The translations under genes and the position numbers were made by a program. DNA of 64,000 nucleotides from Paraconexibacter algicola. GTDB lineage: Bacteria; Actinomycetota; Thermoleophilia; Solirubrobacterales; Solirubrobacteraceae. The notes under the pieces are model-generated. The model did not search any database. It was not told the DNA's origin and saw only the letters and a list, made by a program, of their open reading frames with translations. This document shows positions 1 through 64,000 of this stretch, in pieces; the first letter of the stretch is position 1, and each line of letters starts with the position of its first letter. The stretch covers positions 1,880,978 through 1,944,977 of the forward strand of contig NZ_PYYB01000001.1 of the NCBI RefSeq assembly GCF_003044185.1. The letters are read 5' to 3'.

Positions 1-1952
1 CGCTCGCGCTCGACCTCGACCCCGAGCGCGACGGGGTGACCTGGAACGGGCGCCTGGCGCTCGCGGGCCCGTCGGGCCCGCTGGACCGGGTCGACGATCC
101 CGGCGGTGACGCGACGCCGTCGGAGGCGCTCGTCCTGACGGCCGCCGAGACCGGCACCTACGTCGTGACCGTCGACTCCTCGTCGGCGGGGTCGGCGACC
201 TCCACCTACCGGCTGGTCGCGACCGTGGTCGCGCGCGAGACGCCGTCGTGCCGCAGCGTCGCCGGCTCCCCGGCGGGGGTCGGCGACGGCACCACCGAGG
301 TGCCGATCGTCGTCACGGACCCGGCGGAGATCCGGCGGCTCGCGGTGAACCTGAGCATCACGCACACGCGGCTCGAGGACCTCGACGTGGCGTTGCGCTC
401 CCCGTCCGGCGTGGAGGTGGCGCTGTTCAACGACGTGGCCCTGGGCGCCTCGGGCACCACGACGCACACCGCGACCTACGGGACGCTCGCCGGCGCGACG
501 CTCGGGGTCGGGCTCGCGCCCGTGTCCGTCGCCCCCGGCGCCACCACGCGGCTGCAGTGGTTCGAGGGGACCGAGGCGGCCGGGACCTGGCGGCTCGTGC
601 TGCGCGACGACACCCCGGGCAACGGCACGAGCGGCTCGGTGCTGCCGCCGACGCTGGTGCTCTGCCCGCAGGACCCCCTGCCCACCGGGAACGAGCTCTT
701 CGCCGCGACCTTCAACGCCGACGACGGCGGCTTCACGCACAGCGGCACCGCCGACGAGTGGGAGCGCGGGACGCCCGCGACGGTCGCCACCAGCAGCTCC
801 AACCCGGTCGCCGGCCTGTCGACGTGCGGCGAGGGCAGCGGCTGCTTCAAGACCGACCTCGACGGCACCTACGGCAACGGCACCCAGGTGCTGCTCTCCC
901 CGCCGATCTCGCTCGCCGGCCGCAGCGGCCGGATCCTCGCCAGCTGGCGGCAGTGGTTCCAGCTGGAGTTCGCGCGGTTCGACTTCGCCCGCGTGAGCGT
1001 GGTCGAGGTGGGCGGGGCGAACCCCACGACGCTGTGGGAGTGGGACGGGCCGACGATGACGAACGTGGGGGTCGGTCCGGGCGTCGGGCTCGCGATCCCC
1101 GCGGCCGCCGGCTGGGCGCGGCTGACCGGGAACCTCTCCGCCTACGCGGGACGGACCGTGCAGCTGCGCTTCGCGCTGCAGGGCGACGCGAGCGTCAATT
1201 ACGCCGGGCTGGCGATCGACGACGTCCGGATCGTCCAGCCGACCGGCACGCTGACGGTGGCGCCGGCCGGCGGCGGGACGGGTCGCGTCACCTCGTCGGT
1301 CGGCGGGATCGACTGCGGCGCGACCTGCGCGTCGACGGCGCTGCCGCTGGACACCCCGGTCACGCTCACCGCGGTCCCCGCCGCCGGCAGCGTCTTCACC
1401 GGCTTCGCCGGTCCCGGCTGCAGCGGCACGGCGACGACCTGCACGGTCACGCTCGACCGCAGCCGCACCGTCACCGCGACCTTCGAGCCCGCGCCCATCC
1501 CGGACCCCGGGGTGAACCCGGGCAGCGGCACCGGGACCGGCGCACCGGGCGCCGCGACGCCTGATGCGGGCAGCGGCTTCCTGCCCGACCCCGGGCTCGC
1601 CGGGGACGTGGACGCCGACACGGTCCGCCCGGCGCTCGCGATCCGGCTCGGCCGCGGTCGCCTGACCGCCCGGCGCAGCGCCACCGTCACGCTGACGCTG
1701 TCCGAACGGGCGTCGGTCGCGGGATCGCTGAGCCTGCGCACGTGCACGCGCCGGCGGGGCGCCCGGCGGCCGACGTGCCGGACGACCACGCGGTCGGTCG
1801 TGCTCGGGACGCGCGGACAGGGGCGCAGCACCGCGCGGATCCCGCTGCGTGGCCTGCGTCCGGGCACCTACACGCTGCGGCTCACGGCCCTGGACGCGGC
1901 GGGCAACCGCTCGGCGGTCCGGACGCTGCGGCTGACCGTGCGCCGCCGCTAG
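1..1952 (+). CDS. Secreted multidomain surface protein, 5' end outside window
   Basis: The frame is open from nt 3, so the start and any signal peptide lie upstream of the window. From nt ~250 to 665 the protein resembles a proprotein-convertase P domain (alternating strands, 'LEDLDVALRSPSG', 'TWRLVLRDD'). From ~690 to 1240 a jelly-roll/MAM-like domain follows ('LSPPISLAGRSG', 'LRFALQGD', 'GLAIDDVRI'). From ~1240 to 1490 there is a divergent InlB-B-type repeat with paired cysteines (CGATC, CSGTATTC). After a Pro/Gly linker the C-terminal ~110 residues end in 'PGTYTLRLTALDAAGN', a domain shared with the protease at 30826-32451. Such proteins are extracellular and usually adhesive or proteolytic, but no catalytic domain lies in the visible part. 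Its TAG stop shares bases with the convergent TetR stop (CTAG, 1949-1952). Confidence 0.85.
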   Translation, partial: LALDLDPERDGVTWNGRLALAGPSGPLDRVDDPGGDATPSEALVLTAAETGTYVVTVDSSSAGSATSTYRLVATVVARETPSCRSVAGSPAGVGDGTTEVPIVVTDPAEIRRLAVNLSITHTRLEDLDVALRSPSGVEVALFNDVALGASGTTTHTATYGTLAGATLGVGLAPVSVAPGATTRLQWFEGTEAAGTWRLVLRDDTPGNGTSGSVLPPTLVLCPQDPLPTGNELFAATFNADDGGFTHSGTADEWERGTPATVATSSSNPVAGLSTCGEGSGCFKTDLDGTYGNGTQVLLSPPISLAGRSGRILASWRQWFQLEFARFDFARVSVVEVGGANPTTLWEWDGPTMTNVGVGPGVGLAIPAAAGWARLTGNLSAYAGRTVQLRFALQGDASVNYAGLAIDDVRIVQPTGTLTVAPAGGGTGRVTSSVGGIDCGATCASTALPLDTPVTLTAVPAAGSVFTGFAGPGCSGTATTCTVTLDRSRTVTATFEPAPIPDPGVNPGSGTGTGAPGAATPDAGSGFLPDPGLAGDVDADTVRPALAIRLGRGRLTARRSATVTLTLSERASVAGSLSLRTCTRRRGARRPTCRTTTRSVVLGTRGQGRSTARIPLRGLRPGTYTLRLTALDAAGNRSAVRTLRLTVRRR

Positions 1953-2566
1953 CCGTCCAGCAGCGCGCCGGCGACGTCGGCGAGCACCGGCTTCATCGCC
2001 GCCCAGCGCGCGTCGATCTCCGCCGCGCCCGACACCGGGATCGCCATGACGAGCCCGCGGATGAGGGAGACGGCGGCGTCGATCGACGGCCGGAACCGCG
2101 GGTCGTCGCTGATGTCCGGGAACAGCGTGGCGGCCGTGCCGAAGATCAGCCCGCCGAGGCGCTGCTCGAGCTCGTGCAGGGCGGCGGCGAGCTGCGGCTC
2201 GGCCCAGGCCGCGGCCCACAGCTGCGCCGCGGCGATCGCGACGGGGGAGGTGAACTGCGCCCACGCCTGGTCGAGCACCGTCTCGCGCTGGGCCGGCTCG
2301 CGCAGCGCGACGAGGTCGAGCGCGTCGATCGCCTCGTCGGCGAGCCGCATCGCCAGGTGGCTGACGGTCTCGACGAGCAGCGCCTCGCGGGTCGGGAAGT
2401 GGTGCATGAGCGTGCTCTGCGCGACCCCGGCGAGCTCGGCGACCCGCCGCGTGGTCAGCTCCGCGTAGCCGTCCGCGACGAGCACCTCGCCGGTCGCGTC
2501 GAGGATCGCCGTGCGCGTGGCGACGCGCTGCTGGGCGCGGGTGAGACGGCGGGGCTCGGCGGTCAT
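1949..2566 (-). CDS. TetR/AcrR-family transcriptional regulator
   Basis: 205 residues, standard TetR length. The N-terminal helix-turn-helix is clear ('TTRRVAELAGVAQSTLMHHFPTRE', residues ~38-61), followed by an all-helical ligand-binding domain. ATG at 2566 is preferred over an in-frame ATG at 2653 because the family begins a short distance before the first helix and because the longer form would run through the operator-like repeat. It diverges from the P450/BVMO operon starting at 2715, so it is the probable local repressor of that operon. The two near-identical palindromic sites between them (2629-2694) are the likely operators. The ligand is unknown; a hydrophobic substrate of the operon is a reasonable inference. 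Confidence 0.9.
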   Translation of the reverse strand: MTAEPRRLTRAQQRVATRTAILDATGEVLVADGYAELTTRRVAELAGVAQSTLMHHFPTREALLVETVSHLAMRLADEAIDALDLVALREPAQRETVLDQAWAQFTSPVAIAAAQLWAAAWAEPQLAAALHELEQRLGGLIFGTAATLFPDISDDPRFRPSIDAAVSLIRGLVMAIPVSGAAEIDARWAAMKPVLADVAGALLDG

Positions 2567-2628
2567 CGAGCCGCAGTGTCGCAGGCGGCGTGTGCAGGCC
2601 TGCGCGCGTTGCGGTGGAGCCCTCCGCA

Positions 2629-2694
2629 TTTCGCCGTTCACATGATCGACCAACTCTGGTACGGTGCCGCCCGTCGATCACGTGATCGGCGAAA
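2629..2694. promoter_or_regulatory. Divergent promoter region with two palindromic operator-like sites
   Basis: Two 22-bp segments, 2629-2650 and 2673-2694, are inverted copies of each other with 20 of 22 positions matching. Each contains an internal dyad; the right one is the perfect palindrome CGATCACGTGATCG (2675-2688), the left one the imperfect CGTTCACATGATCG. They flank the 22 bp that should carry the promoter of the 2715 operon. Paired palindromes between a TetR gene and a divergent operon are the classic autoregulatory arrangement; TetR binding here is inferred. Confidence 0.7.
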
Positions 2695-2714
2695 TCGACC
2701 AGGAGGACGGCGGG

Positions 2715-4121
2715 ATGGCGAACGAGATCCGAGGCTCGCGACTGCGACGGGCCGCGTCGATCACCGGCGTGGCGGCCGGCGTCGCGGCGCGCGAGGCGTC
2801 CGCGCGCGTCATCACGAAGACCGGGGACTCCGACGCCCGCCGCGCGGCGGCCAACCGCCAGCAGCTCAAGAGCGCGCAGGCGCTCGTCAAGGTCTTCGCC
2901 GGCATGCGCGGGGCCGCCATGAAGGTCGGCCAGACGCTCTCCGCCGTCGACCTCGGCCTCGTCCCCGAGGAGATCCGCCCCGAGTTCCAGGAGATCCTCG
3001 CCACCCTCCAGCAGGGCGCCGACCCCGTCCCGTTCCGCGCGATCCGCAAGGTCGTCGAGGAGGACCTCGAGGCCGCGATCCCCGACGTCTTCGCCTCCTT
3101 CGACGAGACGCCGCTGGCCGCCGCCTCGATCGGCCAGGTGCACCGTGCCCGGCTGCACGACGGCCGCGAGGTCGTCGTGAAGGTCCAGTACCCCGGCATC
3201 GCCGAGGCGATCCACGCCGACATGCAGAACCTGCGGCTCGGCCTGAAGCTCCTCGCCTCGATCGCCCCGGGCATCGACACCGGCGCGATCGCCGACGAGA
3301 TCCGCGAGCGGATCGCCGAGGAGCTCGACTACGAGCTCGAGGCCTCCAACCAGCGCGCCATGGCGCGCGTCTACCGTGACCACCCGTTCGTCGTCGTCCC
3401 CGACGTCGTCATGGCGCTCTGTCGCGAGCGGGTCATCGTCATGGACTTCGTCGACGGCCGCCGCTTCGCCGAGGTCCGCGACCTCCCCGCCGCCGACCGC
3501 GACCGGCTCGGCGAGATCCTCTGCCGCTTCTACATCAACGGCCCGATGCGCCACCGGCTGCTCAACGGTGACCCGCACCCGGGCAACGCCCTCTACCTCG
3601 ACGACGGGCGCGTCGCGTTCCTGGACTTCGGCTTCTTCAAGCGCCTGGGCGACCGCGAGGTCGAGCACCTTGTCCGCTCCAACGTCGCCACCTACCGCGG
3701 CGACGCCGACGGCCTGCTCGACCTGATCGTCGAGCTCGGGGCGCTCCCGCCCGACCCGCAGCTCGCCCAGCCGTTCTACGAGAGCTACCACGCGATCTTC
3801 GGCTGGCTGATGGTCGACGAGCACACCACCGCCGACCCGAGCACCACCGCGGAGATGATGCGCCGCTACACGCAGATGCGCGGGCAGGAGGGCTTCGACG
3901 AGCTCGTGCTGCCCGCCGAGCACTTCGTGATGATGCGCTCGGTCATGCTCCTGATCGGGCTGCTCGGCCAGCTCGGCGCCACCAACCGCTGGCTCGACAT
4001 CTCGCGCGAGTGGATGTTCGGCGACGAGCCCGTCACCGAGCTCGGCCGTCAGGAGGCCGCGTTCTTCGCCGGCCGCCACGACTACACCACCCCCGCCGTC
4101 GACGCCGGGAGCCGGGCATGA
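2715..4121 (+). CDS. AarF/UbiB (ABC1) family protein kinase-like protein
   Basis: 468 residues. The family signatures are present: KxGQ (K70-V-G-Q73), the alanine-rich loop A135-A-A-S138 replacing the glycine-rich loop, the ATP-anchoring lysine K156 in 'VKVQYPG', 'EELDYELEA' (~202-210), catalytic 'DPHPGN' (286-291) and metal-binding 'LDFGFF' (~303-308). Family members are atypical kinases/ATPases involved in handling polyprenyl quinones and other isoprenoid lipids. ATG 2715 is chosen over an earlier in-frame start (2664) because AGGAGG lies at 2701-2706, eight bases upstream. It is the first gene of the BVMO/P450 operon and its stop overlaps the P450 start by ATGA. This suggests a role in lipid-substrate extraction or cofactor supply for the following oxidases (inference). 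Confidence 0.88.
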   Translation: MANEIRGSRLRRAASITGVAAGVAAREASARVITKTGDSDARRAAANRQQLKSAQALVKVFAGMRGAAMKVGQTLSAVDLGLVPEEIRPEFQEILATLQQGADPVPFRAIRKVVEEDLEAAIPDVFASFDETPLAAASIGQVHRARLHDGREVVVKVQYPGIAEAIHADMQNLRLGLKLLASIAPGIDTGAIADEIRERIAEELDYELEASNQRAMARVYRDHPFVVVPDVVMALCRERVIVMDFVDGRRFAEVRDLPAADRDRLGEILCRFYINGPMRHRLLNGDPHPGNALYLDDGRVAFLDFGFFKRLGDREVEHLVRSNVATYRGDADGLLDLIVELGALPPDPQLAQPFYESYHAIFGWLMVDEHTTADPSTTAEMMRRYTQMRGQEGFDELVLPAEHFVMMRSVMLLIGLLGQLGATNRWLDISREWMFGDEPVTELGRQEAAFFAGRHDYTTPAVDAGSRA

Positions 4122-5530
4122 GCACCGCCGTCCGCACCCCGTCGGTCAGCGGCCTGCACGCCGCCCAGTCGATGCTCCTCAAGGGCCTGCACACCGGCTC
4201 CCCGATCGTCAAGGGCGCTCCCGGCAGCGACATCGCGCGGATGCGCGTCGGGCGCCGCACGTCGTTCACGATCAAGCACCCCGACTACGTCGACCACGTC
4301 CTCCACGGGGCCGCAGACCGGTACCACAAGAGCATCGAGTACGAGCTCCTGCGCGCGGTCCTCGGCCTCAACCTCTTCACCGACGAGGACGACTCCTGGC
4401 GCCGCCACCGGATGCTGCTCAACCCGACCATGTCCAAGCGTCACGTGCGCGGGATGGTCGACCTCATGATCGACCCGATCGCCGCCTACGTCGACGCGTT
4501 CGACGACGGCAGCGATCGCATCGAGGTCGAGATGGCGTCCTCGATGGTCGGCCTGACGATGGACGTCGTCGGCACCGCGCTGTTCGGCCACCGCTTCGGG
4601 GAGGTCGGCGCGAAGATGACGAAGGTCGTGACGACCGGCCTGCGCAGCGCCGAGGTCGCCACCCGGCTGCTGATCGTCGCCTCGCCGCCCGTCTGGGGCA
4701 TGCGGGCGTTCTCCCGCGCGCTGCACCACGCGCCCTACGTGCCGCCACCGCTGAACGCCCTGCAGTGGGTCATGCGGACCGTCGACGAGATCGTCTGGGA
4801 CCTCATCGACGACCGTCGCGCCCACCCCACCGGCAGCGACGACCTGCTCAACCTGCTCCTCTCCACCCAGGACGAGGACGGCCGCCACCTGCCGCTGCGC
4901 CGCGTGCGCGACGAGGTCACCACGTTCATGCTCGCCGGCCACGAGACCACCGCCAACGCGCTCGCGTGGATGTGGTATCTGCTGGCGCTCAACCCCGACG
5001 CGCGCGACCGCATGCTCCGCGAGGTCGACGAGGTCCTGGACGGCCGCCGGCCGACGGTCGACGACATCCCCAACCTGCCGTGGACGACCGCCTGCTTCCA
5101 GGAGGCGATGCGGTTCTACCCGCCCGCGTGGATCATCCCGCGCACCGCGATCGAGGACGACGAGATCGACGGCCACCGCATCCCCAAGGGCGCGACCGTC
5201 ATCGTCCCGATCCACGCGATCCACCACGACCCGCGGTTCTGGCCCGACCCCGAGGTGTACGACCCGTCGCGGTTCCTGCCGGAGAACGCGCGCGGCCGGC
5301 CGCGGTCGCACTACCTGCCGTTCGGCGGCGGCCGTCGCATCTGCATCGGCACGAGCTTCGCGCTGATGGAGACGACGCTGATCACCGCGATGATGTCGCA
5401 GCGGTTCGTCTACGACCTGGTGCCCGGGCACCCGGTCGAGCCGGAGGCGACGCTGACGCTCCGGCCGCGCAACGGTGTGAAGATGGTCGCGCGACGGCGC
5501 GTCGCGAACACGACGAGGGAGGCAGCATGA
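4118..5530 (+). CDS. Cytochrome P450 monooxygenase
   Basis: 470 residues. Diagnostic motifs are intact: I-helix A273-G-H-E-T-T278 for oxygen activation, K-helix E329-A-M-R332 (ExxR), and the haem loop 'FGGGRRICIG' with proximal ligand C409. The I-helix form AGHETT and the overall layout resemble the CYP102/CYP4-like class-B-to-E types rather than classical small camphor-type P450s, but a CYP family cannot be assigned by eye. It needs an electron donor; no ferredoxin or reductase gene is in this operon. It overlaps the kinase stop (ATGA at 4118) and the next BVMO start (ATGA at 5527), so the genes are translationally coupled. Probable role: hydroxylation of a hydrophobic substrate whose alcohol is then oxidised by the SDR and BVMOs. 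Confidence 0.95.
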   Translation: MSTAVRTPSVSGLHAAQSMLLKGLHTGSPIVKGAPGSDIARMRVGRRTSFTIKHPDYVDHVLHGAADRYHKSIEYELLRAVLGLNLFTDEDDSWRRHRMLLNPTMSKRHVRGMVDLMIDPIAAYVDAFDDGSDRIEVEMASSMVGLTMDVVGTALFGHRFGEVGAKMTKVVTTGLRSAEVATRLLIVASPPVWGMRAFSRALHHAPYVPPPLNALQWVMRTVDEIVWDLIDDRRAHPTGSDDLLNLLLSTQDEDGRHLPLRRVRDEVTTFMLAGHETTANALAWMWYLLALNPDARDRMLREVDEVLDGRRPTVDDIPNLPWTTACFQEAMRFYPPAWIIPRTAIEDDEIDGHRIPKGATVIVPIHAIHHDPRFWPDPEVYDPSRFLPENARGRPRSHYLPFGGGRRICIGTSFALMETTLITAMMSQRFVYDLVPGHPVEPEATLTLRPRNGVKMVARRRVANTTREAA

Positions 5531-7047
5531 GGACAGCGGACCACGAGGTCGTCATCGTCGGCGCCGGCTTCTCCGGCATCGGCACGTCGATCCGGCTCAC
5601 GCAGGCGGGCATCCACGATCACCTGCTTGTCGAGGAGGGCGACGACGTGGGCGGCACCTGGTACTGGAACACCTATCCGGGCGTCGCGGTCGACATCCCC
5701 TCGTTCAGCTACCAGTTCAGCTTCGAGCGGCGGACCGACTGGTCGCGCATCTACGCGCCCGGCAAGGAGCTGCGCGCGTACGCCGACGACATCGCCACCA
5801 AGCACGGGGTCCGCGCGAAGACCCGCTTCGGCACGCGCATCACCGGCGCGACGTTCGACGAGGACGTCCACCTGTGGCGGCTGGAGACCTCGGCCGGCGA
5901 CGAGATCACCGCCCGCTTCGTCGTCGGCGCCACCGGCGTCCTCACCCAGCCCAAGCCGCCGGAGATCGAGGGCCTCTCCTCGTTCGGCGGCACGACGATC
6001 CACACCGCCCGCTGGGACCACTCCGTCGACCTGCGCGGCAAGCGCGTCGCGGTCATCGGCACCGGCGCGTCCGCCGTCCAGCTGATCCCGGAGATCGCCA
6101 CGGAGGTCGAGCACCTCACGGTCTTCCAGCGCACGCCGATCTGGTGCCTGCCCAAGCCCGACGGCCCGCTCCCCGGCGCCGTCAAGTGGCTGATGGGCAA
6201 GATCCCCGGCGGCGACCTCGCGGCCCGCGCGGCGAGCCAGGCGTTCGTCGAGATCACGTTCCCGCTGGCCGCCCACTACTCGGCGGTCGTGCCGTTCGGC
6301 AAGCTCGGCGAGAAGGCCGGCCTGCGCGCGCTGCAGGAGGTCCGCGACCCCGAGGTTCGCGAGAAGCTCACCCCGAAGTACGCGGTCGGCTGCAAGCGCC
6401 CGAGCTTCCACAACTCCTACCTGCAGACGTTCAACCGCGAGAACGTCCTGCTGGAGACCGACCCGATCGCGCGGATCACGAAGACCGGCGTGCGCACCGA
6501 GGCGGGCACGCTGCACAAGATCGACGTGCTGATCCTCGCCACCGGGTTCAAGGTCTTCGAGCACGGCAACATGCCGCCGTTCCGGGTCACCGGACGCGAC
6601 GGCCTCGACCTCGAGGCGTTCTGGGACGAGCACCGCTTCCAGGCCTACGAGGGCATCAGCGTCCCCGGGTTCCCGAACTTCTTCATCGTGCTCGGGCCCT
6701 ACGGGTACAACGGCAGCTCGTACTTCAACCTCATCGAGACGCAGACGCGGCACATCCTGCGGGTGCTCAAGCGCGCACGCGCGGAGGGGGCGACCGCGGC
6801 CGAGGTCCGGCGCGAGGCCAACGACCGCTACTTCCACGCCATGCTCGCCCGGCGCGGCGGCCAGATCTTCTGGCAGGACAGCTGCGCGGTCGCCAACAGC
6901 TACTACTTCGACGCGCACGGCGACGTGCCGTTCCGGCCCGCCCCGACGATCGAGACGGTGTGGCGGTCGCTGCGCTTCGACCTCGACGACTACGCGTACA
7001 CGCGCGCGCCGGTCACCGCGGACGAGCCGGTCGGGGCGGCGGCGTGA
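5527..7047 (+). CDS. Flavin-binding Baeyer-Villiger-type monooxygenase (first)
   Basis: 506 residues, typical of type I BVMOs. The FAD-binding GxGxxG lies at residues 12-17 (GAGFSG), the second dinucleotide motif (NADPH) is 'VIGTGASA' near 177-184, and the type I BVMO fingerprint FxGxxxHxxxW(P/D) is complete as 'FGGTTIHTARWD' (153-164). 'GGTWYWNTYPG' is also typical. The enzyme should insert one oxygen of O2 next to a carbonyl, giving an ester or lactone, or oxidise a heteroatom. It is coupled by 4-bp overlaps to the P450 upstream and the SDR downstream (GTGA at 7044). A P450-SDR-BVMO order matches alcohol to ketone to ester chemistry; the substrate is unknown. Confidence 0.93.
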   Translation: MRTADHEVVIVGAGFSGIGTSIRLTQAGIHDHLLVEEGDDVGGTWYWNTYPGVAVDIPSFSYQFSFERRTDWSRIYAPGKELRAYADDIATKHGVRAKTRFGTRITGATFDEDVHLWRLETSAGDEITARFVVGATGVLTQPKPPEIEGLSSFGGTTIHTARWDHSVDLRGKRVAVIGTGASAVQLIPEIATEVEHLTVFQRTPIWCLPKPDGPLPGAVKWLMGKIPGGDLAARAASQAFVEITFPLAAHYSAVVPFGKLGEKAGLRALQEVRDPEVREKLTPKYAVGCKRPSFHNSYLQTFNRENVLLETDPIARITKTGVRTEAGTLHKIDVLILATGFKVFEHGNMPPFRVTGRDGLDLEAFWDEHRFQAYEGISVPGFPNFFIVLGPYGYNGSSYFNLIETQTRHILRVLKRARAEGATAAEVRREANDRYFHAMLARRGGQIFWQDSCAVANSYYFDAHGDVPFRPAPTIETVWRSLRFDLDDYAYTRAPVTADEPVGAAA

Positions 7048-7829
7048 GCCGCGTACGGCTCGCCGGGGCGCTCGCCGTCGTCACCGGCGCCGGCTCCGGG
7101 ATCGGGGCCGCGACCGCCCGGCGGTTCACCGCGGCGGGCGCCACCGTCATCGGCGTCGACCTCGACGGGGACGCGGTCGCCGAGGTCTGCGGCGCGTCCT
7201 CCTCCTACGTCTGCGACGTCGCCGACCGCGCGGCGGTCGAGGAGCTCGCGGACCGCATCGCGGCCGACCACGGGGACGTCGACGTCCTCGTCAACAACGC
7301 CGGTGTCGGGGTCTACGGGCCGTTCCTGGACGCGTCGCTGGACGACTGGGACTGGCTCGTGTCGATCAACCTCGACGGCGTCGCGTACGGGTGCGCGGCG
7401 TTCGGGCGCGGCATGGTCGAGCGCGGGCACGGCCAGGTCGTGAACGTCGCCTCGGGTGCCGCGTACATCCCGAACCGCAACATGGCCGCCTACTGCGCGA
7501 CGAAGTCCGCGGTCGTCGCGCTGTCGCAGTGCCTGCGCGCGGACTGGCGCGGGTCCGGGGTCGGCGTGAGCGTCGTCTGCCCGGGCGTCATCTCCACCCC
7601 GATCGCGCGCGCGACGCGCTACGTCGGGCGCGAGGCGCACAAGGCCGACCGCGGCGCGGCGCTGCTGGCCCGCGGCCACTCCCCGGACCTCGTCGCGAAG
7701 GCGATCGCGGACTGCGTCAAGCGCAACCGCGACGTCGTGCCGGTCGGATTCGAGTCGACCCTCGCCTACAAGCTGCTGCGCGGCGCGCCGCAGCCGATCC
7801 AGGGACTCGTCGCCCGCGGGGCGATCTGA
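7044..7829 (+). CDS. Short-chain dehydrogenase/reductase (first SDR)
   Basis: 261 residues, classical SDR. Cofactor motif TGAGSGIG at 14-21, NNAG at 84-87, and catalytic Ser137 and Tyr150-x-x-x-Lys154 (YCATK). An acidic residue after the second strand ('GVDLDGD', D39) favours NAD(H) over NADP(H). It begins with GTG overlapping the BVMO stop, and the following BVMO starts 2 bp after its TGA. In context it probably interconverts a secondary alcohol and the ketone used by the flanking BVMOs. Gene order BVMO-SDR also occurs in the mycobacterial mymA operon, but the remaining mymA genes are absent here. Confidence 0.93.
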   Translation: MSRVRLAGALAVVTGAGSGIGAATARRFTAAGATVIGVDLDGDAVAEVCGASSSYVCDVADRAAVEELADRIAADHGDVDVLVNNAGVGVYGPFLDASLDDWDWLVSINLDGVAYGCAAFGRGMVERGHGQVVNVASGAAYIPNRNMAAYCATKSAVVALSQCLRADWRGSGVGVSVVCPGVISTPIARATRYVGREAHKADRGAALLARGHSPDLVAKAIADCVKRNRDVVPVGFESTLAYKLLRGAPQPIQGLVARGAI

Positions 7830-7831
7830 GC

Positions 7832-9283
7832 GTGCACCACCGCGTCGCGATCATCGGTGCCGGGATCTCCGGCATCGGGATGGCGGTCCGCCTCAAGCAG
7901 GCGGGCATCGACGACCTCGTCCTGCTCGAGCGCAACCACGCCGTCGGCGGGACCTGGTTCGAGCACACCTACCCGGGCTGCGCGTGCGACGTCCCGACGC
8001 ACCTGTACTCGTACTCGTTCGCGCGCAACCCGTCGTGGTCGCGGCTGTTCCCGCGGCAGGACGAGATCCTCGCGTACGTGCGCGGCGTCGCCGACGACCA
8101 CGACGTGATCCGGCACGTTCGCTTCGCCACCGAGCTGCACGAGGCGCGCTGGGACGCCGACGCGTCCTGCTGGCGGCTGCGCACGAGCACCGGGGAGCTG
8201 TCCAGCGACCTGCTCGTCAGCGCCGTCGGCGGCACCGCCGAGCCGCACACCCCCGCCTTCCCGGGCGACGACACGTTCGCCGGCCACCGCTTCCACTCCG
8301 CCCGCTGGGACCACCGCCACGACCTCACCGGGGAGCGCGTCGCGGTCCTCGGGACCGGGCCCGCGACGGTCCAGTTCCTGCCGCGGATCGCGCCGCGCGC
8401 CGCGCACGTCACGGTGTTCCAGCGCACCCCGCCGTGGGTGCTGCCGCACCCCGACCGGCCCGTCCCGCTGCCCGAGAAGCTCCTCTACCGGCTGCTGCCG
8501 CCCGCCCAGGACCTGCACCGCAACCTGCTGTTCGCGCTCTACGAGGGGCTCGGGTACGGCTTCCACACCGACCAGCGGATCCTCCGCCCGCTGGAGGAGC
8601 TCGGCAACGCGCACCGGCGGCTCCAGGTCCGCGACCCCGTGCTGCGCGCGCAGCTGAAGCCCGGCTACCGACTGGGCTGCAAGCGCCCGATGATGTCCAA
8701 CACGTACTACCCGGCCCTCGGCCGCGAGGACGTGACGCTCAGCACGGCGGGGATCGAGCGGATCGTGCCGGAGGGCATCGTCACCGCCGACGGCGTCACC
8801 CACCGGGTCGACACGATCATCGCCGGCACCGGCTACCGCTACGCGCGGTCGGAGGGGGCGGACCGGATCGTCGGCCGCGACGGCCGCACGCTCGGCGAGG
8901 CGTTCCGCCCGTCGCCGCACGCGTACAAGGGCGCGACGGTCGCCGGGTTCCCGAACCTGTTCCTGCTGCTCGGTCCGAACTCGATCGGGATCAACTCGGC
9001 GATCTTCTCGCTGGAGGCGCAGATGACCTACGCGCTCGCGGCGATCGGCGCGATGGACGAGGCCGGGGCGGCGACGGTCGAGGTGCGCCCCGACGCGCTG
9101 GAGGAGTACGCGGCCGAGCTCGACCGGCGCAACGCGGGGACGGTCTGGACCCAGGGCGGCTGCTCGAGCTACTACCTCGACGAGACCGGCCGCCAGTACG
9201 CGCTGTATCCGGGCTTCGCGACCGCGTATCGCCGCCGCACGAGCACGTTCGACGCCGACCGCTACGTCCTGGGCGCCGCCTGA
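7832..9283 (+). CDS. Flavin-binding Baeyer-Villiger-type monooxygenase (second)
   Basis: 483 residues. FAD motif GAGISG (9-14), NADPH motif 'VLGTGPAT' (~172-179), full BVMO fingerprint 'FAGHRFHSARWD' (149-160). The GTG at 7832 is the only start that places the FAD motif at the usual distance from the N-terminus. It resembles the third BVMO (13728-15248) more than the first in its 'YPGCACDVPT' segment, so duplication and divergence inside this locus is likely. Translational coupling: 2-bp gap from the SDR, and its TGA overlaps the ATG of the next gene (TGATG). Confidence 0.92.
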   Translation: MHHRVAIIGAGISGIGMAVRLKQAGIDDLVLLERNHAVGGTWFEHTYPGCACDVPTHLYSYSFARNPSWSRLFPRQDEILAYVRGVADDHDVIRHVRFATELHEARWDADASCWRLRTSTGELSSDLLVSAVGGTAEPHTPAFPGDDTFAGHRFHSARWDHRHDLTGERVAVLGTGPATVQFLPRIAPRAAHVTVFQRTPPWVLPHPDRPVPLPEKLLYRLLPPAQDLHRNLLFALYEGLGYGFHTDQRILRPLEELGNAHRRLQVRDPVLRAQLKPGYRLGCKRPMMSNTYYPALGREDVTLSTAGIERIVPEGIVTADGVTHRVDTIIAGTGYRYARSEGADRIVGRDGRTLGEAFRPSPHAYKGATVAGFPNLFLLLGPNSIGINSAIFSLEAQMTYALAAIGAMDEAGAATVEVRPDALEEYAAELDRRNAGTVWTQGGCSSYYLDETGRQYALYPGFATAYRRRTSTFDADRYVLGAA

Positions 9284-9798
9284 TGCTCTGGTTCTTCCGT
9301 GGGGTCGTCGCGCTCGCCGAGCTGCCGACGACGCTCGACCGGCTCGCCCGGGCGCTGCAGAACATCGACCGGCTCGCCGAGCTCGACGACTCGCTGGAGC
9401 GCATCGCCGCGCTGGGCGACAGCGTGGAGCGGCTGTCCACGGTCGTCGAGTCGCTGCCCGAGCTGACCCGGCACGCGGCGGCGCTCGAGAACCTCACCGC
9501 GCACGCCGCGTCGCTGCCGGAGCTCACGCGGGCGGCGTCCTCGCTGCCCGCCCTGACCGCGTACGCGGCGTCGCTGCCGGAGCTGACCGCGCACGCCTCG
9601 GCGCTGCCCGACCTGAGCCCGCGCGTCGAGCGGCTCGAGCGCATCGCCGAGCAGATCCTCGCGGACCTCGACACGCTGCAGCCCGCGGTCGGCGCGCTGC
9701 AGGCCGTGGCGACCGAGCTGCACGAGGCGGTCGGGCCGATCGGCCGGATCGCCGGCCGCCTGCCCGGCGCCCGCGACCGGTCGGCGGCCGAGAGCTGA
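9283..9798 (+). CDS. Small decapeptide-repeat helical protein, function unknown
   Basis: 171 residues. It opens with a short hydrophobic segment ('MLWFFRGVVALAELP'). From residues 57 to 116 it consists of six consecutive ten-residue units of the form S/A-L-P-x-L-T-x-H/Y/A-A-x (for example SLPELTRHAA, SLPALTAYAA, SLPELTAHAS). Both flanks are heptad-like and leucine-rich, so an elongated helical or coiled structure is likely. There is no catalytic motif. It overlaps the BVMO by one base (TGATG) and is the last gene of the operon. A membrane-proximal scaffold or phasin-like lipid-surface protein would suit the context, but this is speculation. A stable hairpin begins 3 bp after its stop. Confidence 0.8.
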   Translation: MLWFFRGVVALAELPTTLDRLARALQNIDRLAELDDSLERIAALGDSVERLSTVVESLPELTRHAAALENLTAHAASLPELTRAASSLPALTAYAASLPELTAHASALPDLSPRVERLERIAEQILADLDTLQPAVGALQAVATELHEAVGPIGRIAGRLPGARDRSAAES

Positions 9799-9800
9799 GC

Positions 9801-9852
9801 GCGACCGCCGTACGAACCCCGCGCCTGGTGCGGGGGTTCGTACGGCGGTCGC
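9801..9852. repeat. 52-bp hairpin repeat, copy 1
   Basis: Perfect inverted repeat: 20-bp arms 9801-9820 and 9833-9852 around the 12-nt loop gcgcctggtgcg. The central 46 bp (9804-9849) recurs exactly at 10852-10897, and a diverged full-length copy is at 34106-34157. It lies directly after the operon stop at 9798, so it can act as a transcription terminator, but no T-run follows. The sequence conservation, including the loop, marks it as a dispersed palindromic repeat family. Confidence 0.85.
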
Positions 9853-9940
9853 CGCGCGCGCGGCCCCGCGGCGCAGAATCGGCACGGGGTCGTCACGGAC
9901 GCGTCTGGTTCCGTGACGTGCCGGGGGCCATGCTCGCCGC

Positions 9941-10852
9941 ATGGTCGACTGGCAGCAGATCACCCGGCACGCCCGACGCCAGGACGGCGCCGTGTCCCTC
10001 GGCCAGCTGCGCCTCGCGGGCATGACCGACGACCAGGTGCTCCGCGCGTGCGCCACCGGCCGCCTGCACCGGCGCCACCGCGGGGTGTTCGTGGTCGGCA
10101 GCGACGTGCCGACCCGTCACGGGCGGCTGTGGGCCGCGTCGCTGGCCGCCGGCCCGGGGGCGTGGCTGTACGGCCTCACGGCCCTGGAGCTGCTCGGCCT
10201 CCGGCCACCGGCGGGTGACGCGATCCACCTCGGCGCGCCGACGCGCCGGCGCACGCGCGGCGCCCTGGTCCTCCACGAGGCGTCGCGCGTCGAGGCGCGA
10301 CATCTGTGGCGCCGCCGCGGGATGGCCGTCGCCTTCCCGCCGCTGGCGCTGCTCGGCGCCGCGCCGTCCCTCGACGACGACGCGCTCGCGGTCCTCGTCG
10401 CCAACGCGGTCGCGCGACGCACGACCTCGCCATCCCGGATGCTGGCCGCCGCCGAGCACTTCCTGCGCCACCCGGGCGTCCCGGCGCTGCGGCGCGTCGT
10501 CGCGGCCGAGCTCGCGGACCCGGGGCACGGCCGCACGCACGCGGAGATGGAGGCCCGGTTCCTGGCGCTGCTGCGCGCCCTGCCCGGTCTGCCGCCCTAC
10601 CGGCGCAACGAGCCGCTGCACCTGGCCGAGGACCACGTCGTCGTCCCCGACGTGTGGTTCCCCGGGCCGCGCGTGTGGCTGGAGCTCGACTCCCGGACCT
10701 GGCACGAGCAGCGCCGCGCGATGGACCGCGACCGCCGCAAGGACCAGCGGGCGGCGGCGCTGGGCGTCGTCGTCTTCCGGATCACGTGGCAGCAGCTGCT
10801 GCACGAGTGGGAGCGGGTCGCCCGCGACCTGCTCGCCGTGCTCGCCCGCTGA
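9941..10852 (+). CDS. DUF559 endonuclease-like protein with AbiEi-type N-terminal domain
   Basis: 303 residues. The N-terminal ~85 residues look like the winged-helix region of the AbiEi/'type IV TA antitoxin' families ('SLGQLRLAGMTDDQVLRACATGRL', 'RGVFVVG'). The C-terminal ~90 residues are DUF559-like, a Vsr/PD-(D/E)xK-fold family ('VVPDVWFPG', 'WLELDSRTWHE', 'GVVVFRITWQQL'). Such solo proteins are widespread and often multicopy in actinobacteria, and no partner toxin is adjacent. The gene sits alone between two convergently arranged operons and is bracketed by two copies of the same hairpin, the second beginning inside its stop codon. This could mark it as a mobile or recently inserted unit. 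Nuclease activity is unproven. Confidence 0.8.
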   Translation: MVDWQQITRHARRQDGAVSLGQLRLAGMTDDQVLRACATGRLHRRHRGVFVVGSDVPTRHGRLWAASLAAGPGAWLYGLTALELLGLRPPAGDAIHLGAPTRRRTRGALVLHEASRVEARHLWRRRGMAVAFPPLALLGAAPSLDDDALAVLVANAVARRTTSPSRMLAAAEHFLRHPGVPALRRVVAAELADPGHGRTHAEMEARFLALLRALPGLPPYRRNEPLHLAEDHVVVPDVWFPGPRVWLELDSRTWHEQRRAMDRDRRKDQRAAALGVVVFRITWQQLLHEWERVARDLLAVLAR

Positions 10853-10897
10853 CCGCCGTACGAACCCCGCGCCTGGTGCGGGGGTTCGTACGGCGGT
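10852..10897. repeat. Hairpin repeat, copy 2
   Basis: Arms 10852-10868 and 10881-10897 (17 bp, perfect) with loop gcgcctggtgcg; all 46 bp are identical to the core of copy 1. It starts on the last base of the DUF559 stop codon and lies 15 bp from the end of the convergent membrane-protein gene (10913), so it can terminate transcription from both sides. Confidence 0.85.
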
Positions 10898-10912
10898 TGG
10901 GTGCCGGTCGGC

Positions 10913-12811
10913 TCAGACGCCGACCGGGACGCGCTTCTCGACCTCGCGGATCACGCGGTCGGCGCCCTCGATGAGGAAGCCGGGGGGCGCCTGCACGGTC
11001 GGGGCCTGGCCGCGCATCCGGCCGAGCCGCACGCAGATCCACGCCATCAGCACGAGCAGCGACACGTCCATCGCGAGCACGAGCAGCAGCGCGGGCATCC
11101 ACGCCCACGTCGGGCCGTCCTCGCGCCGCTCGATCTGCAGGAGCTTCGTGTCGCGGATCATCGTCCGCGTCGCCACGGGCTCCGCCGCGAAGCCCGCGAA
11201 GTCGAGCGCGGGGTCGGCGGGCATCCGGATCGGGGCGGAGATCATCGTGCGGCCCTTGTGGAAGCGCACGAACGACTTCCAGGTGCCGCCGATCGGCACC
11301 GGCCGCGACGAGCGCAGCGTGCCGTCGGCCTGCCGCACGAGCGGCTCGGCGTAGCGCCCGTTGCCCTGCCAGCCGAGGATGTACGCCCAGTTGCCGTCCT
11401 GCGCGACCTCCGGGTCGGAGAGCCGGACCGTGACGTTGGCGACCTGCGTGCGGTCCCCGCCCGGGGCGACGGCCTCGCGCACGTTGGCGATCCGCACCTC
11501 GGCCGTCTCGCCCTGCGGCGTCTGGACGATCGCGGCGTTGACGCACAGCCCGAGGGCGAGGGCGGCGGCGGCCAGCGCGGTGCGCAGCGGTCGCGGCCCG
11601 GCGGGCAGCGTGCCGGTGAGCGCCTGGCCCATCAGGGCGCCGAGCGCGCCGCCCGCCAGGCCGGCGAGCAGCGCGACGGGGATCGCTTCGGTCAGCAGGG
11701 CGGGCTCCCACGCCACCGGGTAGGCGACCTGGGTCCACGCGTAGTTGGCGGCGAGGCCGATCGTGCCGACGCCCGCGCCCGCGACGAGCCCGAAGCGCAG
11801 CGGCGAGCCGCGCAGGCCGCGCCACGCGACCGCCTCGATGATCAGCGCCTCGGCGACGAACAGCGGCATCGCGGGCATCGTCGTGTCGAGCGGCCCGCCG
11901 ATCGCGAGCGTCATCGCGACCTGCATCGGCATCCACACGGCGAGCGCGCCGAACGTGCCGCCGCGACCGCCGAGGATGCGCGCGAGCACCATCGTGTGCG
12001 CGCCGCCGAACGCGAGGATCATCGGCATCCAGATCTCGCGGTACTGCGGGACGCCCCAGTTGAACTCCGCCAGGGACGCGGTCCAGAGGTAGAGGAAGAT
12101 GCTGGCGATCAGCCCGGCGATCGGGCGGCGCAGCAGGCCCTTGGCGCCGAACGGGTCGCGGCCGGCGGCCCGTGCGCCCTCGGCGAGCAGCAGCGCGGCG
12201 CCGGTGCCCGCGGCGAGCACGCCGCCGATGAACATCGTGTGCGTGGGCCCCCACAGGGTGACGTCCTGGCCGAAGATGCGGTGCCAGAGGTCGTCGAGCG
12301 GGAAGCCCAGCAGCGCGAACGCGGAGCCGCCCGCGAGCAGCGCGGCGGCCGCGGGCACGGTCCCGACCCCGCGCACCCGGAACGCGACCGAGCTCGACGC
12401 GGACGGCCTGCGCGGCGCCATGCCGACCGACAGCACGCCCATGAGGAACATGCCGATGAGGCCGAACAGCAGCGGGTAGTGCGCGGCGGTGCCCAGCGGG
12501 CCCTCGTCGCGGCCGACGTCGATGTGCAGGCCGATGTCCCAGGTGGCACCCCAGATCGTCAGCAGCGACCCGAGGATCGCGCCGAGGCCCGGGATCGCCG
12601 CCCAGCCGGGCAGGCCGACGGCCCGCTCGACGCGCGTCTCGAAGGCGCGGAAGCGCGGGGCGCCGCCGCGGCGGTAGGCGAGGATCAGCCCGAGCAGCGC
12701 GAACGTCGTCAGCGAGATGCCGCCACCGACGATGAGGATGTCGGCGATCGGGGCGCCGCCCGCGGGCTTCTCGGCGATCGCCGGGTCGGCCTGGGCGAGG
12801 AGGGGGGTCAT
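10913..12811 (-). CDS. Polytopic membrane protein of unknown function (13 predicted helices)
   Basis: 632 residues. I count about 12 hydrophobic helices in the first ~430 residues, a soluble strand-rich stretch (~430-570, 'VTVRLSDPEVAQDGNWAYILGW'), one further helix ('MPALLLVLAMDVSLLVLMAW') and a short charged tail. Histidines next to or within helices ('TWDIGLHID', 'DDLWHRIFG', 'GPTHTMFIGG', 'GGAHTMVLA') could form a metal or haem site, but I recognise no named family. ATG 12811 has GGAGG upstream, and its ATGA overlaps the stop of the SDR before it. It is the distal gene of the BVMO-SDR-membrane operon, so a membrane-bound oxidase, redox partner or transporter for the operon substrate is possible (inference). 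Confidence 0.85.
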   Translation of the reverse strand: MTPLLAQADPAIAEKPAGGAPIADILIVGGGISLTTFALLGLILAYRRGGAPRFRAFETRVERAVGLPGWAAIPGLGAILGSLLTIWGATWDIGLHIDVGRDEGPLGTAAHYPLLFGLIGMFLMGVLSVGMAPRRPSASSSVAFRVRGVGTVPAAAALLAGGSAFALLGFPLDDLWHRIFGQDVTLWGPTHTMFIGGVLAAGTGAALLLAEGARAAGRDPFGAKGLLRRPIAGLIASIFLYLWTASLAEFNWGVPQYREIWMPMILAFGGAHTMVLARILGGRGGTFGALAVWMPMQVAMTLAIGGPLDTTMPAMPLFVAEALIIEAVAWRGLRGSPLRFGLVAGAGVGTIGLAANYAWTQVAYPVAWEPALLTEAIPVALLAGLAGGALGALMGQALTGTLPAGPRPLRTALAAAALALGLCVNAAIVQTPQGETAEVRIANVREAVAPGGDRTQVANVTVRLSDPEVAQDGNWAYILGWQGNGRYAEPLVRQADGTLRSSRPVPIGGTWKSFVRFHKGRTMISAPIRMPADPALDFAGFAAEPVATRTMIRDTKLLQIERREDGPTWAWMPALLLVLAMDVSLLVLMAWICVRLGRMRGQAPTVQAPPGFLIEGADRVIREVEKRVPVGV

Positions 12812-13731
12812 GCGCGGTCCTCCGAGGGGGTCGTGGTGGTGAGCAGCGGCTGCTCGTCGATGGGCCCGGCGGCGATGCCGAGCGTCAGGTCCTGGGCGGC
12901 GAGGCCCGGCGCGGGCGCGGCGGCCTCGAGCGCGGCGGGCAGCCGCCGGCTGCGCATCGCGCGCTGCTCGGCGAGCGGCTGCACGAGCCCGCGCAGCCGC
13001 AGCGCGCCGCCGACGTAGCGGGGGGCCCACACGCGCGCCCGGCGGCCGACGACCGCGCGCTCGATCGCGTCGGCGGCGACGTCGACGGACACGTGGCGGC
13101 GCACGAAGCCGGGCATCAGGCCCTCCATCGCCTGCGAGGAGGCGTGGTGCATCGAGCTGCGCACGAGGTCGGTGTCGATGAAGCCGAAGTACGCGCAGCC
13201 GACGCGGGTCCCGCCGGGGCGCAGCTCCTGCCGCAGCGCGTCGGTGAGCGCCTCGACCCCCGCCTTCGAGGCCGCGTAGGCGCCCATCAGCGGGGCGTGC
13301 GAGGCGGCGGCGAGCGACGCGACGTTCAGCAGGTAGCCCTGGCGGGCGATGACGTGCGGCGCCGCGGCCCGCACGGTCCGCAGGACGCCGAGGAGGTTCA
13401 CGTCGATCTCGCGCTCGAGCTGCTCGATCGGCGCGTCGACGACGGAGCCGATGAAGTGCAGGCCCGCGTTGGCGACCGCGACGTCGAGCGCGCCGAACCG
13501 CGCGACCGTGTCGTCGACGGCGCGCTGCACGGCGGCGGCGTCGGTCACGTCGGCCTCGAAGGCGGCGGCGCGCGGGCCGAGGCGGTCGGCGAGCGCGTGG
13601 AGCTTCTCGGGCTCGAGGCCGACGAGCGCGACGTTGGCGCCGCGGTCGTGCAGGCGCTGCGCGGCGGCGGCGCCGATGCCGCGCGCGGCCCCGGTGATGA
13701 GGACGGTGCGTCCCGCGACGTCCCAGCTCAT
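12808..13731 (-). CDS. Short-chain dehydrogenase/reductase (second SDR)
   Basis: 307 residues. TGAARGIG (13-20), ANAG (87-90), catalytic Ser139 and Tyr152-x-x-x-Lys156 (YAASK). A C-terminal extension of ~50 residues follows the SDR core and includes basic, amphipathic stretches ('PRYVGGALRLRGLVQPLAEQ'), as in membrane-associated SDRs. ATGA overlaps join it to the BVMO upstream (13728-13731) and the membrane protein downstream. It probably acts on the alcohol/ketone pair of the BVMO substrate. Confidence 0.92.
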   Translation of the reverse strand: MSWDVAGRTVLITGAARGIGAAAAQRLHDRGANVALVGLEPEKLHALADRLGPRAAAFEADVTDAAAVQRAVDDTVARFGALDVAVANAGLHFIGSVVDAPIEQLEREIDVNLLGVLRTVRAAAPHVIARQGYLLNVASLAAASHAPLMGAYAASKAGVEALTDALRQELRPGGTRVGCAYFGFIDTDLVRSSMHHASSQAMEGLMPGFVRRHVSVDVAADAIERAVVGRRARVWAPRYVGGALRLRGLVQPLAEQRAMRSRRLPAALEAAAPAPGLAAQDLTLGIAAGPIDEQPLLTTTTPSEDRA

Positions 13732-15248
13732 GCCACGACCTCCGTGGGCGCCGGGACGGCGGGCGTGCCGTCCGGTGTCGGGACGGGAGCGTCGAAGCGG
13801 TAGTCGGCGTCGACGACGGTGCCGAGCGTGCGGCGGAACCGCAGCGAGGACGCGGGCCACAGCGTCGTGTTGCGGCCCTGCTCGTCGAGGTACCAGGAGC
13901 TGCACCCGCCGCGGATCCAGACGGTCTTCTCCATCCGCCGGTCGATCCAGCGGTTGAACGTCGCCTGCGCCTCGGGCCGCGGCTCGATGACCGCGTCCCC
14001 GCGCTCGCGCAGCCGGGTCAGCGCGAGCATCGTGTGGGCGATCTGCTGCTCGATCATGAAGACCTGCGAGGTGTGGCCGGTCCCGGTGTTCGGGCCGGGC
14101 ATGAGGAAGAAGTTCGGGAACCCGGCGATCGTCGTGCCCTTGTGCGCGCGCATCCCGTCCGCCCAGGCGGTCCGCAGGTCGAGCCCGTCGCGGCCGACGA
14201 CGGCGAGGTCGCCGACCGGGTCGGTGGCGGCGAACCCGGTGCCGAAGACGAGGACGTCGGCCGCGTGCTCCACGCCGTCGGCGGTGACGACGCCGCGGGC
14301 CGTGACGCGGGCGATCCCGCCGCCGACGACGGCGACGTTCTCGCGCGCGAGCGTCGCGTACCAGTCGTTGGAGAGCAGCAGCCGCTTGCAGCCGATCCGG
14401 TAGTCGGGCGTCAGCTGCCGGGCGAGCGCGGGGTCGCGCACGAAGCGGCGGATCCAGGCGCGCCCGACGGACTCCAGCGGCCGCGTGAGCGCCTGGAAGC
14501 GCGTGTTGCCGAGGCCCGCGTACTCCTGCGTGGCCCAGACGAGGCCGCGGACGGCGCGCTGGGTGACGGGCAGGCGGCGGTGCAGCGCCTGCTGCACGCG
14601 CGGGATCGGGAAGTCCGGCTTGGGCAGCACCCACGGCGGGGTGCGCTGGAAGACGTCGACGTGCGCGGCCTCCTTCGCGATCCGCGGGACGAACTGGATC
14701 GCGCTCGCGCCGGTGCCGACGACGGCGACGCGGGCGCCGCGGAGATCGACGTCGTGGTCCCAGCGGGCGGAGTGGAACCAGGGGCCGGCGAAGTCGCCGA
14801 GGCCCTCGACGTCCGGGTAGGCGGGGCGGGACAGGCCGCCGGGCGCGTTGACGACGACGCGCGCGACGACCGCGGGCTCGCCGGCGACGTCGACGGTCCA
14901 GCGCTGCGTGGCGTCGTCCCAGCGCATCCCGGTGACCTCCTGCCCGAAGCGCAGGTGGTCGCGCACGCCGAAGCGGTCGCAGCAGTCCTCCATGTACGCC
15001 TGGATCTCGTCGTGCGGCGCGTAGAAGCGCGACCAGTCGGGCTTCGGCGCGAACGAGAACGAGTAGTAGGGGGTGGGGACGTCGCAGGCGCAGCCGGGGT
15101 AGTGGTTGGCCCGCCAGGTGCCGCCGAGGCCGTCGGCCTTCTCGAGCACGACGAAGTCGTGGTGGCCGCTGCGGCGCAGGGCGATCGCCATGCCGAGTCC
15201 GGCGAATCCGGATCCGATGATGGCGACGTCGGTGTGGGTCGGCGTCAT
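13728..15248 (-). CDS. Flavin-binding Baeyer-Villiger-type monooxygenase (third)
   Basis: 506 residues. FAD motif GSGFAG (12-17), second dinucleotide motif 'VVGTGASA' (~177-184), complete BVMO fingerprint 'FAGPWFHSARWD' (153-164). ATG 15248 is preceded by a strong GAGGAGG site on the minus strand. It is the first gene of a three-gene operon and diverges from the tandem TetR gene at 15340. As with the other two, the reaction class is clear and the substrate is not. Confidence 0.93.
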   Translation of the reverse strand: MTPTHTDVAIIGSGFAGLGMAIALRRSGHHDFVVLEKADGLGGTWRANHYPGCACDVPTPYYSFSFAPKPDWSRFYAPHDEIQAYMEDCCDRFGVRDHLRFGQEVTGMRWDDATQRWTVDVAGEPAVVARVVVNAPGGLSRPAYPDVEGLGDFAGPWFHSARWDHDVDLRGARVAVVGTGASAIQFVPRIAKEAAHVDVFQRTPPWVLPKPDFPIPRVQQALHRRLPVTQRAVRGLVWATQEYAGLGNTRFQALTRPLESVGRAWIRRFVRDPALARQLTPDYRIGCKRLLLSNDWYATLARENVAVVGGGIARVTARGVVTADGVEHAADVLVFGTGFAATDPVGDLAVVGRDGLDLRTAWADGMRAHKGTTIAGFPNFFLMPGPNTGTGHTSQVFMIEQQIAHTMLALTRLRERGDAVIEPRPEAQATFNRWIDRRMEKTVWIRGGCSSWYLDEQGRNTTLWPASSLRFRRTLGTVVDADYRFDAPVPTPDGTPAVPAPTEVVA

Positions 15249-15339
15249 GCTGCTGGTCCTCCTCGGGACACGTTACGGCCTCGTAGCTACGGCATCGTTA
15301 CATACTCCTGACCGCTCGGACAGTCACACTGGGTGTCCG
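15249..15339. promoter_or_regulatory. Divergent promoter region between third BVMO and tandem-TetR gene
   Basis: 91 bp separate the two starts. The region is richer in A+T than its surroundings and holds a perfect 10-bp palindrome CGTAGCTACG (15282-15291), between two direct CGTTAC copies (15271-15276, 15296-15301). These are plausible binding sites for the divergently encoded regulator; binding is inferred from position only. Confidence 0.5.
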
Positions 15340-16656
15340 GTGGCCTCCCGAACGCCACGGCTCGCGCCCGAGGTCCGCCGGGCGCAGCTGCTCGACACGA
15401 CGCTCGACCTCATCACCGAGGAGGGCTTCGCCGCGGTCTCCGTCGAGGCGGTCGCCCGCCGCGCGGGCGTCACCCGCCCGGTCATCTACGACCAGTTCGG
15501 GGACCTCGACGGCCTGATGGTCGCGCTGCTGGACCGCGAGGAGGCCGCCGCGCTGCAGCCGCTGCTGGCGATCGTCGGGGAGGACCAGGGCGACGACGTC
15601 GACCCCGAGGCGTTCCTCGTCGAGGCCGTCGAGACGTTCTGCGAGGCGGTGCTCGCCGCGCCGCGGACGTGGCGGCTCGTCGTCATGCCGCCGCGGGGCC
15701 GCTCGCCCGAGCTCGAGGCGCGCGTCACCCGCAGCCGCCGGATCGTCGTCGAGCGCGTCGCCGCGCTGCTGCACTGGGGGCTCGTCCGTCGCGGCGGGCC
15801 GCTGGGCCTCGACGCCGAGCTGCTCGCGCGCGTCGTCGTGGCCTGCGGGGAGGACGGCGCGCGGCTCATGCTCGAGCAGCCGGACCGCTTCCCGCCCGCC
15901 CGCCTCGCCGCGCTCGCCCGCGAGGGCCTGCAGCTGCTGCCCGCCGACGCCACGCCCGCCGGCGCCCCGCGACCGACGCTGCCCGACCTCGGCCCGCCCC
16001 GCCCGTCCGCCGCGCCGCGCCCGGAGCCGGACCCGGCCGACCCGCCGCCCGCGCCCGCCCGGCGGATGCCCCAGGCCGAGCGCCGCCGCCAGCTCATCGG
16101 GGTGGCGCTCGACCTCGTCGCCGCCGAGGGCTTCGGCGCGCTGACGATGGAGGAGGTCGCTCGCCGCGCCGGGGTCAGCAAGGTCGTCGTCTACCGCAGC
16201 TTCGCGAACGTCGGCGTGCTGCTCCTCGCGCTCCTGCGCGTCGCCGAGCGCCGCACGCGCACGACCCTCGAGGGGCTGCTGCCGACCGACCCGGCGGGCC
16301 GCACCCCCGCGGTGCTGCTCGGCGAGGCGCTCGCCTCGCTGCTCGCCGCCGCCGAGCACGACCCGCCGCTGTGGCGGCTGGCGCTGCTGCGTCCCGAGCA
16401 GGCGCCCAAGGCGGTGCAGGCGGTCATCCACCGCCGTCGCTCCGCGCTGGCGCGCGACCTGCGGCCGCTCGTGCGCTGGGGCCTGCAGGGCGTTGGCGCG
16501 CGCGCCTCCGGCGTCGACGTCGAGGTCCTCACCCGCCTGCTGCTCAGCGCCGGGGAGGAGCTCGTCCGCGAGGTGCTCGAGGAGCCGCGCACCCCCGCCG
16601 ACGAGATCCTCGAGAAGGTCTGGACGCTGCTCGACCGGCTGCCGGTCGGCGACTGA
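15340..16656 (+). CDS. Tandem TetR fusion: two complete TetR-type regulators in one chain
   Basis: 438 residues, about twice the family length. Unit 1 (1-~200) has the HTH 'VEAVARRAGVTRPVIYDQFG' (35-54) and an effector-type helical domain. A Pro/Ala-rich linker spans ~203-241. Unit 2 (243-438) has the HTH 'MEEVARRAGVSKVVVYRSFA' (270-289) and a second helical domain. Both units share 'WRL..' and 'LLHWGL/LVRWGL' positions, so the whole gene looks like an internal duplication. GTG 15340 is chosen because it precedes unit 1 by the usual distance; there is no clear ribosome site. The chain could form a pseudo-dimer on DNA, with the two halves recognising different half-sites. It likely controls the divergent BVMO operon. 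Confidence 0.85.
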   Translation: MASRTPRLAPEVRRAQLLDTTLDLITEEGFAAVSVEAVARRAGVTRPVIYDQFGDLDGLMVALLDREEAAALQPLLAIVGEDQGDDVDPEAFLVEAVETFCEAVLAAPRTWRLVVMPPRGRSPELEARVTRSRRIVVERVAALLHWGLVRRGGPLGLDAELLARVVVACGEDGARLMLEQPDRFPPARLAALAREGLQLLPADATPAGAPRPTLPDLGPPRPSAAPRPEPDPADPPPAPARRMPQAERRRQLIGVALDLVAAEGFGALTMEEVARRAGVSKVVVYRSFANVGVLLLALLRVAERRTRTTLEGLLPTDPAGRTPAVLLGEALASLLAAAEHDPPLWRLALLRPEQAPKAVQAVIHRRRSALARDLRPLVRWGLQGVGARASGVDVEVLTRLLLSAGEELVREVLEEPRTPADEILEKVWTLLDRLPVGD

Positions 16657-16664
16657 CGCTGCTC

Positions 16665-16670
16665 TACGAT
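16665..16670 (+). promoter_or_regulatory. -10 promoter element TACGAT
   Basis: TACGAT ends 6 nt before the GTG at 16677, so the transcript would start at or next to the start codon (leaderless). The same spacing recurs in front of many first genes in this window. Confidence 0.45.
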
Positions 16671-16676
16671 CCGGGC

Positions 16677-16787
16677 GTGCGCCCCGATCCGGACCGTCCC
16701 CTCCCGCAGTTCCTGCTGCGCCGCCTCGTCGCGATGGCCGCCGTCTTCCTCGTCCTCTGGGGCCTGCTCGAGCTGGTGGGCGCGTGA
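16677..16787 (+). CDS. Very small membrane protein (36 residues)
   Basis: GTG 16677 gives a 36-residue protein: a charged/proline head ('RPDPDRPLPQFLLRR') and a single hydrophobic helix ('MAAVFLVLWGLLELVGA'). A TACGAT -10 element sits 6 nt upstream, and its TGA overlaps the GTG of the next gene (GTGA, 16784-16787), which supports it as a real coupled gene. Role unknown. Confidence 0.6.
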   Translation: MRPDPDRPLPQFLLRRLVAMAAVFLVLWGLLELVGA

Positions 16788-17314
16788 CCGTCGCCGAGCG
16801 CCTCGAGCGCGCCCGGACCGACCGCGAGCTCCTCACCGTCGAGCACGCCCCGACCGACGAGGCGTTCGACGGGTACGTCGTCGCGGTCGGGCCCGAGTGG
16901 TTCGCGCTCGCGGTCGTCGAGCCCGCGGTCGTCGCCCTGAACGGGCTCGTCGTGCTGCGCCTCGTGGACGTCGCCGCCGACGCGCCCGAGGGCACGTTCG
17001 TGGCCCGCGCGCTCGAGCACCAGGGCGTCGAGGTCCCCGGCGATCCGGGGCTCGAGCTCCACGCCACCGGCAAGCTGCTGGAGAGCGCCGCCGCGCGTCA
17101 CGCGGTCGTCACCGTGCACACCCGCCAGGGCGAGGTGCTCATCGGCGTGCCGACGAGCACCGCCGACGGGCGCGTCGAGCTGCTGGAGGTCGACGCCGAC
17201 GCGGAGTGGATGGACGACACGCCCGTCGTCGCCCACGAGGACGTCGCGCGCGTCGACCTCGGCGGCCGCTACGAGCAGCTGCTCTACGAGCTGGCGGGCC
17301 CGCCGCCGGGCTGA
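16784..17314 (+). CDS. Small conserved-looking beta-rich protein, function unknown
   Basis: 176 residues with no signal peptide and no membrane helix. The central part alternates strands around 'GYVVAVGPEWFALAVVEP' and 'LNGLVVLRLVDV', which resembles a small-barrel (Sm/SH3-like) layout; a second strand-rich part follows ('VVTVHTRQGEVLIGVPTS'). I cannot name a family. It is coupled by GTGA to the tiny membrane protein, and its last 31 bp overlap the convergent helicase gene. Confidence 0.75.
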   Translation: MTVAERLERARTDRELLTVEHAPTDEAFDGYVVAVGPEWFALAVVEPAVVALNGLVVLRLVDVAADAPEGTFVARALEHQGVEVPGDPGLELHATGKLLESAAARHAVVTVHTRQGEVLIGVPTSTADGRVELLEVDADAEWMDDTPVVAHEDVARVDLGGRYEQLLYELAGPPPG

Positions 17315-19647
17315 GCCGCCGCGGGCGCCCCCTGCGCGAGCATCGCGCGCAGCAGGTGCAGCGCGCCCGCCTTGTGCAGGTGGTCGTTGAGGTTGCCGCA
17401 CTTCGGCGACTGCACGCACGACGGGCAGCCGTGCTCGCACGGGCACTCGCCGATCAGGCGCTGCGCGTCGCGGGTCAGCTGCTCGAACCGCGCGAACCCC
17501 TGACGGGTGATCCCGATGCCGCCGGGGTGGCCGTCGTAGATGAAGATCGTCGGGCCCCCGGTCTGCGGGTGCGCGTTGGTCGAGAGGCCGCCGATGTCCC
17601 AGCGGTCGCACATCGCCAGCAGCGGCAGGACCGCGATCTGCGCGTGCTCGGCGGCGTGCAGCGAGCCGAGCAGGAGGTCCAGCGGCAGCGCCTCGGGCGA
17701 GGTGGTCAGCTGCCCCGGGCCGACGCCGAGCACCTCGGGGCCGAGCTCGTACCAGAGCGCCTGCGTGGTGAACGTCGTCGGCGGCAGGTCGAGCGTGTGG
17801 AGGTCGATGACCTCGTGGCTCTGGAGCTTCTTGCGCTGGTAGGCGAGCACCTGGTCGGTGACGCTGACGATCCCGAAGCTCAGGGTCACGCCGAGCACGT
17901 CGCGGCGGTCCAGCAGCTTCTCGATGTGGGTCATCGTCTCCTGCTTGGCCTGCGTGTACCAGTCCCCGTGGAACGGCTCGACGAGCGCGTGGCGGGCCCG
18001 CAGGTCGAGCTCGCGGACCTCGTAGGAGCGCGCCTGGTGCAGGTAGATCGAGCCGTCGTGGAGCGTCTTGTACGCGCGGCCGCCCTCGACGGTGCCGAGC
18101 ATCTCGCCGCTGCGGACGTCGACGACCGCGAACTGGTCGGTCGAGGAGGACCGCAACGACACGCGGCCGGCCGGGAAGTCCTCGGGGGCGCGCAGCACGT
18201 ACTGGCCGCGCCGCTGCACGAGCGTGCCCTGCGCGACGAGCTGCTCGCAGTGCGCGACGAGGTCGGGGCCGAGCACCTCGACGTCGGTGCGCGGGTCCAG
18301 CGGCCCCTCGTGCGCGGCGCAGACGAGGTGGGCGTGGTGGATCTCCTCGCTGGTGTGGTCGAGGATCGCGGCCTCCACGGGCCGGTCGAGGAACTCGTCC
18401 GGGTGGCGGCAGAAGAACTGGTCCAGGCTGTCCTCGCCCGCGACGTAGACCGCGAGCCCGCGGCCGCGGCGCCCGGCCCGGCCCCACATCTGCCGCAGCG
18501 ACGCGACGGTGCCGGGGAACTCGACGCACACGGCGGCGTCGAGCTCGCCGATGTCGATGCCGAGCTCGAGCGCGTTCGTGGTGATGACCGCCTGGGTCTC
18601 GCCGCGCATCAGCCGGCCCTCGAGCTCGCGACGCTGCTGCGGCGTGTACCCGGCCCGGTAGGGGATGACCTTGTCGGCGAGGTCGGGGTCGAGCTTGTCC
18701 TTGACCATCTTCGCGACGAGCTCGACGCCGCCGCGCGACTTCACGAAGCAGATCACGCGCGCGCCGCCCTGCACGAGCGAGACGACGACGTCGGCCGCCT
18801 CCCCGCGCGCGCTGCGCCGCGTCTGGAGCGCCTCGTCGGTGACCGGCGGGTTCCACATCGCGATCCGCCGCGCCGCGCCGGGGGAGCCGTCCTCGTCGAC
18901 GTGCTCGATCTCGGGCAGCCCGGTGAGCCGCTGCGCGAGCTCGACCGGGTTGGCGATCGTCGCGCTGGCCAGCAGGAACCGCGGCTCGGTGCCGTAGGCG
19001 CGCGCGATCCGGCGCAGCCGCCGCAGCACGTTCGCGACGTGGCTGCCGAACACGCCGCGGTACACGTGCGCCTCGTCGATCACGACGACCGCGAGGTTCG
19101 CGAAGGCGTCCGCCCACAGCCGGTGGTGGGGCAGGATCCCCATGTGCAGCATGTCCGGGTTGGTCAGCACGAGGTTCGCGCGGCGGCGGATCTCGCGCCG
19201 GTCCTCGACGCGCGTGTCGCCGTCGTAGATCGCGGGCCGCAGCTGCTTGGTGAGCCGCAGCGCGTGCAGCGCCCGCGCCTGGTCCTGCGCGAGCGCCTTC
19301 GTCGGGTAGAGGTAGAACGCGCGGGCCTTCGCGTCGCTGCACAGCACGTCGAGCGTCGGCAGGTTGAAGCACAGCGACTTGCCCGACGCCGTGCCCGTGG
19401 TGACCACGAACGGTCCGTCGGCGGCCGCCTGCAGCGCGTGCGCCTGGTGGCGGTAGAGCTCGTCGATCCCCGCGCGCGCGAGCCCGGCCAGGAGCGCCGG
19501 GTGCAGGTCGTCGGGGACCGGCTCGAGGACCGGGGCGCGCGCCCCCTCGTAGGCCTCGCGGACGAGCCGCCCGTCCTCGCCGCCGGTCCGCAGGAGCTCC
19601 GCCCACGGGTCGGCGGGCGGAGCGGGCGAGCGGGACGGCGGGGTCAC
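17284..19647 (-). CDS. MrfA/Hrq1-like DEAD/DEAH-box DNA repair helicase with C-terminal four-cysteine (DUF1998) domain
   Basis: 787 residues. Walker A 'TGTASGKS', DEAH box 'VIDEAHVY', SAT motif 'LASATIANP', motif VI 'QMWGRAGRRGR', then a DUF1998-type region with the Zn-type cluster 'CPCEHGCPSC...CGN' near the C-terminus. This architecture is that of MrfA, the Bacillus helicase acting in mitomycin-lesion repair, and of the fungal Hrq1 helicase. GTG 19647 is the start. The gene is 9 bp downstream of an ATPase/regulator gene on the same strand, so the two are probably co-transcribed. Its 3' end overlaps the convergent gene by 31 bp. Confidence 0.92.
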   Translation of the reverse strand: MTPPSRSPAPPADPWAELLRTGGEDGRLVREAYEGARAPVLEPVPDDLHPALLAGLARAGIDELYRHQAHALQAAADGPFVVTTGTASGKSLCFNLPTLDVLCSDAKARAFYLYPTKALAQDQARALHALRLTKQLRPAIYDGDTRVEDRREIRRRANLVLTNPDMLHMGILPHHRLWADAFANLAVVVIDEAHVYRGVFGSHVANVLRRLRRIARAYGTEPRFLLASATIANPVELAQRLTGLPEIEHVDEDGSPGAARRIAMWNPPVTDEALQTRRSARGEAADVVVSLVQGGARVICFVKSRGGVELVAKMVKDKLDPDLADKVIPYRAGYTPQQRRELEGRLMRGETQAVITTNALELGIDIGELDAAVCVEFPGTVASLRQMWGRAGRRGRGLAVYVAGEDSLDQFFCRHPDEFLDRPVEAAILDHTSEEIHHAHLVCAAHEGPLDPRTDVEVLGPDLVAHCEQLVAQGTLVQRRGQYVLRAPEDFPAGRVSLRSSSTDQFAVVDVRSGEMLGTVEGGRAYKTLHDGSIYLHQARSYEVRELDLRARHALVEPFHGDWYTQAKQETMTHIEKLLDRRDVLGVTLSFGIVSVTDQVLAYQRKKLQSHEVIDLHTLDLPPTTFTTQALWYELGPEVLGVGPGQLTTSPEALPLDLLLGSLHAAEHAQIAVLPLLAMCDRWDIGGLSTNAHPQTGGPTIFIYDGHPGGIGITRQGFARFEQLTRDAQRLIGECPCEHGCPSCVQSPKCGNLNDHLHKAGALHLLRAMLAQGAPAAAQPGGGPASS

Positions 19648-19656
19648 CCGTCGAAG

Positions 19657-21774
19657 TTAGCGCGCCGCGAGCACCGCGTCGGCGACGCGGTCGCAGGCCT
19701 CCCGCAGCTTGCGGAAGTACGTGGCGCGCGAGACGTTGAGGTCGAGCGCGGCGCGCTCGTGCCCGCCGTCCGGGTCGAAGTAGCCGCGCCGGATCGTCTG
19801 GGCGAGCAGACGCTCGTCGACGCTGTCCCCGAAGCCCTCGCGGACCGCGCGGTCGAGCTCGGCGCGGACGGCGGCCGCGCGCTCGGCGGGCGTCCCCAGC
19901 GCGGGCGCGAGCGGGCTGGCGGCGAGGTCCAGCGGCCGGTGGTAGCGGCGCAGCGCGAGGCGGATGTCGTCCGCGGTCACGACCGGCCGCCCGGCGTCCG
20001 CGTCCGCGGCGGGCGCCACGGGGCCGGGGACGGTCGCGGAGCCGGCGCGCACGAACCGGCGCGCGGGGGCGGGCGCGGAGACCAGGCCGTCGTCGCCCTC
20101 GTCCCCGGCGACCTCGCCGCGCGCCGCGCGCTCCCCGGCGCGGGCCGCGATCTCGGCGTGGATGACGTCGCGCAGCTGCTGCAGCACGCCGCCCTCGCCG
20201 TGCTCGAGCACGTGGCACTGGATCACCCGGCCGCCGCCGCGGCGCACGTCGAGGTGCGGCACGTGCACGGCCCCGGCGCCCTGCGCGAACGCGCGGGCCA
20301 CCGGGTTCTCCGGGTCGATCGGCAGGTAGCTGCGGCGGATGTTCGGCAGGCCGCAGCGCAGCATCGCCGCGGTGTTCATCAGCGCGATGACCGGGGAGTG
20401 CACGTTGCCCTCGCGGCCGCTCGTCAGGTCGGTCGAGTCGCGCCAGACGAGCGTCTGGTCGCTGTGGTCCTGCTCGGCGGCGTGCTCCAGCCATGGGCCG
20501 AGCAGCGGGTCGCGGCGCACGACCGGGTTGGCGGCGCGCGGCGTGGCGCTGATGCAGTAGCCGGCGAGGCGGTCGGAGGCGTCGCGGGCGATGACGACGT
20601 GCTCGGGCGCGCGCTCGATGAACGGCCGCACGTGCGAGTCCCACACGCCGGGCCCGAAGCGGTCGGCGAGCGCGTGGGCGATCGTCGTCGTGTCGCCCGC
20701 GCGCGGCCCGTCGAGCCGGTGGGTGACCGAGCCCTCCGCCCCGAAGCCCCAGCGCAGCGCCTCGGCGTCCATCAGCTCGGCGAGGTCGGTGATGCGCCGC
20801 AGGCCGTCGCTGCGGGTCAGCCCGTGGATGTGGTCGGTGATCCGCGCGCGCAGCCGGCACTCGAGCTCGGGTGCCCCGGCGCGCAGCTCGGCGCGCACGG
20901 CGCGGCGCAGCAGGTCGTGCAGGGCGATGCCGTCGCCGACCCGCTCGGAGAAGGACCGCTCGCGCAGCCAGCGCTCGGCGCGCCGCGCGTCCACGTGGGG
21001 GAGGACCTCCTCGAGCAGCTCGCGGGTGCAGACGCGGGCGATCGCGGCGACGGCGAGCACCTCGCGGTCCCCGGCGCCGATCTCGGGACCGGCGATCCGC
21101 TGCACGAGCGTGCGGGCGAGGTCGGGGCGGCCGTCGAGCGTCGGGGCCACGAGGTGCGGGGCGCGCGCGGTGCCGCCCGCAGCGTCGAGGCCGACGGCGA
21201 GCGCCAGCGGCGACCCCAGCGACCAGCGCACGAGCGTGTCGGCGGCCGCCTCGTCGGTGATGCCGTGGCGCTGCACGAGCGCGAGCGCGTCGGACTCGTC
21301 CAGGGGCCCGAGCTCCAGCGAGGTCGTGACGGACTCCCAGCCGTCCTGGAACCACTCGGGCTCCGGCGTGCGGCGACCCGCGATGACCACGAGGGAGCCC
21401 TCGGGCAGCGCGGGCAGGACGCGGCGGCGCAGGTGCGTGCCGGTCGCGGCGAGCCGCTCGTAGGTGTCGAGCAGCACGACCGGACGCTCGGCGCCGCTGA
21501 CGCCGTCCAGGGCGGCGTCGAGCTCACCGGGCACCGGGGCGATGTCGCGGCCCTCGACGCGGTGGACCGGCCGGCCGGACGCGGCGGCGCGGCGGCCGAT
21601 CTCGCGCAGGAGGGTCGACTTGCCGATCCCGGAGGGACCGTGCACGAGGACGACGGACGCGGGCGCGTCGGCGTCGTCCAGCAGAGCGGCGAGGCGGGAG
21701 AGCTCCGTCTCGCGGCCGACGAAGCGCTGGGCGTCGCGGCGGGCCAGTCGCTGGCCGAGCGTGGTGGTGGTCAT
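19657..21774 (-). CDS. STAND-type P-loop ATPase with C-terminal helix-turn-helix-like region
   Basis: 705 residues. N-terminal P-loop 'GPSGIGKST' (46-53) after 'FVGRETELSRLAALL', Walker B 'PVVLLDTYERL' (~98-108), then a helical NB-ARC-like region (to ~310) and a mixed middle domain that includes 'ALRWGF' and an acyltransferase/GAF-like stretch (~320-540). The last ~60 residues contain 'ALDLNVSRATYFRKLREACDRV', which reads as a helix-turn-helix. These proteins act as signal-dependent transcription regulators or NTPase switches. It is upstream of and nearly contiguous with the MrfA-like helicase and diverges from a HAD phosphatase gene. A link to DNA-damage response is inferred only from that pairing. 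Confidence 0.8.
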   Translation of the reverse strand: MTTTTLGQRLARRDAQRFVGRETELSRLAALLDDADAPASVVLVHGPSGIGKSTLLREIGRRAAASGRPVHRVEGRDIAPVPGELDAALDGVSGAERPVVLLDTYERLAATGTHLRRRVLPALPEGSLVVIAGRRTPEPEWFQDGWESVTTSLELGPLDESDALALVQRHGITDEAAADTLVRWSLGSPLALAVGLDAAGGTARAPHLVAPTLDGRPDLARTLVQRIAGPEIGAGDREVLAVAAIARVCTRELLEEVLPHVDARRAERWLRERSFSERVGDGIALHDLLRRAVRAELRAGAPELECRLRARITDHIHGLTRSDGLRRITDLAELMDAEALRWGFGAEGSVTHRLDGPRAGDTTTIAHALADRFGPGVWDSHVRPFIERAPEHVVIARDASDRLAGYCISATPRAANPVVRRDPLLGPWLEHAAEQDHSDQTLVWRDSTDLTSGREGNVHSPVIALMNTAAMLRCGLPNIRRSYLPIDPENPVARAFAQGAGAVHVPHLDVRRGGGRVIQCHVLEHGEGGVLQQLRDVIHAEIAARAGERAARGEVAGDEGDDGLVSAPAPARRFVRAGSATVPGPVAPAADADAGRPVVTADDIRLALRRYHRPLDLAASPLAPALGTPAERAAAVRAELDRAVREGFGDSVDERLLAQTIRRGYFDPDGGHERAALDLNVSRATYFRKLREACDRVADAVLAAR

Positions 21775-21867
21775 CGCGCCTTCAACGGGCCTTCCACCCG
21801 GTGCTTACGCGGGCCAGCGAAAAAGTTCTGGTGGACGTCCGGTCCCTGCATGCGATCCCCGTGTGCA

Positions 21868-21873
21868 TAGGCT
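21868..21873 (+). promoter_or_regulatory. -10 promoter element TAGGCT
   Basis: TAGGCT ends 7 nt before the ATG at 21881, leaving essentially no 5' leader; no Shine-Dalgarno sequence is present. Confidence 0.4.
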
Positions 21874-21880
21874 TCACGCC

Positions 21881-22708
21881 ATGCTCGATGCCGTCTACGT
21901 CGACCTCGACGGAACGCTCCTGGGGCCCGGTGGGGCCCTGTTCCGCGACGCCGAAGGCGGATTCTCCCCCCTCGCGGGGCGTGTTGTCGAGGCCTGCGTG
22001 CGGTCGGGCGCCGAACTGGTGGTCATGACGGGCCGCCGCAAGGCGCAGGCGATGGAGGACGCGCGGCTGCTCGGGCAGACCTCCTACGTGTTCGAGGCGG
22101 GCGCGTGCGTCGTCCTGGACGGCGAGGAGCACTGGATGACCGCGCCGCTGCTGCCACGGCCCGGGGCGCGCGGCTCGATCCACGACCAGATCGAGGACGC
22201 GGGCGCCGCGCAGCTGCTGCTGGACACCTATCCGGGACGCCTGGAGTACCACGACCCGTGGCACGTCGGCCGCGAGGTCTCGCACCTGTTCCGGGGGCTC
22301 GTCGACGCGCAGGAGGCGACCGCGCTGCTGGCCGAGCACGGCCACGACGGGCTGCGGCTGCTCGACAACGGCGGCGTGCACCGGCGCTCGGAGGCGCTCG
22401 CCGGACTCGAGCAGGTCCGCGCCTACCACCTGGTCCCGAAGGGGGCCTCGAAGGCGGCGGCGGTCGCGTTCCACGCGCGGGCGCGCGGCCACGACCCGGC
22501 GCGCTGCATCGCGGTCGGGGACTCGCGCGAGGACCTGCAGTGCGCGCGGTCGGTCGGGACGTTCTGGCTCGTCGCCAACGGCCTGGCGAAGGATCCATCG
22601 ATCCGCGAGGCGCTCGCCGCACAGCCCAACGCGCGCGTGGCCGAGGGGGCGCACGCCGCCGGGGTGTACGAGGCGGTCGTCGAGACGCTGGCGACGCGCG
22701 GCGGCTGA
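21881..22708 (+). CDS. HAD-superfamily (IIB/Cof-type) phosphatase
   Basis: 275 residues. Motif I DxDGT at D8-L-D10-G-T, motif II in 'VVMTGRRK', and motif III/IV 'KGASKAAAVAFHA' and 'VGDSREDL', with a large inserted cap between motifs II and III (C2 type). The layout is that of Cof-like and mannosyl-3-phosphoglycerate/sucrose-phosphate phosphatases; the substrate is uncertain. The leaderless-type promoter and ATG 21881 agree with motif I lying next to the N-terminus. It converges with a small membrane-protein gene 8 bp downstream. Confidence 0.85.
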   Translation: MLDAVYVDLDGTLLGPGGALFRDAEGGFSPLAGRVVEACVRSGAELVVMTGRRKAQAMEDARLLGQTSYVFEAGACVVLDGEEHWMTAPLLPRPGARGSIHDQIEDAGAAQLLLDTYPGRLEYHDPWHVGREVSHLFRGLVDAQEATALLAEHGHDGLRLLDNGGVHRRSEALAGLEQVRAYHLVPKGASKAAAVAFHARARGHDPARCIAVGDSREDLQCARSVGTFWLVANGLAKDPSIREALAAQPNARVAEGAHAAGVYEAVVETLATRGG

Positions 22709-22716
22709 CGGCGCGC

Positions 22717-22902
22717 TCAGCGCCGGCGCAGGGTACGTCGCAGGACCTTCAGGCCGAGCAGCACGAGCACGGCGGCGAGCGCGAGCAGCCCCGCGGCGGC
22801 GAGGTCGCCGCCCAGCGGGTCGTCCCGGCCGATCGCCACGCCCACGAGCAGCAGCACGGGCGCGAGCAGCAGCAGCAGCGCGACGAGCAGCGACGACAGC
22901 AC
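22717..22902 (-). CDS. Small two-helix membrane protein
   Basis: 61 residues from GTG 22902: two hydrophobic helices ('LLVALLLLLAPVLLLVGVAIG' region and 'LAAAGLLALAAVLVLLGLKVL') and a basic tail RRTLRRR. It lies 32 bp after gpsA on the same strand and may be the last gene of that operon. Function unknown. Confidence 0.6.
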   Translation of the reverse strand: MLSSLLVALLLLLAPVLLLVGVAIGRDDPLGGDLAAAGLLALAAVLVLLGLKVLRRTLRRR

Positions 22903-22934
22903 CGGTCCGCCTCAGCCCGCGCGTCGGTGCGTGG

Positions 22935-24080
22935 TCACTCGGGGTCCCCGGCGCGGCGGGCGGCGCGGCGCGCGCGCCGGTCCTCCCAGCGGGTGCGCAT
23001 CCGCGCCCGGAAGGTCTCGCCCTCGCCGCGCGGACGCGGGCGCCAGCGGGCGGGGGACGGCGGCACGGTGGTGCGCACGAGCGCGACCCAGCCGTCGAGC
23101 GGCAGCTCCCCGGCGATGAGGTCGGCGAGACCCCGGGTGACCGGCGCGTCGACCCCGGACCGCTCGAGCGCGCGGGCGAGCAGCGGCACGGACTCCAGCG
23201 CCTCGACCGCCTGCCCGATCCGCCCGGGGATCTCGGCGGTCGGCACGCCCTCGCCGAGCAGCTCGCCCGCGCGACGGTTGCGCGACTGGGGCGCGAGCGC
23301 CGTCGCGACGAGGTCCCCGGTGCCGGCGAGCCCGATCATCGACTCGGGCCGGGCGCCCTGCGCCTCGGCGAACCGCCAGACCTCGGCGAAGATGTGGCCG
23401 GCCGCGGCACCGGCGGCGTTCAGGCCCTGGCGCTCGGTCGCCCCGGCGGCGAGCGCGGCCGCGTTCTTCGCGGCGCCCGCGAGCTCGACGCCGACCGGGT
23501 CGTTGGAGGACTCGCAGACGACCCCGGCGCGGATGAAGACGCTGCTGATCGTCGTCGCGAGCTCCTCGTCGGTGGAGGCGACGACGAGCCCGGCGCCCTC
23601 GCTGACCATCTCGCGCGCGTGCGCCGGACCCCCGACGCAGGCGACGCGGTCGGCGCCGAAGGCGCGGGTCAGCAGGATCGTGGGCGCGATGCCCTCCGGC
23701 GGCACGAGGCCCTTGGCGAGCGAGATGATCGACGCGCGCGGCGACAGGCCCGTCCCCTCGAGCGTGGCGATGACGTCCTCGAGGCCCCGCGAGGGCACGC
23801 CGAGGAACACGAGCTCGGCCTTCGCGAGCCCGTCGCCGACGTGACCGATCCGCAGCTCCTTGGGGAACTCGACCCCCGACAGGTACGCCTCGTTCTGCCG
23901 GTCGGCCTGCAGCCGCTCGGCCTGCTCGGGGGTGCGCGCCTGCAGCGTGGTGCGGAAGCCGCCGCGCGCGAGCAGCACCGCCACGGCGGTGCCGAACGAG
24001 CCCGCGCCGACGACCGTGGCGCGGCGGCCGAGCGGGGTGGGAAGGCGGGCGGGGAGCTGGGGGCGGGGACGGTCGGCCAC
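22935..24080 (-). CDS. gpsA: NAD(P)-dependent glycerol-3-phosphate dehydrogenase
   Basis: 381 residues. Reduces dihydroxyacetone phosphate to sn-glycerol 3-phosphate for phospholipid synthesis, in the cytosol. Rossmann motif 'VVGAGSFGTA' (~23-32), 'GGPAHAREM' matching the family's 'GPSFAxE' segment, catalytic-lysine segment 'ELAGAAKNAAALAAG', and 'GLAGTGDLVAT' matching 'GLAGxGDLxLT'. A ~45-residue Arg-rich C-terminal tail ('RPRPRGEGETFRARMRTRWE') is an extension beyond the usual ~335 residues. GTG 24080 is the start. It is on the same strand as glycerate kinase (87-bp gap). Confidence 0.92.
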   Translation of the reverse strand: MADRPRPQLPARLPTPLGRRATVVGAGSFGTAVAVLLARGGFRTTLQARTPEQAERLQADRQNEAYLSGVEFPKELRIGHVGDGLAKAELVFLGVPSRGLEDVIATLEGTGLSPRASIISLAKGLVPPEGIAPTILLTRAFGADRVACVGGPAHAREMVSEGAGLVVASTDEELATTISSVFIRAGVVCESSNDPVGVELAGAAKNAAALAAGATERQGLNAAGAAAGHIFAEVWRFAEAQGARPESMIGLAGTGDLVATALAPQSRNRRAGELLGEGVPTAEIPGRIGQAVEALESVPLLARALERSGVDAPVTRGLADLIAGELPLDGWVALVRTTVPPSPARWRPRPRGEGETFRARMRTRWEDRRARRAARRAGDPE

Positions 24081-24167
24081 GGTGCGCGGGACGGCGGAGG
24101 GGTCGGGGAGGGTACCCGGCGGGCGGCCCGCGGTTGCGCGGCGCGGCGCGCCCGCCCGGAAGACCGC

Positions 24168-25190
24168 TCAGAGGTGCTGCGCGATCCGCTCGCCCGCCGC
24201 CTCGATCTCCGGCAGCGTGGTCGCCTCCGCGATCACCTGGAGGTCGAGGATCCGGACCTCGAACGGGTCGACCGCGGCCTGCCCGACGACCGCGTGCGCG
24301 GGCACGCCCGCCTGGCGCGCGCGGATCGCGAGCTCGCCCGCGATCTTGCCCTCGAGGCTCGTGCGGTCCAGGCGGCCCTCGCCGACCACGACCGCGCGGG
24401 CGGCCCGCATGCGCGCGTCCGCGTCGAGCGCGTCGAGCACGAACGCGGCGCCCGGCTCGAGCGTCGCGCCGTACGCGCCGTGCAGCCCGCCCGCCAGGCC
24501 GCCGGCGGCGCCACCGCCGCGCACCCCGAACGGGGATCGCGGCAGGGTGCGCCCGAACGCCGCGTTGCGGGCGGCGAGCCGCGCGACCGTCGCCGCGTCG
24601 GCGCCCTTCTGCGGGCCGAACACGTCGGCGGCGCGCTCGAACGGGATCCGTACGTCGCACAGCACGACGAGCGCCGCGCCGCGCAGGCCGCCGCGCTCCT
24701 CGATCGCCGCGATCGCCCCGGCCCCGCCGTCGGTGGTGGCGCTGCCCCCGGCGCACACGAGCACGACCGCCGCGCCGGCGTCGACGGCGGCGGCGATCAG
24801 CTCCCCGGTGCCGCGGGTCGACGCCTCCCAGGCGGTCGCGGGCCCGCGCTCGTGCTCGGCGACGTGCGCCCAGCCCGACGCGGCGGCGACCTCGACGATC
24901 GCGGTCCCGCCGTCCTCGATCAGCGCGAACCCGGCGGGGACGGGGCGGCCGAGCGGGTCGGTGACCGTGGCCCCGCCGGTCTCGCCGCCGAGCGCGGCCA
25001 GCAGCACGCCCATGGTGCCCTCGCCGCCGTCGGCGAGCGGGCACAGGTCGGGGGGCGGCCAGACGCCGGCGCGTTCGAGGCCGCGGCCGATCGCCGCGGC
25101 GACCTGCGGGGCGGTGAAGGTCCCCTTGAAGCTGTCGGGCGCGACGAGGACCGGCCGGCCCCACGGGTCCGCGCGCGCGGGACCGCTCAC
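24168..25190 (-). CDS. Glycerate kinase (GarK/GlxK family)
   Basis: 340 residues. Phosphorylates glycerate to 2-phosphoglycerate (usual for this family). Signatures: 'VLVAPDSFKGTF' near the N-terminus, 'PLADGGEGTM', 'GGSATTDGGAG', 'GAAGGLAGGLHG', and 'VVVGEGRLDRTSLEGK'. GTG 25190 forms a GTGA overlap with the ligase stop, giving an N-terminal extension of ~12 residues before 'VLVAPDS' compared with the family norm. The sequence is slightly shorter than typical members (~370-380). Role in this operon is unclear. Confidence 0.9.
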   Translation of the reverse strand: MSGPARADPWGRPVLVAPDSFKGTFTAPQVAAAIGRGLERAGVWPPPDLCPLADGGEGTMGVLLAALGGETGGATVTDPLGRPVPAGFALIEDGGTAIVEVAAASGWAHVAEHERGPATAWEASTRGTGELIAAAVDAGAAVVLVCAGGSATTDGGAGAIAAIEERGGLRGAALVVLCDVRIPFERAADVFGPQKGADAATVARLAARNAAFGRTLPRSPFGVRGGGAAGGLAGGLHGAYGATLEPGAAFVLDALDADARMRAARAVVVGEGRLDRTSLEGKIAGELAIRARQAGVPAHAVVGQAAVDPFEVRILDLQVIAEATTLPEIEAAGERIAQHL

Positions 25191-26167
25191 CCCTGGAGCT
25201 GGTCCGCGAGGCACTCCTCGGGACGCTTGTCGTCGCGCCAGCGCTGCACCTTCGTGCCGTGGCGGATGCGCCCGTCGGAGGCGTGGTCGTAGCTGATCTC
25301 GACGACGAGCTCGGGCCGCAGCGCGACCCACTCGAGCTCCTCGTCGGGCTTCCAGCGGGACGGGTCGCCGCTGCCGCGCTCCCCGGTCTCGTACGGGCGC
25401 AGCCGGTCGACGAGCTCGCGCTTCTCCTTGGCGCTGAAGCCGGAGGAGTGCCCGATCACGCGCAGCGTCCCGCCGGGCTCGTCGTAGACGCCGAGGATGA
25501 TCGAGCCGACCGTCCCGGCCGCCTTGCCGGGGCGCCAGCCGAGGACGACGGCGTCGAGCGTGCGGACGCGCTTGATCTTCACGAAGCCCGTGCGCTTGCC
25601 GGGCTCGTACGGCGCGTCGAGCTCCTTCGCGATCGCACCCTCGCCGTGGTAGAGCCACTTCTCGGCGTCCGCGGCGGCGTACTCGATCGGCGTGACGCTG
25701 AACGGGTGCCCGGCGGATGCCGGGTCGTGCTCGGCCGCCCACGCCTCGAGCCGCCGGCGTCGCTCCCCGAACCCGAGCTCCAGCAACGACTCGTCCCCGT
25801 CGGCGAGCAGGTCGAACGCGACGTACCGCGCCGGCGTCTTCTCCGCGAGCATCGCCACGCGCGAGGCGGCGGGGTGGATGCGCTGGGAGAGCGTGTCGAA
25901 GGTCTGCACGCCCTCCTCGTCGGAGTCGATGACGATCTCCCCGTCGAGCACGGCGCGCACGCCGGCGGGGAACGTCACCTCGGGGAAATAGCGCGCCATC
26001 GGCTTGCCGCCGCGCGACTGCAGGTACGCGTCGCCGCTGCCGTCGAGGAACACGAGCATCCGGAAGCCGTCCCACTTGGGCTCGTAGGCCCAGCCCTCCT
26101 CGTCGGGCAGGCCCTTGCGGGGCCGGGCGAGCTGCGGGGGGACGGGCGGCTGCAGCGGGAGGCTCAC
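25187..26167 (-). CDS. ATP-dependent DNA ligase (LigC/LigD-ligase-domain type)
   Basis: 326 residues. Adenylation motif I 'EPKWDGFR' with nucleophile K31, motif III 'VLDGEIVI' (E77), motif IV 'EGAIAK', motif V 'GFVKIKR', followed by an OB-fold domain ('VVLGWRPGKAAGTVGSIILGVYDE', 'VEISYDHASDG'). The size and domain set match stand-alone actinobacterial LigC, involved in repair and back-up end joining. No Ku, polymerase or nuclease domain is adjacent. GTG 26167 is selected because the earlier in-frame ATG (26224) would overlap the upstream thioesterase gene. The thioesterase ends 10 bp before it. Confidence 0.9.
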   Translation of the reverse strand: MSLPLQPPVPPQLARPRKGLPDEEGWAYEPKWDGFRMLVFLDGSGDAYLQSRGGKPMARYFPEVTFPAGVRAVLDGEIVIDSDEEGVQTFDTLSQRIHPAASRVAMLAEKTPARYVAFDLLADGDESLLELGFGERRRRLEAWAAEHDPASAGHPFSVTPIEYAAADAEKWLYHGEGAIAKELDAPYEPGKRTGFVKIKRVRTLDAVVLGWRPGKAAGTVGSIILGVYDEPGGTLRVIGHSSGFSAKEKRELVDRLRPYETGERGSGDPSRWKPDEELEWVALRPELVVEISYDHASDGRIRHGTKVQRWRDDKRPEECLADQLQG

Positions 26168-26177
26168 CCGCGGGAAC

Positions 26178-26678
26178 CTACCCCCGCGGCTCGACGACCA
26201 GACAGGTCGTGCTCGCGTGCGCAACGAGCTTGCCGCTGTCGGCGAGCGTCAGCCGGCCCTCCGCGGTCGCGACGCGGGACCCGCGGTGCACGACGGTGCC
26301 CTCGGCGAGCAGGTCGCCCGCGTCATGGGGGACGGCGCGCACGTAGTTGACCTTCAGCTCGAGCGTCGTGTACGCCACGCCGACCGGCAGCGTGGTGTGG
26401 ACGGCGCAGCCGACGGCGGAGTCCAGGAGCGTGGCGATCGCCCCGCCGTGCACGCTGCCGAGCGGGTTGAGCATCCACGGTGCGGCGGTGGCGCGGAAGA
26501 CGATGCGGCCCTCCTCGACGGCGTCGATGCCGAAGTCCATCGAGGCGCCGATCGGCGGGCGCGGCAGCTCGCCGCGGGCGACGGCCCGCCAGATCTCCAG
26601 GCCGCTGAGGTGGGCGGCGGCGAGCCAGACGGGGCTCGGGTCCTCCCAGGTGAAGGTGTGGGTGCCGGCGGTGGTCAT
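26178..26678 (-). CDS. PaaI-type hotdog-fold thioesterase
   Basis: 166 residues. Hotdog signature 'NPLGSVHGGAIATLLDSAVGCAV' (key residues N, H, G-G and D) followed by 'LELKVNYVRAV' and 'VVHRGSRVATAEGRLT'. Members hydrolyse acyl- or aryl-CoA thioesters in the cytosol. ATG 26678 overlaps the MFS transporter stop by ATGA, so the two are co-translated. Its association with an exporter suggests processing of a CoA-linked or small aromatic compound (inference). Confidence 0.9.
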   Translation of the reverse strand: MTTAGTHTFTWEDPSPVWLAAAHLSGLEIWRAVARGELPRPPIGASMDFGIDAVEEGRIVFRATAAPWMLNPLGSVHGGAIATLLDSAVGCAVHTTLPVGVAYTTLELKVNYVRAVPHDAGDLLAEGTVVHRGSRVATAEGRLTLADSGKLVAHASTTCLVVEPRG

Positions 26679-28072
26679 GCGAGCGCCTCCGTGGTGGGCG
26701 GGGTGGACGGGGTGACGGGCGCGGGAGCGCCGAGCGGGCCGATCGCCAGGAGCGACAGGCCGGCGGCCGCGGTGGCGGCGACCATGAGGGTCCAGGCGCC
26801 GTCGAAGGCGCCCGCGCCGTCGACGGTGCCGAGGATCGGGACGAGCAGCGCGACGCCGAGCGCGGTGCCGAACTGGCGTCCCATGGTGAGGACGGCGGCC
26901 CCGGTGGCGAACCGGTCGGGCGGCAGCGAGGCGGCGGCCGCCGAGGTGAGCGCCGGGTTGACGAGGCCGACGCCGACGCCGCTGATCACCATGCCGGGGA
27001 GGAAGTCGGTGGCGAACGCGACGTCGTCGCCCAGCCGCCACGCCCACCAGACGGCGGCGGCGCCGACGAGCAGCGCGCCGAGCGCCCCGACCCGGGCGGG
27101 GCCGAACCGCTGCCCCAGGCGCGCTCCGGGCAGGCTGCACAGCGCGGCGGTGGCGGGACCGGGGGCGATCATCAGCCCGGCGGTCAGGACGTCGCGCTGC
27201 CAGACGTCGGTGAGGAACAGGACGCCGCCGAGCAGCATCGCGGAGAACGCGACGAAGAACAGCAGGCCGCCGAGGACGGCGAGGCGGAAGCTCCGCACGC
27301 CGACGATCTCGCGCTCGAGCACGGGGGCCTCGTGCGTGACGGTGCGCCGCGCGACGATCGCCAGGAGGACCGTCGCGGCGAGCAGCAGGCCGAGCACGCG
27401 GCCGGAGCCGAAGCCCCAGTCCTCGCCGTTGACGATCGCGGCGATCAGGGCGGCGATCCCGAGGGTGACCGCGACGGCGCCGAGGACGTCGATCCGCGCG
27501 CCGCGGGCGTCGGCGGCGCGGCGCTCGTGCAGGATGCGCGACCCGGCGACGATCGCGGCGAGCCCGATCGGGAGGTTGACGAGGAACACCCAGTGCCAGG
27601 AGAGCTCGACGAGGAGGCCGCCGACGGGCGGGCCGGCGGCGGCGGCGACGCCGCCGGACGCGGCCCAGATCCCGATGGCGACGGGCCGCTGCTCGGCGGT
27701 GAACTCGGGCAGCAGCAGCCCGAGCGAGGTCGGCAGCAGGAACGCGGCCCCTGCGGCCTGCACCACGCGGGCGGCGACGAGCGCCTCGACGGAGTCGGCG
27801 AGCGCGCAGGCGGCGCTGGCGAGGGTGAACACCGCGAGCCCGGCGAGGAAGGCGCGCTTGCGCCCGACCGCGTCGGCGATGCGCCCGGCCGGGACGAGCA
27901 GGGCGGCGAACACGATCGTGTACGCGTTGAGGACCCAGCTGAGGTCCCCGAGGTCGGCGCCGGAGAAGTCCGCGGCGATGTCGGGGAAGGCGATGTTGAC
28001 GATGAAGAGGTCGAGGCTGGCGACGAAGACGCCGACGCACACCACGATCAGGACCTGCCAGCGACGTTCCAT
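26675..28072 (-). CDS. MFS drug/metabolite exporter (DHA2, EmrB/QacA type)
   Basis: 465 residues with about 14 membrane helices. Motif A 'GRIADAVGRKRAFLAGL' (after TM2), the DHA2 motif 'LDLFIVNIAFPDIAADF' in TM1, and motif C 'GIWAASGGVAAAAGPPVGGLL' in TM5. Expected proton-driven efflux of hydrophobic compounds across the inner membrane. Divergent from an HxlR-family regulator, with two related operator-like sites between them (28095-28143). First gene of the run MFS-thioesterase-ligase-glycerate kinase. Confidence 0.92.
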   Translation of the reverse strand: MERRWQVLIVVCVGVFVASLDLFIVNIAFPDIAADFSGADLGDLSWVLNAYTIVFAALLVPAGRIADAVGRKRAFLAGLAVFTLASAACALADSVEALVAARVVQAAGAAFLLPTSLGLLLPEFTAEQRPVAIGIWAASGGVAAAAGPPVGGLLVELSWHWVFLVNLPIGLAAIVAGSRILHERRAADARGARIDVLGAVAVTLGIAALIAAIVNGEDWGFGSGRVLGLLLAATVLLAIVARRTVTHEAPVLEREIVGVRSFRLAVLGGLLFFVAFSAMLLGGVLFLTDVWQRDVLTAGLMIAPGPATAALCSLPGARLGQRFGPARVGALGALLVGAAAVWWAWRLGDDVAFATDFLPGMVISGVGVGLVNPALTSAAAASLPPDRFATGAAVLTMGRQFGTALGVALLVPILGTVDGAGAFDGAWTLMVAATAAAGLSLLAIGPLGAPAPVTPSTPPTTEALA

Positions 28073-28094
28073 GGGATCCCCCGGACGACGAGTC

Positions 28095-28159
28095 GGTTGC
28101 TTGACGAAACGCACCCTAGCGATAGTGGGTTGCTTCACGCAACCCGACCCGGCTACGAT
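28095..28159. promoter_or_regulatory. HxlR-type operator pair and promoter
   Basis: Two related 16-bp sites, 28095-28110 and 28128-28143, agree at 14 of 16 positions. The second forms a perfect 7-bp inverted repeat with 5-bp spacer (GGGTTGC-ttcac-GCAACCC, 28127-28145). It overlaps a candidate -35 (TTGCTT, 28130-28135) lying 18 bp from the -10 TACGAT (28154-28159) of the regulator gene. Centres are 33 bp apart, about three helical turns. Autoregulation and control of the divergent exporter are inferred. Confidence 0.6.
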
Positions 28160-28168
28160 CGTCGCAGC

Positions 28169-28666
28169 GTGCTGCGCAGCGACTACGACGGACAGACCTG
28201 CTCGATCGCCCGCACCCTCGAGGTGATCGGGGAGCGGTGGACGATGCTCGTCCTGCGCAACGTCTTCCTCGGCCTGCGCCGCTTCGACGAGATCCAGCGC
28301 AACCTCGGCATCGCCCGCAACGTCCTCGCCGACCGGCTCGGCACGCTCGTCGAGCACGGCGTGCTCGAGAAGGTCCCCTACCAGGAGCGCCCGGTCCGCC
28401 ACGAGTACCGGCTGACCGAGAAGGGCATCGACCTCTGGCCGGTGATCGTCTCGCTCATGCAGTGGGGGGACCGCCACGCCCCCACGCCCGCCGGGCCCCC
28501 GGTGCTGCTGCGCCACCGCGACTGCGGCGGCGCGGTCTCCCGGCACCTCACCTGCGAGGCCTGCGGCGCCGCCCTCGGACCGCGCGACGTGCGCTCGCTC
28601 CCCGGTCCCGGCGCGCCGCCGGACCACCCGCTGCTGGTCGCGCGGGGTGCGGCCGACGGCGGCTGA
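28169..28666 (+). CDS. HxlR-family winged-helix regulator with C-terminal cysteine cluster
   Basis: 165 residues. Family signature 'CSIARTLEVIGERWTMLVLR' including the conserved N-terminal cysteine used for redox sensing in some members, and 'FDEIQRNLGIARNVLADRLGTL' as the recognition region. Beyond the ~105-residue HxlR core, a tail with C-G-G...C-E-A-C ('DCGGAVSRHLTCEACGAAL') resembles a small zinc ribbon. GTG 28169 lies 9 nt after a TACGAT -10. It likely represses the divergent MFS exporter in response to thiol-reactive or quinone-like compounds (family-based inference). Confidence 0.9.
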   Translation: MLRSDYDGQTCSIARTLEVIGERWTMLVLRNVFLGLRRFDEIQRNLGIARNVLADRLGTLVEHGVLEKVPYQERPVRHEYRLTEKGIDLWPVIVSLMQWGDRHAPTPAGPPVLLRHRDCGGAVSRHLTCEACGAALGPRDVRSLPGPGAPPDHPLLVARGAADGG

Positions 28667-28691
28667 TCCCGAGCGCCCGGCCGCCGCGGCG

Positions 28692-29672
28692 TCAGGCCGT
28701 CGCGCCGACCGGCACAGGCGCCGGTGTGGGCTCGTGCGGAGCGTCCGGCTCCGTGCGTGCCGGCTGGGCGGGCGCCCGCCGCGGGCCCAGGTTCAGCACC
28801 ACCACCGCGCTCAGGACGAGCAGGGCGCCCGCGAGCTGCACGGCCGTGAGCGCCTCGCCGTAGATCGCCATCGCCAGGCCGACCGTGACGACCGGCTCGA
28901 AGGTCGAGACGATCGACGCCCGCGACGGTCCCACCCGCGCCATGCCCGCGAGGAAGAGGGTGACCGCGCCGACGGTGGACACCAGCGCGATCGCGACGAT
29001 CCACCCCGCCGCACCGATCATCGCCCCGGGGTCGAGCTCCCCGCTCGCGAGTCCGGCGACGCCGAACGAGAGCGCCGCCCCGGTGGTGATGAACGCCGAC
29101 AGCGCGAACGGCTCCGCGTCGGTCGCAGCCCGGTCGGTGCAGAGGATGTACGTCGCGTACGCGAGCGCGGCGCCGACCGCCATCGTGACCCCGAGGCCGT
29201 CGAGGTCGCCGACCCCGCCGCCGAGCAGCACGAGGATGCCGCCGGTCGAGGCGGCGCCCAGCGCCGCCCAGGTGCGGGCGCCCGGCGTCTCGCGGCCGGT
29301 GGCCAGCGCGCCGAGCACGACGATCACCGGGTGCAGGTAGAGCAGCAGCGCCACGAGCGACGCGTCGATCCGCGTGAGCGCCCCGAAGTAGAGGCCGGAC
29401 TGCGCGGCGTATCCGACGGCGCCGAGCAGCAGGCCGGCCTGCACGGTCGCGCGCGACGGGGCGAAGCGCGCGGTCCCGCGCCGGTGGCGGACGGCGACGA
29501 CGAGCCAGAACACGAGGGCTGCGCAGACGAACCGCGCCTCGAGCAGCGAGAGGACGCCCAGTCCCGTGGCGTACGCCTCCTTCGCGAACACGGCCATGCC
29601 GCCGAACGCGGTGGCCGAGCCGAGGACGAGCGCGAGTCCGCGCGGGTCGGAAGAGGGGGAGGGAGCGGGCAC
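28692..29672 (-). CDS. EamA/DMT-family transporter
   Basis: 326 residues, ten hydrophobic helices in two EamA repeats, e.g. 'LVLGSATAFGGMAVFAKEAY' at the start of repeat 1 and 'VGAALAYATYILCTDRA' in repeat 2, each ending in the typical 'EPVVTVGLAMAIYGE'/'HPVIVVLGALATGRE' segment. Likely a metabolite exporter. GTG 29672 is chosen over ATG 29732 because a TAGATT -10 lies exactly 7 nt upstream of the GTG and because the longer form would reach the divergent LysR start. Probably controlled by that LysR. Confidence 0.88.
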   Translation of the reverse strand: MPAPSPSSDPRGLALVLGSATAFGGMAVFAKEAYATGLGVLSLLEARFVCAALVFWLVVAVRHRRGTARFAPSRATVQAGLLLGAVGYAAQSGLYFGALTRIDASLVALLLYLHPVIVVLGALATGRETPGARTWAALGAASTGGILVLLGGGVGDLDGLGVTMAVGAALAYATYILCTDRAATDAEPFALSAFITTGAALSFGVAGLASGELDPGAMIGAAGWIVAIALVSTVGAVTLFLAGMARVGPSRASIVSTFEPVVTVGLAMAIYGEALTAVQLAGALLVLSAVVVLNLGPRRAPAQPARTEPDAPHEPTPAPVPVGATA

Positions 29673-29679
29673 GCACCGC

Positions 29680-29685
29680 AATCTA
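29680..29685 (-). promoter_or_regulatory. -10 promoter element TAGATT (minus strand)
   Basis: Reads TAGATT on the minus strand, 7 nt before the GTG at 29672; consistent with a leaderless transcript for the EamA transporter. Confidence 0.45.
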
Positions 29686-29697
29686 GGCACCCGAAGT

Positions 29698-29745
29698 GGA
29701 TCGCACCAGCCTTGATGGCCTTGCCGATCCATAGGATCGTCCTAT
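29698..29745. promoter_or_regulatory. LysR-type autoregulatory region
   Basis: Two dyads lie in the divergent spacer: GGATCG/CGATCC (29698-29703 with 29725-29730) and ATAGGA-TCG-TCCTAT (29731-29745). The second covers the LysR start codon and a TAGGAT -10 (29732-29737) placed 6 nt before ATG 29744. A regulator bound here would block its own promoter, as is usual for LysR genes. Confidence 0.5.
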
Positions 29746-30709
29746 GACGCTGTTGCAGCTGCGCTACCTCCTCGCGACCGTCGAGCACGGCTCCTTCAGC
29801 GCCGCGGCCGACGCGCTGCACCTCGCGCAGCCGACGCTCAGCGAGCAGCTGCGCAAGCTCGAGCGCGAGCTCGGCGTCGAGCTCTTCCGCCGCGTCGGGC
29901 GCGGCATCGTGCCGACCGAGGCGGGGCTCACGCTGCGCGATCACGCCACCGCGGTCCTCGAGGCGGTCGACGGCGCGGTCGACGCCGTCGCCGCCGTCCG
30001 CGAGCTGCGCGGCGGCGTCGCCACGTTCGGCACCTGGGGCACCGCGCGGTACTACCCGGGCGCCGAGATCGTCGCCGCGTTCCGCGCCCGTCATCCCGGT
30101 GTCCGCGTCCGCATCGTCGGCCAGAACTCCGCCGAGGTCGTCGCGATGATCCGCTCCGGCGAGCTGGAGGCCGGCATGGTCGCCCTGCCCGTGGACGACC
30201 GCGACCTCGAGATCCGCCCGATCATCGACGACGAGGTCGTGTACGTCAGTGCCCACCCCGAGCACGTGCGCACGCCGCCGACGATCGAGACCGTGGCCGC
30301 CACGCCCCTGGTCCTGTCCGAGTCGACGTTCGGCACCGAGGACCCGACCCGCCGTCAGCTCGTCGAGCGCGCGCAGCGCGCGGGGGTCGACGTCGACCCG
30401 GAGATCGACGTCGAGGACATCGAGGCGGCCCTCGATCTCGCCGCGCTCGGGCACGGAGCGACGATCGTCGCGCGCGGGATGCTCCGCGGCCTCGGCGACC
30501 GCGTCCCCGCGAACCTCGGCTGGACCCCGTTCGCCGAGCCGCTCGTCGACACCTTCGCGTTCGTGCACCGCCGCGGCGCGCACCTCTCCCCGGCCTCACG
30601 CGCGTTCCTCGAGCTGGCCGAGGCGCACCTGCTCGACCTCGCCCGCGCGCTCCGCGTCTCGCCGCCCTCCCGCCGCCCGGCGCACGGGCCCGTCACCCGC
30701 CTCGCGTGA
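29744..30709 (+). CDS. LysR-family transcriptional regulator
   Basis: 321 residues. N-terminal HTH 'GSFSAAADALHLAQPTLSEQLRKLERELGVELF' (16-48) and a two-lobed periplasmic-binding-type effector domain. It starts at ATG 29744 with no leader and no ribosome-binding site. It diverges from the DMT transporter, which it probably regulates. The basic, proline-rich last ~15 residues are an extension. The effector is unknown. Confidence 0.92.
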   Translation: MTLLQLRYLLATVEHGSFSAAADALHLAQPTLSEQLRKLERELGVELFRRVGRGIVPTEAGLTLRDHATAVLEAVDGAVDAVAAVRELRGGVATFGTWGTARYYPGAEIVAAFRARHPGVRVRIVGQNSAEVVAMIRSGELEAGMVALPVDDRDLEIRPIIDDEVVYVSAHPEHVRTPPTIETVAATPLVLSESTFGTEDPTRRQLVERAQRAGVDVDPEIDVEDIEAALDLAALGHGATIVARGMLRGLGDRVPANLGWTPFAEPLVDTFAFVHRRGAHLSPASRAFLELAEAHLLDLARALRVSPPSRRPAHGPVTRLA

Positions 30710-30825
30710 GTGGCGAGGCGCCACGTTCGGGCCGTCGCACCAGGTTGTTGGACTAGAGCGTCCCCGCGCCGGGCAGGACCGCCCGCGTTCGGGGGACCAC
30801 CACCGACCGCAGTACAGGAGACGGC

Positions 30826-32451
30826 ATGAGGAAGTCATGGGCGGGGATCGCGGCAGCGGTCCTCCTGGGGGTCACGGCGACGTCCGCAACCGCAGCGGAG
30901 CAGCAGCCACAGCGCATCATCGGCGGCGGACCGATCCAGATCACGCAGGCGCCCTGGCAGGTCGGGCTCCTGCTCACCGACGCGAACTTCACGTTCCGCG
31001 ACAGCAGCATCCGCGGCCGCTTCTTCTGCGGCGGCTCGATCGTCGACGCGACGCACATCGTCACCGCGGCGCACTGCATGTTCCCCGCGGAGGGCTACGA
31101 GGCCCAGCCCGAGGACATCGAGGTCCTCGTCGGCGCCACGCGCCTGGGCAACGGCCTCACCGTCCCGGACGAGGGCACGCGCATCCCGGTCGCCTCGATC
31201 CAGCGCGACCAGCGGTTCGTCGACGGCGGCAACTACGCCCACGACTACACCGTCCTGACGCTCGCCCAGCCGATCCAGTTCAGCGACCGCGCGCAGCCGA
31301 TCCAGCTCGCCACGCCCGAGGAGCAGGTCCTCTACCGCACCAACGGGCAGTCGGCGTTCGTCTCCGGCTGGGGCAGCACCATCCCCTACCCGGCCGACTT
31401 CCAGGGCGACCCGCCCTCGGACCGCCCCACCGATCTCAAGCAGGTCGGGGTGGACATCGTCGACGACGCCACGTGCTCGTCGATCTACTCCTCCGCCGGC
31501 CTCGACTTCACCGAGGAGGTCTGCGCCGGTGACCGCGTCAACGGCGGCCGCGACGCCTGCCAGGGCGACTCGGGCGGCCCGCTCGTCACGCTCTCCGACA
31601 ACGTGCCGATCCTCATCGGCATCGTCAGCTTCGGCGGCGGCTGCGGTGACGCCCGCGCCCCCGGCGTGTACGCCGAGGTCGTCGCCCAGCGCGCGTTCCT
31701 CAAGGCCGACGCGGGCCCGGCGATCCGCAACATCGCGCGGCCGACGCTCACCGGCACCCCGCGGGTCGGCGAGACGCTGACCTGCAACCCGGGCACCTGG
31801 ACGAGCGCCCCGACGTTCACCTACCGCTTCGCGCGGGTCGGCGGCGGGACCCTGAGTGGGCCCGGCGGCGCGCCCACGTACGTCCCGGTCGACGCCGACG
31901 CCGGCACCCAGGTGATCTGCGAGGTCGCGGGCACCAACGCGGCGGGCACCCGGACCGTGCAGACGACCGCGGTCACCATCGCGGCCCGTCCGCAGGCCCC
32001 GACGCCCCCGCCGACCCCGACCCCGCAGCCGCCGAGCACGCCCGGTCCCGACCGGGCCGCGCCGCGGATCACGTCGCTGACGATGACGTCGATCTTCCGG
32101 CCCACCACGACCGGCTCGTCGCCGTTCGCGACCGCCAGCGCGGTCACCCGTCGCGGCGGCCGGCTGTCGTTCCGCCTCAGCGAGGCGGCCCGCGTGCAGC
32201 TGACCATCACCCGGCTCGCCAACGCGGTCGGCCCGAAGAGCCGCTGCGGCTTCGCCCGCACGAAGGCCAGCGACCTCAAGCGGGTCGCGCTCCAGACCCG
32301 GTCGCTCGCCGCCGGGCGCAACACGCTCACCGTCTCCGGGCGCGTGAACGGCCGGCCGCTCCCGCGCGGCCGCTACGCGGTCCGCCTGCACGCCCGTGAC
32401 GCCGCGGGCAACCTGGCCTCCCCGCGGACGGTGACGTTCACCGTCTGCTGA
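30826..32451 (+). CDS. Secreted trypsin-like serine protease (S1 family)
   Basis: 541 residues. Signal peptide (1-~24, 'WAGIAAAVLLGVTATSATA'), activation-type 'RIIGG' at 30-34, catalytic His83 (TAAHC), Asp140 (HDYTVL) and Ser249 (GDSGGP). Asp243 is six residues before the serine, matching trypsin Asp189, so cleavage after Arg/Lys is predicted. An Ig-like module (~300-380) and a Pro-rich linker follow, then a C-terminal beta domain ending 'PRGRYAVRLHARDAAGN', shared with the protein at 1-1952. ATG 30826 has AGGAG upstream. The gene is monocistronic and ends in a hairpin shared with the convergent SDR. Confidence 0.95.
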   Translation: MRKSWAGIAAAVLLGVTATSATAAEQQPQRIIGGGPIQITQAPWQVGLLLTDANFTFRDSSIRGRFFCGGSIVDATHIVTAAHCMFPAEGYEAQPEDIEVLVGATRLGNGLTVPDEGTRIPVASIQRDQRFVDGGNYAHDYTVLTLAQPIQFSDRAQPIQLATPEEQVLYRTNGQSAFVSGWGSTIPYPADFQGDPPSDRPTDLKQVGVDIVDDATCSSIYSSAGLDFTEEVCAGDRVNGGRDACQGDSGGPLVTLSDNVPILIGIVSFGGGCGDARAPGVYAEVVAQRAFLKADAGPAIRNIARPTLTGTPRVGETLTCNPGTWTSAPTFTYRFARVGGGTLSGPGGAPTYVPVDADAGTQVICEVAGTNAAGTRTVQTTAVTIAARPQAPTPPPTPTPQPPSTPGPDRAAPRITSLTMTSIFRPTTTGSSPFATASAVTRRGGRLSFRLSEAARVQLTITRLANAVGPKSRCGFARTKASDLKRVALQTRSLAAGRNTLTVSGRVNGRPLPRGRYAVRLHARDAAGNLASPRTVTFTVC

Positions 32452-32462
32452 GACCGGCCCAC

Positions 32463-32492
32463 CCCCGTCGCGACGCGTCAGTCGCGGCGGGG
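32463..32492. terminator. Bidirectional hairpin terminator candidate
   Basis: Arms 32463-32474 and 32481-32492 pair over 12 bp with one G-T position; the 6-nt loop contains the stop codon of the convergent SDR gene. No T-run, as is common in such G+C-rich genomes. Confidence 0.5.
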
Positions 32493-33275
32493 GGCCGCCG
32501 TCCCGCCGCGCAGCACGCGCAGGAACGCGTCGCTGGCCCGCGGTGACAGGTTGTGCAGCACCCCGAGCAGCCGCACGATCGACGGGAACGCCAGCCCGCG
32601 ACGGTCCTGCTCCACCGCCTCGACGATCCTGCGCGCGAGGTCCGGCGCCGGCGCCGCGTCCGGGCCGCCCCGGTACCAGTCCGGCATCGTCGCCTTCTCG
32701 TGGTCGTGCAGCGACGTCGCGATCTCCCCCGGGAACACCGTCGTCAGCGACACGCCCGTGCCGCTGAGCTCGTGCCGCAGCGCCTCGGCGAACATCCGCT
32801 GCGCCGCCTTCGTCGCGCCGTACACCGCCGCCCACGGGAACGACCGCAGCGCCGCCCCGGACGACACCACGACGATGTGCCCGTGCGCTGCGTCCAGCAG
32901 GTGCGGCAGCCCGTGGTGGACCGTGTACAGCGTCCCGTACCAGTTGATGTCCGTCATCCGCCGGGCGTGCTCCAGCGGCTGGTCGCGGAACGGCCCGTAG
33001 TGCGTGATCCCCGCGTTGGCGACCAGCAGGTCCAGGCCTCCGGCCTGCGCGACGAACCCGTCGATCGCCGCCCGGACCGCCTCGTCGTCGGAGACGTCGC
33101 ACGCGAGCACGTGATGGGACCCGGGCAGCGACGCGGCGAGCTCCGCCAGCTCCTGCTCGTTGCGGGCCGCGAGCCCGACGACCGCGCCGCGCGCGGCCAG
33201 CTCCTGCGCCAGCGCGCGCCCGATCCCGCGTGAGGCGCCCGTGACGAACGCTCGTGTGCCCGGTCCGATCTCCAT
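32478..33275 (-). CDS. Short-chain dehydrogenase/reductase (third SDR)
   Basis: 265 residues. TGASRGIG (12-19), ANAG (86-89), Ser139, Tyr152-x-x-x-Lys156 (YGATK). 'AARNEQELAEL' with an Arg after the second strand favours NADP(H). ATG 33275 is chosen because a TACGCT -10 lies 6 nt upstream on the minus strand; the in-frame ATG at 33431 would overlap the divergent regulator. Unlike the SDRs of region 1 it stands alone, so it may be a general alcohol or keto reductase. Confidence 0.9.
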   Translation of the reverse strand: MEIGPGTRAFVTGASRGIGRALAQELAARGAVVGLAARNEQELAELAASLPGSHHVLACDVSDDEAVRAAIDGFVAQAGGLDLLVANAGITHYGPFRDQPLEHARRMTDINWYGTLYTVHHGLPHLLDAAHGHIVVVSSGAALRSFPWAAVYGATKAAQRMFAEALRHELSGTGVSLTTVFPGEIATSLHDHEKATMPDWYRGGPDAAPAPDLARRIVEAVEQDRRGLAFPSIVRLLGVLHNLSPRASDAFLRVLRGGTAAPRRD

Positions 33276-33281
33276 CGCGCG

Positions 33282-33317
33282 AGCGTACCCGGACACCGGT
33301 GGATCGGACGCTACGAT
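33282..33317. promoter_or_regulatory. Back-to-back -10 elements of divergent leaderless genes
   Basis: Minus strand TACGCT at 33287-33282 (6 nt before ATG 33275) and plus strand TACGAT at 33312-33317 (7 nt before ATG 33325). The two start codons are only 49 bp apart, so the two promoters must overlap and may be controlled together. Confidence 0.45.
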
Positions 33318-33324
33318 CGAGGCC

Positions 33325-34041
33325 ATGAGCGCTCCGCACGCCACCGTCGCCGAGGAGGAGTACCTCCAGACCCTGTTCTGGCTCCACGAGGTGGGCCTGC
33401 CGATGACGGGCGCCAACGTCGCCCGCGCCATGCAGCTCTCCGCCCCGACCGTCCACGAGATGATCGGCCGCCTCGAGCGTGACGGCTACATCGAGCGCGG
33501 CCCCGACAAGGTCATCGCCTTCACCTCCACCGGCCAGGAGCACGCCGAGGGCATCGTCAGCCGCCACCGGCTCATCGAGCGCTACCTCACCGACGTCGTC
33601 GGCGTCCCCTGGGACGACGTGCACGAGGAGGCCGAGCGGCTCGAGCACGCCATGAGCCCCCGGTTCGAGGCGTACATGCGCCGCGCCATCGGCGACGCCA
33701 CCACCTGCCCGCACGGCCACCCGATCGAGGTCGGGCAGCGCGGCGAGGCCGTCCCGCTCGCCGACGTCGAGCTCGGCGCCAGCGTCGAGATCATCCGCTT
33801 CGAGAACGAGGCCGAGGACCTCCTGCACTACCTCAAGGAGTCCGGCCTGGAACCCGGCCTCACCGGCACGCTCGACAGCAAGGACGAGGACGCCGTCGTC
33901 GTCCTCGCCGCCGACGGCCGCCGCTGCTCGGTCACCCCCTCCGTCGCCGAGACGATCAGCGTCACCGCCGACCCCAGCCCGCCCTCGCGCACCGCGCTGC
34001 CCGACCAGCTCGTCCTCGCCAAGGACAAGTGGGGCATGTGA
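33325..34041 (+). CDS. DtxR/MntR-family metal-dependent transcriptional regulator
   Basis: 238 residues. Winged-helix DNA-binding domain (~8-70, 'TGANVARAMQLSAPTVHEMIGRLERDGYI'), dimerisation and metal-binding domain including 'EEAERLEHAMSP' and C128-P-H130-G-H132-P, and a C-terminal FeoA/SH3-like domain (~150-215). The full three-domain form with cysteine and histidines matches the iron-responsive IdeR/DtxR group rather than short MntR. It would control iron or manganese uptake and storage genes elsewhere. The peroxiredoxin gene nearby is compatible with an iron/oxidative-stress link, but this is weak. Confidence 0.92.
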   Translation: MSAPHATVAEEEYLQTLFWLHEVGLPMTGANVARAMQLSAPTVHEMIGRLERDGYIERGPDKVIAFTSTGQEHAEGIVSRHRLIERYLTDVVGVPWDDVHEEAERLEHAMSPRFEAYMRRAIGDATTCPHGHPIEVGQRGEAVPLADVELGASVEIIRFENEAEDLLHYLKESGLEPGLTGTLDSKDEDAVVVLAADGRRCSVTPSVAETISVTADPSPPSRTALPDQLVLAKDKWGM

Positions 34042-34105
34042 CCTCCGGGGCGTCCGGGCGCCCCTGACGGTCCGCGCCGGAGGTCCCACCCCGGGCCGTG
34101 CGCCC

Positions 34106-34157
34106 GCGACCGCCGTGCGAAGCGCGCGCCTGGTGGGGGGAGACGTACGGCGGTCGC
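34106..34157. repeat. 52-bp hairpin repeat, copy 3 (diverged)
   Basis: Same length and layout as copy 1 at 9801-9852, with 45 of 52 positions identical. The outer 11 bp of each arm and most of the loop motif gcgcctggtg are conserved, while the inner arm has decayed so pairing is weaker. It lies between two convergent genes (ends 34041 and 34195). Confidence 0.75.
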
Positions 34158-34194
34158 CGGCACCGGCTGCGCGACCGTGGGCGTCCGTGGCGGC

Positions 34195-35025
34195 TCAGAG
34201 CGCGACGTGCCCGGTGACGACCGTGGTCGTTGCGCCCGCGACCCAGACGTCGCCGTCGGCAGCGGACACGTGGACGCGGCCGTCGCGGCCGATCGCGGTG
34301 CCCTGACGGGCGACGTACGGCTCGGCGAGCAGGCCGTCACCGAGCAGCCACTGCCCGAGCGACGCGTTCAGCGACCCGGTCACCGGGTCCTCCGCGACCG
34401 TCCCGTCCTCGGGGAAGAACGCGCGGACCTCGAGCTCGTGCCCCGCCCCTGGCGCGGTCACCGCGGCCAGCCCGAGCTTCAGCGCCAGCGCGTGCGGGCG
34501 CCGGACCGCGAGGACGTCCTCGGCGCTGCGCAGCAGCACGCCCAGCCAGCCCGGCCCGTTGTCGACCCAGCGGGCGGCGACCACCCGGTCGGCCGACAGG
34601 CCGCAGGCCTCGAGCACGTGCGCGAGATCCTCCGCGTCGACGGGGCCGTCGCGGACCAGCGGCGGTGCCGCGAACGCGAGCAGCCCGCCCGCCGTGCGGC
34701 GCAGCTGCACCGGGCCCGCGGCGCACTCCTGCATCACGCGCTCCGCCGACCGGCCGTCGAGCCACGCGTGGCAGGTGCCGAGCGTCGGGTGTCCCGCGAA
34801 CGGCAGCTCGCCGCCGGGCGTGAAGATCCGCACCGCGTAGTCGGCGCCCGAGCCCGGGGTGGGCGGCAGCACGAACGTCGTCTCGGAGAGGTTCGTCCAG
34901 CGGGCGAACGCCTGCATCTCCGCGGTCGACAGCCCGGTCGCGTCGAGGACGACGGCGACCGGGTTGCCCGTCCCCGGCGCGGTGCCGAAGACGTCGACCT
35001 GGGCGAACGGCCGGCGCAGCGTCAG
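34195..35025 (-). CDS. PhzF-family isomerase/epimerase-like protein, probable CTG start
   Basis: 276 residues. PhzF family pattern 'QVDVFGTAPGTGNPVAVVLDA' at the N-terminus, 'NLSETTFVLPP' carrying the catalytic-type Glu, 'GGELPFAGHPTLGTCHAWL', and 'EDPVTGSLNASLGQWL' near the C-terminus. Such proteins catalyse isomerisation of small acidic metabolites; the substrate is unknown. No ATG, GTG or TTG lies in frame between the family N-terminus and the peroxiredoxin stop. The CTG at 35025 overlaps that stop as CTGA, exactly where other gene pairs here have ATGA or GTGA, so translation probably restarts on CTG. Confidence 0.82.
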   Translation of the reverse strand: MTLRRPFAQVDVFGTAPGTGNPVAVVLDATGLSTAEMQAFARWTNLSETTFVLPPTPGSGADYAVRIFTPGGELPFAGHPTLGTCHAWLDGRSAERVMQECAAGPVQLRRTAGGLLAFAAPPLVRDGPVDAEDLAHVLEACGLSADRVVAARWVDNGPGWLGVLLRSAEDVLAVRRPHALALKLGLAAVTAPGAGHELEVRAFFPEDGTVAEDPVTGSLNASLGQWLLGDGLLAEPYVARQGTAIGRDGRVHVSAADGDVWVAGATTTVVTGHVAL

Positions 35026-35690
35026 GCCGCGGTCGGGTCCTTGACGATGCGGATGTACGGCTTGGGCTCGTCCCAGCCCTCCGGGTACTTCTCCTTCGCG
35101 GCGTCGTTGCTCACCGAGCCGGCGATGATCACGTCCTGGCCGGGCTGCCACTGGGCGGGCGTCGCGACCTGGTGGTTGGCGGTCAGCAGCAGCGAGTCGA
35201 CGACGCGCAGGACCTCGTCGAAGTTGCGGCCCGTGGTCATCGGGTAGATGAGGACGAGCTTGATCTTGCGGTCCGGCCCGACGACGAAGACGTTGCGCAG
35301 CGTCGCGTTCTGGGCGGGGGTGCGGGCGGTCGGGTCGCCGTCGACGTCCGCGGGGAGCATGCCGTAGGCCTTCGCGACGGCGTGGTCGACGTCGGCGATG
35401 ATCGGGTAGTTGACCGCGCTGCCCTGGGTCTCCTCGATGTCCTTGCTCCACTCGGAGGAGCCCTCGACCGGGTCGGTCGAGATCGCGAGGATCTTCACGC
35501 CGCGCTTGTCGAACTCGCCCTTGATCGAGGCCATGTAGCCGAGCTCGGTCGTGCACACCGGCGTGAACGCGCGCGGGTGCGAGAACAGGACCGTCCAGCC
35601 GTCGCCGGCCCAGTCGTAGAAGCTGATCGGGCCGTCGGTGGTGTCGGCCTGGAAGTCGGGGGCGGTGTCGCCGATGGTCAGCGTGGGCAT
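35022..35690 (-). CDS. 1-Cys peroxiredoxin (Prx6/AhpC-TSA)
   Basis: 222 residues, typical of Prx6. Peroxidatic Cys46 lies in 'FTPVCTTELG' with Thr43, and the conserved His precedes it ('FSHPRAFTP'). A C-terminal Prx_C extension is present ('GWDEPKPYIRIVKDP'). No resolving cysteine is seen. It reduces H2O2 and organic or lipid hydroperoxides in the cytosol using an external thiol. ATG 35690 has AAGGAG upstream. It is translationally coupled to the PhzF-like gene. Confidence 0.95.
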   Translation of the reverse strand: MPTLTIGDTAPDFQADTTDGPISFYDWAGDGWTVLFSHPRAFTPVCTTELGYMASIKGEFDKRGVKILAISTDPVEGSSEWSKDIEETQGSAVNYPIIADVDHAVAKAYGMLPADVDGDPTARTPAQNATLRNVFVVGPDRKIKLVLIYPMTTGRNFDEVLRVVDSLLLTANHQVATPAQWQPGQDVIIAGSVSNDAAKEKYPEGWDEPKPYIRIVKDPTAA

Positions 35691-35775
35691 GCGGGGATCT
35701 CCTTCATCAAAGGGGGAATGCCGATCGGGTTTTCGATCATAACGGGGTGGGGTCGTCGGCCTGGCGCGCCGCTGC

Positions 35776-35781
35776 TAGCGT
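35776..35781 (+). promoter_or_regulatory. -10 promoter element TAGCGT
   Basis: Lies 9 nt before ATG 35791; would give a 5' leader of only a few bases. Confidence 0.35.
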
Positions 35782-35790
35782 CGCGCGACC

Positions 35791-37086
35791 ATGCCGCGTC
35801 GCCTCCTCCCGCCGGCCCTGCTCGGCGCCGCCCTGCTCCTCGCCGCGCCCACCGCCGCGACCGCCGCGCCGGCCGACCGCGCGAGCGCGCTGGCGGCCTG
35901 GCAGGCCGCCCAGGTCGACGCCGCCGTCCCCGCGGGCTGGACCGGGGCCGTCGGCGGCTGCGACCCCGGGACCGAGAGCGACGCCTCGCGCGCGGCGACG
36001 CTCCGCACGATCAACACGCTGCGCTCGTTCGCCGGCGTCCCGCCGGTCACGCTCTCCGACGAGTACAACCGCAAGGCGCTCGCCGCCGCGCTGATGATGC
36101 GCGCCGCGTCCGACCTCAGCCACGACCCGGGCCCGGCCTGGCCCTGCTCCTCGGCCGAGGGCCGCGAGGGCGCCGCCTCCAGCAACCTCTTCCTCGGCCT
36201 CGCCGGGCCGGCCGCGATGGTCGGCTACGTCGACGACGAGGGCGTCGCCTCGCTCGGGCACCGCCGCTGGGTGCTCAACCCGGCCGCCACGACCTTCGGC
36301 ACCGGGTCCACCGGTGCGCGCGACGGCAGCGGCCCGCCGACGAACGCCCTCTGGGTGTTCGGCCCCAGCGCCCCGGTCGCGCCCGGCACGCTCGTCGCCT
36401 GGCCGCCCGCGGGGTGGACGCCCTGGGAGTGGGTGTTCGCCGACTGGACGGTCGCCGTCGGCGGCGACGGCCAGACCGTCGACCTGTCCGCCGCCACCGT
36501 GACCGTGACGCTCGACGGCGCGCCGCTCACCGTCAGCGGCATCCGCGACAAGGGACCGGGCTACGGCAGCGGGCGCACGCTCTCCTGGCAGGTCGCCGTC
36601 CCGCCGACCGCGCGGACGGGCGACCACGTCCTCGAGGTCACCGTGGGCGGCGCCACCGTCGACGGCGCGCCCACCCCGATCAGCTGGCGCGTGTCGGCGT
36701 TCCGGGCCCAGGGCACGGGCGGCGGCACGGGCGGCGGGGGCGGCGGCACGGGCTCGGGCGGTGGCACCGGCACGGGTGGCGGCACGGGCTCCGGCGGTGG
36801 GACCACCACCTCGGTGAGCTTCACCCGTCGCCCCGCGATCACGGGCGCCAGCCGCGGGACGACCCGCGTCGGCGCGCTCCTGCGGGCCCGGACCGGGCTG
36901 CGTGGCGCGACCCGCACCACGTACCGCTGGCGTCGCGACGGCGCGACGATCCGGGGCGCGACGCGCTCCTCCTACCGGGTGACGCGCCGCGACCGCGGCC
37001 GGCGGATCAGCGTGCGGATCACCGGCCGTGACGCGGCGGGCCGCACGGTGGTCGCGACGAGCGCCACCGTGCGGGTCCGGCGGTAG
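35791..37086 (+). CDS. Secreted CAP (SCP/PR-1)-domain protein with Gly/Thr linker
   Basis: 431 residues. Signal peptide (1-~25, ending 'TAATAAP'). CAP domain ~60-175 with 'INTLRSFAGVPPVTLSDEYNRKA', 'DLSHDP' and 'LGHRRWVLNP'. A beta domain (~180-300) follows, then a low-complexity Gly/Thr/Ser linker (~309-345) and a C-terminal Ig-like repeat module ('GTTRVGALLRARTGLRG', 'YRWRRDGATIRGAT'), which is common in actinobacterial surface proteins. The CAP active-site His/Glu set cannot be confirmed by eye. Its stop codon lies in a palindrome shared with the convergent aminotransferase. Confidence 0.88.
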   Translation: MPRRLLPPALLGAALLLAAPTAATAAPADRASALAAWQAAQVDAAVPAGWTGAVGGCDPGTESDASRAATLRTINTLRSFAGVPPVTLSDEYNRKALAAALMMRAASDLSHDPGPAWPCSSAEGREGAASSNLFLGLAGPAAMVGYVDDEGVASLGHRRWVLNPAATTFGTGSTGARDGSGPPTNALWVFGPSAPVAPGTLVAWPPAGWTPWEWVFADWTVAVGGDGQTVDLSAATVTVTLDGAPLTVSGIRDKGPGYGSGRTLSWQVAVPPTARTGDHVLEVTVGGATVDGAPTPISWRVSAFRAQGTGGGTGGGGGGTGSGGGTGTGGGTGSGGGTTTSVSFTRRPAITGASRGTTRVGALLRARTGLRGATRTTYRWRRDGATIRGATRSSYRVTRRDRGRRISVRITGRDAAGRTVVATSATVRVRR

Positions 37087-37098
37087 CCCCGGGGCTAC
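37083..37098. terminator. Palindrome spanning both convergent stop codons
   Basis: Perfect 16-bp palindrome GTAGCCCCGGGGCTAC. It contains the TAG of the CAP gene (37084-37086) and, on the other strand, the TAG of the aminotransferase (37097-37095). Possible compact bidirectional terminator, but there is no loop beyond the centre. Confidence 0.35.
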
Positions 37099-38186
37099 AG
37101 CGAGCGGTAGGCGTCGGCGAGGCGCTTGATGCCCTCGTCGATCTGATCGGCCGTCACGCCCGAGTAGGCGAGCCGCAGCGTGTTCTGTCCGCCCTCGAGC
37201 AGGAAGTCCGTGCCCTTCACGAACGCGACGCCGCGCTCGTTGGCCGCGTCGAACAGCCGGTCGACGTCGGTGCCCTCCGGCAGCGACACCCACATGAAGT
37301 AGCCGCCGTCCGGCGCGACGAACTCCGCCTCCGGCAGCTCGCGCGCGAGCGCGGCCGTCAGCAGGTCGACGCGCTCCTCGAGCGCCGCCTTGACGGTGGC
37401 GATCGAGCGGTCGAGCCCGCCGCTGACGCAGAACTTGTGGACGATCGACTGCGCGACCTGGTTCGGCGAGATGTACGTGTTCGTCGCCCGCTTGGCGATC
37501 GCGGCGATGACGTCCTTGGGCCCGACGAGGTAGCCGACGCGGATGCCCGGGCACACCGTCTTGGAGAACGAGGAGGCGTAGACGACGTTCTGCGTGTCGG
37601 CGCCGCCGTCGAGGTCGAGCATCGTCTCCAGCGACTCGCCGCGGAAGCGGATCGCCACGTACGGGTCGTCCTCGAAGATCGTGAAGCCGTACTGCTTGGC
37701 CAGCGCGAGCAGCGCCTGCCGCTTCGCCAGCGACAGCGTGTAGCCGGCGGGGTTCTGGAAGTTCGGGATGATGTGCGCGAGCGTCGGGCGGACCCCGGAC
37801 TCGAGCAGCTGCGCGAGCTCGTCGGTGTCGATGCCGTCGGGCTGCAGGGAGACCATGTGGACCTCCGCGCCGCGCCCCTTCAGCGACAGCAGCGTGCGGT
37901 CGTAGGTCGGCTTCTCGACGATCACCGGCTTGCCGGACTCGACGAGCTCGTCGAACAGGAAGGCGTCGGCCTGCATCGAGCCGTTCGTGACGAGCACGTT
38001 CTCGGGCGCCACGCCGTGACGCTCGGCGATCCACGCGCGCAGCGGCACGTAGCCGATCGACGTGCCGTAGCCGGTGGTGCCCGCCGGGTCCTCGGTGAAC
38101 GCCTGGGCGGCCGCGGCCTTCAGGCCCTCGATGTCGACGATGTCGAGGGACGGGGCGCCGCGGGCGAAGGAGATCGTGTCAGCCAT
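37095..38186 (-). CDS. PLP-dependent class I/II aminotransferase (2-aminoadipate/aromatic type)
   Basis: 363 residues. Fold-type I aminotransferase: 'NGSMQADAFLFDEL' for the phosphate-binding loop, 'PNFQNPAGYTLS' (Asn/Pro), 'FEDDPYVAIRF' (Asp172-Asp-x-Tyr), Schiff-base Lys209 in 'SSFSKTVCPGIRVGY', and C-terminal 'NTLRLAYSG' with the substrate-carboxylate Arg. Sequence style resembles LysN/2-aminoadipate and MocR-domain-like aminotransferases, without the N-terminal GntR domain. ATG 38186 has a TAGAGT -10 at 7 nt. Substrate range uncertain. Confidence 0.9.
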   Translation of the reverse strand: MADTISFARGAPSLDIVDIEGLKAAAAQAFTEDPAGTTGYGTSIGYVPLRAWIAERHGVAPENVLVTNGSMQADAFLFDELVESGKPVIVEKPTYDRTLLSLKGRGAEVHMVSLQPDGIDTDELAQLLESGVRPTLAHIIPNFQNPAGYTLSLAKRQALLALAKQYGFTIFEDDPYVAIRFRGESLETMLDLDGGADTQNVVYASSFSKTVCPGIRVGYLVGPKDVIAAIAKRATNTYISPNQVAQSIVHKFCVSGGLDRSIATVKAALEERVDLLTAALARELPEAEFVAPDGGYFMWVSLPEGTDVDRLFDAANERGVAFVKGTDFLLEGGQNTLRLAYSGVTADQIDEGIKRLADAYRSL

Positions 38187-38193
38187 GTCTCGC

Positions 38194-38199
38194 ACTCTA
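38194..38199 (-). promoter_or_regulatory. -10 promoter element TAGAGT (minus strand)
   Basis: Seven nt before ATG 38186 on the minus strand; leaderless-type spacing, no Shine-Dalgarno. Confidence 0.45.
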
Positions 38200-38292
38200 C
38201 GGATGGGGCTTTCCGAGCGCCCATCGGCACGCCGCCGGGTTCGTGCTTGACTCACCGCACCGTTGTGCCGACAGTGGTGTTCGAGCCCACGC

Positions 38293-39042
38293 GTGCCCCG
38301 CCCGACCGTCCCCCATCGCCTGCTGACCCTCGGCGCCGCCTGCGGCGCGAGCTTCGCGCTCGCCGCCGGCGCGGCGCTCGCGCTCGACGCGGACCTGCCC
38401 GGATCGGGGCCGGACACCACGCCGACCGCGACGGCCGCGGCGGCGAAGAAGCCTGCCGCGGGGCGCGGGCCGAAGGGCCCACGGGGCCTGCGCGGCCTGA
38501 CGGGCCGGCGCGGCCCGCAGGGCGCGCGCGGGGCGACCGGGGAGACCGGTGTCGGCGGCGCGCAGGGGCCCGCGGGGCGCGATGCGATCGTGCTGCAGCC
38601 GATCTCGATCAACTGGCAGAACGGCCAGTCCACCGGCCGCGACCGCGCGACCTTCACGGCGCCGGGCATCGGGCAGGGCCAGGTGATCTGCTCGCGCGAC
38701 GCGCAGATGATCACCTTCCGCCGCTACGACCAGCGCAACGACGTCGCCCTGTGGACCGCGAAGGTCTTCGACCGCTCCGACGGCCAGAGCGTCTTCGACG
38801 TCAAGCGTGGCCTCCTCACCCAGTTCACGGGCGAGGAGGTCAACGAGGGCTTCAACCTCACCGCCGGCGCGCTCCGGGGCGACGGCGCCTACCGGGGGAT
38901 CATCGCCAGCCACGGCGACCGCTCCGGCCCGGGGGGGGCGGGCCCGGCCCCGACCGCCTTCCACCTGACCTTCCACTGGCGCTTCGGCGACCAGTTCGGC
39001 GACCGCTGCTACGTCGCCGGCTCCTTCACCACCGAGAGGTGA
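38293..39042 (+). CDS. Secreted collagen-like protein, paralogue 1
   Basis: 249 residues from GTG 38293, which directly precedes a signal-peptide-like stretch ('LLTLGAACGASFALAAGAALALDA'). A Lys/Ala-rich linker leads to 13 uninterrupted Gly-X-Y triplets (59-97, GPK GPR GLR GLT ... GPA GRD) and a C-terminal beta domain of ~150 residues with two cysteines ('VICSRDAQ', 'DRCYVAGSF'). Short collagen-like stalks with a beta head form trimers at the cell surface in other bacteria. It is 2 bp upstream of its paralogue. A -35-like TTGACT (38247-38252) with GACAGT 17 bp later may be the promoter. Confidence 0.82.
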   Translation: MPRPTVPHRLLTLGAACGASFALAAGAALALDADLPGSGPDTTPTATAAAAKKPAAGRGPKGPRGLRGLTGRRGPQGARGATGETGVGGAQGPAGRDAIVLQPISINWQNGQSTGRDRATFTAPGIGQGQVICSRDAQMITFRRYDQRNDVALWTAKVFDRSDGQSVFDVKRGLLTQFTGEEVNEGFNLTAGALRGDGAYRGIIASHGDRSGPGGAGPAPTAFHLTFHWRFGDQFGDRCYVAGSFTTER

Positions 39043-39044
39043 CC

Positions 39045-39764
39045 ATGACGTCCCGCCGCACGCTCCTGCTCGCCACCGTCCTCAGCGCCGTCCTCGGCGT
39101 GCTCGCCGTCGGCGCGGTCTCGGGCGCGGTCACGGGGGGCTCGTCCTCGTCGTCGTCCTCCTCGGGCTCGGAGCGGCCGACCGCGTCCGCCGCCGCGACG
39201 AAGAAGAAGACGAGCTCGCGGCGCGGCCCGCGCGGCCCGCGCGGTCCCCGGGGCCTGCGCGGACGGACCGGCCCGCGCGGCGCCACCGGGCTCGTCGGCC
39301 CGCAGGGCGCGCCGGGCGCGCAGGGGCCGCAGGGCCCGGCCGCGGTCGAGGTCGCGCGGTCGCTGACCGTCAACTGGACGCAGAACCGCTTCGCGGGCCG
39401 GGAGAGCGCGTCGGCGACGCTGCCCTCGGTCGGCCGGGTCGACGTCGTCTGCACCGACGCCGAGCAGGTCCTGCAGCTCACGCCCGCCCGGGGCGACCAG
39501 CGCACGGCGCTGGGCCTGCAGCGCTTCGAGGGCACGACCGGCAGCCACCAGCAGCTGCTGTCGACCGGGCCCGCGGACCCGATCCGGGTGACGCTGCCGC
39601 CCAACGGCATGCTCACCGGGACGATCAGCCTGCAGCCGGTCGCGGGGGACGGCGGCGCGGGTCCGGCGCCGGCGACCTTCACGCTCTCCTCGGCGTACGT
39701 GGTCAACGACGGCGCCAACAACAGCTGCCACGTCGCCGCGCAGATCCTCGCCGCCGGTAGCTGA
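39045..39764 (+). CDS. Secreted collagen-like protein, paralogue 2
   Basis: 239 residues. Signal or anchor helix (~6-30), a poly-Ser tract (33-40), a Lys-rich linker, 13 Gly-X-Y triplets (61-99, GPR GPR GPR GLR ... GPQ GPA), and a C-terminal beta domain with two cysteines ('VVCTDAEQ', 'NSCHVAAQ'). It has the same triplet number and head layout as the preceding gene ('SINWQNGQSTGR' versus 'TVNWTQNRFAGR'), so the pair arose by tandem duplication. They may form homo- or heterotrimers on the cell surface (inference). Confidence 0.82.
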   Translation: MTSRRTLLLATVLSAVLGVLAVGAVSGAVTGGSSSSSSSSGSERPTASAAATKKKTSSRRGPRGPRGPRGLRGRTGPRGATGLVGPQGAPGAQGPQGPAAVEVARSLTVNWTQNRFAGRESASATLPSVGRVDVVCTDAEQVLQLTPARGDQRTALGLQRFEGTTGSHQQLLSTGPADPIRVTLPPNGMLTGTISLQPVAGDGGAGPAPATFTLSSAYVVNDGANNSCHVAAQILAAGS

Positions 39765-39816
39765 TCCGCCATCGCGGCGGACGGATGTCCGGCACGGTCG
39801 TCCCGGAAATCGGTCG

Positions 39817-40218
39817 ATGGTGGCCGGGATGACCGACGCCGCCCTCCGTGTCCTGATCGTCGACGACGATCCCGCCTACGGGCGTCTCGCCGGGCTGCTG
39901 CTCGAGGAGGCGCACCCCGGAGTGGTGCAGACCCGCACCGCCACGACGCTCGCCGCGGCCCTCGCCGCCGGGCCGTGGGAGCCCGGGTGCGTGCTGCTGG
40001 ACCTGAGCCTGCCGGACGGCGGCGGCCTCGACGCGGTCGCGCGGCTGCGGGACGGCGGGGTGGATGCGCCGGTGCTCGTGCTCAGCGGCCGGACCGATCC
40101 CGGGATCGCCGACGAGGCGGTGGCCCGCGGCGCCGCCGGCTTCCTGCCCAAGGGCCGCGAGCTCGACGGTGGGCTCGCGGCGGCCGTCGCCGCGATCGCG
40201 CCCTGCCCTGTCAGCTGA
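39817..40218 (+). CDS. Stand-alone response regulator receiver protein
   Basis: 133 residues, one REC domain with no output domain. Acidic pocket 'VDDD' near the N-terminus, phosphoacceptor Asp in 'VLLDLSLPDGG', switch Ser in 'VLSGRTD', and Lys in 'FLPKGRE'. A start at ATG 39829 ('MTDAALRVLIV') is equally possible. No histidine kinase is adjacent. It may pass a signal by protein contact or serve as phosphate sink. Confidence 0.85.
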   Translation: MVAGMTDAALRVLIVDDDPAYGRLAGLLLEEAHPGVVQTRTATTLAAALAAGPWEPGCVLLDLSLPDGGGLDAVARLRDGGVDAPVLVLSGRTDPGIADEAVARGAAGFLPKGRELDGGLAAAVAAIAPCPVS

Positions 40219-40227
40219 ACGTTTGCG

Positions 40228-40233
40228 TATATT
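40228..40233 (+). promoter_or_regulatory. -10 promoter element TATATT
   Basis: A strikingly A+T-rich island; TATATT ends 6 nt before GTG 40240, giving a leaderless transcript. It follows the response-regulator stop by 9 bp. Confidence 0.5.
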
Positions 40234-40239
40234 TAGGGC

Positions 40240-41985
40240 GTGACCTCCTCCTCGCCCTCCACGAAGGCCGACGTCGTCGTCGTCGGCTCCGGCCTCGCCG
40301 GCCTCGTCGCCACCGCCGAGCTCGCCGACGCGGGCCGCCGCGTCATCCTCGTCGATCAGGAGCCCGAGGCCTCCTTCGGCGGTCAGGCCTTCTGGTCGCT
40401 CGGCGGCCTGATGTTCGTCGACAGCCCCGAGCAGCGCCGCTGCCGCGTCAAGGACTCCGTCGAGCTCGCGCTCCAGGACTGGATGGGCACCGCCGGCTTC
40501 GACCGCGAGGAGGACCGCTGGCCGCGCGCGTGGGCGGAGGCGTACGTGCACTTCGCCGCGGGCGAGAAGCGCTCGTGGCTGCACCAGCAGGGCATGCGCT
40601 GGCTCCCGAACCCCGGCTGGCCCGAGCGCGGCGGCTACCACGCCGACGGCCACGGCAACTCGGTCCCGCGCTTCCACATCACCTGGGGAACCGGCCCGGG
40701 CGTCGTCGCGCCGTTCGAGCGGCGGGTCCGCGAGGCGGTCGCGCGCGGCCTCGTGCAGCTGCGCTTCCGTCACCGCGTCACCGGCCTGACCGTCACCGAC
40801 GGCGCCGTGACCGGGGTCACGGGCGAGGTGCTCGCGCCGTCGTCCGTGGGTCGCGGGGAGGAGAGCTCCCGGGACGTCGTCGGCGACTTCGCGCTCGAGG
40901 CGGACGCGGTCGTCGTCACCACCGGCGGCATCGGCGGCAACCACGAGCTCGTGCGCCGCAACTGGCCCGCGCGCCTGGGGCAGGCACCGGAGCGGATGCT
41001 CAGCGGCGTCCCGGCGCACGTCGACGGCCTGATGCTCGGCGTCGCGCGTGAGGCGGGCGCCAGCGAGATCAACGGCGACCGCATGTGGCACTACGTCGAG
41101 GGCATCCACAACTGGGATCCGATCTGGCCGCGCCACGCGATCCGGATCATCCCGGGCCCGTCCTCGATGTGGTTCGACGCGACCGGCCGCCGGCTCCCCG
41201 GGCCGCTGTACCCGGGCTTCGACACGCTCGGCACGCTCGACCACATCATGCGCACGGGCCACGACTACACGTGGTTCGTCCTGACGAAGAAGATCATCGA
41301 GAAGGAGTTCGCGCTGTCGGGCTCCGAGCAGAACCCGGACACGACGTCCAAGAGCCTGCGCGCCGTGTTCAAGGAGCGGCTGGCGAGCGGCCCGCCGTCC
41401 CCGGTGCAGGCGTTCATGGACAAGGGCGAGGACTTCATCGTCGAGCGCGACCTGCGGACGCTCGTCGCGCGGATGAACGCGCTGACCGGCGAGGACCTGC
41501 TCGACCACGACGAGCTCGAGCGCCAGATCGTCGCGCGCGACCGCGAGATCACCAACGCGTACGCGAAGGACGGTCAGGTCACGGCGATCCACGGGGCGCG
41601 CCAGTACTTCGCCGACAAGATCACGCGCGTCGCGGCACCGCACCGCATCCTCGACCCGGAGGCGGGTCCGCTGGTCGCGGTGCGTCTGTCGATCCTCACG
41701 CGCAAGTCGCTGGGCGGCCTGGAGACCGACCTCGACGCGCGCGTCCTGCGCCCGGACGGCGAGCCGCTGCCGGGCCTGTACGCGGCGGGCGAGGTGGCCG
41801 GCTTCGGCGGTGGCGGCATGCACGGCTACCGGGCGCTGGAGGGCACCTTCCTCGGTGGCTGCCTGTTCAGCGGTCGGGTCGCGGGCCGCGCGCTGGCGCA
41901 GGCGCTGGGCAGCGGCCGGCGTCAGTCCGGCCAGATGGCGCCGACGACGAGCTCGACCGACGTGCCCGCCGGATCGCGCACGTAG
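40240..41985 (+). CDS. FAD-binding dehydrogenase (fumarate reductase/KstD-like flavoprotein)
   Basis: 581 residues. N-terminal FAD motif 'VVVGSGLAGLVATAELADAG' (G16-x-G-x-x-G21), 'GGQAFWSLGGL', a middle substrate domain, 'VVTTGGIGGN', and the C-terminal FAD motif 'PGLYAAGEVAGFGGGGMHG' with 'LEGTFLGGCLFSGRVAGR'. This is the FAD_binding_2 family that includes fumarate reductase and 3-ketosteroid 1-dehydrogenase; this subgroup is usually annotated only as 'FAD-binding dehydrogenase'. GTG 40240 has a TATATT -10 at 6 nt. Its last 64 bp overlap the convergent VOC gene. Confidence 0.9.
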   Translation: MTSSSPSTKADVVVVGSGLAGLVATAELADAGRRVILVDQEPEASFGGQAFWSLGGLMFVDSPEQRRCRVKDSVELALQDWMGTAGFDREEDRWPRAWAEAYVHFAAGEKRSWLHQQGMRWLPNPGWPERGGYHADGHGNSVPRFHITWGTGPGVVAPFERRVREAVARGLVQLRFRHRVTGLTVTDGAVTGVTGEVLAPSSVGRGEESSRDVVGDFALEADAVVVTTGGIGGNHELVRRNWPARLGQAPERMLSGVPAHVDGLMLGVAREAGASEINGDRMWHYVEGIHNWDPIWPRHAIRIIPGPSSMWFDATGRRLPGPLYPGFDTLGTLDHIMRTGHDYTWFVLTKKIIEKEFALSGSEQNPDTTSKSLRAVFKERLASGPPSPVQAFMDKGEDFIVERDLRTLVARMNALTGEDLLDHDELERQIVARDREITNAYAKDGQVTAIHGARQYFADKITRVAAPHRILDPEAGPLVAVRLSILTRKSLGGLETDLDARVLRPDGEPLPGLYAAGEVAGFGGGGMHGYRALEGTFLGGCLFSGRVAGRALAQALGSGRRQSGQMAPTTSSTDVPAGSRT

Positions 41986-42371
41986 ACGGACCGGCCGCCG
42001 AGCGGCCAGGTGATCTCGGCCTCGACCTCGATGCCCGCGGCGGCGAACCGCCGTCGCGCGGCGGCGAGGCCGTCCTCGTCCACGGTGAACGCGACGTGCC
42101 CGTCCCCGTCGGCGCCGTGCGGCGGCACGAACCGGCCGGCCGCCGTGGTGCGGTCGGGGTCGAACAGCAGCAGGACCGACCCGCTGGCGCCGACGCGCAG
42201 CGCCGCGTAGGTGTCGTTGGGCGCGACGACGACCCGCAGCCCGATCACGTCGCGGTAGAAGGCGACCGCGGCGGGCAGGTCCCGCGTGTACAGCGCCACC
42301 TCGTGCACCCCGAGCGGCCCAGGGCCGCCACCCTGCGCCTCATCGCCACCCTGGTGCGTGTGAACGGACAT
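41922..42371 (-). CDS. VOC-family (glyoxalase/dioxygenase superfamily) protein
   Basis: 149 residues, a pair of beta-alpha-beta-beta-beta modules: 'VHEVALYTRDLPAAVAFYRDVIGLRVV' and 'GHVAFTVDEDGLAAARRRF' to 'RSVYVRDPAGTSVELV'. The likely metal ligands are H23, H90-91 region and the terminal Glu of 'SVELV'. Substrate unknown. The first ~8 codons and the 5' leader form one arm of a long inverted duplication (42347-42541). Its 3' end overlaps the flavoprotein gene. Confidence 0.88.
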   Translation of the reverse strand: MSVHTHQGGDEAQGGGPGPLGVHEVALYTRDLPAAVAFYRDVIGLRVVVAPNDTYAALRVGASGSVLLLFDPDRTTAAGRFVPPHGADGDGHVAFTVDEDGLAAARRRFAAAGIEVEAEITWPLGGRSVYVRDPAGTSVELVVGAIWPD

Positions 42372-42541
42372 TTCCAGACCCTAGAGGGGCTGGAGATGGA
42401 CAGTCCGGGCGTGGTCCTGAAACGCCGCGCGATCAGGGTCGCGCGGTGCCCGCCCCGTCAGCGCGCGCGCCGCGCGGCGCTGCCTGTCCATCTCCCGCCC
42501 CCAGGAGGGCTGGAAATGTCCGTTCACCCGTCGCCAGGGTG
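42347..42541. repeat. Long imperfect inverted repeat, a duplicated VOC gene 5' end
   Basis: Arms 42347-42403 and 42484-42541 are inverted copies, separated by ~80 bp of very G+C-rich sequence. Perfect blocks are 18 bp (42360-42377 with 42510-42527), 11 bp (42393-42403 with 42484-42494) and 8 bp at the outer ends (42347-42354 with 42534-42541). The left arm is the leader and first codons of the VOC gene (minus strand). The right arm, read on the plus strand, gives ATG and the peptide MSVHPSPG before a stop, a broken copy of the VOC N-terminus MSVHTHQGG. The structure could be a recombination scar, a cruciform or an operator pair. Confidence 0.8.
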
Positions 42542-42628
42542 ACCACGCGCCTGGCCCCGGCTCCGCCTGCAGGGTCGGCACGCGCCCGCCCGCCGCGCCG
42601 CGGCCCCGCCACCCGCCGGGCGGCCGCC

Positions 42629-42985
42629 CTACCCGGGCGGCCGCGCGGTCAGCTCGACGAGGTGGCCCGCCGGGGAGCGCACCTGGGTGCGGGGGGCGTC
42701 CCAGTACTCGCGCCGCGGCGCGGCCTCGTGGCCGGCGGCGCGCAGGGCGGCGACGGTGTCGTCGTAGGCGGCCGCGACGACGGCGACGTGCCCGGTCACC
42801 GGGACGACGGGCGCCGCGACGGTGAGCAGGTGGATCTGGGAGCCGTCGCGGGACTGCACCCACCGCGACCGCTCGGCCAGCGACGGGTCCGGCGGCGTGA
42901 CCTCGCGGAAGCCCAGCAGCGCCCAGAACGCGACCTCGGCGTCGGCCGACGCCGTCGGGACCTCGAGGCCGACGTGGTGGATCAC
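42629..42985 (-). CDS. Second VOC/glyoxalase-like protein
   Basis: 118 residues from GTG 42985, one VOC domain: 'HHVGLEVPTASADAEVAFWALLGFREV', 'GHVAVVAAAYDDTVAALRAAGH', 'TQVRSPAGHLVELT'. The His near the N-terminus, the His of 'GHVAV' and the Glu of 'LVEL' are the usual metal ligands. GTGA overlap with the MBL hydrolase gene, so it belongs to the HAD-MBL-VOC operon. Substrate unknown. Confidence 0.85.
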   Translation of the reverse strand: MIHHVGLEVPTASADAEVAFWALLGFREVTPPDPSLAERSRWVQSRDGSQIHLLTVAAPVVPVTGHVAVVAAAYDDTVAALRAAGHEAAPRREYWDAPRTQVRSPAGHLVELTARPPG

Positions 42986-43770
42986 GCGCCGGTGACGAGC
43001 GCGACGTTGCGCTCGTGGATCTTCTTCTGCTCGGGGGAGCGCCGCGCGATCGGCAGGGCCGAGGCGCTGCCCGCGGGGTCGCGCTCCAGCGCCGCCAGGT
43101 ACGCGTCGTCCTCGCGCAGGATCGCGAGCGCGCGCTGCGCGTCGAGGACGGCCCCGTGCCCAGGCACGACGTGGTCGGCCTGCTCGGCCAGCGGCGCGAG
43201 CCGTCGCAGGGTCGCCCGGTACTCCGACACCGAGCCGCCGGGCGAGAGCATCGGGATCTCGCAGGGGGACACGTGGTCGCCGCAGACGAGCACGCGCGCC
43301 CACGGGATCCACACCGCCATACCGTCGGCGGTGTGCCCGCCGGTCGGGTGCAGCTCGAGCGCCTGCTCGCCGATGTCGAGGTGCCCGGGGACGGGGAGCG
43401 CCTGCACGTCCCCCAGGCGCAGGGTGCCGGCGCGCTCCACGTAGTGCTCGTCGTCGAAGGCGCGCAGGCGCCGCGCCGCATCCCCGGGCTCGGCCCGCAG
43501 GCGCGCCGCGGTCGTCTCCGCGACGCCGAGGGGCGCGTCGGGGAACGCGAGCCGCGCGAGCAGGTGGTCCCAGTCGGCGTGCGTGGCGAGCAGGCCGCTG
43601 AGCGGGAACCCGGCCTGCTGCACGAGCGTCGGGAGCAGCTCGAGCTCGGTCGGGAAGACGGGGGAGTCGACGACGAACGCCTCGTCGCCGGACCGGACGA
43701 TGGTGCACGTGGTCTGCCACGCCGCCGAGGTGGCGACGAGGACGTCCGCGTGCAGCGCGACGACGCGCAC
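42982..43770 (-). CDS. MBL-fold metallohydrolase
   Basis: 262 residues. Metal-binding motif 'THADWDHL' (H64, D66, D68, H69; the family HxHxDH with one substitution typical of this subgroup), with further ligands in 'PTGGHTADGM', 'VLVCGDHVSP' and 'VVPGHGAVL'. A dinuclear zinc hydrolase of glyoxalase-II or lactonase type is expected. GTG 43770 is 15 bp after the HAD gene. With a HAD hydrolase and a VOC protein, this forms a small detoxification- or catabolism-like operon. Confidence 0.9.
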   Translation of the reverse strand: MRVVALHADVLVATSAAWQTTCTIVRSGDEAFVVDSPVFPTELELLPTLVQQAGFPLSGLLATHADWDHLLARLAFPDAPLGVAETTAARLRAEPGDAARRLRAFDDEHYVERAGTLRLGDVQALPVPGHLDIGEQALELHPTGGHTADGMAVWIPWARVLVCGDHVSPCEIPMLSPGGSVSEYRATLRRLAPLAEQADHVVPGHGAVLDAQRALAILREDDAYLAALERDPAGSASALPIARRSPEQKKIHERNVALVTGA

Positions 43771-43785
43771 GGTTCCGCGGCGCGC

Positions 43786-44466
43786 CTAGGCGCCGAGGAG
43801 CTTGGCCGCCTCGAGGAGGGTCTTGACCTCGGCCGTGGGCTTCTTCTGCCCCGACTCGAGGACCTCCTTGTTGCGGTTGACCCAGATGACCGGGACCTTC
43901 GCCTTCAGGCACGGCTCGATGTCGTGGTAGTGGCTGCAGCCGATGTGCACCCACCCCTTCTTGCCGCCGATGCGCCGCGCGAACTCGGTGAAGTGCGCCG
44001 GGTCGGGCTTGTAGGAGCGGACCTGCTGGGCGGTGACGACGAGGTCGAAGTCGCCCGGGATGTGGCGCCGGGTCTGGCCGAGGAGCTTGTCGTCGACGTT
44101 GGAGATCAGGCCGGTCTCGAACTTCTTGCGGAACTTGTTGAGCTGCGTGTTCGTCTCCTTGAACGCCGCCCAGCGCTGGACGGAGTCCGGGAGGAAGCCG
44201 GAGCGCGACGGCTCCAGCGGCCAGCCGATCCGCTTGGCGATCTCGACCGCGGTGCGGCGCAGGACCTCGGCGTACAGCTCGTAGGAGCCGCCCTCGACCT
44301 CGCGGGAGATCTCGTGGAACAGCGGGATGATCTCGCTCGGGTCGTCGATCGTGAACCCGTCGCGCGCCGCCTCCTTGCGGAAGGCGTCGTAGATCCCCTT
44401 CTCCCAGTCGATCAGCGTGCCGTAGACGTCGAAGGTGACCCACTGGATCTTCGCTGGGAGTGCCAT
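43786..44466 (-). CDS. HAD-superfamily hydrolase, haloacid dehalogenase type II-like
   Basis: 226 residues. Motif I 'FDVYGTLIDW' with nucleophile D13 and Tyr instead of the second Asp, which is the signature of haloacid dehalogenases rather than phosphatases. Motif II is 'GLISNVDD', motif III 'SYKPDP' and motif IV 'HIGCSHYHDIEP'. It probably cleaves C-halogen or a related bond, but many such proteins have unknown substrates. First gene of the HAD-MBL-VOC operon, divergent from sucC. Confidence 0.88.
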   Translation of the reverse strand: MALPAKIQWVTFDVYGTLIDWEKGIYDAFRKEAARDGFTIDDPSEIIPLFHEISREVEGGSYELYAEVLRRTAVEIAKRIGWPLEPSRSGFLPDSVQRWAAFKETNTQLNKFRKKFETGLISNVDDKLLGQTRRHIPGDFDLVVTAQQVRSYKPDPAHFTEFARRIGGKKGWVHIGCSHYHDIEPCLKAKVPVIWVNRNKEVLESGQKKPTAEVKTLLEAAKLLGA

Positions 44467-44556
44467 AGGCGGGGCATTGTGCCATTTCGCCGGGCCGTCC
44501 CGCCGTCCGGGTGGGGTCGCCCGCGGCGGCGCACCGCGCCGGGCAACCGCGGCCTA

Positions 44557-44562
44557 TAGCAT
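44557..44562 (+). promoter_or_regulatory. -10 promoter element TAGCAT of sucCD
   Basis: TAGCAT (within TATAGCAT) lies 10 nt before ATG 44573; 5' leader of about three bases predicted. Confidence 0.4.
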
Positions 44563-44572
44563 CGCCCGCGCT

Positions 44573-45721
44573 ATGGACCTCCTCGAATATCAGGGCAAGC
44601 AGCTCTTCGGTCGGCACGGGCTCGCGGTGTCCGACGGCAAGGCTGTCACCACCGTCGACGACGCCGTCGCCGCCGCGAACGAGATCGGGTACCCGGTCGT
44701 CGTCAAGGCGCAGGTGCTCATCGGCGGACGCGGCAAGGCCGGCGGCGTCAAGCTCGCCGCCAACGAGGAGGAGGCGCGTGAGCACGCGACCAACATCCTC
44801 GGCCTCGACATCAAGGGCCACATCGTGCGGACCCTGTGGATCGAGTACGCCTCGGACATCGACACCGAGTACTACGCGTCGATCCTGCTCGACCGCTCGG
44901 CGAAGAAGCCCCTCGTCATGTTCAGCGTCGAGGGCGGCGTCGACATCGAGCAGGTCGCCGAGGAGACGCCCGAGAAGCTCATCAAGCAGAACGTCGACCC
45001 GCTCGTCGGGCTGACGAAGGAGCAGGCGCTCGACATCGCCACCAAGGGCGGGGCCGCCGAGGACGTCATCGACGGCGTCGCCGACGCGCTCGTCGCGCTC
45101 TACGAGGTCTGGATCGAGGAGGACGCGAGCCTCACCGAGATCAACCCGCTGATCATCACGCCGGACCGCAAGGTCAAGGCGCTCGACGCGAAGGTCACGC
45201 TCGACGGCAACGCGCTGTTCCGGCACCCGGAGAACGCCGACCTCGGCGACTCGGCCAACGCCGACCCGATCGAGCTGAAGGCCAAGGAGCAGGGCGTCAC
45301 CTACGTCAAGCTCGACGGCGACATCGGGATCATGGGCAACGGCGCCGGGCTGGTCATGTCGACGCTGGACGTCGTCGCGCAGTACGGCGGCAAGCCCGCG
45401 AACTTCCTCGACGCCGGTGGCGGATCGGACGCCGAGACGGTCCAGAAGGCGATCGAGCTGATCCTCGCCAACGAGAACGTCAAGGCGGTCCTGCTGAACA
45501 TCTTCGGCGGCATCACCCGCTGCGACGAGGTCGCCAAGGGCCTCGTCGGCGCGTTCGAGGCGCTGAAGCCGACCGTGCCGTTCGTCGTGCGCCTGGACGG
45601 CACGAACGACGTCGCGGGCCGCAAGATCCTGGAGGAGGCCGCACTGCCCAACGTGCAGGCCGCGACGACGATGGACGGGGCGGCCGAGCAGGTCGTCGCC
45701 GCCGCGAAGGGGAACGCCTGA
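44573..45721 (+). CDS. sucC: Succinate-CoA ligase (ADP-forming) beta subunit
   Basis: 382 residues. TCA-cycle enzyme converting succinyl-CoA to succinate with nucleotide synthesis. Family start '[20 protein letters not shown]', ATP-grasp fold ('[20 protein letters not shown]'), metal-binding 'EINPLI', '[12 protein letters not shown]', and '[12 protein letters not shown]' and '[10 protein letters not shown]' for the substrate loop. The usual 'NFLDVGG' is 'NFLDAGG' here. Its TGA overlaps sucD (TGATG). Full length. Confidence 0.97.
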
Positions 45722-46599
45722 TGTCCATCCTGATCGACAACGACACGAAGCTCGCCGTCGCCGGCATCACCGGCCGTGAGGGCTCGTTCCACACGCTGAA
45801 CAACCGCGCCTACGGCACGAACGTCGTCGGCGGCATCAACCCGAAGAAGGCCGGCGAGAACGTCGAGGGCATCCCGGTCTTCGCGAACTGGGCCGACACG
45901 GTCGCCGAGACCGGCGCCAACACGGCGATGATCTTCGTGCCGCCGCCGTTCGCGGCCGCGTCCGCGCTGGAGGCCGCCGAGGCCGGCGTCGAGCTCGTGG
46001 TGATCATCACCGAGGGCATCCCGGCGCACGACGAGCTCAAGCTCTACAACACGGTCAAGGCCAAGCACCCGGGCACGCGGCTGATCGGCCCGAACTGCCC
46101 CGGCCTGCTGTCGCCGGGCAAGGCGAACGTCGGCATCATCCCGGCGTCGTTCTTCAAGGAGGGCAACGTCGGCGTCGTGTCGCGCTCGGGCACGCTGACC
46201 TACCAGATCGGCAACGAGCTCGCCCAGGCCGGCTTCGGCAACTCCTCGATCGTCGGCATCGGCGGCGACCCGGTCCCCGGCTCGTCGTTCATCGACATCA
46301 TCGAGCTGTTCGAGCAGGACGACCAGACCGAGCTGATCGTCATGTCCGGCGAGATCGGCGGCTCCGCCGAGGAGGAGGCCGCCGAGTACATCAAGGCGAA
46401 CGTCTCCAAGCCCGTCGTCGGCTACATCGCGGGCTTCACCGCCCCGGCCGGCAAGCAGATGGGCCACGCGGGCGCGATCGTGTCCGGCTCGGCCGGCACC
46501 GCCGCCGCGAAGGCCGAGGCGCTGGAAGCCGTCGGCGTCCAGGTCGGCCGCACCCCGACGCAGGTCGCGAAGATCGCGATGGAGATCCTCGGCGCGTAG
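45721..46599 (+). CDS. sucD: Succinate-CoA ligase alpha subunit
   Basis: 292 residues. CoA-binding N-terminal Rossmann domain ('VAGITGREGSFHTLNNRAYGTNVVGG'), 'GPNCPGLLSPGKANVGIIP', 'SRSGTLTYQIGNEL', and the phosphorylated His249 in 'GKQMGHAGAIVSG'. Partner of sucC, overlapping it by one base. The operon ends in a strong hairpin 26 bp after the stop. Confidence 0.97.
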   Translation: MSILIDNDTKLAVAGITGREGSFHTLNNRAYGTNVVGGINPKKAGENVEGIPVFANWADTVAETGANTAMIFVPPPFAAASALEAAEAGVELVVIITEGIPAHDELKLYNTVKAKHPGTRLIGPNCPGLLSPGKANVGIIPASFFKEGNVGVVSRSGTLTYQIGNELAQAGFGNSSIVGIGGDPVPGSSFIDIIELFEQDDQTELIVMSGEIGGSAEEEAAEYIKANVSKPVVGYIAGFTAPAGKQMGHAGAIVSGSAGTAAAKAEALEAVGVQVGRTPTQVAKIAMEILGA

Positions 46600-46624
46600 C
46601 CGTTGCGCGCCACCCGAGCCGTCC

Positions 46625-46652
46625 CGAACGCCCCGGTCCGCCGGGGCGTTCG
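46625..46652. terminator. Hairpin terminator after sucCD
   Basis: Perfect 12-bp stem CGAACGCCCCGG/CCGGGGCGTTCG with a TCCG loop, 26 bp after the sucD stop. No T-run follows. Confidence 0.7.
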
Positions 46653-46689
46653 TCGTGCCAGTGGCCGCGCAGCCGGTCCGGGCGCCGTC

Positions 46690-46738
46690 GTCCGGTCGGC
46701 CACGGGTGTCCGACCGGATGATCGTCCGATCGGACGAT
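46690..46738. promoter_or_regulatory. Three iterated GTCCG(N2)CGG sites ending on the start codon
   Basis: GTCCGGTCGGCC (46690-46701), GTCCGACCGGAT (46708-46719) and GTCCGATCGGAC (46724-46735) are spaced 18 and 16 bp apart. The last lies in a perfect 18-bp palindrome ATCGTCCGATCGGACGAT (46721-46738) that runs into the ATG at 46737. This looks like a multi-site operator for an unidentified regulator. Confidence 0.5.
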
Positions 46739-48665
46739 GAAGGCGGCCGTCGCTCCGGGCAGTCTTCCGTCCGTGCCCTGGGGCAGGACACGCCATCTCG
46801 CCGTTCCCGTCGCGCTCGCCGCAGGACTCGGCGCGCCCGCGGACGCCGTCGCCGTCCCGGTGGGCGTCGATCTCGCGCGCCCCGACGGCGACGCGCTGCG
46901 CCTCGTCGGAGACCGCGGCGACAGCGCCGCGTACACCGTCGCCCCCGCCGGTGACGTCAACGGCGACGGGGTCGGCGACCTCGTGCTCGGCGCCCCGTAC
47001 GCCGACTACAACCGCCGGCGCGACAGCGGCTCGGTCTACGTCGTCTACGGGCGGCGCCCGTTCGACGGCGTCGACCTCCACTTCCTCGAGACGCGCGGTG
47101 GTGGGTTCCGGATCGACGGCATCGCCGCCGGCGAGCGGTTCGGCACCGCGGTGGCGGGCGGACGGGATCTCGACGGGGACGGCTTCGGCGACATCGTCGT
47201 CGGCGCGCCGAACGCCACGTTCCTCGGTCGTCGCGAGGCCGGCGTCGCCTACGTCGTCTACGGGGGGCCGCGCAACGGCGCGGTCGACCTCGCGAACGCC
47301 CCACTGGACGCCTACGACGTGATCGGCGGTCGCTCGCCGCAGGACCACACCGGCCGCAGCGCCGCGCTGACCGCGGACGCCACCGGCGACGCGGTGCCCG
47401 ACGTGCTGCTCGGCGCGCCCGACGCGGACAGCCGCGTGCCCGGCGCCACGACCGCGAACACGCGCACCGGCTCCGCCTACCTCGTCACGGGCCGGCGCGC
47501 CCGGCGCGGCGTCCCCGTGGACCTCGCCGCCGCCCCGGGCGACGTCCGCCAGCTCGACGGCTCGGTCACCTCCGAGCGGGTCGGGGCGAGCGTCGCCGAC
47601 GCCGGGGACGTGAACGGCGACGGCACCGGGGACCTCCTGCTCGGGGCGCCGACCGCCGACCGCAACGACCGGGTCGACAGCGGCAGCGCCTACGTCGTCT
47701 TCGGACGCGACGAGCGGTCGGTCCTCAGCCTCAGCCTGCTCACCCCGTCGCTCGGCTATCGCGTCGACGGCGCGTCGACCGGCGCCCGCCTCGGCCAGGC
47801 GGTCGCGGGGCTCGGCGACATGAACGGGGACCGCCGCGCCGACGCGATCCTGGGCAGTCCGGGGGCCGCCGTCGGCACGCGCCGCAGCGCCGGCCGGGCG
47901 ACCGTCGTCTACGGGCAGACCGCCCGGCTGCGCCTCGACGCCCGCGCGCTCGGGACGGCGGGGTTCTCGATCCTGGGTGCGGCGGCGGGCGACGCGGCGG
48001 GCGCCGCGGTGGCGGGCGCGGGGGACGCGAACGCCGACGGGCTGGCCGACGTGGTCGTCGGCGCCTACGACGCGGACAACAACTGTCGCGGCGGCTCGGG
48101 CTCGGCCTACGTCGTGTACGGCAAGTTCGGCCGCGCGCCCGTCTACCTCTCCCGGCTGCAGCCCGCGCGCGGGTACCGCGTCGACGGCGCTCGTCCCGGG
48201 GACCGGCTGGGCTGGTCGGTCGGCAACGCCACCGGGTTCGCCGGGCCGGGGCCGGTCGTGATCGCGGGCTCGTACTCGGTGAACGCGCCGCGGCCGTTCG
48301 CCGGTGCCGCCTACGCGCTGCGCCGCGGCGTGCGGAAGACCGCCTCGGGTCGCTACGCGACCCGCCTGCCGCTGCGGGTGCTGCGCCGCCCGGGTGGTCG
48401 CGCGCGCGACTACGAGGGCTTCCTGTCGATCCCGGTCGAGGCGACGGCCGGTCCGATCCGCGACGTCTACGCGGCGGTCTACACCTTCGGCGGCCGCCGG
48501 ATCGGCAGCACGAGCGTCCCGCGGCTCGCCGGGCGCCGTCAGCTCGACCTGCGCCTGCGCGAGCGGCTGCGTGGCGGCGGCTACACGGTCGTGGTCAGCG
48601 GTCAGCCCGATCCGGCCCGCTACTGCGGGCGGAAATCCCGCGAGCTCGTGCTGAGGTTCCGCTGA
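46737..48665 (+). CDS. Secreted FG-GAP/integrin-alpha-type beta-propeller protein
   Basis: 642 residues. An export signal follows the N-terminus ('HLAVPVALAAGLGAPADAVA'). Six or seven ~65-residue blades each carry a calcium-loop motif DxxGDGxxDxxxGAP: 'DVNGDGVGDLVLGAP', 'DLDGDGFGDIVVGAP', 'DATGDAVPDVLLGAP', 'DVNGDGTGDLLLGAP', 'DMNGDRRADAILGSP' and 'DANADGLADVVVGAY'. The blades with all acidic residues should bind Ca2+; the fifth has lost one Asp/Gly pair. A C-terminal beta domain (~530-642) has no recognised name. GTG 46773, just before the hydrophobic core of the signal, is an alternative start. Probably an extracellular adhesin or glycan-binding protein. Confidence 0.88.
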   Translation: MKAAVAPGSLPSVPWGRTRHLAVPVALAAGLGAPADAVAVPVGVDLARPDGDALRLVGDRGDSAAYTVAPAGDVNGDGVGDLVLGAPYADYNRRRDSGSVYVVYGRRPFDGVDLHFLETRGGGFRIDGIAAGERFGTAVAGGRDLDGDGFGDIVVGAPNATFLGRREAGVAYVVYGGPRNGAVDLANAPLDAYDVIGGRSPQDHTGRSAALTADATGDAVPDVLLGAPDADSRVPGATTANTRTGSAYLVTGRRARRGVPVDLAAAPGDVRQLDGSVTSERVGASVADAGDVNGDGTGDLLLGAPTADRNDRVDSGSAYVVFGRDERSVLSLSLLTPSLGYRVDGASTGARLGQAVAGLGDMNGDRRADAILGSPGAAVGTRRSAGRATVVYGQTARLRLDARALGTAGFSILGAAAGDAAGAAVAGAGDANADGLADVVVGAYDADNNCRGGSGSAYVVYGKFGRAPVYLSRLQPARGYRVDGARPGDRLGWSVGNATGFAGPGPVVIAGSYSVNAPRPFAGAAYALRRGVRKTASGRYATRLPLRVLRRPGGRARDYEGFLSIPVEATAGPIRDVYAAVYTFGGRRIGSTSVPRLAGRRQLDLRLRERLRGGGYTVVVSGQPDPARYCGRKSRELVLRFR

Positions 48666-48845
48666 TGGCGCGCGCAACCCGGATCCCAGCGACTGCAGCG
48701 ATGGTGAGGTTCCCCGTCATTTGCAGCGTTTTCGCCTACGACATCTCGCCGGAACATCCGGGGTCGACTGCTACTGTCCGCCCCTGTTCGCGCGGCCTCC
48801 GGCTGCCGATCACCTACCGGACGGATCACCACGACAGGACCTCCC
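48666..48845 (+). promoter_or_regulatory. Intergenic region, probable promoter of the envelope-glycan operon
   Basis: 180 bp without a convincing gene. GGAAC at 48751-48755 with TACTGT at 48772-48777 (16-bp spacing) could be an ECF-type -35 with a -10; this is tentative. An A+T-richer patch at 48717-48735 precedes it. There is no clear terminator for the upstream gene. AGGAC lies 6 bp before ATG 48846. Confidence 0.35.
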
Positions 48846-49709
48846 ATGCCGGGCGCTGAACGCGACATCACCTCCACCCTGAGCGAGCTCGAGCGCAAGC
48901 TCGAGGATCTCGAGAGCGAGCTGGCCGCGGCCGGCGAGCCCGTGGTCCCGCCGCCCCCGACGCCGGCCGCGGTCACCCCGCCGCCCGCGGTCGCCCCGTC
49001 GGTCCCGAACGGCTCGTTGGACGACCTGCGCGCGCAGCTCGCCGAGCTCGAGCGGTTCCGCGACTCGCTCGAGTCCTCGACGCGCGCGCTGATCGACGAG
49101 TACCGCCTGCTGCTGGCGCAGCGCCCGGCGCCGACCCCGGCACCGGTCCTGACGACGCCGAGCGACCTGCCGCCGATCGGTGGCGGCTGGTCGCCCAGCG
49201 CGCCCGTACCGACCACGCCGGTCGTCCCGCCGGCGCCGCCCACGCCGCCGGTGTCGACCATCGTGCCGCTGCCGACGCCGGAGCCGGCCGTCCCGCCGGC
49301 CCCGCCGCCGCTCGCACCGGTCGTCCCGGAGCCCGCCGACCCGGTCGCCCACATCCCGGCGCCGGCGCCGCCCGCCTCGGTCCTGCCGCCGTCGTTCTCC
49401 CCGCCGCCCGGTGACGCCGTCGCGGCCGATCCGACGGTCCAGGGCCAGCTGACGCTCGACGCCGGGCCGTTCGCGGACATCGCGACGCTCAGCAGCTTCG
49501 AACAGGCGCTCGGCCGCCTCCCGGGCGCGCAGGACGTCTACGTGAAGGGCTTCGAGGGCAACCGCGCCCTCATCGACCTGCAGCTGGCCGGACCGATCGC
49601 GCTCGCCACGCGGCTGCGCGAGGTCTCGCCGCTCCCGGTCACCGTCCGCGAGCCCGCCCCGGGCGCCGCGCGCATCCAGGTCGACGTCGAGGAGATGACC
49701 GGTGCCTGA
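48846..49709 (+). CDS. Coiled-coil, proline-rich protein with C-terminal alpha/beta domain; first gene of envelope-glycan operon
   Basis: 287 residues. Two short coiled coils ('ISELERKLEDLESELAAAG'-like region ~8-29 and 'LDDLRAQLAELERFRDSLESS' ~58-78) frame Pro/Ala-rich linkers. A very Pro-rich stretch covers ~95-195, and a ~80-residue alpha/beta domain ends the protein ('FADIATLSSFEQALGRLPGAQDVYVKGFEGNRA', a beta-alpha-beta-beta pattern like small ferredoxin-like folds). No signal peptide or membrane helix is present, so it is probably cytoplasmic and a scaffold for the following membrane proteins. It overlaps the next gene by 8 bp. Confidence 0.8.
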   Translation: MPGAERDITSTLSELERKLEDLESELAAAGEPVVPPPPTPAAVTPPPAVAPSVPNGSLDDLRAQLAELERFRDSLESSTRALIDEYRLLLAQRPAPTPAPVLTTPSDLPPIGGGWSPSAPVPTTPVVPPAPPTPPVSTIVPLPTPEPAVPPAPPPLAPVVPEPADPVAHIPAPAPPASVLPPSFSPPPGDAVAADPTVQGQLTLDAGPFADIATLSSFEQALGRLPGAQDVYVKGFEGNRALIDLQLAGPIALATRLREVSPLPVTVREPAPGAARIQVDVEEMTGA

Positions 49710-50052
49710 CCAGCAGCAGGAGGAGAAGTACCGCCCGCTCGCGCTCATCGCCGTCGTGATCGCCGCGCTGCTGCTGTTCGCGGTCTTCTTCCTCGCGTTC
49801 CTCGTCGCCCCGCTGGCGATCCTCGCGCTCTTCTACATCCTCTTCGCCGCCTCCGACCGGTCCAAGCGCGCCGGCAGCGGGCCGCCGCCCACCCCGGGCA
49901 CGCCCACGGACCCGGCCGTGGAGGAGGCGCGCCTCAACCAGGAGCGCCTCGACCGCGAGGCGTCCTCGCGCCGCTCCACGATGGAGGGCCAGGACCGCGA
50001 GGCCGGCCGCGCCGCCGAGCGCCTGACGACACGCCCCGGGGCCGGGTCTTGA
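49702..50052 (+). CDS. Small two-helix membrane protein of the envelope-glycan operon
   Basis: 116 residues from GTG 49702. A short polar head ('PDQQQEEKYRP'), a long hydrophobic hairpin ('LALIAVVIAALLLFAVFFLAF', 'APLAILALFYILFAA') and a charged, helical tail. No family recognised. Its start overlaps the preceding gene by 8 bp and its stop is 1 bp before the next start, so it is tightly coupled. Possibly anchors the coiled-coil protein to the membrane near the glycosyltransferase (inference). Confidence 0.78.
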   Translation: MPDQQQEEKYRPLALIAVVIAALLLFAVFFLAFLVAPLAILALFYILFAASDRSKRAGSGPPPTPGTPTDPAVEEARLNQERLDREASSRRSTMEGQDREAGRAAERLTTRPGAGS

Positions 50053-50053
50053 C

Positions 50054-50347
50054 GTGGACGACGCTCTCGGCATCGCGCTCGCGGCGAACCTGCCGTACAC
50101 GGGCCTGCGCGGCTTCGACGTCGACGCCCGGCTGTGGCGCTACGTCCCGCTGCAGCTCGCGCTCAAGGAGCGCGTCGTCCCGCTCACGCTCGTCGCGGAC
50201 GAGCTCAAGGTCGCCGCGGCGCACGCCGATCCCGACCTCTCCGCGCTTCGCACCCACTTCCCCAACCTCCGGATCGGCGTCGTGATCGCCCCCGCCGCAG
50301 AGATCGACGCCGCGCTCGCCCGCGTTCAAGGACCGCAAGACGCATGA
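50054..50347 (+). CDS. Stand-alone GspE_N-like half domain
   Basis: 97 residues from GTG 50054. Pattern 'FDVDARLWRYVPLQLALKERVVPLTLVADELKVAAAHADPDLSALRTHFP' (key landmarks: 'VPLQLA', 'VVPL', 'LKVAAA', 'IAPAAEIDAAL') matches the C-terminal half of MshEN/GspE_N modules. It lines up with residues ~206-283 of the next protein ('IPEPLARHLRCVPIAVDDTTLYLAVAD'). It lacks the RLG cyclic-di-GMP motifs. ATGA overlap with the glycosyltransferase gene. It may complement or modulate the module of that enzyme (inference). Confidence 0.75.
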   Translation: MDDALGIALAANLPYTGLRGFDVDARLWRYVPLQLALKERVVPLTLVADELKVAAAHADPDLSALRTHFPNLRIGVVIAPAAEIDAALARVQGPQDA

Positions 50348-52641
50348 ACCCTCCGTCCGCAACCGAACCCAGCCGCCGCTTCTACCGGCAGCTCGCGACC
50401 CACGCGGGTCTCGAGTTCGTCGTGCTCGACCCGGCCGACTCGGGCACGCCCGAGCACCGGGCGGTCAACCCGCTGGCCGCACGGATGCTCTCCGAGCAGA
50501 TCTGCCGGCACTTCACGATCCTCCCGATCAGCTACGCGGGCGGCACCGTCACGATCGCGACCTCCACGCCGGCCGACGACGTCGCCCGTGACGTCGCGCA
50601 GTCGCTCACCGGTCGCGACGTCGCGTTCGTCGTCGCCCCCGAGGAGGAGCTGCAGCGCGCGATCGACGAGACGTTCGTGCAGTGGCCCGCGGGCATGGGG
50701 CCCGAGGGCGGCGCCGCCGGTTCCTGGGAGGGCTCGACCGAGGCGGACGCGGACACGCGCGTCACCGACCCCGCGTTCCCGACCCGCCTGGGCGACCTGC
50801 TGGTGGCGCGCGGCATCGCGACGGACGAGCAGATCGCGGGCGCCCTGGCCGAGCAGGCCCGCACCGGCAGCCGCCTCGGCGAGGTGCTCGTCCACAGCGG
50901 CATCATCACCGAGCCGGAGCTCGTCGCGATCCTCGCCGAGCAGTTCCAGCTGCCGCTCGTCGACCTGTCCGAGTACGACCCGGACCCGGCCGCGCTCGCG
51001 CTCATCCCCGAGCCGCTCGCGCGCCACCTGCGCTGCGTGCCGATCGCGGTCGACGACACGACCCTGTACCTCGCGGTCGCCGACGTCCTCGACGACGACA
51101 CCGTCTCGGCGCTGCGCGAGCACACCCACCTGGAGCTGCGCGGCTTCCTTGCCTCCCGCAACTCGATCGACGAGCTGCTGCAGCGCGTCAACGGCGGCGA
51201 GTACGTCTCGGTCGCGAAGTCCGAGCTGCTCGAGCGGTTCCCGGAGGAGTGCGCCAACCGCGTCCTCAGCTCCGCGCAGAAGGTCTTCTTCATCGCGCTG
51301 GCCGTCGTGATCGTCGTGCTCGCCGTGATCTTCCCGAAGGTCACGATCATCACGCTGATCGGCCTCGCGTCGATCTTCTACCTGGCGACCTCGCTCTACA
51401 AGTTCGTCCTGACGTACAACGCGCTCGGGCACACCTACGAGATCGACGTGACGCAGGAGGAGCTCGACGCGATCGACGAGCGCGACCTGCCGGTCTACAC
51501 AATCCTCGTCCCGCTCTATCGCGAGGCCGCGGTCCTCCCGCGCCTGGTCGACGGCATCGGCGGCCTCGACTACCCGAAGACGAAGCTCGACGTGCGGCTG
51601 CTCTGCGAGGAGGACGACGACGAGACCGTCCCGGCCATCCGCGCCATGAACCTGCCGCCGCACTTCAAGCTCGTCGTCGTCCCCGACGCGCAGCCGAAGA
51701 CGAAGCCGAAGGCGTGCAACTACGGGCTGCTGCAGGCCGACGGCAAGTACGTCGTCATCTTCGACGCCGAGGACCGGCCCGACCCGGACCAGCTGAAGAA
51801 GATCGTCGTCGCGTTCGACAAGGCGGACCCGCGCGTCACCTGCATCCAGGCGAAGCTCAACTACTTCAACTCCGACCAGAACCTCCTGACCCGGTGGTTC
51901 ACGACGGAGTACTCGATGCACTTCGACCTGCTGCTCCCCGGCCTCGACGCGCAGGGCGTGCCGATCCCGCTGGGCGGCACCTCCAACCACTTCGTCACCG
52001 ACCGGCTGATCGACCTCGCCGCGTGGGACCCGTTCAACGTCACCGAGGACGCCGACCTGGGCATCCGCCTCCACAAGGCGGGCTTCAAGACGGCGATGAT
52101 CGACTCCACCACGCTGGAGGAGGCGAACTCCGACCTCAACAACTGGATCCGCCAGCGGTCGCGCTGGATCAAGGGCTACATCCAGACGTGGCTCGTGCAC
52201 ATGCGCAACCCGCCGCGGCTCCTGCGCCAGATCGGGCTGAAGAGCTTCATCAGCTTCCAGCTCGTCGTCGGCGGCACGTTCATCTTCCTGCTGAACCCGA
52301 TCTTCTGGGCGCTGACGACCGTGTTCTTCTTCACGGAGGCGGGCTTCATCCAGGAACTGTTCCCGAGCTTCGTGTTCTACGCCGCGGCGTTCATGCTGTT
52401 CATCGGGAACTTCGTGTTCATGTACCTGAACGTCGCCGGCTCGGTCCAGCGCGGGTACTTCGACCTCGCCAAGTACGCCCTCCTGTCCCCGCTGTACTGG
52501 GGCCTCATGTCGATCGCGGCGTGGAAGGGCTTCCTGCAGCTGTTCTACCGGCCCTTCTACTGGGAGAAGACGGTGCACGGACTCGACGCGGGCCACGAGA
52601 GCCCCGCGCCGGTGACGACGTCCGCGCCGCCGACCCGCTGA
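50344..52641 (+). CDS. Family-2 glycosyltransferase with N-terminal MshEN cyclic-di-GMP-binding module
   Basis: 765 residues. Residues 1-~110 are a GspE_N-like alpha/beta region. Residues 148-171 and 177-200 are two 24-residue RLGxxL..G......L...L..Q motifs separated by five residues (ARTGS), the arrangement defined for MshEN c-di-GMP binders. Residues ~206-283 complete the module. Two helices follow (~312-358). The GT-A core contains 'YTILVPLYREAAVLPRL', D474-A-E-D477, 'GGTSNHF' (544-550), E568-D-A-D571 and Q604-R-S-R-W608 (QxxRW), i.e. a processive-type GT2 as in cellulose or PNAG synthases. Four or five C-terminal helices form the likely channel. It probably polymerises and exports a polysaccharide under c-di-GMP control, comparable to NfrB, which has the same two parts in other order. 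Confidence 0.92.
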   Translation: MNPPSATEPSRRFYRQLATHAGLEFVVLDPADSGTPEHRAVNPLAARMLSEQICRHFTILPISYAGGTVTIATSTPADDVARDVAQSLTGRDVAFVVAPEEELQRAIDETFVQWPAGMGPEGGAAGSWEGSTEADADTRVTDPAFPTRLGDLLVARGIATDEQIAGALAEQARTGSRLGEVLVHSGIITEPELVAILAEQFQLPLVDLSEYDPDPAALALIPEPLARHLRCVPIAVDDTTLYLAVADVLDDDTVSALREHTHLELRGFLASRNSIDELLQRVNGGEYVSVAKSELLERFPEECANRVLSSAQKVFFIALAVVIVVLAVIFPKVTIITLIGLASIFYLATSLYKFVLTYNALGHTYEIDVTQEELDAIDERDLPVYTILVPLYREAAVLPRLVDGIGGLDYPKTKLDVRLLCEEDDDETVPAIRAMNLPPHFKLVVVPDAQPKTKPKACNYGLLQADGKYVVIFDAEDRPDPDQLKKIVVAFDKADPRVTCIQAKLNYFNSDQNLLTRWFTTEYSMHFDLLLPGLDAQGVPIPLGGTSNHFVTDRLIDLAAWDPFNVTEDADLGIRLHKAGFKTAMIDSTTLEEANSDLNNWIRQRSRWIKGYIQTWLVHMRNPPRLLRQIGLKSFISFQLVVGGTFIFLLNPIFWALTTVFFFTEAGFIQELFPSFVFYAAAFMLFIGNFVFMYLNVAGSVQRGYFDLAKYALLSPLYWGLMSIAAWKGFLQLFYRPFYWEKTVHGLDAGHESPAPVTTSAPPTR

Positions 52642-52645
52642 GACC

Positions 52646-54424
52646 ATGAGCACCGTCCTGAACCCCCCGCCCGGCGGCACCCCGCCGTCCAACCCCGCTG
52701 CGCACGGGCACCGCTCCGGCACCGTCCTGGACGACGCCCCGCGCGGCCCGCAGGTCGCGATGCCGGGCGCCCTGGTGTCCTTCGGGCTGTTCCTCGCGCT
52801 CGCGGTCGTCTACTTCCTGATCGGCTACAAGATCACGATCGACCAGCACGTCATCGTGTTCGACGCGCTGGACCGCCTGACGCGCGCGTACCTGGTCTGG
52901 CACAACGACCCGCCGAAGCTCGCCGCGATCGGCTTCGTGTTCGCGCCGCTGACGACGTTCGCGATGCTGCCGTTCGCGCTCGTGAAGCCGCTCGCGACCT
53001 CGCTGATCGCGCTGCCGCTGATGAGCGCCGTGTTCGCCGCGGGCACGATCGTCATCCTCGACCGCACGCTCGCGCGCTGCGACATGAACGCGATCCTGCG
53101 GCTGCCGCTGCTCGCGCTCTTCGCGTTCAACCCGTTCTGGGTCTTCTACGCCGGCAACGGCATGAGCGAGGTCATCTACGCCTTCTTCCTCGCGTTCAGC
53201 CTCTACTGCTTCGTGTCCTGGTACGCGACGACCGAGCCGCGCTTCCTCATCGGCGCCGGCTTCGGCATCGCGGTCCTCGTGCTCACCCGGTACGCGTTCA
53301 TCGTCTGGGCCGTCCTGCTCGCCGTGCTCATCGCCGTCGCGCTCGTGCGACGCCGCGCGAGCAAGATCGAGGTCGAGGGCTCCGTGATCGCGTTCGCCGC
53401 GCCCGTCGTCTACGTGCTGGCGCTGTGGATCCTCTTCAACACGCTCATCGTCGGCGACCCGTTCGGCTGGATCACGAGCACGACGACCTCGACGCAGGCC
53501 GTCAACGCGACCGGCATCGACACCACCGGCGACCTGACGTTCAACGAGATCGCCCGGCGGCTGCTGGAGCTGAACGTCACGGTCTTCCCGCTCGCGTTCG
53601 TCGTCGTCCCTGCGCTCGTCCTGACGTTCGTCGCGCAGCGCAACGACATGGCCCTGTGGCTCGCGTCGTTCGTCGTCCTGGGCATCGTGATCATGGGCGG
53701 CAACGCCTACATCAACGACCAGGAGGGCCTGCTGACGCTGCGCGACTCGATGCCCATGTACGTCGCCGCGTTCGTCGGTGCCGCCTGGGTCTTCCGCAGC
53801 TTCGAGACGGCCCGGGTCGGCGTCTGGGCGGCGACCGTCGCGCTGCTGGTGATCAACCTGTTCACGGCCTGGAGCGGGATGCAGAGCTATCCGTTCCAGT
53901 CGCTGGAGCAGGCGTTCGTCCGCGCGGTGAAGACCGGCGACGACCAGACCGGGGTCGCGTCGCGCGGCGGCTTCCGCGGGGGCGTGCTCTCCGAGGCGCA
54001 GATGGCCGGGTACATCAACCGCAACGTCACGCGCAACAACGCGATCCTGACGGACAACGCGAAGACCTTCGGCGTGATCATCCTCAGCGGCCGTCCGCAG
54101 CTGTTCTTCGACCGCATCGACAAGGGCGACACGCGCTTCCGCCAGGTGCTCGACAACCCGTGGGGCACGGTCGACTACGTGCTGCTGACGATCAACCCGA
54201 GCTCGGGCGACCTGGTCCAGCAGAAGTACCCGCGCGCCAACGACGGCCTCGTGCGCGGCCTGACCGCCGTCGCCCGCACCGAGCGGTACCTGCTGCTCCG
54301 GGTCGCGCGCACCGACCCGGCCCGGCGCCGGACCGCCGCGCGCACGCCGGCGACCGCAGGCGGCACCGCCGCGACGCCCGCCGCCACGCCGACCCCGACG
54401 CCCACCCCGACCGCGACCCCGTGA
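52646..54424 (+). CDS. GT-C-like polytopic membrane protein, possible lipid-linked-sugar glycosyltransferase
   Basis: 592 residues. About 11 membrane helices from residue ~40 to ~410, with a polar first loop ('DQHVIVFDALDRLTRAYLVWHNDPPK'), then a soluble domain ('NRNVTRNNAILTDNAKTFGVIILSG', 'FDRIDKGDTRFRQVLDN', 'VDYVLLTINP') and a Thr/Pro-rich tail. The helix-rich N-terminal part with a periplasmic C-terminal domain is typical of GT-C enzymes (PMT/ArnT-like), but the catalytic acidic pair is not clear. Starts 4 bp after the GT2 gene. It may decorate the glycan or attach it to a carrier (inference). Confidence 0.8.
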   Translation: MSTVLNPPPGGTPPSNPAAHGHRSGTVLDDAPRGPQVAMPGALVSFGLFLALAVVYFLIGYKITIDQHVIVFDALDRLTRAYLVWHNDPPKLAAIGFVFAPLTTFAMLPFALVKPLATSLIALPLMSAVFAAGTIVILDRTLARCDMNAILRLPLLALFAFNPFWVFYAGNGMSEVIYAFFLAFSLYCFVSWYATTEPRFLIGAGFGIAVLVLTRYAFIVWAVLLAVLIAVALVRRRASKIEVEGSVIAFAAPVVYVLALWILFNTLIVGDPFGWITSTTTSTQAVNATGIDTTGDLTFNEIARRLLELNVTVFPLAFVVVPALVLTFVAQRNDMALWLASFVVLGIVIMGGNAYINDQEGLLTLRDSMPMYVAAFVGAAWVFRSFETARVGVWAATVALLVINLFTAWSGMQSYPFQSLEQAFVRAVKTGDDQTGVASRGGFRGGVLSEAQMAGYINRNVTRNNAILTDNAKTFGVIILSGRPQLFFDRIDKGDTRFRQVLDNPWGTVDYVLLTINPSSGDLVQQKYPRANDGLVRGLTAVARTERYLLLRVARTDPARRRTAARTPATAGGTAATPAATPTPTPTPTATP

Positions 54425-55224
54425 CGATGGTCCACGATCCGTCCACCCCCGCCTCCCCCGAGGGCGACGACCTCGCCGCCGCGGTCAACGCGCGCGTCGC
54501 GGCGATCCTCGCGGACGCCGAGGCGCGCGCCCGAGAGCTCCAGGCCGAGGTCGAGGCCGAGACCGCCCGCCGGGCCGTCACCGTCCGCCTCGACGCCGAG
54601 GAGGACGCGACCGCGATCCTCCAGGAGGCCGAGCACGAGGCCGCCCGCTACCTGGAGGAGGCGCGGCGCCGCGTCGACCGCTTCGCCCAGGGCCGCATCC
54701 AGCGGCTGACGTCGATCGCCGACGACCTCGCCGCCCGAGCGGGCGAGCTGCAGCTGCGCCTCGACCAGACGCTCGAGGTCAAGGCCGAGCTCGACGAGCT
54801 CGTCGAGACGCTCCGCTCCGCCGCCGCGGATGCTGCCGCCGAGGCCGCCCGGCCGATGCCGACGCTGCCCGGCCTGACCTCCGACGAGCTCGGTCGGGCC
54901 GTCGCGCCGCGCCGCCCCGACCCCGCCCCGGCCGACGCGCCGCCCGCGGCCGCGCCATCGCCCGCGGCTGCCGCGCCGGCGCCCTCGCCGACCGAGCCCG
55001 CCGCGGCACCCGCGCGGCCCGCCCTGCGCCCCGTGACCGCGACCCCCGCCGCGCCGCCGGCCCGGCCGCTCAGCCCCGAGGCCGAGGCCGTCCGCGCCCG
55101 GATCCGGGACGCAGCCCGCGCCCTGCCCGAGACCTCCCCGACGCCGGACCGTGCCGCCGCCCCGGAGCGGAAGCCGCGCCCGGCCATTCCCGTCCGTCCG
55201 CCACTGCCGAAGGACGATGCCTGA
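54421..55224 (+). CDS. DivIVA-like coiled-coil protein with proline/alanine-rich tail
   Basis: 267 residues from GTG 54421, forming a GTGA overlap with the membrane protein (ATG 54427 is an alternative). Residues ~15-140 form one long coiled coil ('AEARARELQAEVEAETARRA', 'AARYLEEARRRVDRFAQGR'), similar in style to DivIVA/Wag31 and polar scaffolds. Residues ~145-267 are Pro/Ala-rich and disordered. It could position the glycosyltransferases at a cell site. The next gene overlaps it as TGATG. Confidence 0.8.
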   Translation: MTMVHDPSTPASPEGDDLAAAVNARVAAILADAEARARELQAEVEAETARRAVTVRLDAEEDATAILQEAEHEAARYLEEARRRVDRFAQGRIQRLTSIADDLAARAGELQLRLDQTLEVKAELDELVETLRSAAADAAAEAARPMPTLPGLTSDELGRAVAPRRPDPAPADAPPAAAPSPAAAAPAPSPTEPAAAPARPALRPVTATPAAPPARPLSPEAEAVRARIRDAARALPETSPTPDRAAAPERKPRPAIPVRPPLPKDDA

Positions 55225-56753
55225 TGCGTGTCGCCCGTCTGACGATGATCGCCGCGACCGCCGCCCTCCTCGGCGGCTGCGGGGCGGTCGCCAACGAAGA
55301 CCAGAACTCCGACATCTCGACCAGCACGACGCGGACCACCGCGACGACGCCCCGGACGACCACCACCCCCGAGGGCGCCCGCACACGCCGCGACTCGGCC
55401 AACGACGAGGGCGGCCAGAAGGTCGTCGGCGGACCGGGTTCCCCGGCGGTGACCGGGGCGACCGGCGCCGACACCGCGACGGTGCCCTCGACGCAGCAGG
55501 GCGTCCCGGCGGGCGGTGTCGCCGCGGCCGGGACGGTCGGCAGCAGCACCGGCGCCGCGCTGGCGCTCCGCCCGTTCTCCTCGAACTCGCCGTGGAACAC
55601 CGCGGTGGAGAACGCCGCGATCGACCGGCGCTCGCGTCAGTGGATCACGGGCGCGCAGCAGCGGCTCGGCGTGGTCGAGCAGGCAGGACGGGCGCCGCGG
55701 CGCGAGCGCCGCACGATCAACGCGGGCCTCTTCATCAACACACGCCGCTGGACCGTTCCGGTCGTCGACGAGGAGGGCGCGGTCCCGACCCGTGTCGTCT
55801 GCCGTCAGCTGCCGCCCTACTGCGGTGACGGCGCGCGGGTCACGTCGCTGCTCGTGCCGGCCGACGAGTCGCCCCTGCCGCAGTACGACGGCTGGTTCAC
55901 GGTCATCAACCGCAGCGAGGGCGTCGCCTACGACCTCTGGCGGGCGCGTCGCGGCCGCAACGGCAACGTCATCAGCTACCAGTTCATGCGCAAGTGGGAT
56001 CTCAACGGTCCGGGCTTCCAGGAGCCCAACACCGTCTCCGCCCGCGGTTCCGGCCTGCCGCTGTTCGCGGGCCTGATCCAACCCGAGGAGATCCAGGCCG
56101 GCCGCATCGAGCACGCGCTCGCGATCTCCCTCCCGGGCCCCGCGCAGCGCAACTACGTGCAGCCCGCATCGTCGACCGACGGCGTCGGGCAGCTCAGCTC
56201 GATTCCCGAAGGCGCCCGGATCAAGCTGCGCTCCTCCGTCACCCTCGCGTCCCTCAACCGCCGGGTCGACGCGCGGTGCGACGACCCCGCGTTCGGGCTC
56301 ACCGCCCGGGACGACGGCACGGTCGACCGGTCCGTCCGTCGGAGCGCCTGCACGCCCTACCGCTTCCCGGGACGGACCAACCGCAAGGCGGCCGAGGCGT
56401 TGATCTCCGCCCTCAAGCGGTATGGCGCGATCGTCGTGGACCGCTCCCGCGTGCCCACGCTCTACGCGAAGCTCAACTACGACTGGAGCCAGCCGCTGCG
56501 CGACCCGCAGGGCCGGCTGCTGGACGGCAACGGCCGCGCTCTCACGCAGGCGCAGTTGAACGCCTCGGGCGACGTCTCCACCCCGCTCCTTCGCGGCAAC
56601 GAGATCGAGGGCCTCAAGGTCTCCGACTTCGAGGTCGTGGAGGTCCGCGGCAACATCCTCAAGTTCCCCGCCCTGAACAGCGTCACGGCGCAGTCCAGCC
56701 AGGGCCAGACCCGCAACCCGAACGGCCAGACGTTCACCCCGGGAATCCCATGA
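55224..56753 (+). CDS. Lipoprotein of an uncharacterised secreted family
   Basis: 509 residues. Signal peptide with lipobox 'LLGGC' (C19), a Thr-rich linker (~30-110), then a globular domain of ~380 residues. The domain resembles a family of bacterial secreted proteins seen only as 'hypothetical': landmarks 'SSNSPWNTAVE', 'QYDGWFTVIN', 'VAYDLWRAR', 'FAGLIQPEEIQAGRIEHALAIS', 'EALISALKRYGAIVVDRS', and 'VSDFEVVEV' near the end. The combination 'GxIxHAL...ALKRYG' suggests one conserved active cleft, but the activity is unknown. Envelope-anchored by lipid; ATGA overlap with the next lipoprotein. A role in processing the glycan made by this operon is possible. Confidence 0.82.
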   Translation: MRVARLTMIAATAALLGGCGAVANEDQNSDISTSTTRTTATTPRTTTTPEGARTRRDSANDEGGQKVVGGPGSPAVTGATGADTATVPSTQQGVPAGGVAAAGTVGSSTGAALALRPFSSNSPWNTAVENAAIDRRSRQWITGAQQRLGVVEQAGRAPRRERRTINAGLFINTRRWTVPVVDEEGAVPTRVVCRQLPPYCGDGARVTSLLVPADESPLPQYDGWFTVINRSEGVAYDLWRARRGRNGNVISYQFMRKWDLNGPGFQEPNTVSARGSGLPLFAGLIQPEEIQAGRIEHALAISLPGPAQRNYVQPASSTDGVGQLSSIPEGARIKLRSSVTLASLNRRVDARCDDPAFGLTARDDGTVDRSVRRSACTPYRFPGRTNRKAAEALISALKRYGAIVVDRSRVPTLYAKLNYDWSQPLRDPQGRLLDGNGRALTQAQLNASGDVSTPLLRGNEIEGLKVSDFEVVEVRGNILKFPALNSVTAQSSQGQTRNPNGQTFTPGIP

Positions 56754-58495
56754 GCCGACGACTGACCACCTCCTGGATCGCGATCGCCGCCTGCGGCGTG
56801 CTCGTCGCCGGCTGCGGCGTGGACACCAACGACGCCGGAGACGTCTCGACGTCCCCGACCGTCCAGTCGCCGTCCTCCCGCGGGGCGACGACCGGCGCGA
56901 GCAGCGCCGAGCAGCAGCGGCGCCTCGAGGCGCGGCTGCCCAAGCGACCGAGTGGCACCGTCGCGATCGACGGGCGCACGCAGGACTCGCTGACCCGTCA
57001 GGGAGCGGTCAGCTACCGCGGCCAGGGCGGGACGTCGCGCCTGACGTTCAGCGGTTCGACCGAGGACCGCGCCTACCAGAACCTCTGCTCGGGACGGGTC
57101 GACGCGATCGAGGTGACGACGCTGCCCTCGCAGGGCATCATCGACCTCTGCGCGGCTCGTGGCATCAAGCTGGTCAACCCGCTCCAGCTCGCGTCGGACG
57201 CGATCGTCCTCGCGACGAAGAACGAGTCCGACGTCGGCGGCGACTGCATCACGGTCAAGCAGGCCAACGACATCTACCGCGCCGGCTCGACGATCAGCAA
57301 CTGGTCCCAGCTCGGCTTCGACGACCTGCCGCTGCGCGCGACCGGCCGCGAGGCCGACAGCGACGTGTTCCAGTTCTTCGGCCAGCTGGTGCTCAACCGG
57401 GTCGACGCGTCCCTCGCCGACGTTCGCAGCGACTACATCGTGCACGCCTCCGACCCGCGCGAGCGGCGTGAGGTCACCAACGCGACGCGGATCGCGGCCG
57501 TCGCCGGGCGCGTCAGTCGGTACCGGGCGCGTCTGCGCGCCCGCACGATCACGACGCGGCGCGCCTACGTCGCACGCGCCGAGCGCGCGGCCGACCGGCG
57601 CATCCTCGCCGAGATCCGCCGGGTCAACGAGCGCAACCGCCGCCTGAAGATCACGGTCGATGCGCAGGCGCTCGAAGCCCGCAACCGTCGGCTCGTGGAG
57701 CTCGCGAAGCGTCGCGCCCGCGCCCGGGCCAACGCAGCGTACGACGCCCGCCTGGAGCTGCAGGTCCGGCGCTACCGCACCGAGCAGCTCGCGCAGGCGG
57801 ACAGTGCCGGGACCGTCGGTGCCTTCCGGTTCAGCTACTACGAGCTGTTCGAGGAGGAGCTGCGGCCCCTGGAGGTCGACTTCGGTGTCCCCGAGACGGA
57901 GAGCGGTCAGCCGGTCCGCGTTGGTGATCTGCGTGACGCCGACCAGCGACGCCTGCGTGCCGGGACGACCGGTCCGACCGGTCCGACCGGCAGCACGGGC
58001 GCGTCGGGCGCCGCGGCGATCGACCCGCAGACCCCGCTCAGCGGTGACGCGTCGCTGCCCCGGACGGACCGCAACGGCAAGACGATCTATCCAGGCCCCG
58101 GCTGCGTCTTCCCGGCGCAGACGACGATCACCACGGGCGTCTACCCGTTGACCCAGCGGCTGTTCGTCGTCACCTCGGAGCTGGCGCTGCGTCGGCGCGA
58201 GGTGCGGACCTTCCTGGACTACCTCGTCAGCCAGTCCCGGACGCTCGCGACCGAGAACCGGCTCGTCCCGATCACCGATCAGCAGCTGTCGGACGAGCTG
58301 CTCACGATCAGGGGCACGCGGCCGTCCGAGCAGGAGGTCGCGGGCACCGAGGTCGAGCAGTCCGCGGACGAGGGCTCGTCGACCGTCACCGTCCCGGGGG
58401 GGCAGTCGCCGCCGGCGACGACCACGCCCGCCACGCCGCCGCCGGCCACGGGGACGGACTCGGGGATCCCGGGCGTCTCCTCGCGCGGCGGCTGA
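56750..58495 (+). CDS. PstS-like substrate-binding lipoprotein interrupted by a coiled coil
   Basis: 581 residues. Lipobox 'LVAGC' (C22). Residues ~67-236 match the first part of a PstS-type binding protein ('TFSGSTEDRAYQNLCSGRVDAIEVT', 'DAIVLATKNES', 'ITVKQANDIYRAGSTISNWSQL', 'ADSDVFQFFGQLVL'). Residues ~237-352 are an Arg-rich helical coiled coil where PstS has only a short loop. Residues ~353-380 resume the fold ('GTVGAFRFSYYELFEEELRPLEVDFG', compare PstS 'GYFGYAYY'). Residues ~400-425 are collagen-like ('GTTGPTGPTGSTGASG'), and ~444-520 complete the binding protein ('GVYPLTQRLFVVTS'). No ABC permease or ATPase is adjacent, so transport is doubtful and a binding or structural role is likelier. 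Confidence 0.82.
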   Translation: MSRRLTTSWIAIAACGVLVAGCGVDTNDAGDVSTSPTVQSPSSRGATTGASSAEQQRRLEARLPKRPSGTVAIDGRTQDSLTRQGAVSYRGQGGTSRLTFSGSTEDRAYQNLCSGRVDAIEVTTLPSQGIIDLCAARGIKLVNPLQLASDAIVLATKNESDVGGDCITVKQANDIYRAGSTISNWSQLGFDDLPLRATGREADSDVFQFFGQLVLNRVDASLADVRSDYIVHASDPRERREVTNATRIAAVAGRVSRYRARLRARTITTRRAYVARAERAADRRILAEIRRVNERNRRLKITVDAQALEARNRRLVELAKRRARARANAAYDARLELQVRRYRTEQLAQADSAGTVGAFRFSYYELFEEELRPLEVDFGVPETESGQPVRVGDLRDADQRRLRAGTTGPTGPTGSTGASGAAAIDPQTPLSGDASLPRTDRNGKTIYPGPGCVFPAQTTITTGVYPLTQRLFVVTSELALRRREVRTFLDYLVSQSRTLATENRLVPITDQQLSDELLTIRGTRPSEQEVAGTEVEQSADEGSSTVTVPGGQSPPATTTPATPPPATGTDSGIPGVSSRGG

Positions 58496-58505
58496 CGCCG
58501 CGCGA
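58481..58505. terminator. Hairpin at operon end with stop codon in loop
   Basis: Perfect 10-bp stem TCGCGCGGCG/CGCCGCGCGA; the 5-nt loop GCTGA contains the TGA of the last operon gene. Followed by a G+C simple repeat (58528-58556). Probable terminator. Confidence 0.55.
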
Positions 58506-58599
58506 CGCGCGATGTGACCCAAGCCGTGCGGCGCGCGCGGCGCGCGCGGCGCGCCGGACGGCCGGGGTCGCCGCGGCGTGTCGCCGGTTCGTCGGAGGT

Positions 58600-60789
58600 C
58601 TAGGCCGGATCGCCGGGGCCGGCGGCGCGGACCTGGCGCTTGAGGCGCTCGATCCGCGCGGCGAGCTCATCCAATGACGCCGCGGAGCCGCTGTCGGCCG
58701 CTTCGGCCCTGGGGCTCGCGGTCGCCGTGCGCGGGCCGGGCTGCGCGCCGGGCGCGGAAGGCTCCACGTGCGGCGCCGGACCGACGAGCCCGCCTGCGTC
58801 GGGACGACCCATGACGGGACCGTGCTCGGCGCCGACCAGCGGGACGGCGACGGCTGCGGAGCCCGCGTCGGTCGGGGTCGGTGGGGTCGTGGTCGCGGCC
58901 ACCTGCCGCACCGCGGTCAGCTGCCCGCGCAGGTCCCCGGCGATGACGCTGACGCGACGCAGCAGCACGTCGCGGCGCTCGATCTCCTGCTCGAGGTCGT
59001 CGCAGCGCTGCCGGCTCTCGTCGGCCGCGCGGCGCGACGCCTCGATCTCTCCGCGCAGCTGCTCGGTGAGGCGCCGGATCGTGTCCCGGTCGGTCTCGGC
59101 GGCGATACGGGCGCGCTCCTCGCTGCCCACCTGCTGCTCGAGCTCGTGGACGCGCCGCTGCAGCCGCGAGCGCTCGCGGTCGAGCTCGGTGCGCAGTCCC
59201 GCGGTGGTGTCGCGCAGCTCGATGCGCAGCGTCTCGATCCGGGCCTGCAGGTCGGTCTGGAGCTGCGTGCGCAGCTCGCGCTCGGCGGCCAGGGCGGCGG
59301 CGCTCTGCGTCTCGATCGCGACGATCTGCTGCTCGAGCTCCTGGCGACGCTGCGCGTGCGCGCTGCGCTCGGCCTCGAGCGCCTGGCGGCCCTGCTGCTC
59401 GGCGGCGCGCAGCCGCTCCTCGAACGCGGTGCGCTCGAGCTGCAGCCGGGCGTCCGCGGCGCCGCGCTGGACCCGCTCGCGCTCGAGCTCCTGCTGGGAG
59501 GCGGCGATGCCGACCTGGGCCTCGGCGAGCTGTCGCTGCGCGCTGACGAGCGCGTCCTGCTGCGCCCGGGCCTCCGCGCGCAGCCGGTCGAGCTCCTCCT
59601 GCCGGACGCGGACCCCGTCCTCGGCCCGGGCGACCCGGGCGTCCGCCTCCTCGGCGCGCCGGACCGCCTCGATCCGCGCGGCGACCGCGTCGCGCAGCTC
59701 ACCGGTCCGGGCGAGGTCGGCGGACCGCTGCTGGCCGGCGAGCCGCTCCCGGTCCGCGCGCTCGGCCGCGAGCAGGGCCCGCGCACCGTCGAGCTCCCGC
59801 TCGAGCGCCGCGATCCGCGCGTCGCGCTCGGCCACGACGCGCTGCGCCTCGACGGTCGCCCGGTCACGCTCGGCGGCGGCCCGGTCACGCTCGGCGGTCG
59901 CCTGCCGCGCGGCCTCGTCGGCCCGGGTGCGGTCGCCCTCCGCGCGCTCGGCGCGCGCGGTCAGGTCGGCCGCGAGCGTCTCGAGCGCGTCGAGCTGCGC
60001 GGCGACCCGCTCGGTCTCCTGCGCGAACCGGGAGGCCGTCGCGGCGCTCTGCGCGCGGTGCTCGTCGAGGTCCGCCGCATGACGGGCCCGCAGCTCGTCG
60101 ATCTGCGCGGTCAGGCCGGCGACGCGCTCGTCGCTGCCGGCCTCGAGCTCCTCGCGCGTCGTCTCGTGCGCTGCGCGCTCGGCCTCCAGCTGCGCTGCGG
60201 CCTCGACCGCGGCGGCGTGGGCCTGGGCCTTCCGCGCTTCGAGCTCGGCGGCGATCGCGACCGCGGCCTCGCGCTCGGCCTCGAGCTGCCCGACGAGCTC
60301 GCGGACGGTCTCCTCGCGGTCGGCGCGCTCGTGCTCGAGCTCGGTGGTCGTCGCGTCGAGGTCGGCGAGGACCGTCTCGATGTCCGCCGTCAGCTCCCGC
60401 ACGCGCTGCTCGAGCTCCACCGTCCGGGCCTGCTCGGCCTCGAGCTCGTCGACGACGCGCTCGTGCTGGGTGCGGAGCCCGTCGAGCTCGGCGTCGCGGT
60501 CCGCGCGCAGCCGCTCGATCTCGGCGAGGTGCTCGTGGCGCTCGCCGTCGACCTCGGCGCGCAGCGCCGCCACCGCGGCGCGGGCGGCGGTGACCTGCGC
60601 CGTCACGTCGTCGACGTCGCTCGCGGGCGGGGACGCCGCGGACGCCGCACGTGCCGTGGGCGGTGGGGCGGGAGCGGCCGGCGCGCCGCCGCCGATCAGC
60701 TGCTCGGCCCGCGCCCGCAGCTGCTGCAGGCGCGCCAGGGAGGCGTCGACCGACGGCGGGGGCGACGAGACGTGATCGGTCGAGGGCAT
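58600..60789 (-). CDS. Large coiled-coil protein (729 residues)
   Basis: After a Pro/Ala-rich N-terminal section (~30-60), residues ~65-620 are an almost continuous coiled coil rich in Glu/Arg/Ala/Leu ('ERLRADRDAELDGLRTQHERV', 'LEQQVGSEERARIAAETDRD'), then a disordered Pro/Gly linker and a short C-terminal helix ('LDELAARIERLKRQVRAAG'). No transmembrane segment, ATPase head or hinge, so it is not SMC. ATG 60789 is chosen over 60822 because a TACGCT -10 lies 10 nt upstream. It faces the glycan operon tail to tail. A filament-forming cytoskeletal or scaffold protein is plausible. Confidence 0.85.
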   Translation of the reverse strand: MPSTDHVSSPPPSVDASLARLQQLRARAEQLIGGGAPAAPAPPPTARAASAASPPASDVDDVTAQVTAARAAVAALRAEVDGERHEHLAEIERLRADRDAELDGLRTQHERVVDELEAEQARTVELEQRVRELTADIETVLADLDATTTELEHERADREETVRELVGQLEAEREAAVAIAAELEARKAQAHAAAVEAAAQLEAERAAHETTREELEAGSDERVAGLTAQIDELRARHAADLDEHRAQSAATASRFAQETERVAAQLDALETLAADLTARAERAEGDRTRADEAARQATAERDRAAAERDRATVEAQRVVAERDARIAALERELDGARALLAAERADRERLAGQQRSADLARTGELRDAVAARIEAVRRAEEADARVARAEDGVRVRQEELDRLRAEARAQQDALVSAQRQLAEAQVGIAASQQELERERVQRGAADARLQLERTAFEERLRAAEQQGRQALEAERSAHAQRRQELEQQIVAIETQSAAALAAERELRTQLQTDLQARIETLRIELRDTTAGLRTELDRERSRLQRRVHELEQQVGSEERARIAAETDRDTIRRLTEQLRGEIEASRRAADESRQRCDDLEQEIERRDVLLRRVSVIAGDLRGQLTAVRQVAATTTPPTPTDAGSAAVAVPLVGAEHGPVMGRPDAGGLVGPAPHVEPSAPGAQPGPRTATASPRAEAADSGSAASLDELAARIERLKRQVRAAGPGDPA

Positions 60790-60799
60790 CGCGGGCACG

Positions 60800-60805
60800 A
60801 GCGTA
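60800..60805 (-). promoter_or_regulatory. -10 promoter element TACGCT (minus strand)
   Basis: Ten nt before ATG 60789 on the minus strand; supports that start over the upstream in-frame ATG at 60822. Confidence 0.35.
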
Positions 60806-60854
60806 TCTGCCGAGCAGGACATTCGGCGTACAGCCCGACGCCCGTTCGAGGAGC

Positions 60855-61331
60855 TCAGGGGTCGAGATGCACGCGCATGTAGAGGTCGCGCGCCGTCGAG
60901 CCCACCGAGCTGGCCCGGAACCCGAACGACTCGTAGAGCGCGATCGCGGCCGGGTTCTCCTCGTTGACGTCGAGCTCCATCCGTCGCGCGCCGCGCTCAC
61001 GCGCCCGCGCCATCGCTGCCGCGAGCATCGCCCGACCGACCCCGTGCCCGCGAGCGCTGTCGCGGACGAACACGTCCTCGACGAGGCAGTCGTACCCCGC
61101 CCGCCAGATCCCGTAGCGGAACCGCAGCTGCACGACGCCGCACGCGTCTCCCGTCGGGTCCGTGTAGCCGAGGACGTACTCGGTCTCGGGGTCGTCGAGG
61201 AGGTGCCGCACGCCACGGTGGAAGACCTCGTCCGGGGGGAAGTCCATGCCGAAGTGGTCGCGGAACGCGACCAGCAGCTCGGCGACCGCGGCGGCGTCCT
61301 GCGTCCCGGCGAGGCGCGCGGTCGCGCTCAC
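60855..61331 (-). CDS. GNAT-family N-acetyltransferase
   Basis: 158 residues. GNAT fold: 'GVVQLRFRYG', acetyl-CoA loop 'VFVRDSARGHGVGRAML' (R-x-x-G-x-G type), 'LDVNEENPAAIALYESFGF'. Acts on an amine or protein N-terminus; substrate unknown. GTG 61331 overlaps the thioesterase stop as GTGA, so the two form an operon. Confidence 0.92.
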   Translation of the reverse strand: MSATARLAGTQDAAAVAELLVAFRDHFGMDFPPDEVFHRGVRHLLDDPETEYVLGYTDPTGDACGVVQLRFRYGIWRAGYDCLVEDVFVRDSARGHGVGRAMLAAAMARARERGARRMELDVNEENPAAIALYESFGFRASSVGSTARDLYMRVHLDP

Positions 61332-61792
61332 GCCGAGGTCTCCGCGGGCGCGGTCCGCCGCACGTACCAGTGCACCGTGACGCGCCCGACCTCGACGCCC
61401 GCCTCGTCGTGCAGCTCGACGCCGACCTCGAACCGCGCCTTGCCATCGGTGTCCAGCGCGGCGAGGACCTCGTCGACCGGCGTGCGCAGCGCCGCGCTCG
61501 CGATGATCGGTCCGCGCGCGATCTTCAGGTAGGCGATCTCCGCGCGTTCCGCCAGCGGCGTGAGCGTCGCGAGGTGCTCGGCGAACGCGCCGAGGAACGC
61601 GCCGCCCGACGCGGCCTCCGCGACGGTGAAGAGCGCGCCCGCGTGCTGCGAGCCCACGTGGTTCTTCAGCTCGTCGGCGTCGGGCAGCACCGCGACGGCG
61701 GTGCCGGGCGCGATCTCGCGGATCGCGATCCCGATGTGGTGGGCGAACGGGATCATCCGCTCATACCCGGCGGCCAGGGCGACGTAGTCCAT
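61328..61792 (-). CDS. Hotdog-fold thioesterase (DUF4442/YiiD-C-like)
   Basis: 154 residues. 'LKNHVGSQHAGALFTVAEAASGGAFLGAF' carries the hotdog helix with the Asn-His-x-G-S/T-x-H-A-G pattern of the DUF4442 group, followed by strands 'AEIAYLKIARGPI' and 'VGRVTVHWYVRR'. Probably an acyl-CoA thioesterase. A TAGGTT -10 lies 7 nt before ATG 61792. First gene of a two-gene operon with the GNAT protein; in other bacteria a GNAT domain and this type of hotdog domain are fused (YiiD), which supports a shared function. Confidence 0.85.
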   Translation of the reverse strand: MDYVALAAGYERMIPFAHHIGIAIREIAPGTAVAVLPDADELKNHVGSQHAGALFTVAEAASGGAFLGAFAEHLATLTPLAERAEIAYLKIARGPIIASAALRTPVDEVLAALDTDGKARFEVGVELHDEAGVEVGRVTVHWYVRRTAPAETSA

Positions 61793-61799
61793 GGCCGCC

Positions 61800-61805
61800 A
61801 ACCTA
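61800..61805 (-). promoter_or_regulatory. -10 promoter element TAGGTT (minus strand)
   Basis: Seven nt before ATG 61792 on the minus strand, leaderless-type. It lies just downstream of the terminator hairpin of the preceding carboxylase gene. Confidence 0.45.
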
Positions 61806-61811
61806 CTGCGA

Positions 61812-61834
61812 GCGCGGGGCACGGGGCCCCGCGC
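61812..61834. terminator. Hairpin terminator after the carboxylase gene
   Basis: Perfect 9-bp stem GCGCGGGGC/GCCCCGCGC with loop ACGGG, 8 bp beyond the stop codon of the minus-strand carboxylase. Confidence 0.6.
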
Positions 61835-61842
61835 GAGACCGA

Positions 61843-63639
61843 CTACTCGGCCGCGGGCTCCGCGGGCGCGCTGGTGATGTCGGCGATCGGCGCGCCGGCG
61901 GTGATCGGGTCGCCCTCGGCGATGTGGAGCTTGGAGACGGTGCCCGCCTTGTGGGCGACGATCTCGTTCTCCATCTTCATCGCCTCGATGATGCAGACGA
62001 GCTGGCCCTCCTCCACCGTGTCGCCCTCGGCGACGACGATCTTCCACATGTTCCCCTGCATCGGGGAGTCGAGCCGGTCGGCGCCACCGCCGCCGCCCTT
62101 GGAGGCGCGCTTCTCGCGCTTCTTCGGGCCGGCGGCCCCGGGCGCGGCGGCCGGCGCGGCACCGTACGCGGGGGCGTCGCCGAACACCTTCACGTCGAAG
62201 CGCTTGCCGCCGACCTCGACGACGTAGTCGCTCTGGACCTTGTCCTCGTCGTCGGACTCGTAGCGCTCGCCCGAGTCCTCCGCGGTGGACTTGAGCCAGT
62301 CCTGGTCCTCGACGAGGTCCTTGCAGATCGAGCCCTTGGCCCAGTCCTCGGTGGACAGGAGCGCCTTGTGGAACGGGATCAGGGTCTCGAGGCCCTCGAT
62401 CTCGTACTCCTCCAGCGCGCGGATCATGCGGGCCGTGGCCTGCTCGCGATCGGCGTCCCAGACGATGAGCTTGGCGACCATCGGGTCGTACATCGGCGAG
62501 ACCTCGCCGAACGCCTGCACGCCGGAGTCGACGCGCACACCGGGGCCGGTCGGCTCCTTGTAGTTGCCGATCGGGCCGGGGGCGGGAGCGAAGTTGCGCG
62601 GGGCGGACTCGGCGTTGATGCGGCACTCGATCGCGTGCCCGCGCAGCTCGATGTCCTCCTGCTGGTAGTCGAGCGGCAGGCCGGCGGCGGCCTTGATGCC
62701 CTGCTTGACGATGTCGATGCCCGTCGTCATCTCGGTCACGCAGTGCTCGACCTGGACGCGGGTGTTCATCTCCAGGAAGAAGTACTCGTCGCCCTGGAGC
62801 ATGCCCTCGATCGTGCCCGCGCCGACGTAGTTGACGGCCTTCGCGGCGTCGATGCCGATCTTGCCGATCCGCTCGCGCATCTCCTCGTCGACGACCCACG
62901 ACGGGGCGGGGGACTCCTCGATGAGCTTCTGGTGGCGGCGCTGGATGGAGCAGTCGCGCTCGCCGAGGTGGATGACGTTGCCGTGCGTGTCGGCGAGGAT
63001 CTGGACCTCGACGTGGCGGGGCTCGGGCAGGTAGCGCTCGAGGTACACGGTGCCGTCGGAGAAGAACTTCTCGCCCTCGCGGCTCGCGCCCTCGTAGGCG
63101 TCCTTGAGCTTGTCCTCGGTCAGCGCGACGCGGAAGCCCTTGCCGCCGCCGCCGGAGGCCGCCTTGACGGCGACCGGGTAGCCGATCTCGTCGCGGGCGA
63201 TGCGGACGGCGTCCTCGTAGGTCTCGACGGCCTCGGTGGTGCCGGGGACGATCGGGACGCCCGCCTTCTGCATCAGCTCGCGGGCCTTGGTCTTGGAGCC
63301 CATGGCGTCGATCGCGGACGCGGGCGGGCCGATGAAGACGATGCCGGCGTCCTCGCAGGCCTTCGCGAACGGCGCGTTCTCGGACAGGAAGCCGTAGCCG
63401 GGGTGGATGGCCTCGGCGCCGCACTCCTTGGCGACCTCGATGATCTTGTCGACCTTGAGGTAGTTCTCGGACGCGGGACCGTCGCCGATGAAGTACGCCT
63501 CGTCCGCCTTGGTGGGGTGCAGCGCGTTGCGGTCGGTCTCGGAATAGACGGCGACGGACGTGATGCCCATCTCCTTGCACGCGCGGAAGACGCGGATCGC
63601 GATCTCGCCGCGGTTGGCCACCAGGATCTTCGAGAACAT
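61843..63639 (-). CDS. Acyl/acetyl-CoA carboxylase alpha chain: biotin carboxylase plus biotin carrier domain (AccA3 type)
   Basis: 598 residues, the size of actinobacterial AccA3. Biotin carboxylase N-terminal domain 'KILVANRGEIAIRVFRACKEMGI', ATP-grasp loop 'AASGGGGKGFRVA', 'ERDCSIQRRHQKLIEE', 'EMNTRVQVEH' with catalytic Arg, and a C-terminal BC domain. After a Lys/Gly/Ala linker comes a biotinyl domain with 'EAMKMEN' and biotinylated Lys555. It carboxylates the attached biotin with ATP and bicarbonate; a separate carboxyltransferase beta subunit, not in this window, transfers CO2 to acetyl- or propionyl-CoA for fatty acid synthesis. TAGATT -10 at 9 nt before ATG 63639. Confidence 0.96.
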   Translation of the reverse strand: MFSKILVANRGEIAIRVFRACKEMGITSVAVYSETDRNALHPTKADEAYFIGDGPASENYLKVDKIIEVAKECGAEAIHPGYGFLSENAPFAKACEDAGIVFIGPPASAIDAMGSKTKARELMQKAGVPIVPGTTEAVETYEDAVRIARDEIGYPVAVKAASGGGGKGFRVALTEDKLKDAYEGASREGEKFFSDGTVYLERYLPEPRHVEVQILADTHGNVIHLGERDCSIQRRHQKLIEESPAPSWVVDEEMRERIGKIGIDAAKAVNYVGAGTIEGMLQGDEYFFLEMNTRVQVEHCVTEMTTGIDIVKQGIKAAAGLPLDYQQEDIELRGHAIECRINAESAPRNFAPAPGPIGNYKEPTGPGVRVDSGVQAFGEVSPMYDPMVAKLIVWDADREQATARMIRALEEYEIEGLETLIPFHKALLSTEDWAKGSICKDLVEDQDWLKSTAEDSGERYESDDEDKVQSDYVVEVGGKRFDVKVFGDAPAYGAAPAAAPGAAGPKKREKRASKGGGGGADRLDSPMQGNMWKIVVAEGDTVEEGQLVCIIEAMKMENEIVAHKAGTVSKLHIAEGDPITAGAPIADITSAPAEPAAE

Positions 63640-63648
63640 AGGGGCCGG

Positions 63649-63654
63649 AATCTA
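63649..63654 (-). promoter_or_regulatory. -10 promoter element TAGATT (minus strand)
   Basis: Nine nt before ATG 63639 on the minus strand; a leader of two or three bases is expected. No Shine-Dalgarno is visible. Confidence 0.4.
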
Positions 63655-63784
63655 CTTCAAGGCGGGCGTCGGGCGACGTCTGGCGGGCCTGGGGACCCGA
63701 CGCGTGTCCGGGCGGGGTGTGCGGGGCGCGGCGCGGGGGTAGGGCAGGCGCCCAGGGCGGCTCGTCGGCCGCCGCGCACGGGAG

Positions 63785-63823
63785 TACGCTCCTGGCGCCC
63801 ATCCGCTCAAGCCTCCAAGGAGG
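63785..63823 (+). promoter_or_regulatory. -10 element TACGCT and strong ribosome-binding site
   Basis: TACGCT at 63785-63790 followed by AAGGAGG at 63817-63823, eight bases before GTG 63832. In contrast to many genes here this one has a normal ~35-nt leader. Confidence 0.5.
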
Positions 63824-63831
63824 ACCCGTTC

Positions 63832-64000
63832 GTGGACGCATCCCAGCTCAGCACCGGTGCAAAGGTCGCCGGTGGTGCCGGTCTCGCGCTGCTCATCATC
63901 ATGTTCCTGCCGTGGTACGAGGTGTCGGCATCGTTCGGCAACATCTCGGCCTCGGACAGCGGGAACGCGTGGCAGGTGTTCAGCTTCATCGACATCGTCC
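63832..64000 (+). CDS. Membrane protein, 3' end outside window
   Basis: The first 56 codons are visible. GTG 63832 is fixed by a canonical AAGGAGG. A short polar head ('DASQLSTGAKVAG') precedes a membrane helix ('GAGLALLIIMFLPWYEV') and the beginning of an extracytoplasmic segment ('SASFGNISASDSGNAWQVF'). The 'FLPWY' end of the first helix is common in actinobacterial four-helix membrane proteins of unknown role. No function can be given. Confidence 0.75.
   Translation, partial: MDASQLSTGAKVAGGAGLALLIIMFLPWYEVSASFGNISASDSGNAWQVFSFIDIV

What the first reader, a model, noticed from the sequence alone, without database searches (positions are those of the whole stretch)
48846..58495. Candidate undescribed system: c-di-GMP-responsive envelope-glycan machine with scaffold and lipoproteins
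Seen: eight same-strand genes with overlaps or gaps of at most 4 bp. They encode a coiled-coil/Pro-rich protein, a two-helix membrane protein, a GspE_N-like half domain, an MshEN-GT2 enzyme, a GT-C-like membrane protein, a DivIVA-like coiled coil, and two lipoproteins. Known: MshEN binds c-di-GMP, and GT2 enzymes with QxxRW polymerise and export glycans. Inference: a monoderm-type polysaccharide synthase gated by c-di-GMP, held at a cell site by coiled-coil scaffolds, with surface lipoproteins that bind or process the product. I know of no named system with this gene set.
Basis: partly seen in the sequence, partly recalled or inferred. Interest (0 to 1): 0.82.

Follow-up and report, generated by a model that had tools for sequence, protein, structure and literature searches.

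The report
Conserved c-di-GMP-gated cell-surface glycan machine
A block of eight neighbouring genes, plus two secreted collagen-like protein genes nearby, forms an undescribed but widely inherited machine in soil actinobacteria that probably spins a surface sugar polymer on command from the signal molecule c-di-GMP, decorates it outside the cell and holds it with lipoproteins.

Summary
In detail: eight tightly packed + strand genes (48846-58495). g4 is a GT2 synthase with the processive-GT motifs and an MshEN receptor carrying both 24-residue c-di-GMP motifs intact. g5 has the GT-C fold (AlphaFold pLDDT 87.5; best match ArnT, Z 22). g7 is an unknown lipoprotein; g8 a PstS-like one.

g5-(g6)-g7-g8, with g4 before it wherever the contig reaches, recurs in 17 further actinobacterial loci, including Nocardioides. 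A g1-domain/g2/g4/g5 core reaches Chloroflexota, where BcsB (cellulose-synthase partner) and a GGDEF protein can follow. Bacillota relatives place GtrA/ArnC-like genes beside g5.

I add a secreted family, g9: two collagen-like genes at 38308-39764. In 396 surveyed genomes g9 occurs in exactly the five with full-length g7.

Best reading: a monoderm synthase-dependent exopolysaccharide system, switched by c-di-GMP, its polymer glycosylated outside by g5, with g7/g8 in the place of BcsB and g9 as matrix protein. It resembles Listeria Pss and B. subtilis Yda in logic but fails membership in Bcs, Pga, NfrB and Pss. The c-di-GMP site is eroded in Nocardioides. Product and g7/g9 function remain unknown. 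New variant of a known kind.

The parts
48846..49709 (+). g1: N-terminal coiled coil, Pro-rich linker, C-terminal ~90-aa alpha/beta domain (weakly HMA/ferredoxin-like)
   Evidence: No Pfam match. An actinobacteria-only HMM of the C-terminal domain finds proteins in the same upstream position in Chloroflexota (E 2e-11 to 2e-6). PDB profile search only reaches a copper-binding HMA protein at E 0.4.
49702..50052 (+). g2: small membrane protein with one long hydrophobic stretch (helical hairpin)
   Evidence: Sequence; a hydrophobic protein of roughly 75-115 aa sits directly upstream of g4 (or of g3-g4) in the actinobacterial and most Chloroflexota loci; Bacillota have a 71-93 aa coiled-coil protein there.
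50054..50347 (+). g3: stand-alone MshEN_C-type domain without the c-di-GMP motif
   Evidence: PF05157 45.7 bits; no 24-residue motif; present in L022, L023, L037 only.
50344..52641 (+). g4: MshEN-GT2 synthase (aa 39-111 MshEN_C-like; 148-200 c-di-GMP motif pair; 201-285 MshEN_C; GT2 ~385-611; C-terminal membrane part)
   Evidence: PF05157 118.5 bits, PF13641 88.8 bits; NF053729 63.8 bits; both 24-residue motifs 7/7 key residues; DAED, TED, QxxRW conserved.
52646..54424 (+). g5: GT-C fold glycosyltransferase with an acidic residue at Asp73 in the first loop after TM1
   Evidence: AF2 pLDDT 87.5, pTM 0.87; the 12 Foldseek hits at E<=1e-3 are GT-C enzymes or complexes containing one; VIA Z 22.2 to ArnT; Asp/Glu in 37/37 homologues.
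54427..55224 (+). g6: cytoplasmic coiled-coil protein with Pro/Ala-rich tail
   Evidence: No family match; a coiled-coil gene occupies the same slot in Nocardioides and Svornostia; absent in Patulibacter.
55224..56753 (+). g7: lipoprotein (lipobox ...LLGGC) with a conserved globular domain of unknown fold
   Evidence: Cys19 nearly invariant; no Pfam or PDB match; AF2 model poor, pLDDT 52.6; full-length family in 5 of 396 phylum genomes.
56750..58495 (+). g8: lipoprotein, PstS-like periplasmic-binding fold with a long Arg/Ala-rich insertion
   Evidence: PF12849 40.8 bits; TIGR02136 52.9 bits against a cut-off of 206.6; PDB 4jwo E 8e-18, aligned in two pieces around the insertion; Cys22 invariant.
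38308..39042 (+). g9a: secreted protein with collagen-like Gly-X-Y stalk and g9 domain
   Evidence: 48% identity to L085 gene next to g8; A3 profile hits only 5 of 396 genomes, the same five as full-length g7.
39045..39764 (+). g9b: second secreted collagen-like g9-family protein
   Evidence: 51% identity to L085 6347-7096; collagen-adhesin-like repeats.

Best explanation
This is a synthase-dependent exopolysaccharide system of a monoderm bacterium. Cellular c-di-GMP (13 GGDEF matches in the genome) binds the MshEN motif pair of g4 and activates the GT2 domain, which polymerises a sugar nucleotide and extrudes the chain through its own membrane part, as BcsA, PgaC and NfrB do. On the outer face, g5 (GT-C) adds side-chain sugars from a polyprenyl-phosphate donor, as in three-component glycosylation. 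g1, g2, g3 and g6 are cytoplasmic or membrane accessory subunits that assemble or position the synthase. The lipoproteins g7 and g8 receive, bind or trim the chain in the place that BcsB holds in related loci. The secreted collagen-like g9 proteins are the matrix proteins that associate with the polymer. Shown here: domains, motifs, the g5 fold, gene-order conservation, g7/g9 co-distribution. Inferred: c-di-GMP activation, polymer identity, side-chain role, scaffold role, g7/g8/g9 roles.
For: c-di-GMP motif pair intact with the 5-residue spacer of the published motif (PMC5013675). Processive GT2 motifs. GT-C fold of g5 and, in relatives, g5 next to an ArnC-like polyprenyl-P transferase and GtrA (L061, L060, L063) or next to a second GT2 and a flippase-like gene (L053), the layout of characterised three-component systems (PMC11127046). 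BcsB at 140-169 bits in Chloroflexota and Paenibacillaceae relatives and a GGDEF protein downstream. GH5 cellulase-family gene directly upstream in Nocardioides. g5-(g6)-g7-g8 order in 17 further loci. g7 and g9 in the same 5 of 396 genomes. 13 GGDEF matches and no BcsB in the own genome.
Against: No product is known and no step has been assayed. c-di-GMP motifs are degraded in Nocardioides (4/7 key residues in each motif) although the rest of the cassette is kept. The window has no GtrA/GtrB-type gene in the cluster; two GtrA-family genes lie elsewhere. g4 is only 22-27% identical to BcsA, PgaC and NfrB over the GT domain. g7 has no fold or family. The g7/g9 co-distribution rests on five genomes of one order, so it is not phylogenetically independent.
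Confidence: 0.6

Rival explanations
1. A cell-envelope (wall-polymer or glycolipid) glycosylation pathway rather than an exopolysaccharide: g4 is a non-processive GT2 making a lipid-linked sugar, and g5 transfers it to a wall polymer or to the lipoproteins themselves.
For: GT-C enzymes of arabinan and LTA/WTA glycosylation share the g5 fold (AftA, AftB, EmbB). Lipoproteins are encoded directly downstream.
Against: g4 has QxxRW, TED and a long C-terminal membrane part and matches synthase models (CelA, PgaC, PRK15489) better than DPM-type models. Where a dedicated polyprenyl-P synthase is wanted, relatives carry a separate ArnC-like GT2 beside g5. BcsB beside relatives implies a translocating polymer.
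Confidence: 0.2
2. A protein-matrix export/assembly system in which the glycan is secondary: g5 glycosylates g9, and g7/g8 anchor collagen-like fibres.
For: g9 is inherited with g7 even when unlinked, 1.86 Mb apart in G017. Collagen-like stalks are typical of surface adhesins. g5 resembles protein O-mannosyltransferases (Pmt4) as well as ArnT.
Against: Collagen repeats were found in only 4 of 12 g9 members. g4-g5 pairs occur without g9 in many phyla.
Confidence: 0.12
3. A constitutive, c-di-GMP-independent synthase: the MshEN parts are now structural only.
For: Degenerate motifs in Nocardioides and one lost position per motif in Patulibacter; g3 and the N-terminal domain of g4 are MshEN_C parts without the motif.
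Against: Both motifs are intact in the window, L037 and L023, and motif I in L022 and L024; the genome has 13 GGDEF matches.
Confidence: 0.15

Closest known systems
Listeria monocytogenes PssA-E and B. subtilis YdaJKLMN exopolysaccharide operons
   Same: Monoderm, GT2 synthase, c-di-GMP-controlled, BcsB-type partner in our Chloroflexota and Paenibacillaceae relatives and a membrane GGDEF protein beside Chloroflexota g4; YdaM/YdaN/YdaK cluster at cell poles (PMC4125290; PMC7064775).
   Different: Their c-di-GMP receptor is a separate GGDEF-type protein (PssE/YdaK); here it is an MshEN domain inside the synthase. The window genome has no BcsB; GT-C, g7, g8 and g9 are not among the Pss/Yda parts named in the passages read.
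NfrB/NfrA (E. coli)
   Same: GT2 plus MshEN in one polypeptide, c-di-GMP-activated exopolysaccharide (PMC8669469).
   Different: Reverse domain order (GT2 N-terminal, MshEN C-terminal), outer-membrane partner NfrA, 22% identity over the GT domain; far below the NfrB model cut-off (57.5 of 1170 bits).
BcsA-BcsB cellulose synthase
   Same: Processive GT2 with the same motifs; BcsB found beside relatives; a GH5 gene in Nocardioides mirrors the endoglucanase that accompanies cellulose operons.
   Different: No PilZ domain match, no BcsB in the genome, 27% identity; CelA model 60.9 of 699 bits.
Three-component extracytoplasmic glycosylation systems (GtrA/GtrB/GT-C; GT136 pathway)
   Same: GT-C enzyme next to a polyprenyl-P synthase and GtrA or a flippase in relatives.
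   Different: In the window only the GT-C member is in the cluster.

Membership tests
MshEN c-di-GMP receptors | Two 24-residue RLGxx... motifs separated by 5 residues, then MshEN_C | tested here: met
   g4 aa 148-171 and 177-200, 7/7 key residues each, followed by PF05157 201-285.
MshEN c-di-GMP receptors | Measured c-di-GMP binding | not testable with these tools
   Needs ITC or DRaCALA.
Processive GT2 synthases | DxD, TED, QxxRW | tested here: met
   DAED, TED, QRSRW in the window protein; TED/QxxRW in nearly all homologues.
NfrB equivalog | NF008411 above cut-off 1170 | tested here: not met
   57.5 bits.
Cellulose synthase BcsA | TIGR03030 above cut-off 699, PilZ domain | tested here: not met
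   60.9 bits, no PilZ match.
PNAG synthase PgaC/IcaA | TIGR03937 above cut-off 422 | tested here: not met
   52.2 bits.
Pss/Yda or Bcs system | BcsB subunit in the genome | tested here: not met
   PF03170 absent from the own genome, found in E. coli and B. subtilis controls.
GT-C superfamily (g5) | GT-C fold and acidic residue in the first extracytoplasmic loop | tested here: met
   Z 22.2 to ArnT, top rows GT-C enzymes or relatives; Asp73 acidic in 37/37.
Three-component side-chain system | Polyprenyl-P sugar synthase and flippase co-encoded with the GT-C | tested here: inconclusive
   Co-encoded in Bacillota relatives and partly in L053; not in the window cluster, though two GtrA-family genes lie elsewhere in the genome.
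PstS phosphate-binding proteins (g8) | TIGR02136 above cut-off 206.6 and GSST phosphate loop | tested here: not met
   52.9 bits; the loop reads DGRTQDSLT where 4jwo has DGSSTVFPI.
DivIVA (g6) | Match to a DivIVA family model | tested here: not met
   No such match in Pfam or NCBIfam.

The most novel reading that the evidence does not exclude
A dedicated glycoprotein-glycan matrix machine of monoderm actinobacteria: a c-di-GMP-gated synthase whose nascent chain is handed to two new lipoproteins (functional replacements of BcsB) and woven with co-inherited collagen-like proteins (g9), the whole unit having moved horizontally into Nocardioides, where it lost c-di-GMP control.
Probability: 0.25. 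Interest if true: 0.8.

Novelty: new variant of a known kind. Interest (0 to 1): 0.62.

Why it matters
c-di-GMP-controlled surface polymers are well understood in diderms but poorly in actinobacteria and Chloroflexota. This cassette links an MshEN-gated synthase, an extracytoplasmic GT-C, lipoproteins of unknown fold and collagen-like matrix proteins into one testable unit, present in cultured strains (Patulibacter americanus and P. minatonensis, Svornostia abyssi, several Nocardioides). It poses a concrete question: how a monoderm receives a growing glycan without BcsB and an outer membrane. It also gives two uncharacterised protein families (g7, g9) a context.

Tried and rejected
AlphaFold of g7 gave pLDDT 52.6, so no fold search was made with it. 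Pfam, NCBIfam and PDB searches gave nothing for g7 and only collagen repeats for g9. No riboswitch or other Rfam match upstream of g1 or in the window; no sigma-70-like promoter above chance. DivIVA for g6 rejected. GspE/pilus role for g3/g4 rejected: no ATPase domain, and GT2 instead. Literature searches for MshEN with cellulose synthase, BcsB with Chloroflexi, Nocardioides cellulose synthase and actinobacterial MshEN glycosyltransferases found no paper describing this gene set; the library excludes most subscription journals, so prior description cannot be ruled out. The GT tree places E. coli BcsA, PgaC and NfrB on saturated branches, so their exact position is not informative.
Full report
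OBSERVATION. The window lies in a 4.74 Mb genome of the order Solirubrobacterales (handle G000, C1:1880978-1944977; nearest named relatives). The eight genes are real, co-directional and nearly contiguous: g1 48846-49709, g2 49702-50052, g3 50054-50347, g4 50344-52641, g5 52646-54424, g6 54427-55224, g7 55224-56753, g8 56750-58495. The one slip is an 8-bp overlap between g1 and g2.

THE SYNTHASE. g4 carries an MshEN_C-like part (aa 39-111), the c-di-GMP motif pair (aa 148-171 RLGDLLVARGIATDEQIAGALAEQ and aa 177-200 RLGEVLVHSGIITEPELVAILAEQ, spacer of 5), a second MshEN_C (201-285) and a GT2 domain with DAED, TED and QRSRW. The motif agrees in every key position with the one solved in MshE (PMC5013675). 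g3 is a separate MshEN_C domain without the motif. The genome has 13 GGDEF matches, so the ligand is probably made. Across relatives the motif is intact in L037 and L023 and, for motif I, in L022, L035 and L024; one key position is lost per motif in Patulibacter; it is clearly degraded in Nocardioides. c-di-GMP gating is therefore well founded for the window but is not a fixed property of the family.

THE GT-C PARTNER. g5 was modelled with 37 homologues (pLDDT 87.5, pTM 0.87). The twelve Foldseek hits below 1e-3 are STT3/OST, ArnT, DPY19, AglB, ALG12, PglB and Pmt4 entries, and VIA-align gives Z 22.2 over 408 residues to undecaprenyl-phosphate-bound ArnT. The residue expected to be catalytic in the first loop, Asp73, is acidic in all 37. 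Bacillota relatives encode an ArnC/PgfS-like GT2 and GtrA (fused in L060) next to g5. A Solirubrobacteraceae MAG has a second GT2 and a flippase-like gene (no Pfam match) between g4 and g5. This is the layout of three-component extracytoplasmic glycosylation (PMC11127046). I infer that g5 decorates the polymer.

CONSERVATION. tblastn and gene calling over loci from whole genomes and genome contigs give g5-(g6)-g7-g8 on one strand in 17 further loci of Solirubrobacterales/Patulibacter, Svornostia and four Nocardioides, with g4 in front wherever the contig reaches far enough. In the GT tree Nocardioides sits inside the Solirubrobacterales group, next to Svornostia (support 97/95), which suggests horizontal transfer. 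Beyond Actinomycetota, a g1-type domain protein, a small hydrophobic protein (g2 position), g4 and g5 recur in Chloroflexota. There g4 often has further MshEN parts, and BcsB (165-169 bits in the two tested) and, in the one locus tested, a GGDEF protein follow. One Paenibacillaceae locus also has BcsB. The window's own genome has no BcsB, so g7 and g8 stand where BcsB would be. Nocardioides has a GH5 cellulase-family gene directly upstream.

A FURTHER COMPONENT. In most actinobacterial loci that extend far enough, a secreted protein of an undescribed family (g9) lies close downstream of g8. The window has two copies 9-10 kb upstream of g1, at 38308-39042 and 39045-39764, both with collagen-like repeats. 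A survey of 396 genomes of the phylum found full-length g7 in G000, G011, G017, G053 and G059 and g9 in exactly those five, although in G017 the g9 gene is 1.86 Mb from the cassette. Nine other sampled genomes of the same order, one of the same genus, lack both (Fisher p = 5e-4 within the order; not corrected for phylogeny). Long-form g4 is in four of the five; in G053 the contig ends inside g5 and no g4 was found elsewhere in that assembly of about 440 contigs.

LIPOPROTEINS. Both have lipoboxes. g7 has no detectable relative with known fold, and its model was too poor to use. Weaker g7-like hits occur more widely in the phylum. g8 is a PstS-type fold with a long inserted Arg/Ala-rich segment; the phosphate loop is altered, so phosphate transport is unlikely, and no PstABC genes are in the cluster.

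MECHANISM. c-di-GMP binds g4; the GT2 polymerises and extrudes a glycan; g5 adds side groups outside; g7 and g8 capture or process the chain; g9 joins it in the matrix; g1, g2, g3 and g6 assemble or place the complex. The first step is supported by an intact binding motif, the third by fold and gene context. The rest is inference. The B. subtilis Yda synthase, also c-di-GMP-controlled, clusters at cell poles (PMC7064775), which makes a positioning role for the coiled coils plausible but unproven.

KNOWN OR NEW. Membership in BcsA, PgaC and NfrB families fails on curated cut-offs, and Pss/Yda fails on the missing BcsB. Papers held describe MshEN fused to glycosyltransferases (PMC5013675) and NfrB (PMC8669469), but none found describes this cassette. 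I file it as a new variant of synthase-dependent, c-di-GMP-regulated exopolysaccharide systems.

Noticed in passing
window 46737-48665 (+): FG-GAP repeat secreted protein 180 bp upstream of g1, same strand; its C-terminal domain matches a secreted protein just downstream of g8 in L023 (9315-10109; phmmer 9e-26). It may be a further surface component.
   Followed up: partly
window 39817-40215 (+): Response regulator beside the g9 pair; L085 also has a response-regulator gene beside its g9 pair, directly downstream of g8.
   Followed up: partly
window 58603-60822 (-): 740-aa coiled-coil protein directly downstream of g8 on the opposite strand; L023 has another coiled-coil protein after g8 (8330-9352). 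No family beyond SMC-like coil scores.
   Followed up: no
own genome C1:1353995-1354546: A second, weaker g7-like gene (60 bits) away from the cassette.
   Followed up: no
L096 (Mycolicibacterium litorale) 8950-14112: GT2 relative without MshEN, followed by a 666-aa secreted protein without a family match and a g5 GT-C homologue: possibly a mycobacterial version of the core.
   Followed up: partly
L053 1-17544: MAG contig with two g4-g5 pairs, one with a DUF2334 gene upstream (PF10096, 152 bits) and a GT2 plus flippase-like gene between g4 and g5.
   Followed up: partly
L049 8503-12483, L073 8212-12210 and other Chloroflexota g4: Roughly 1,300-aa versions of g4 with repeated MshEN-like parts before the GT2 domain.
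   Followed up: partly
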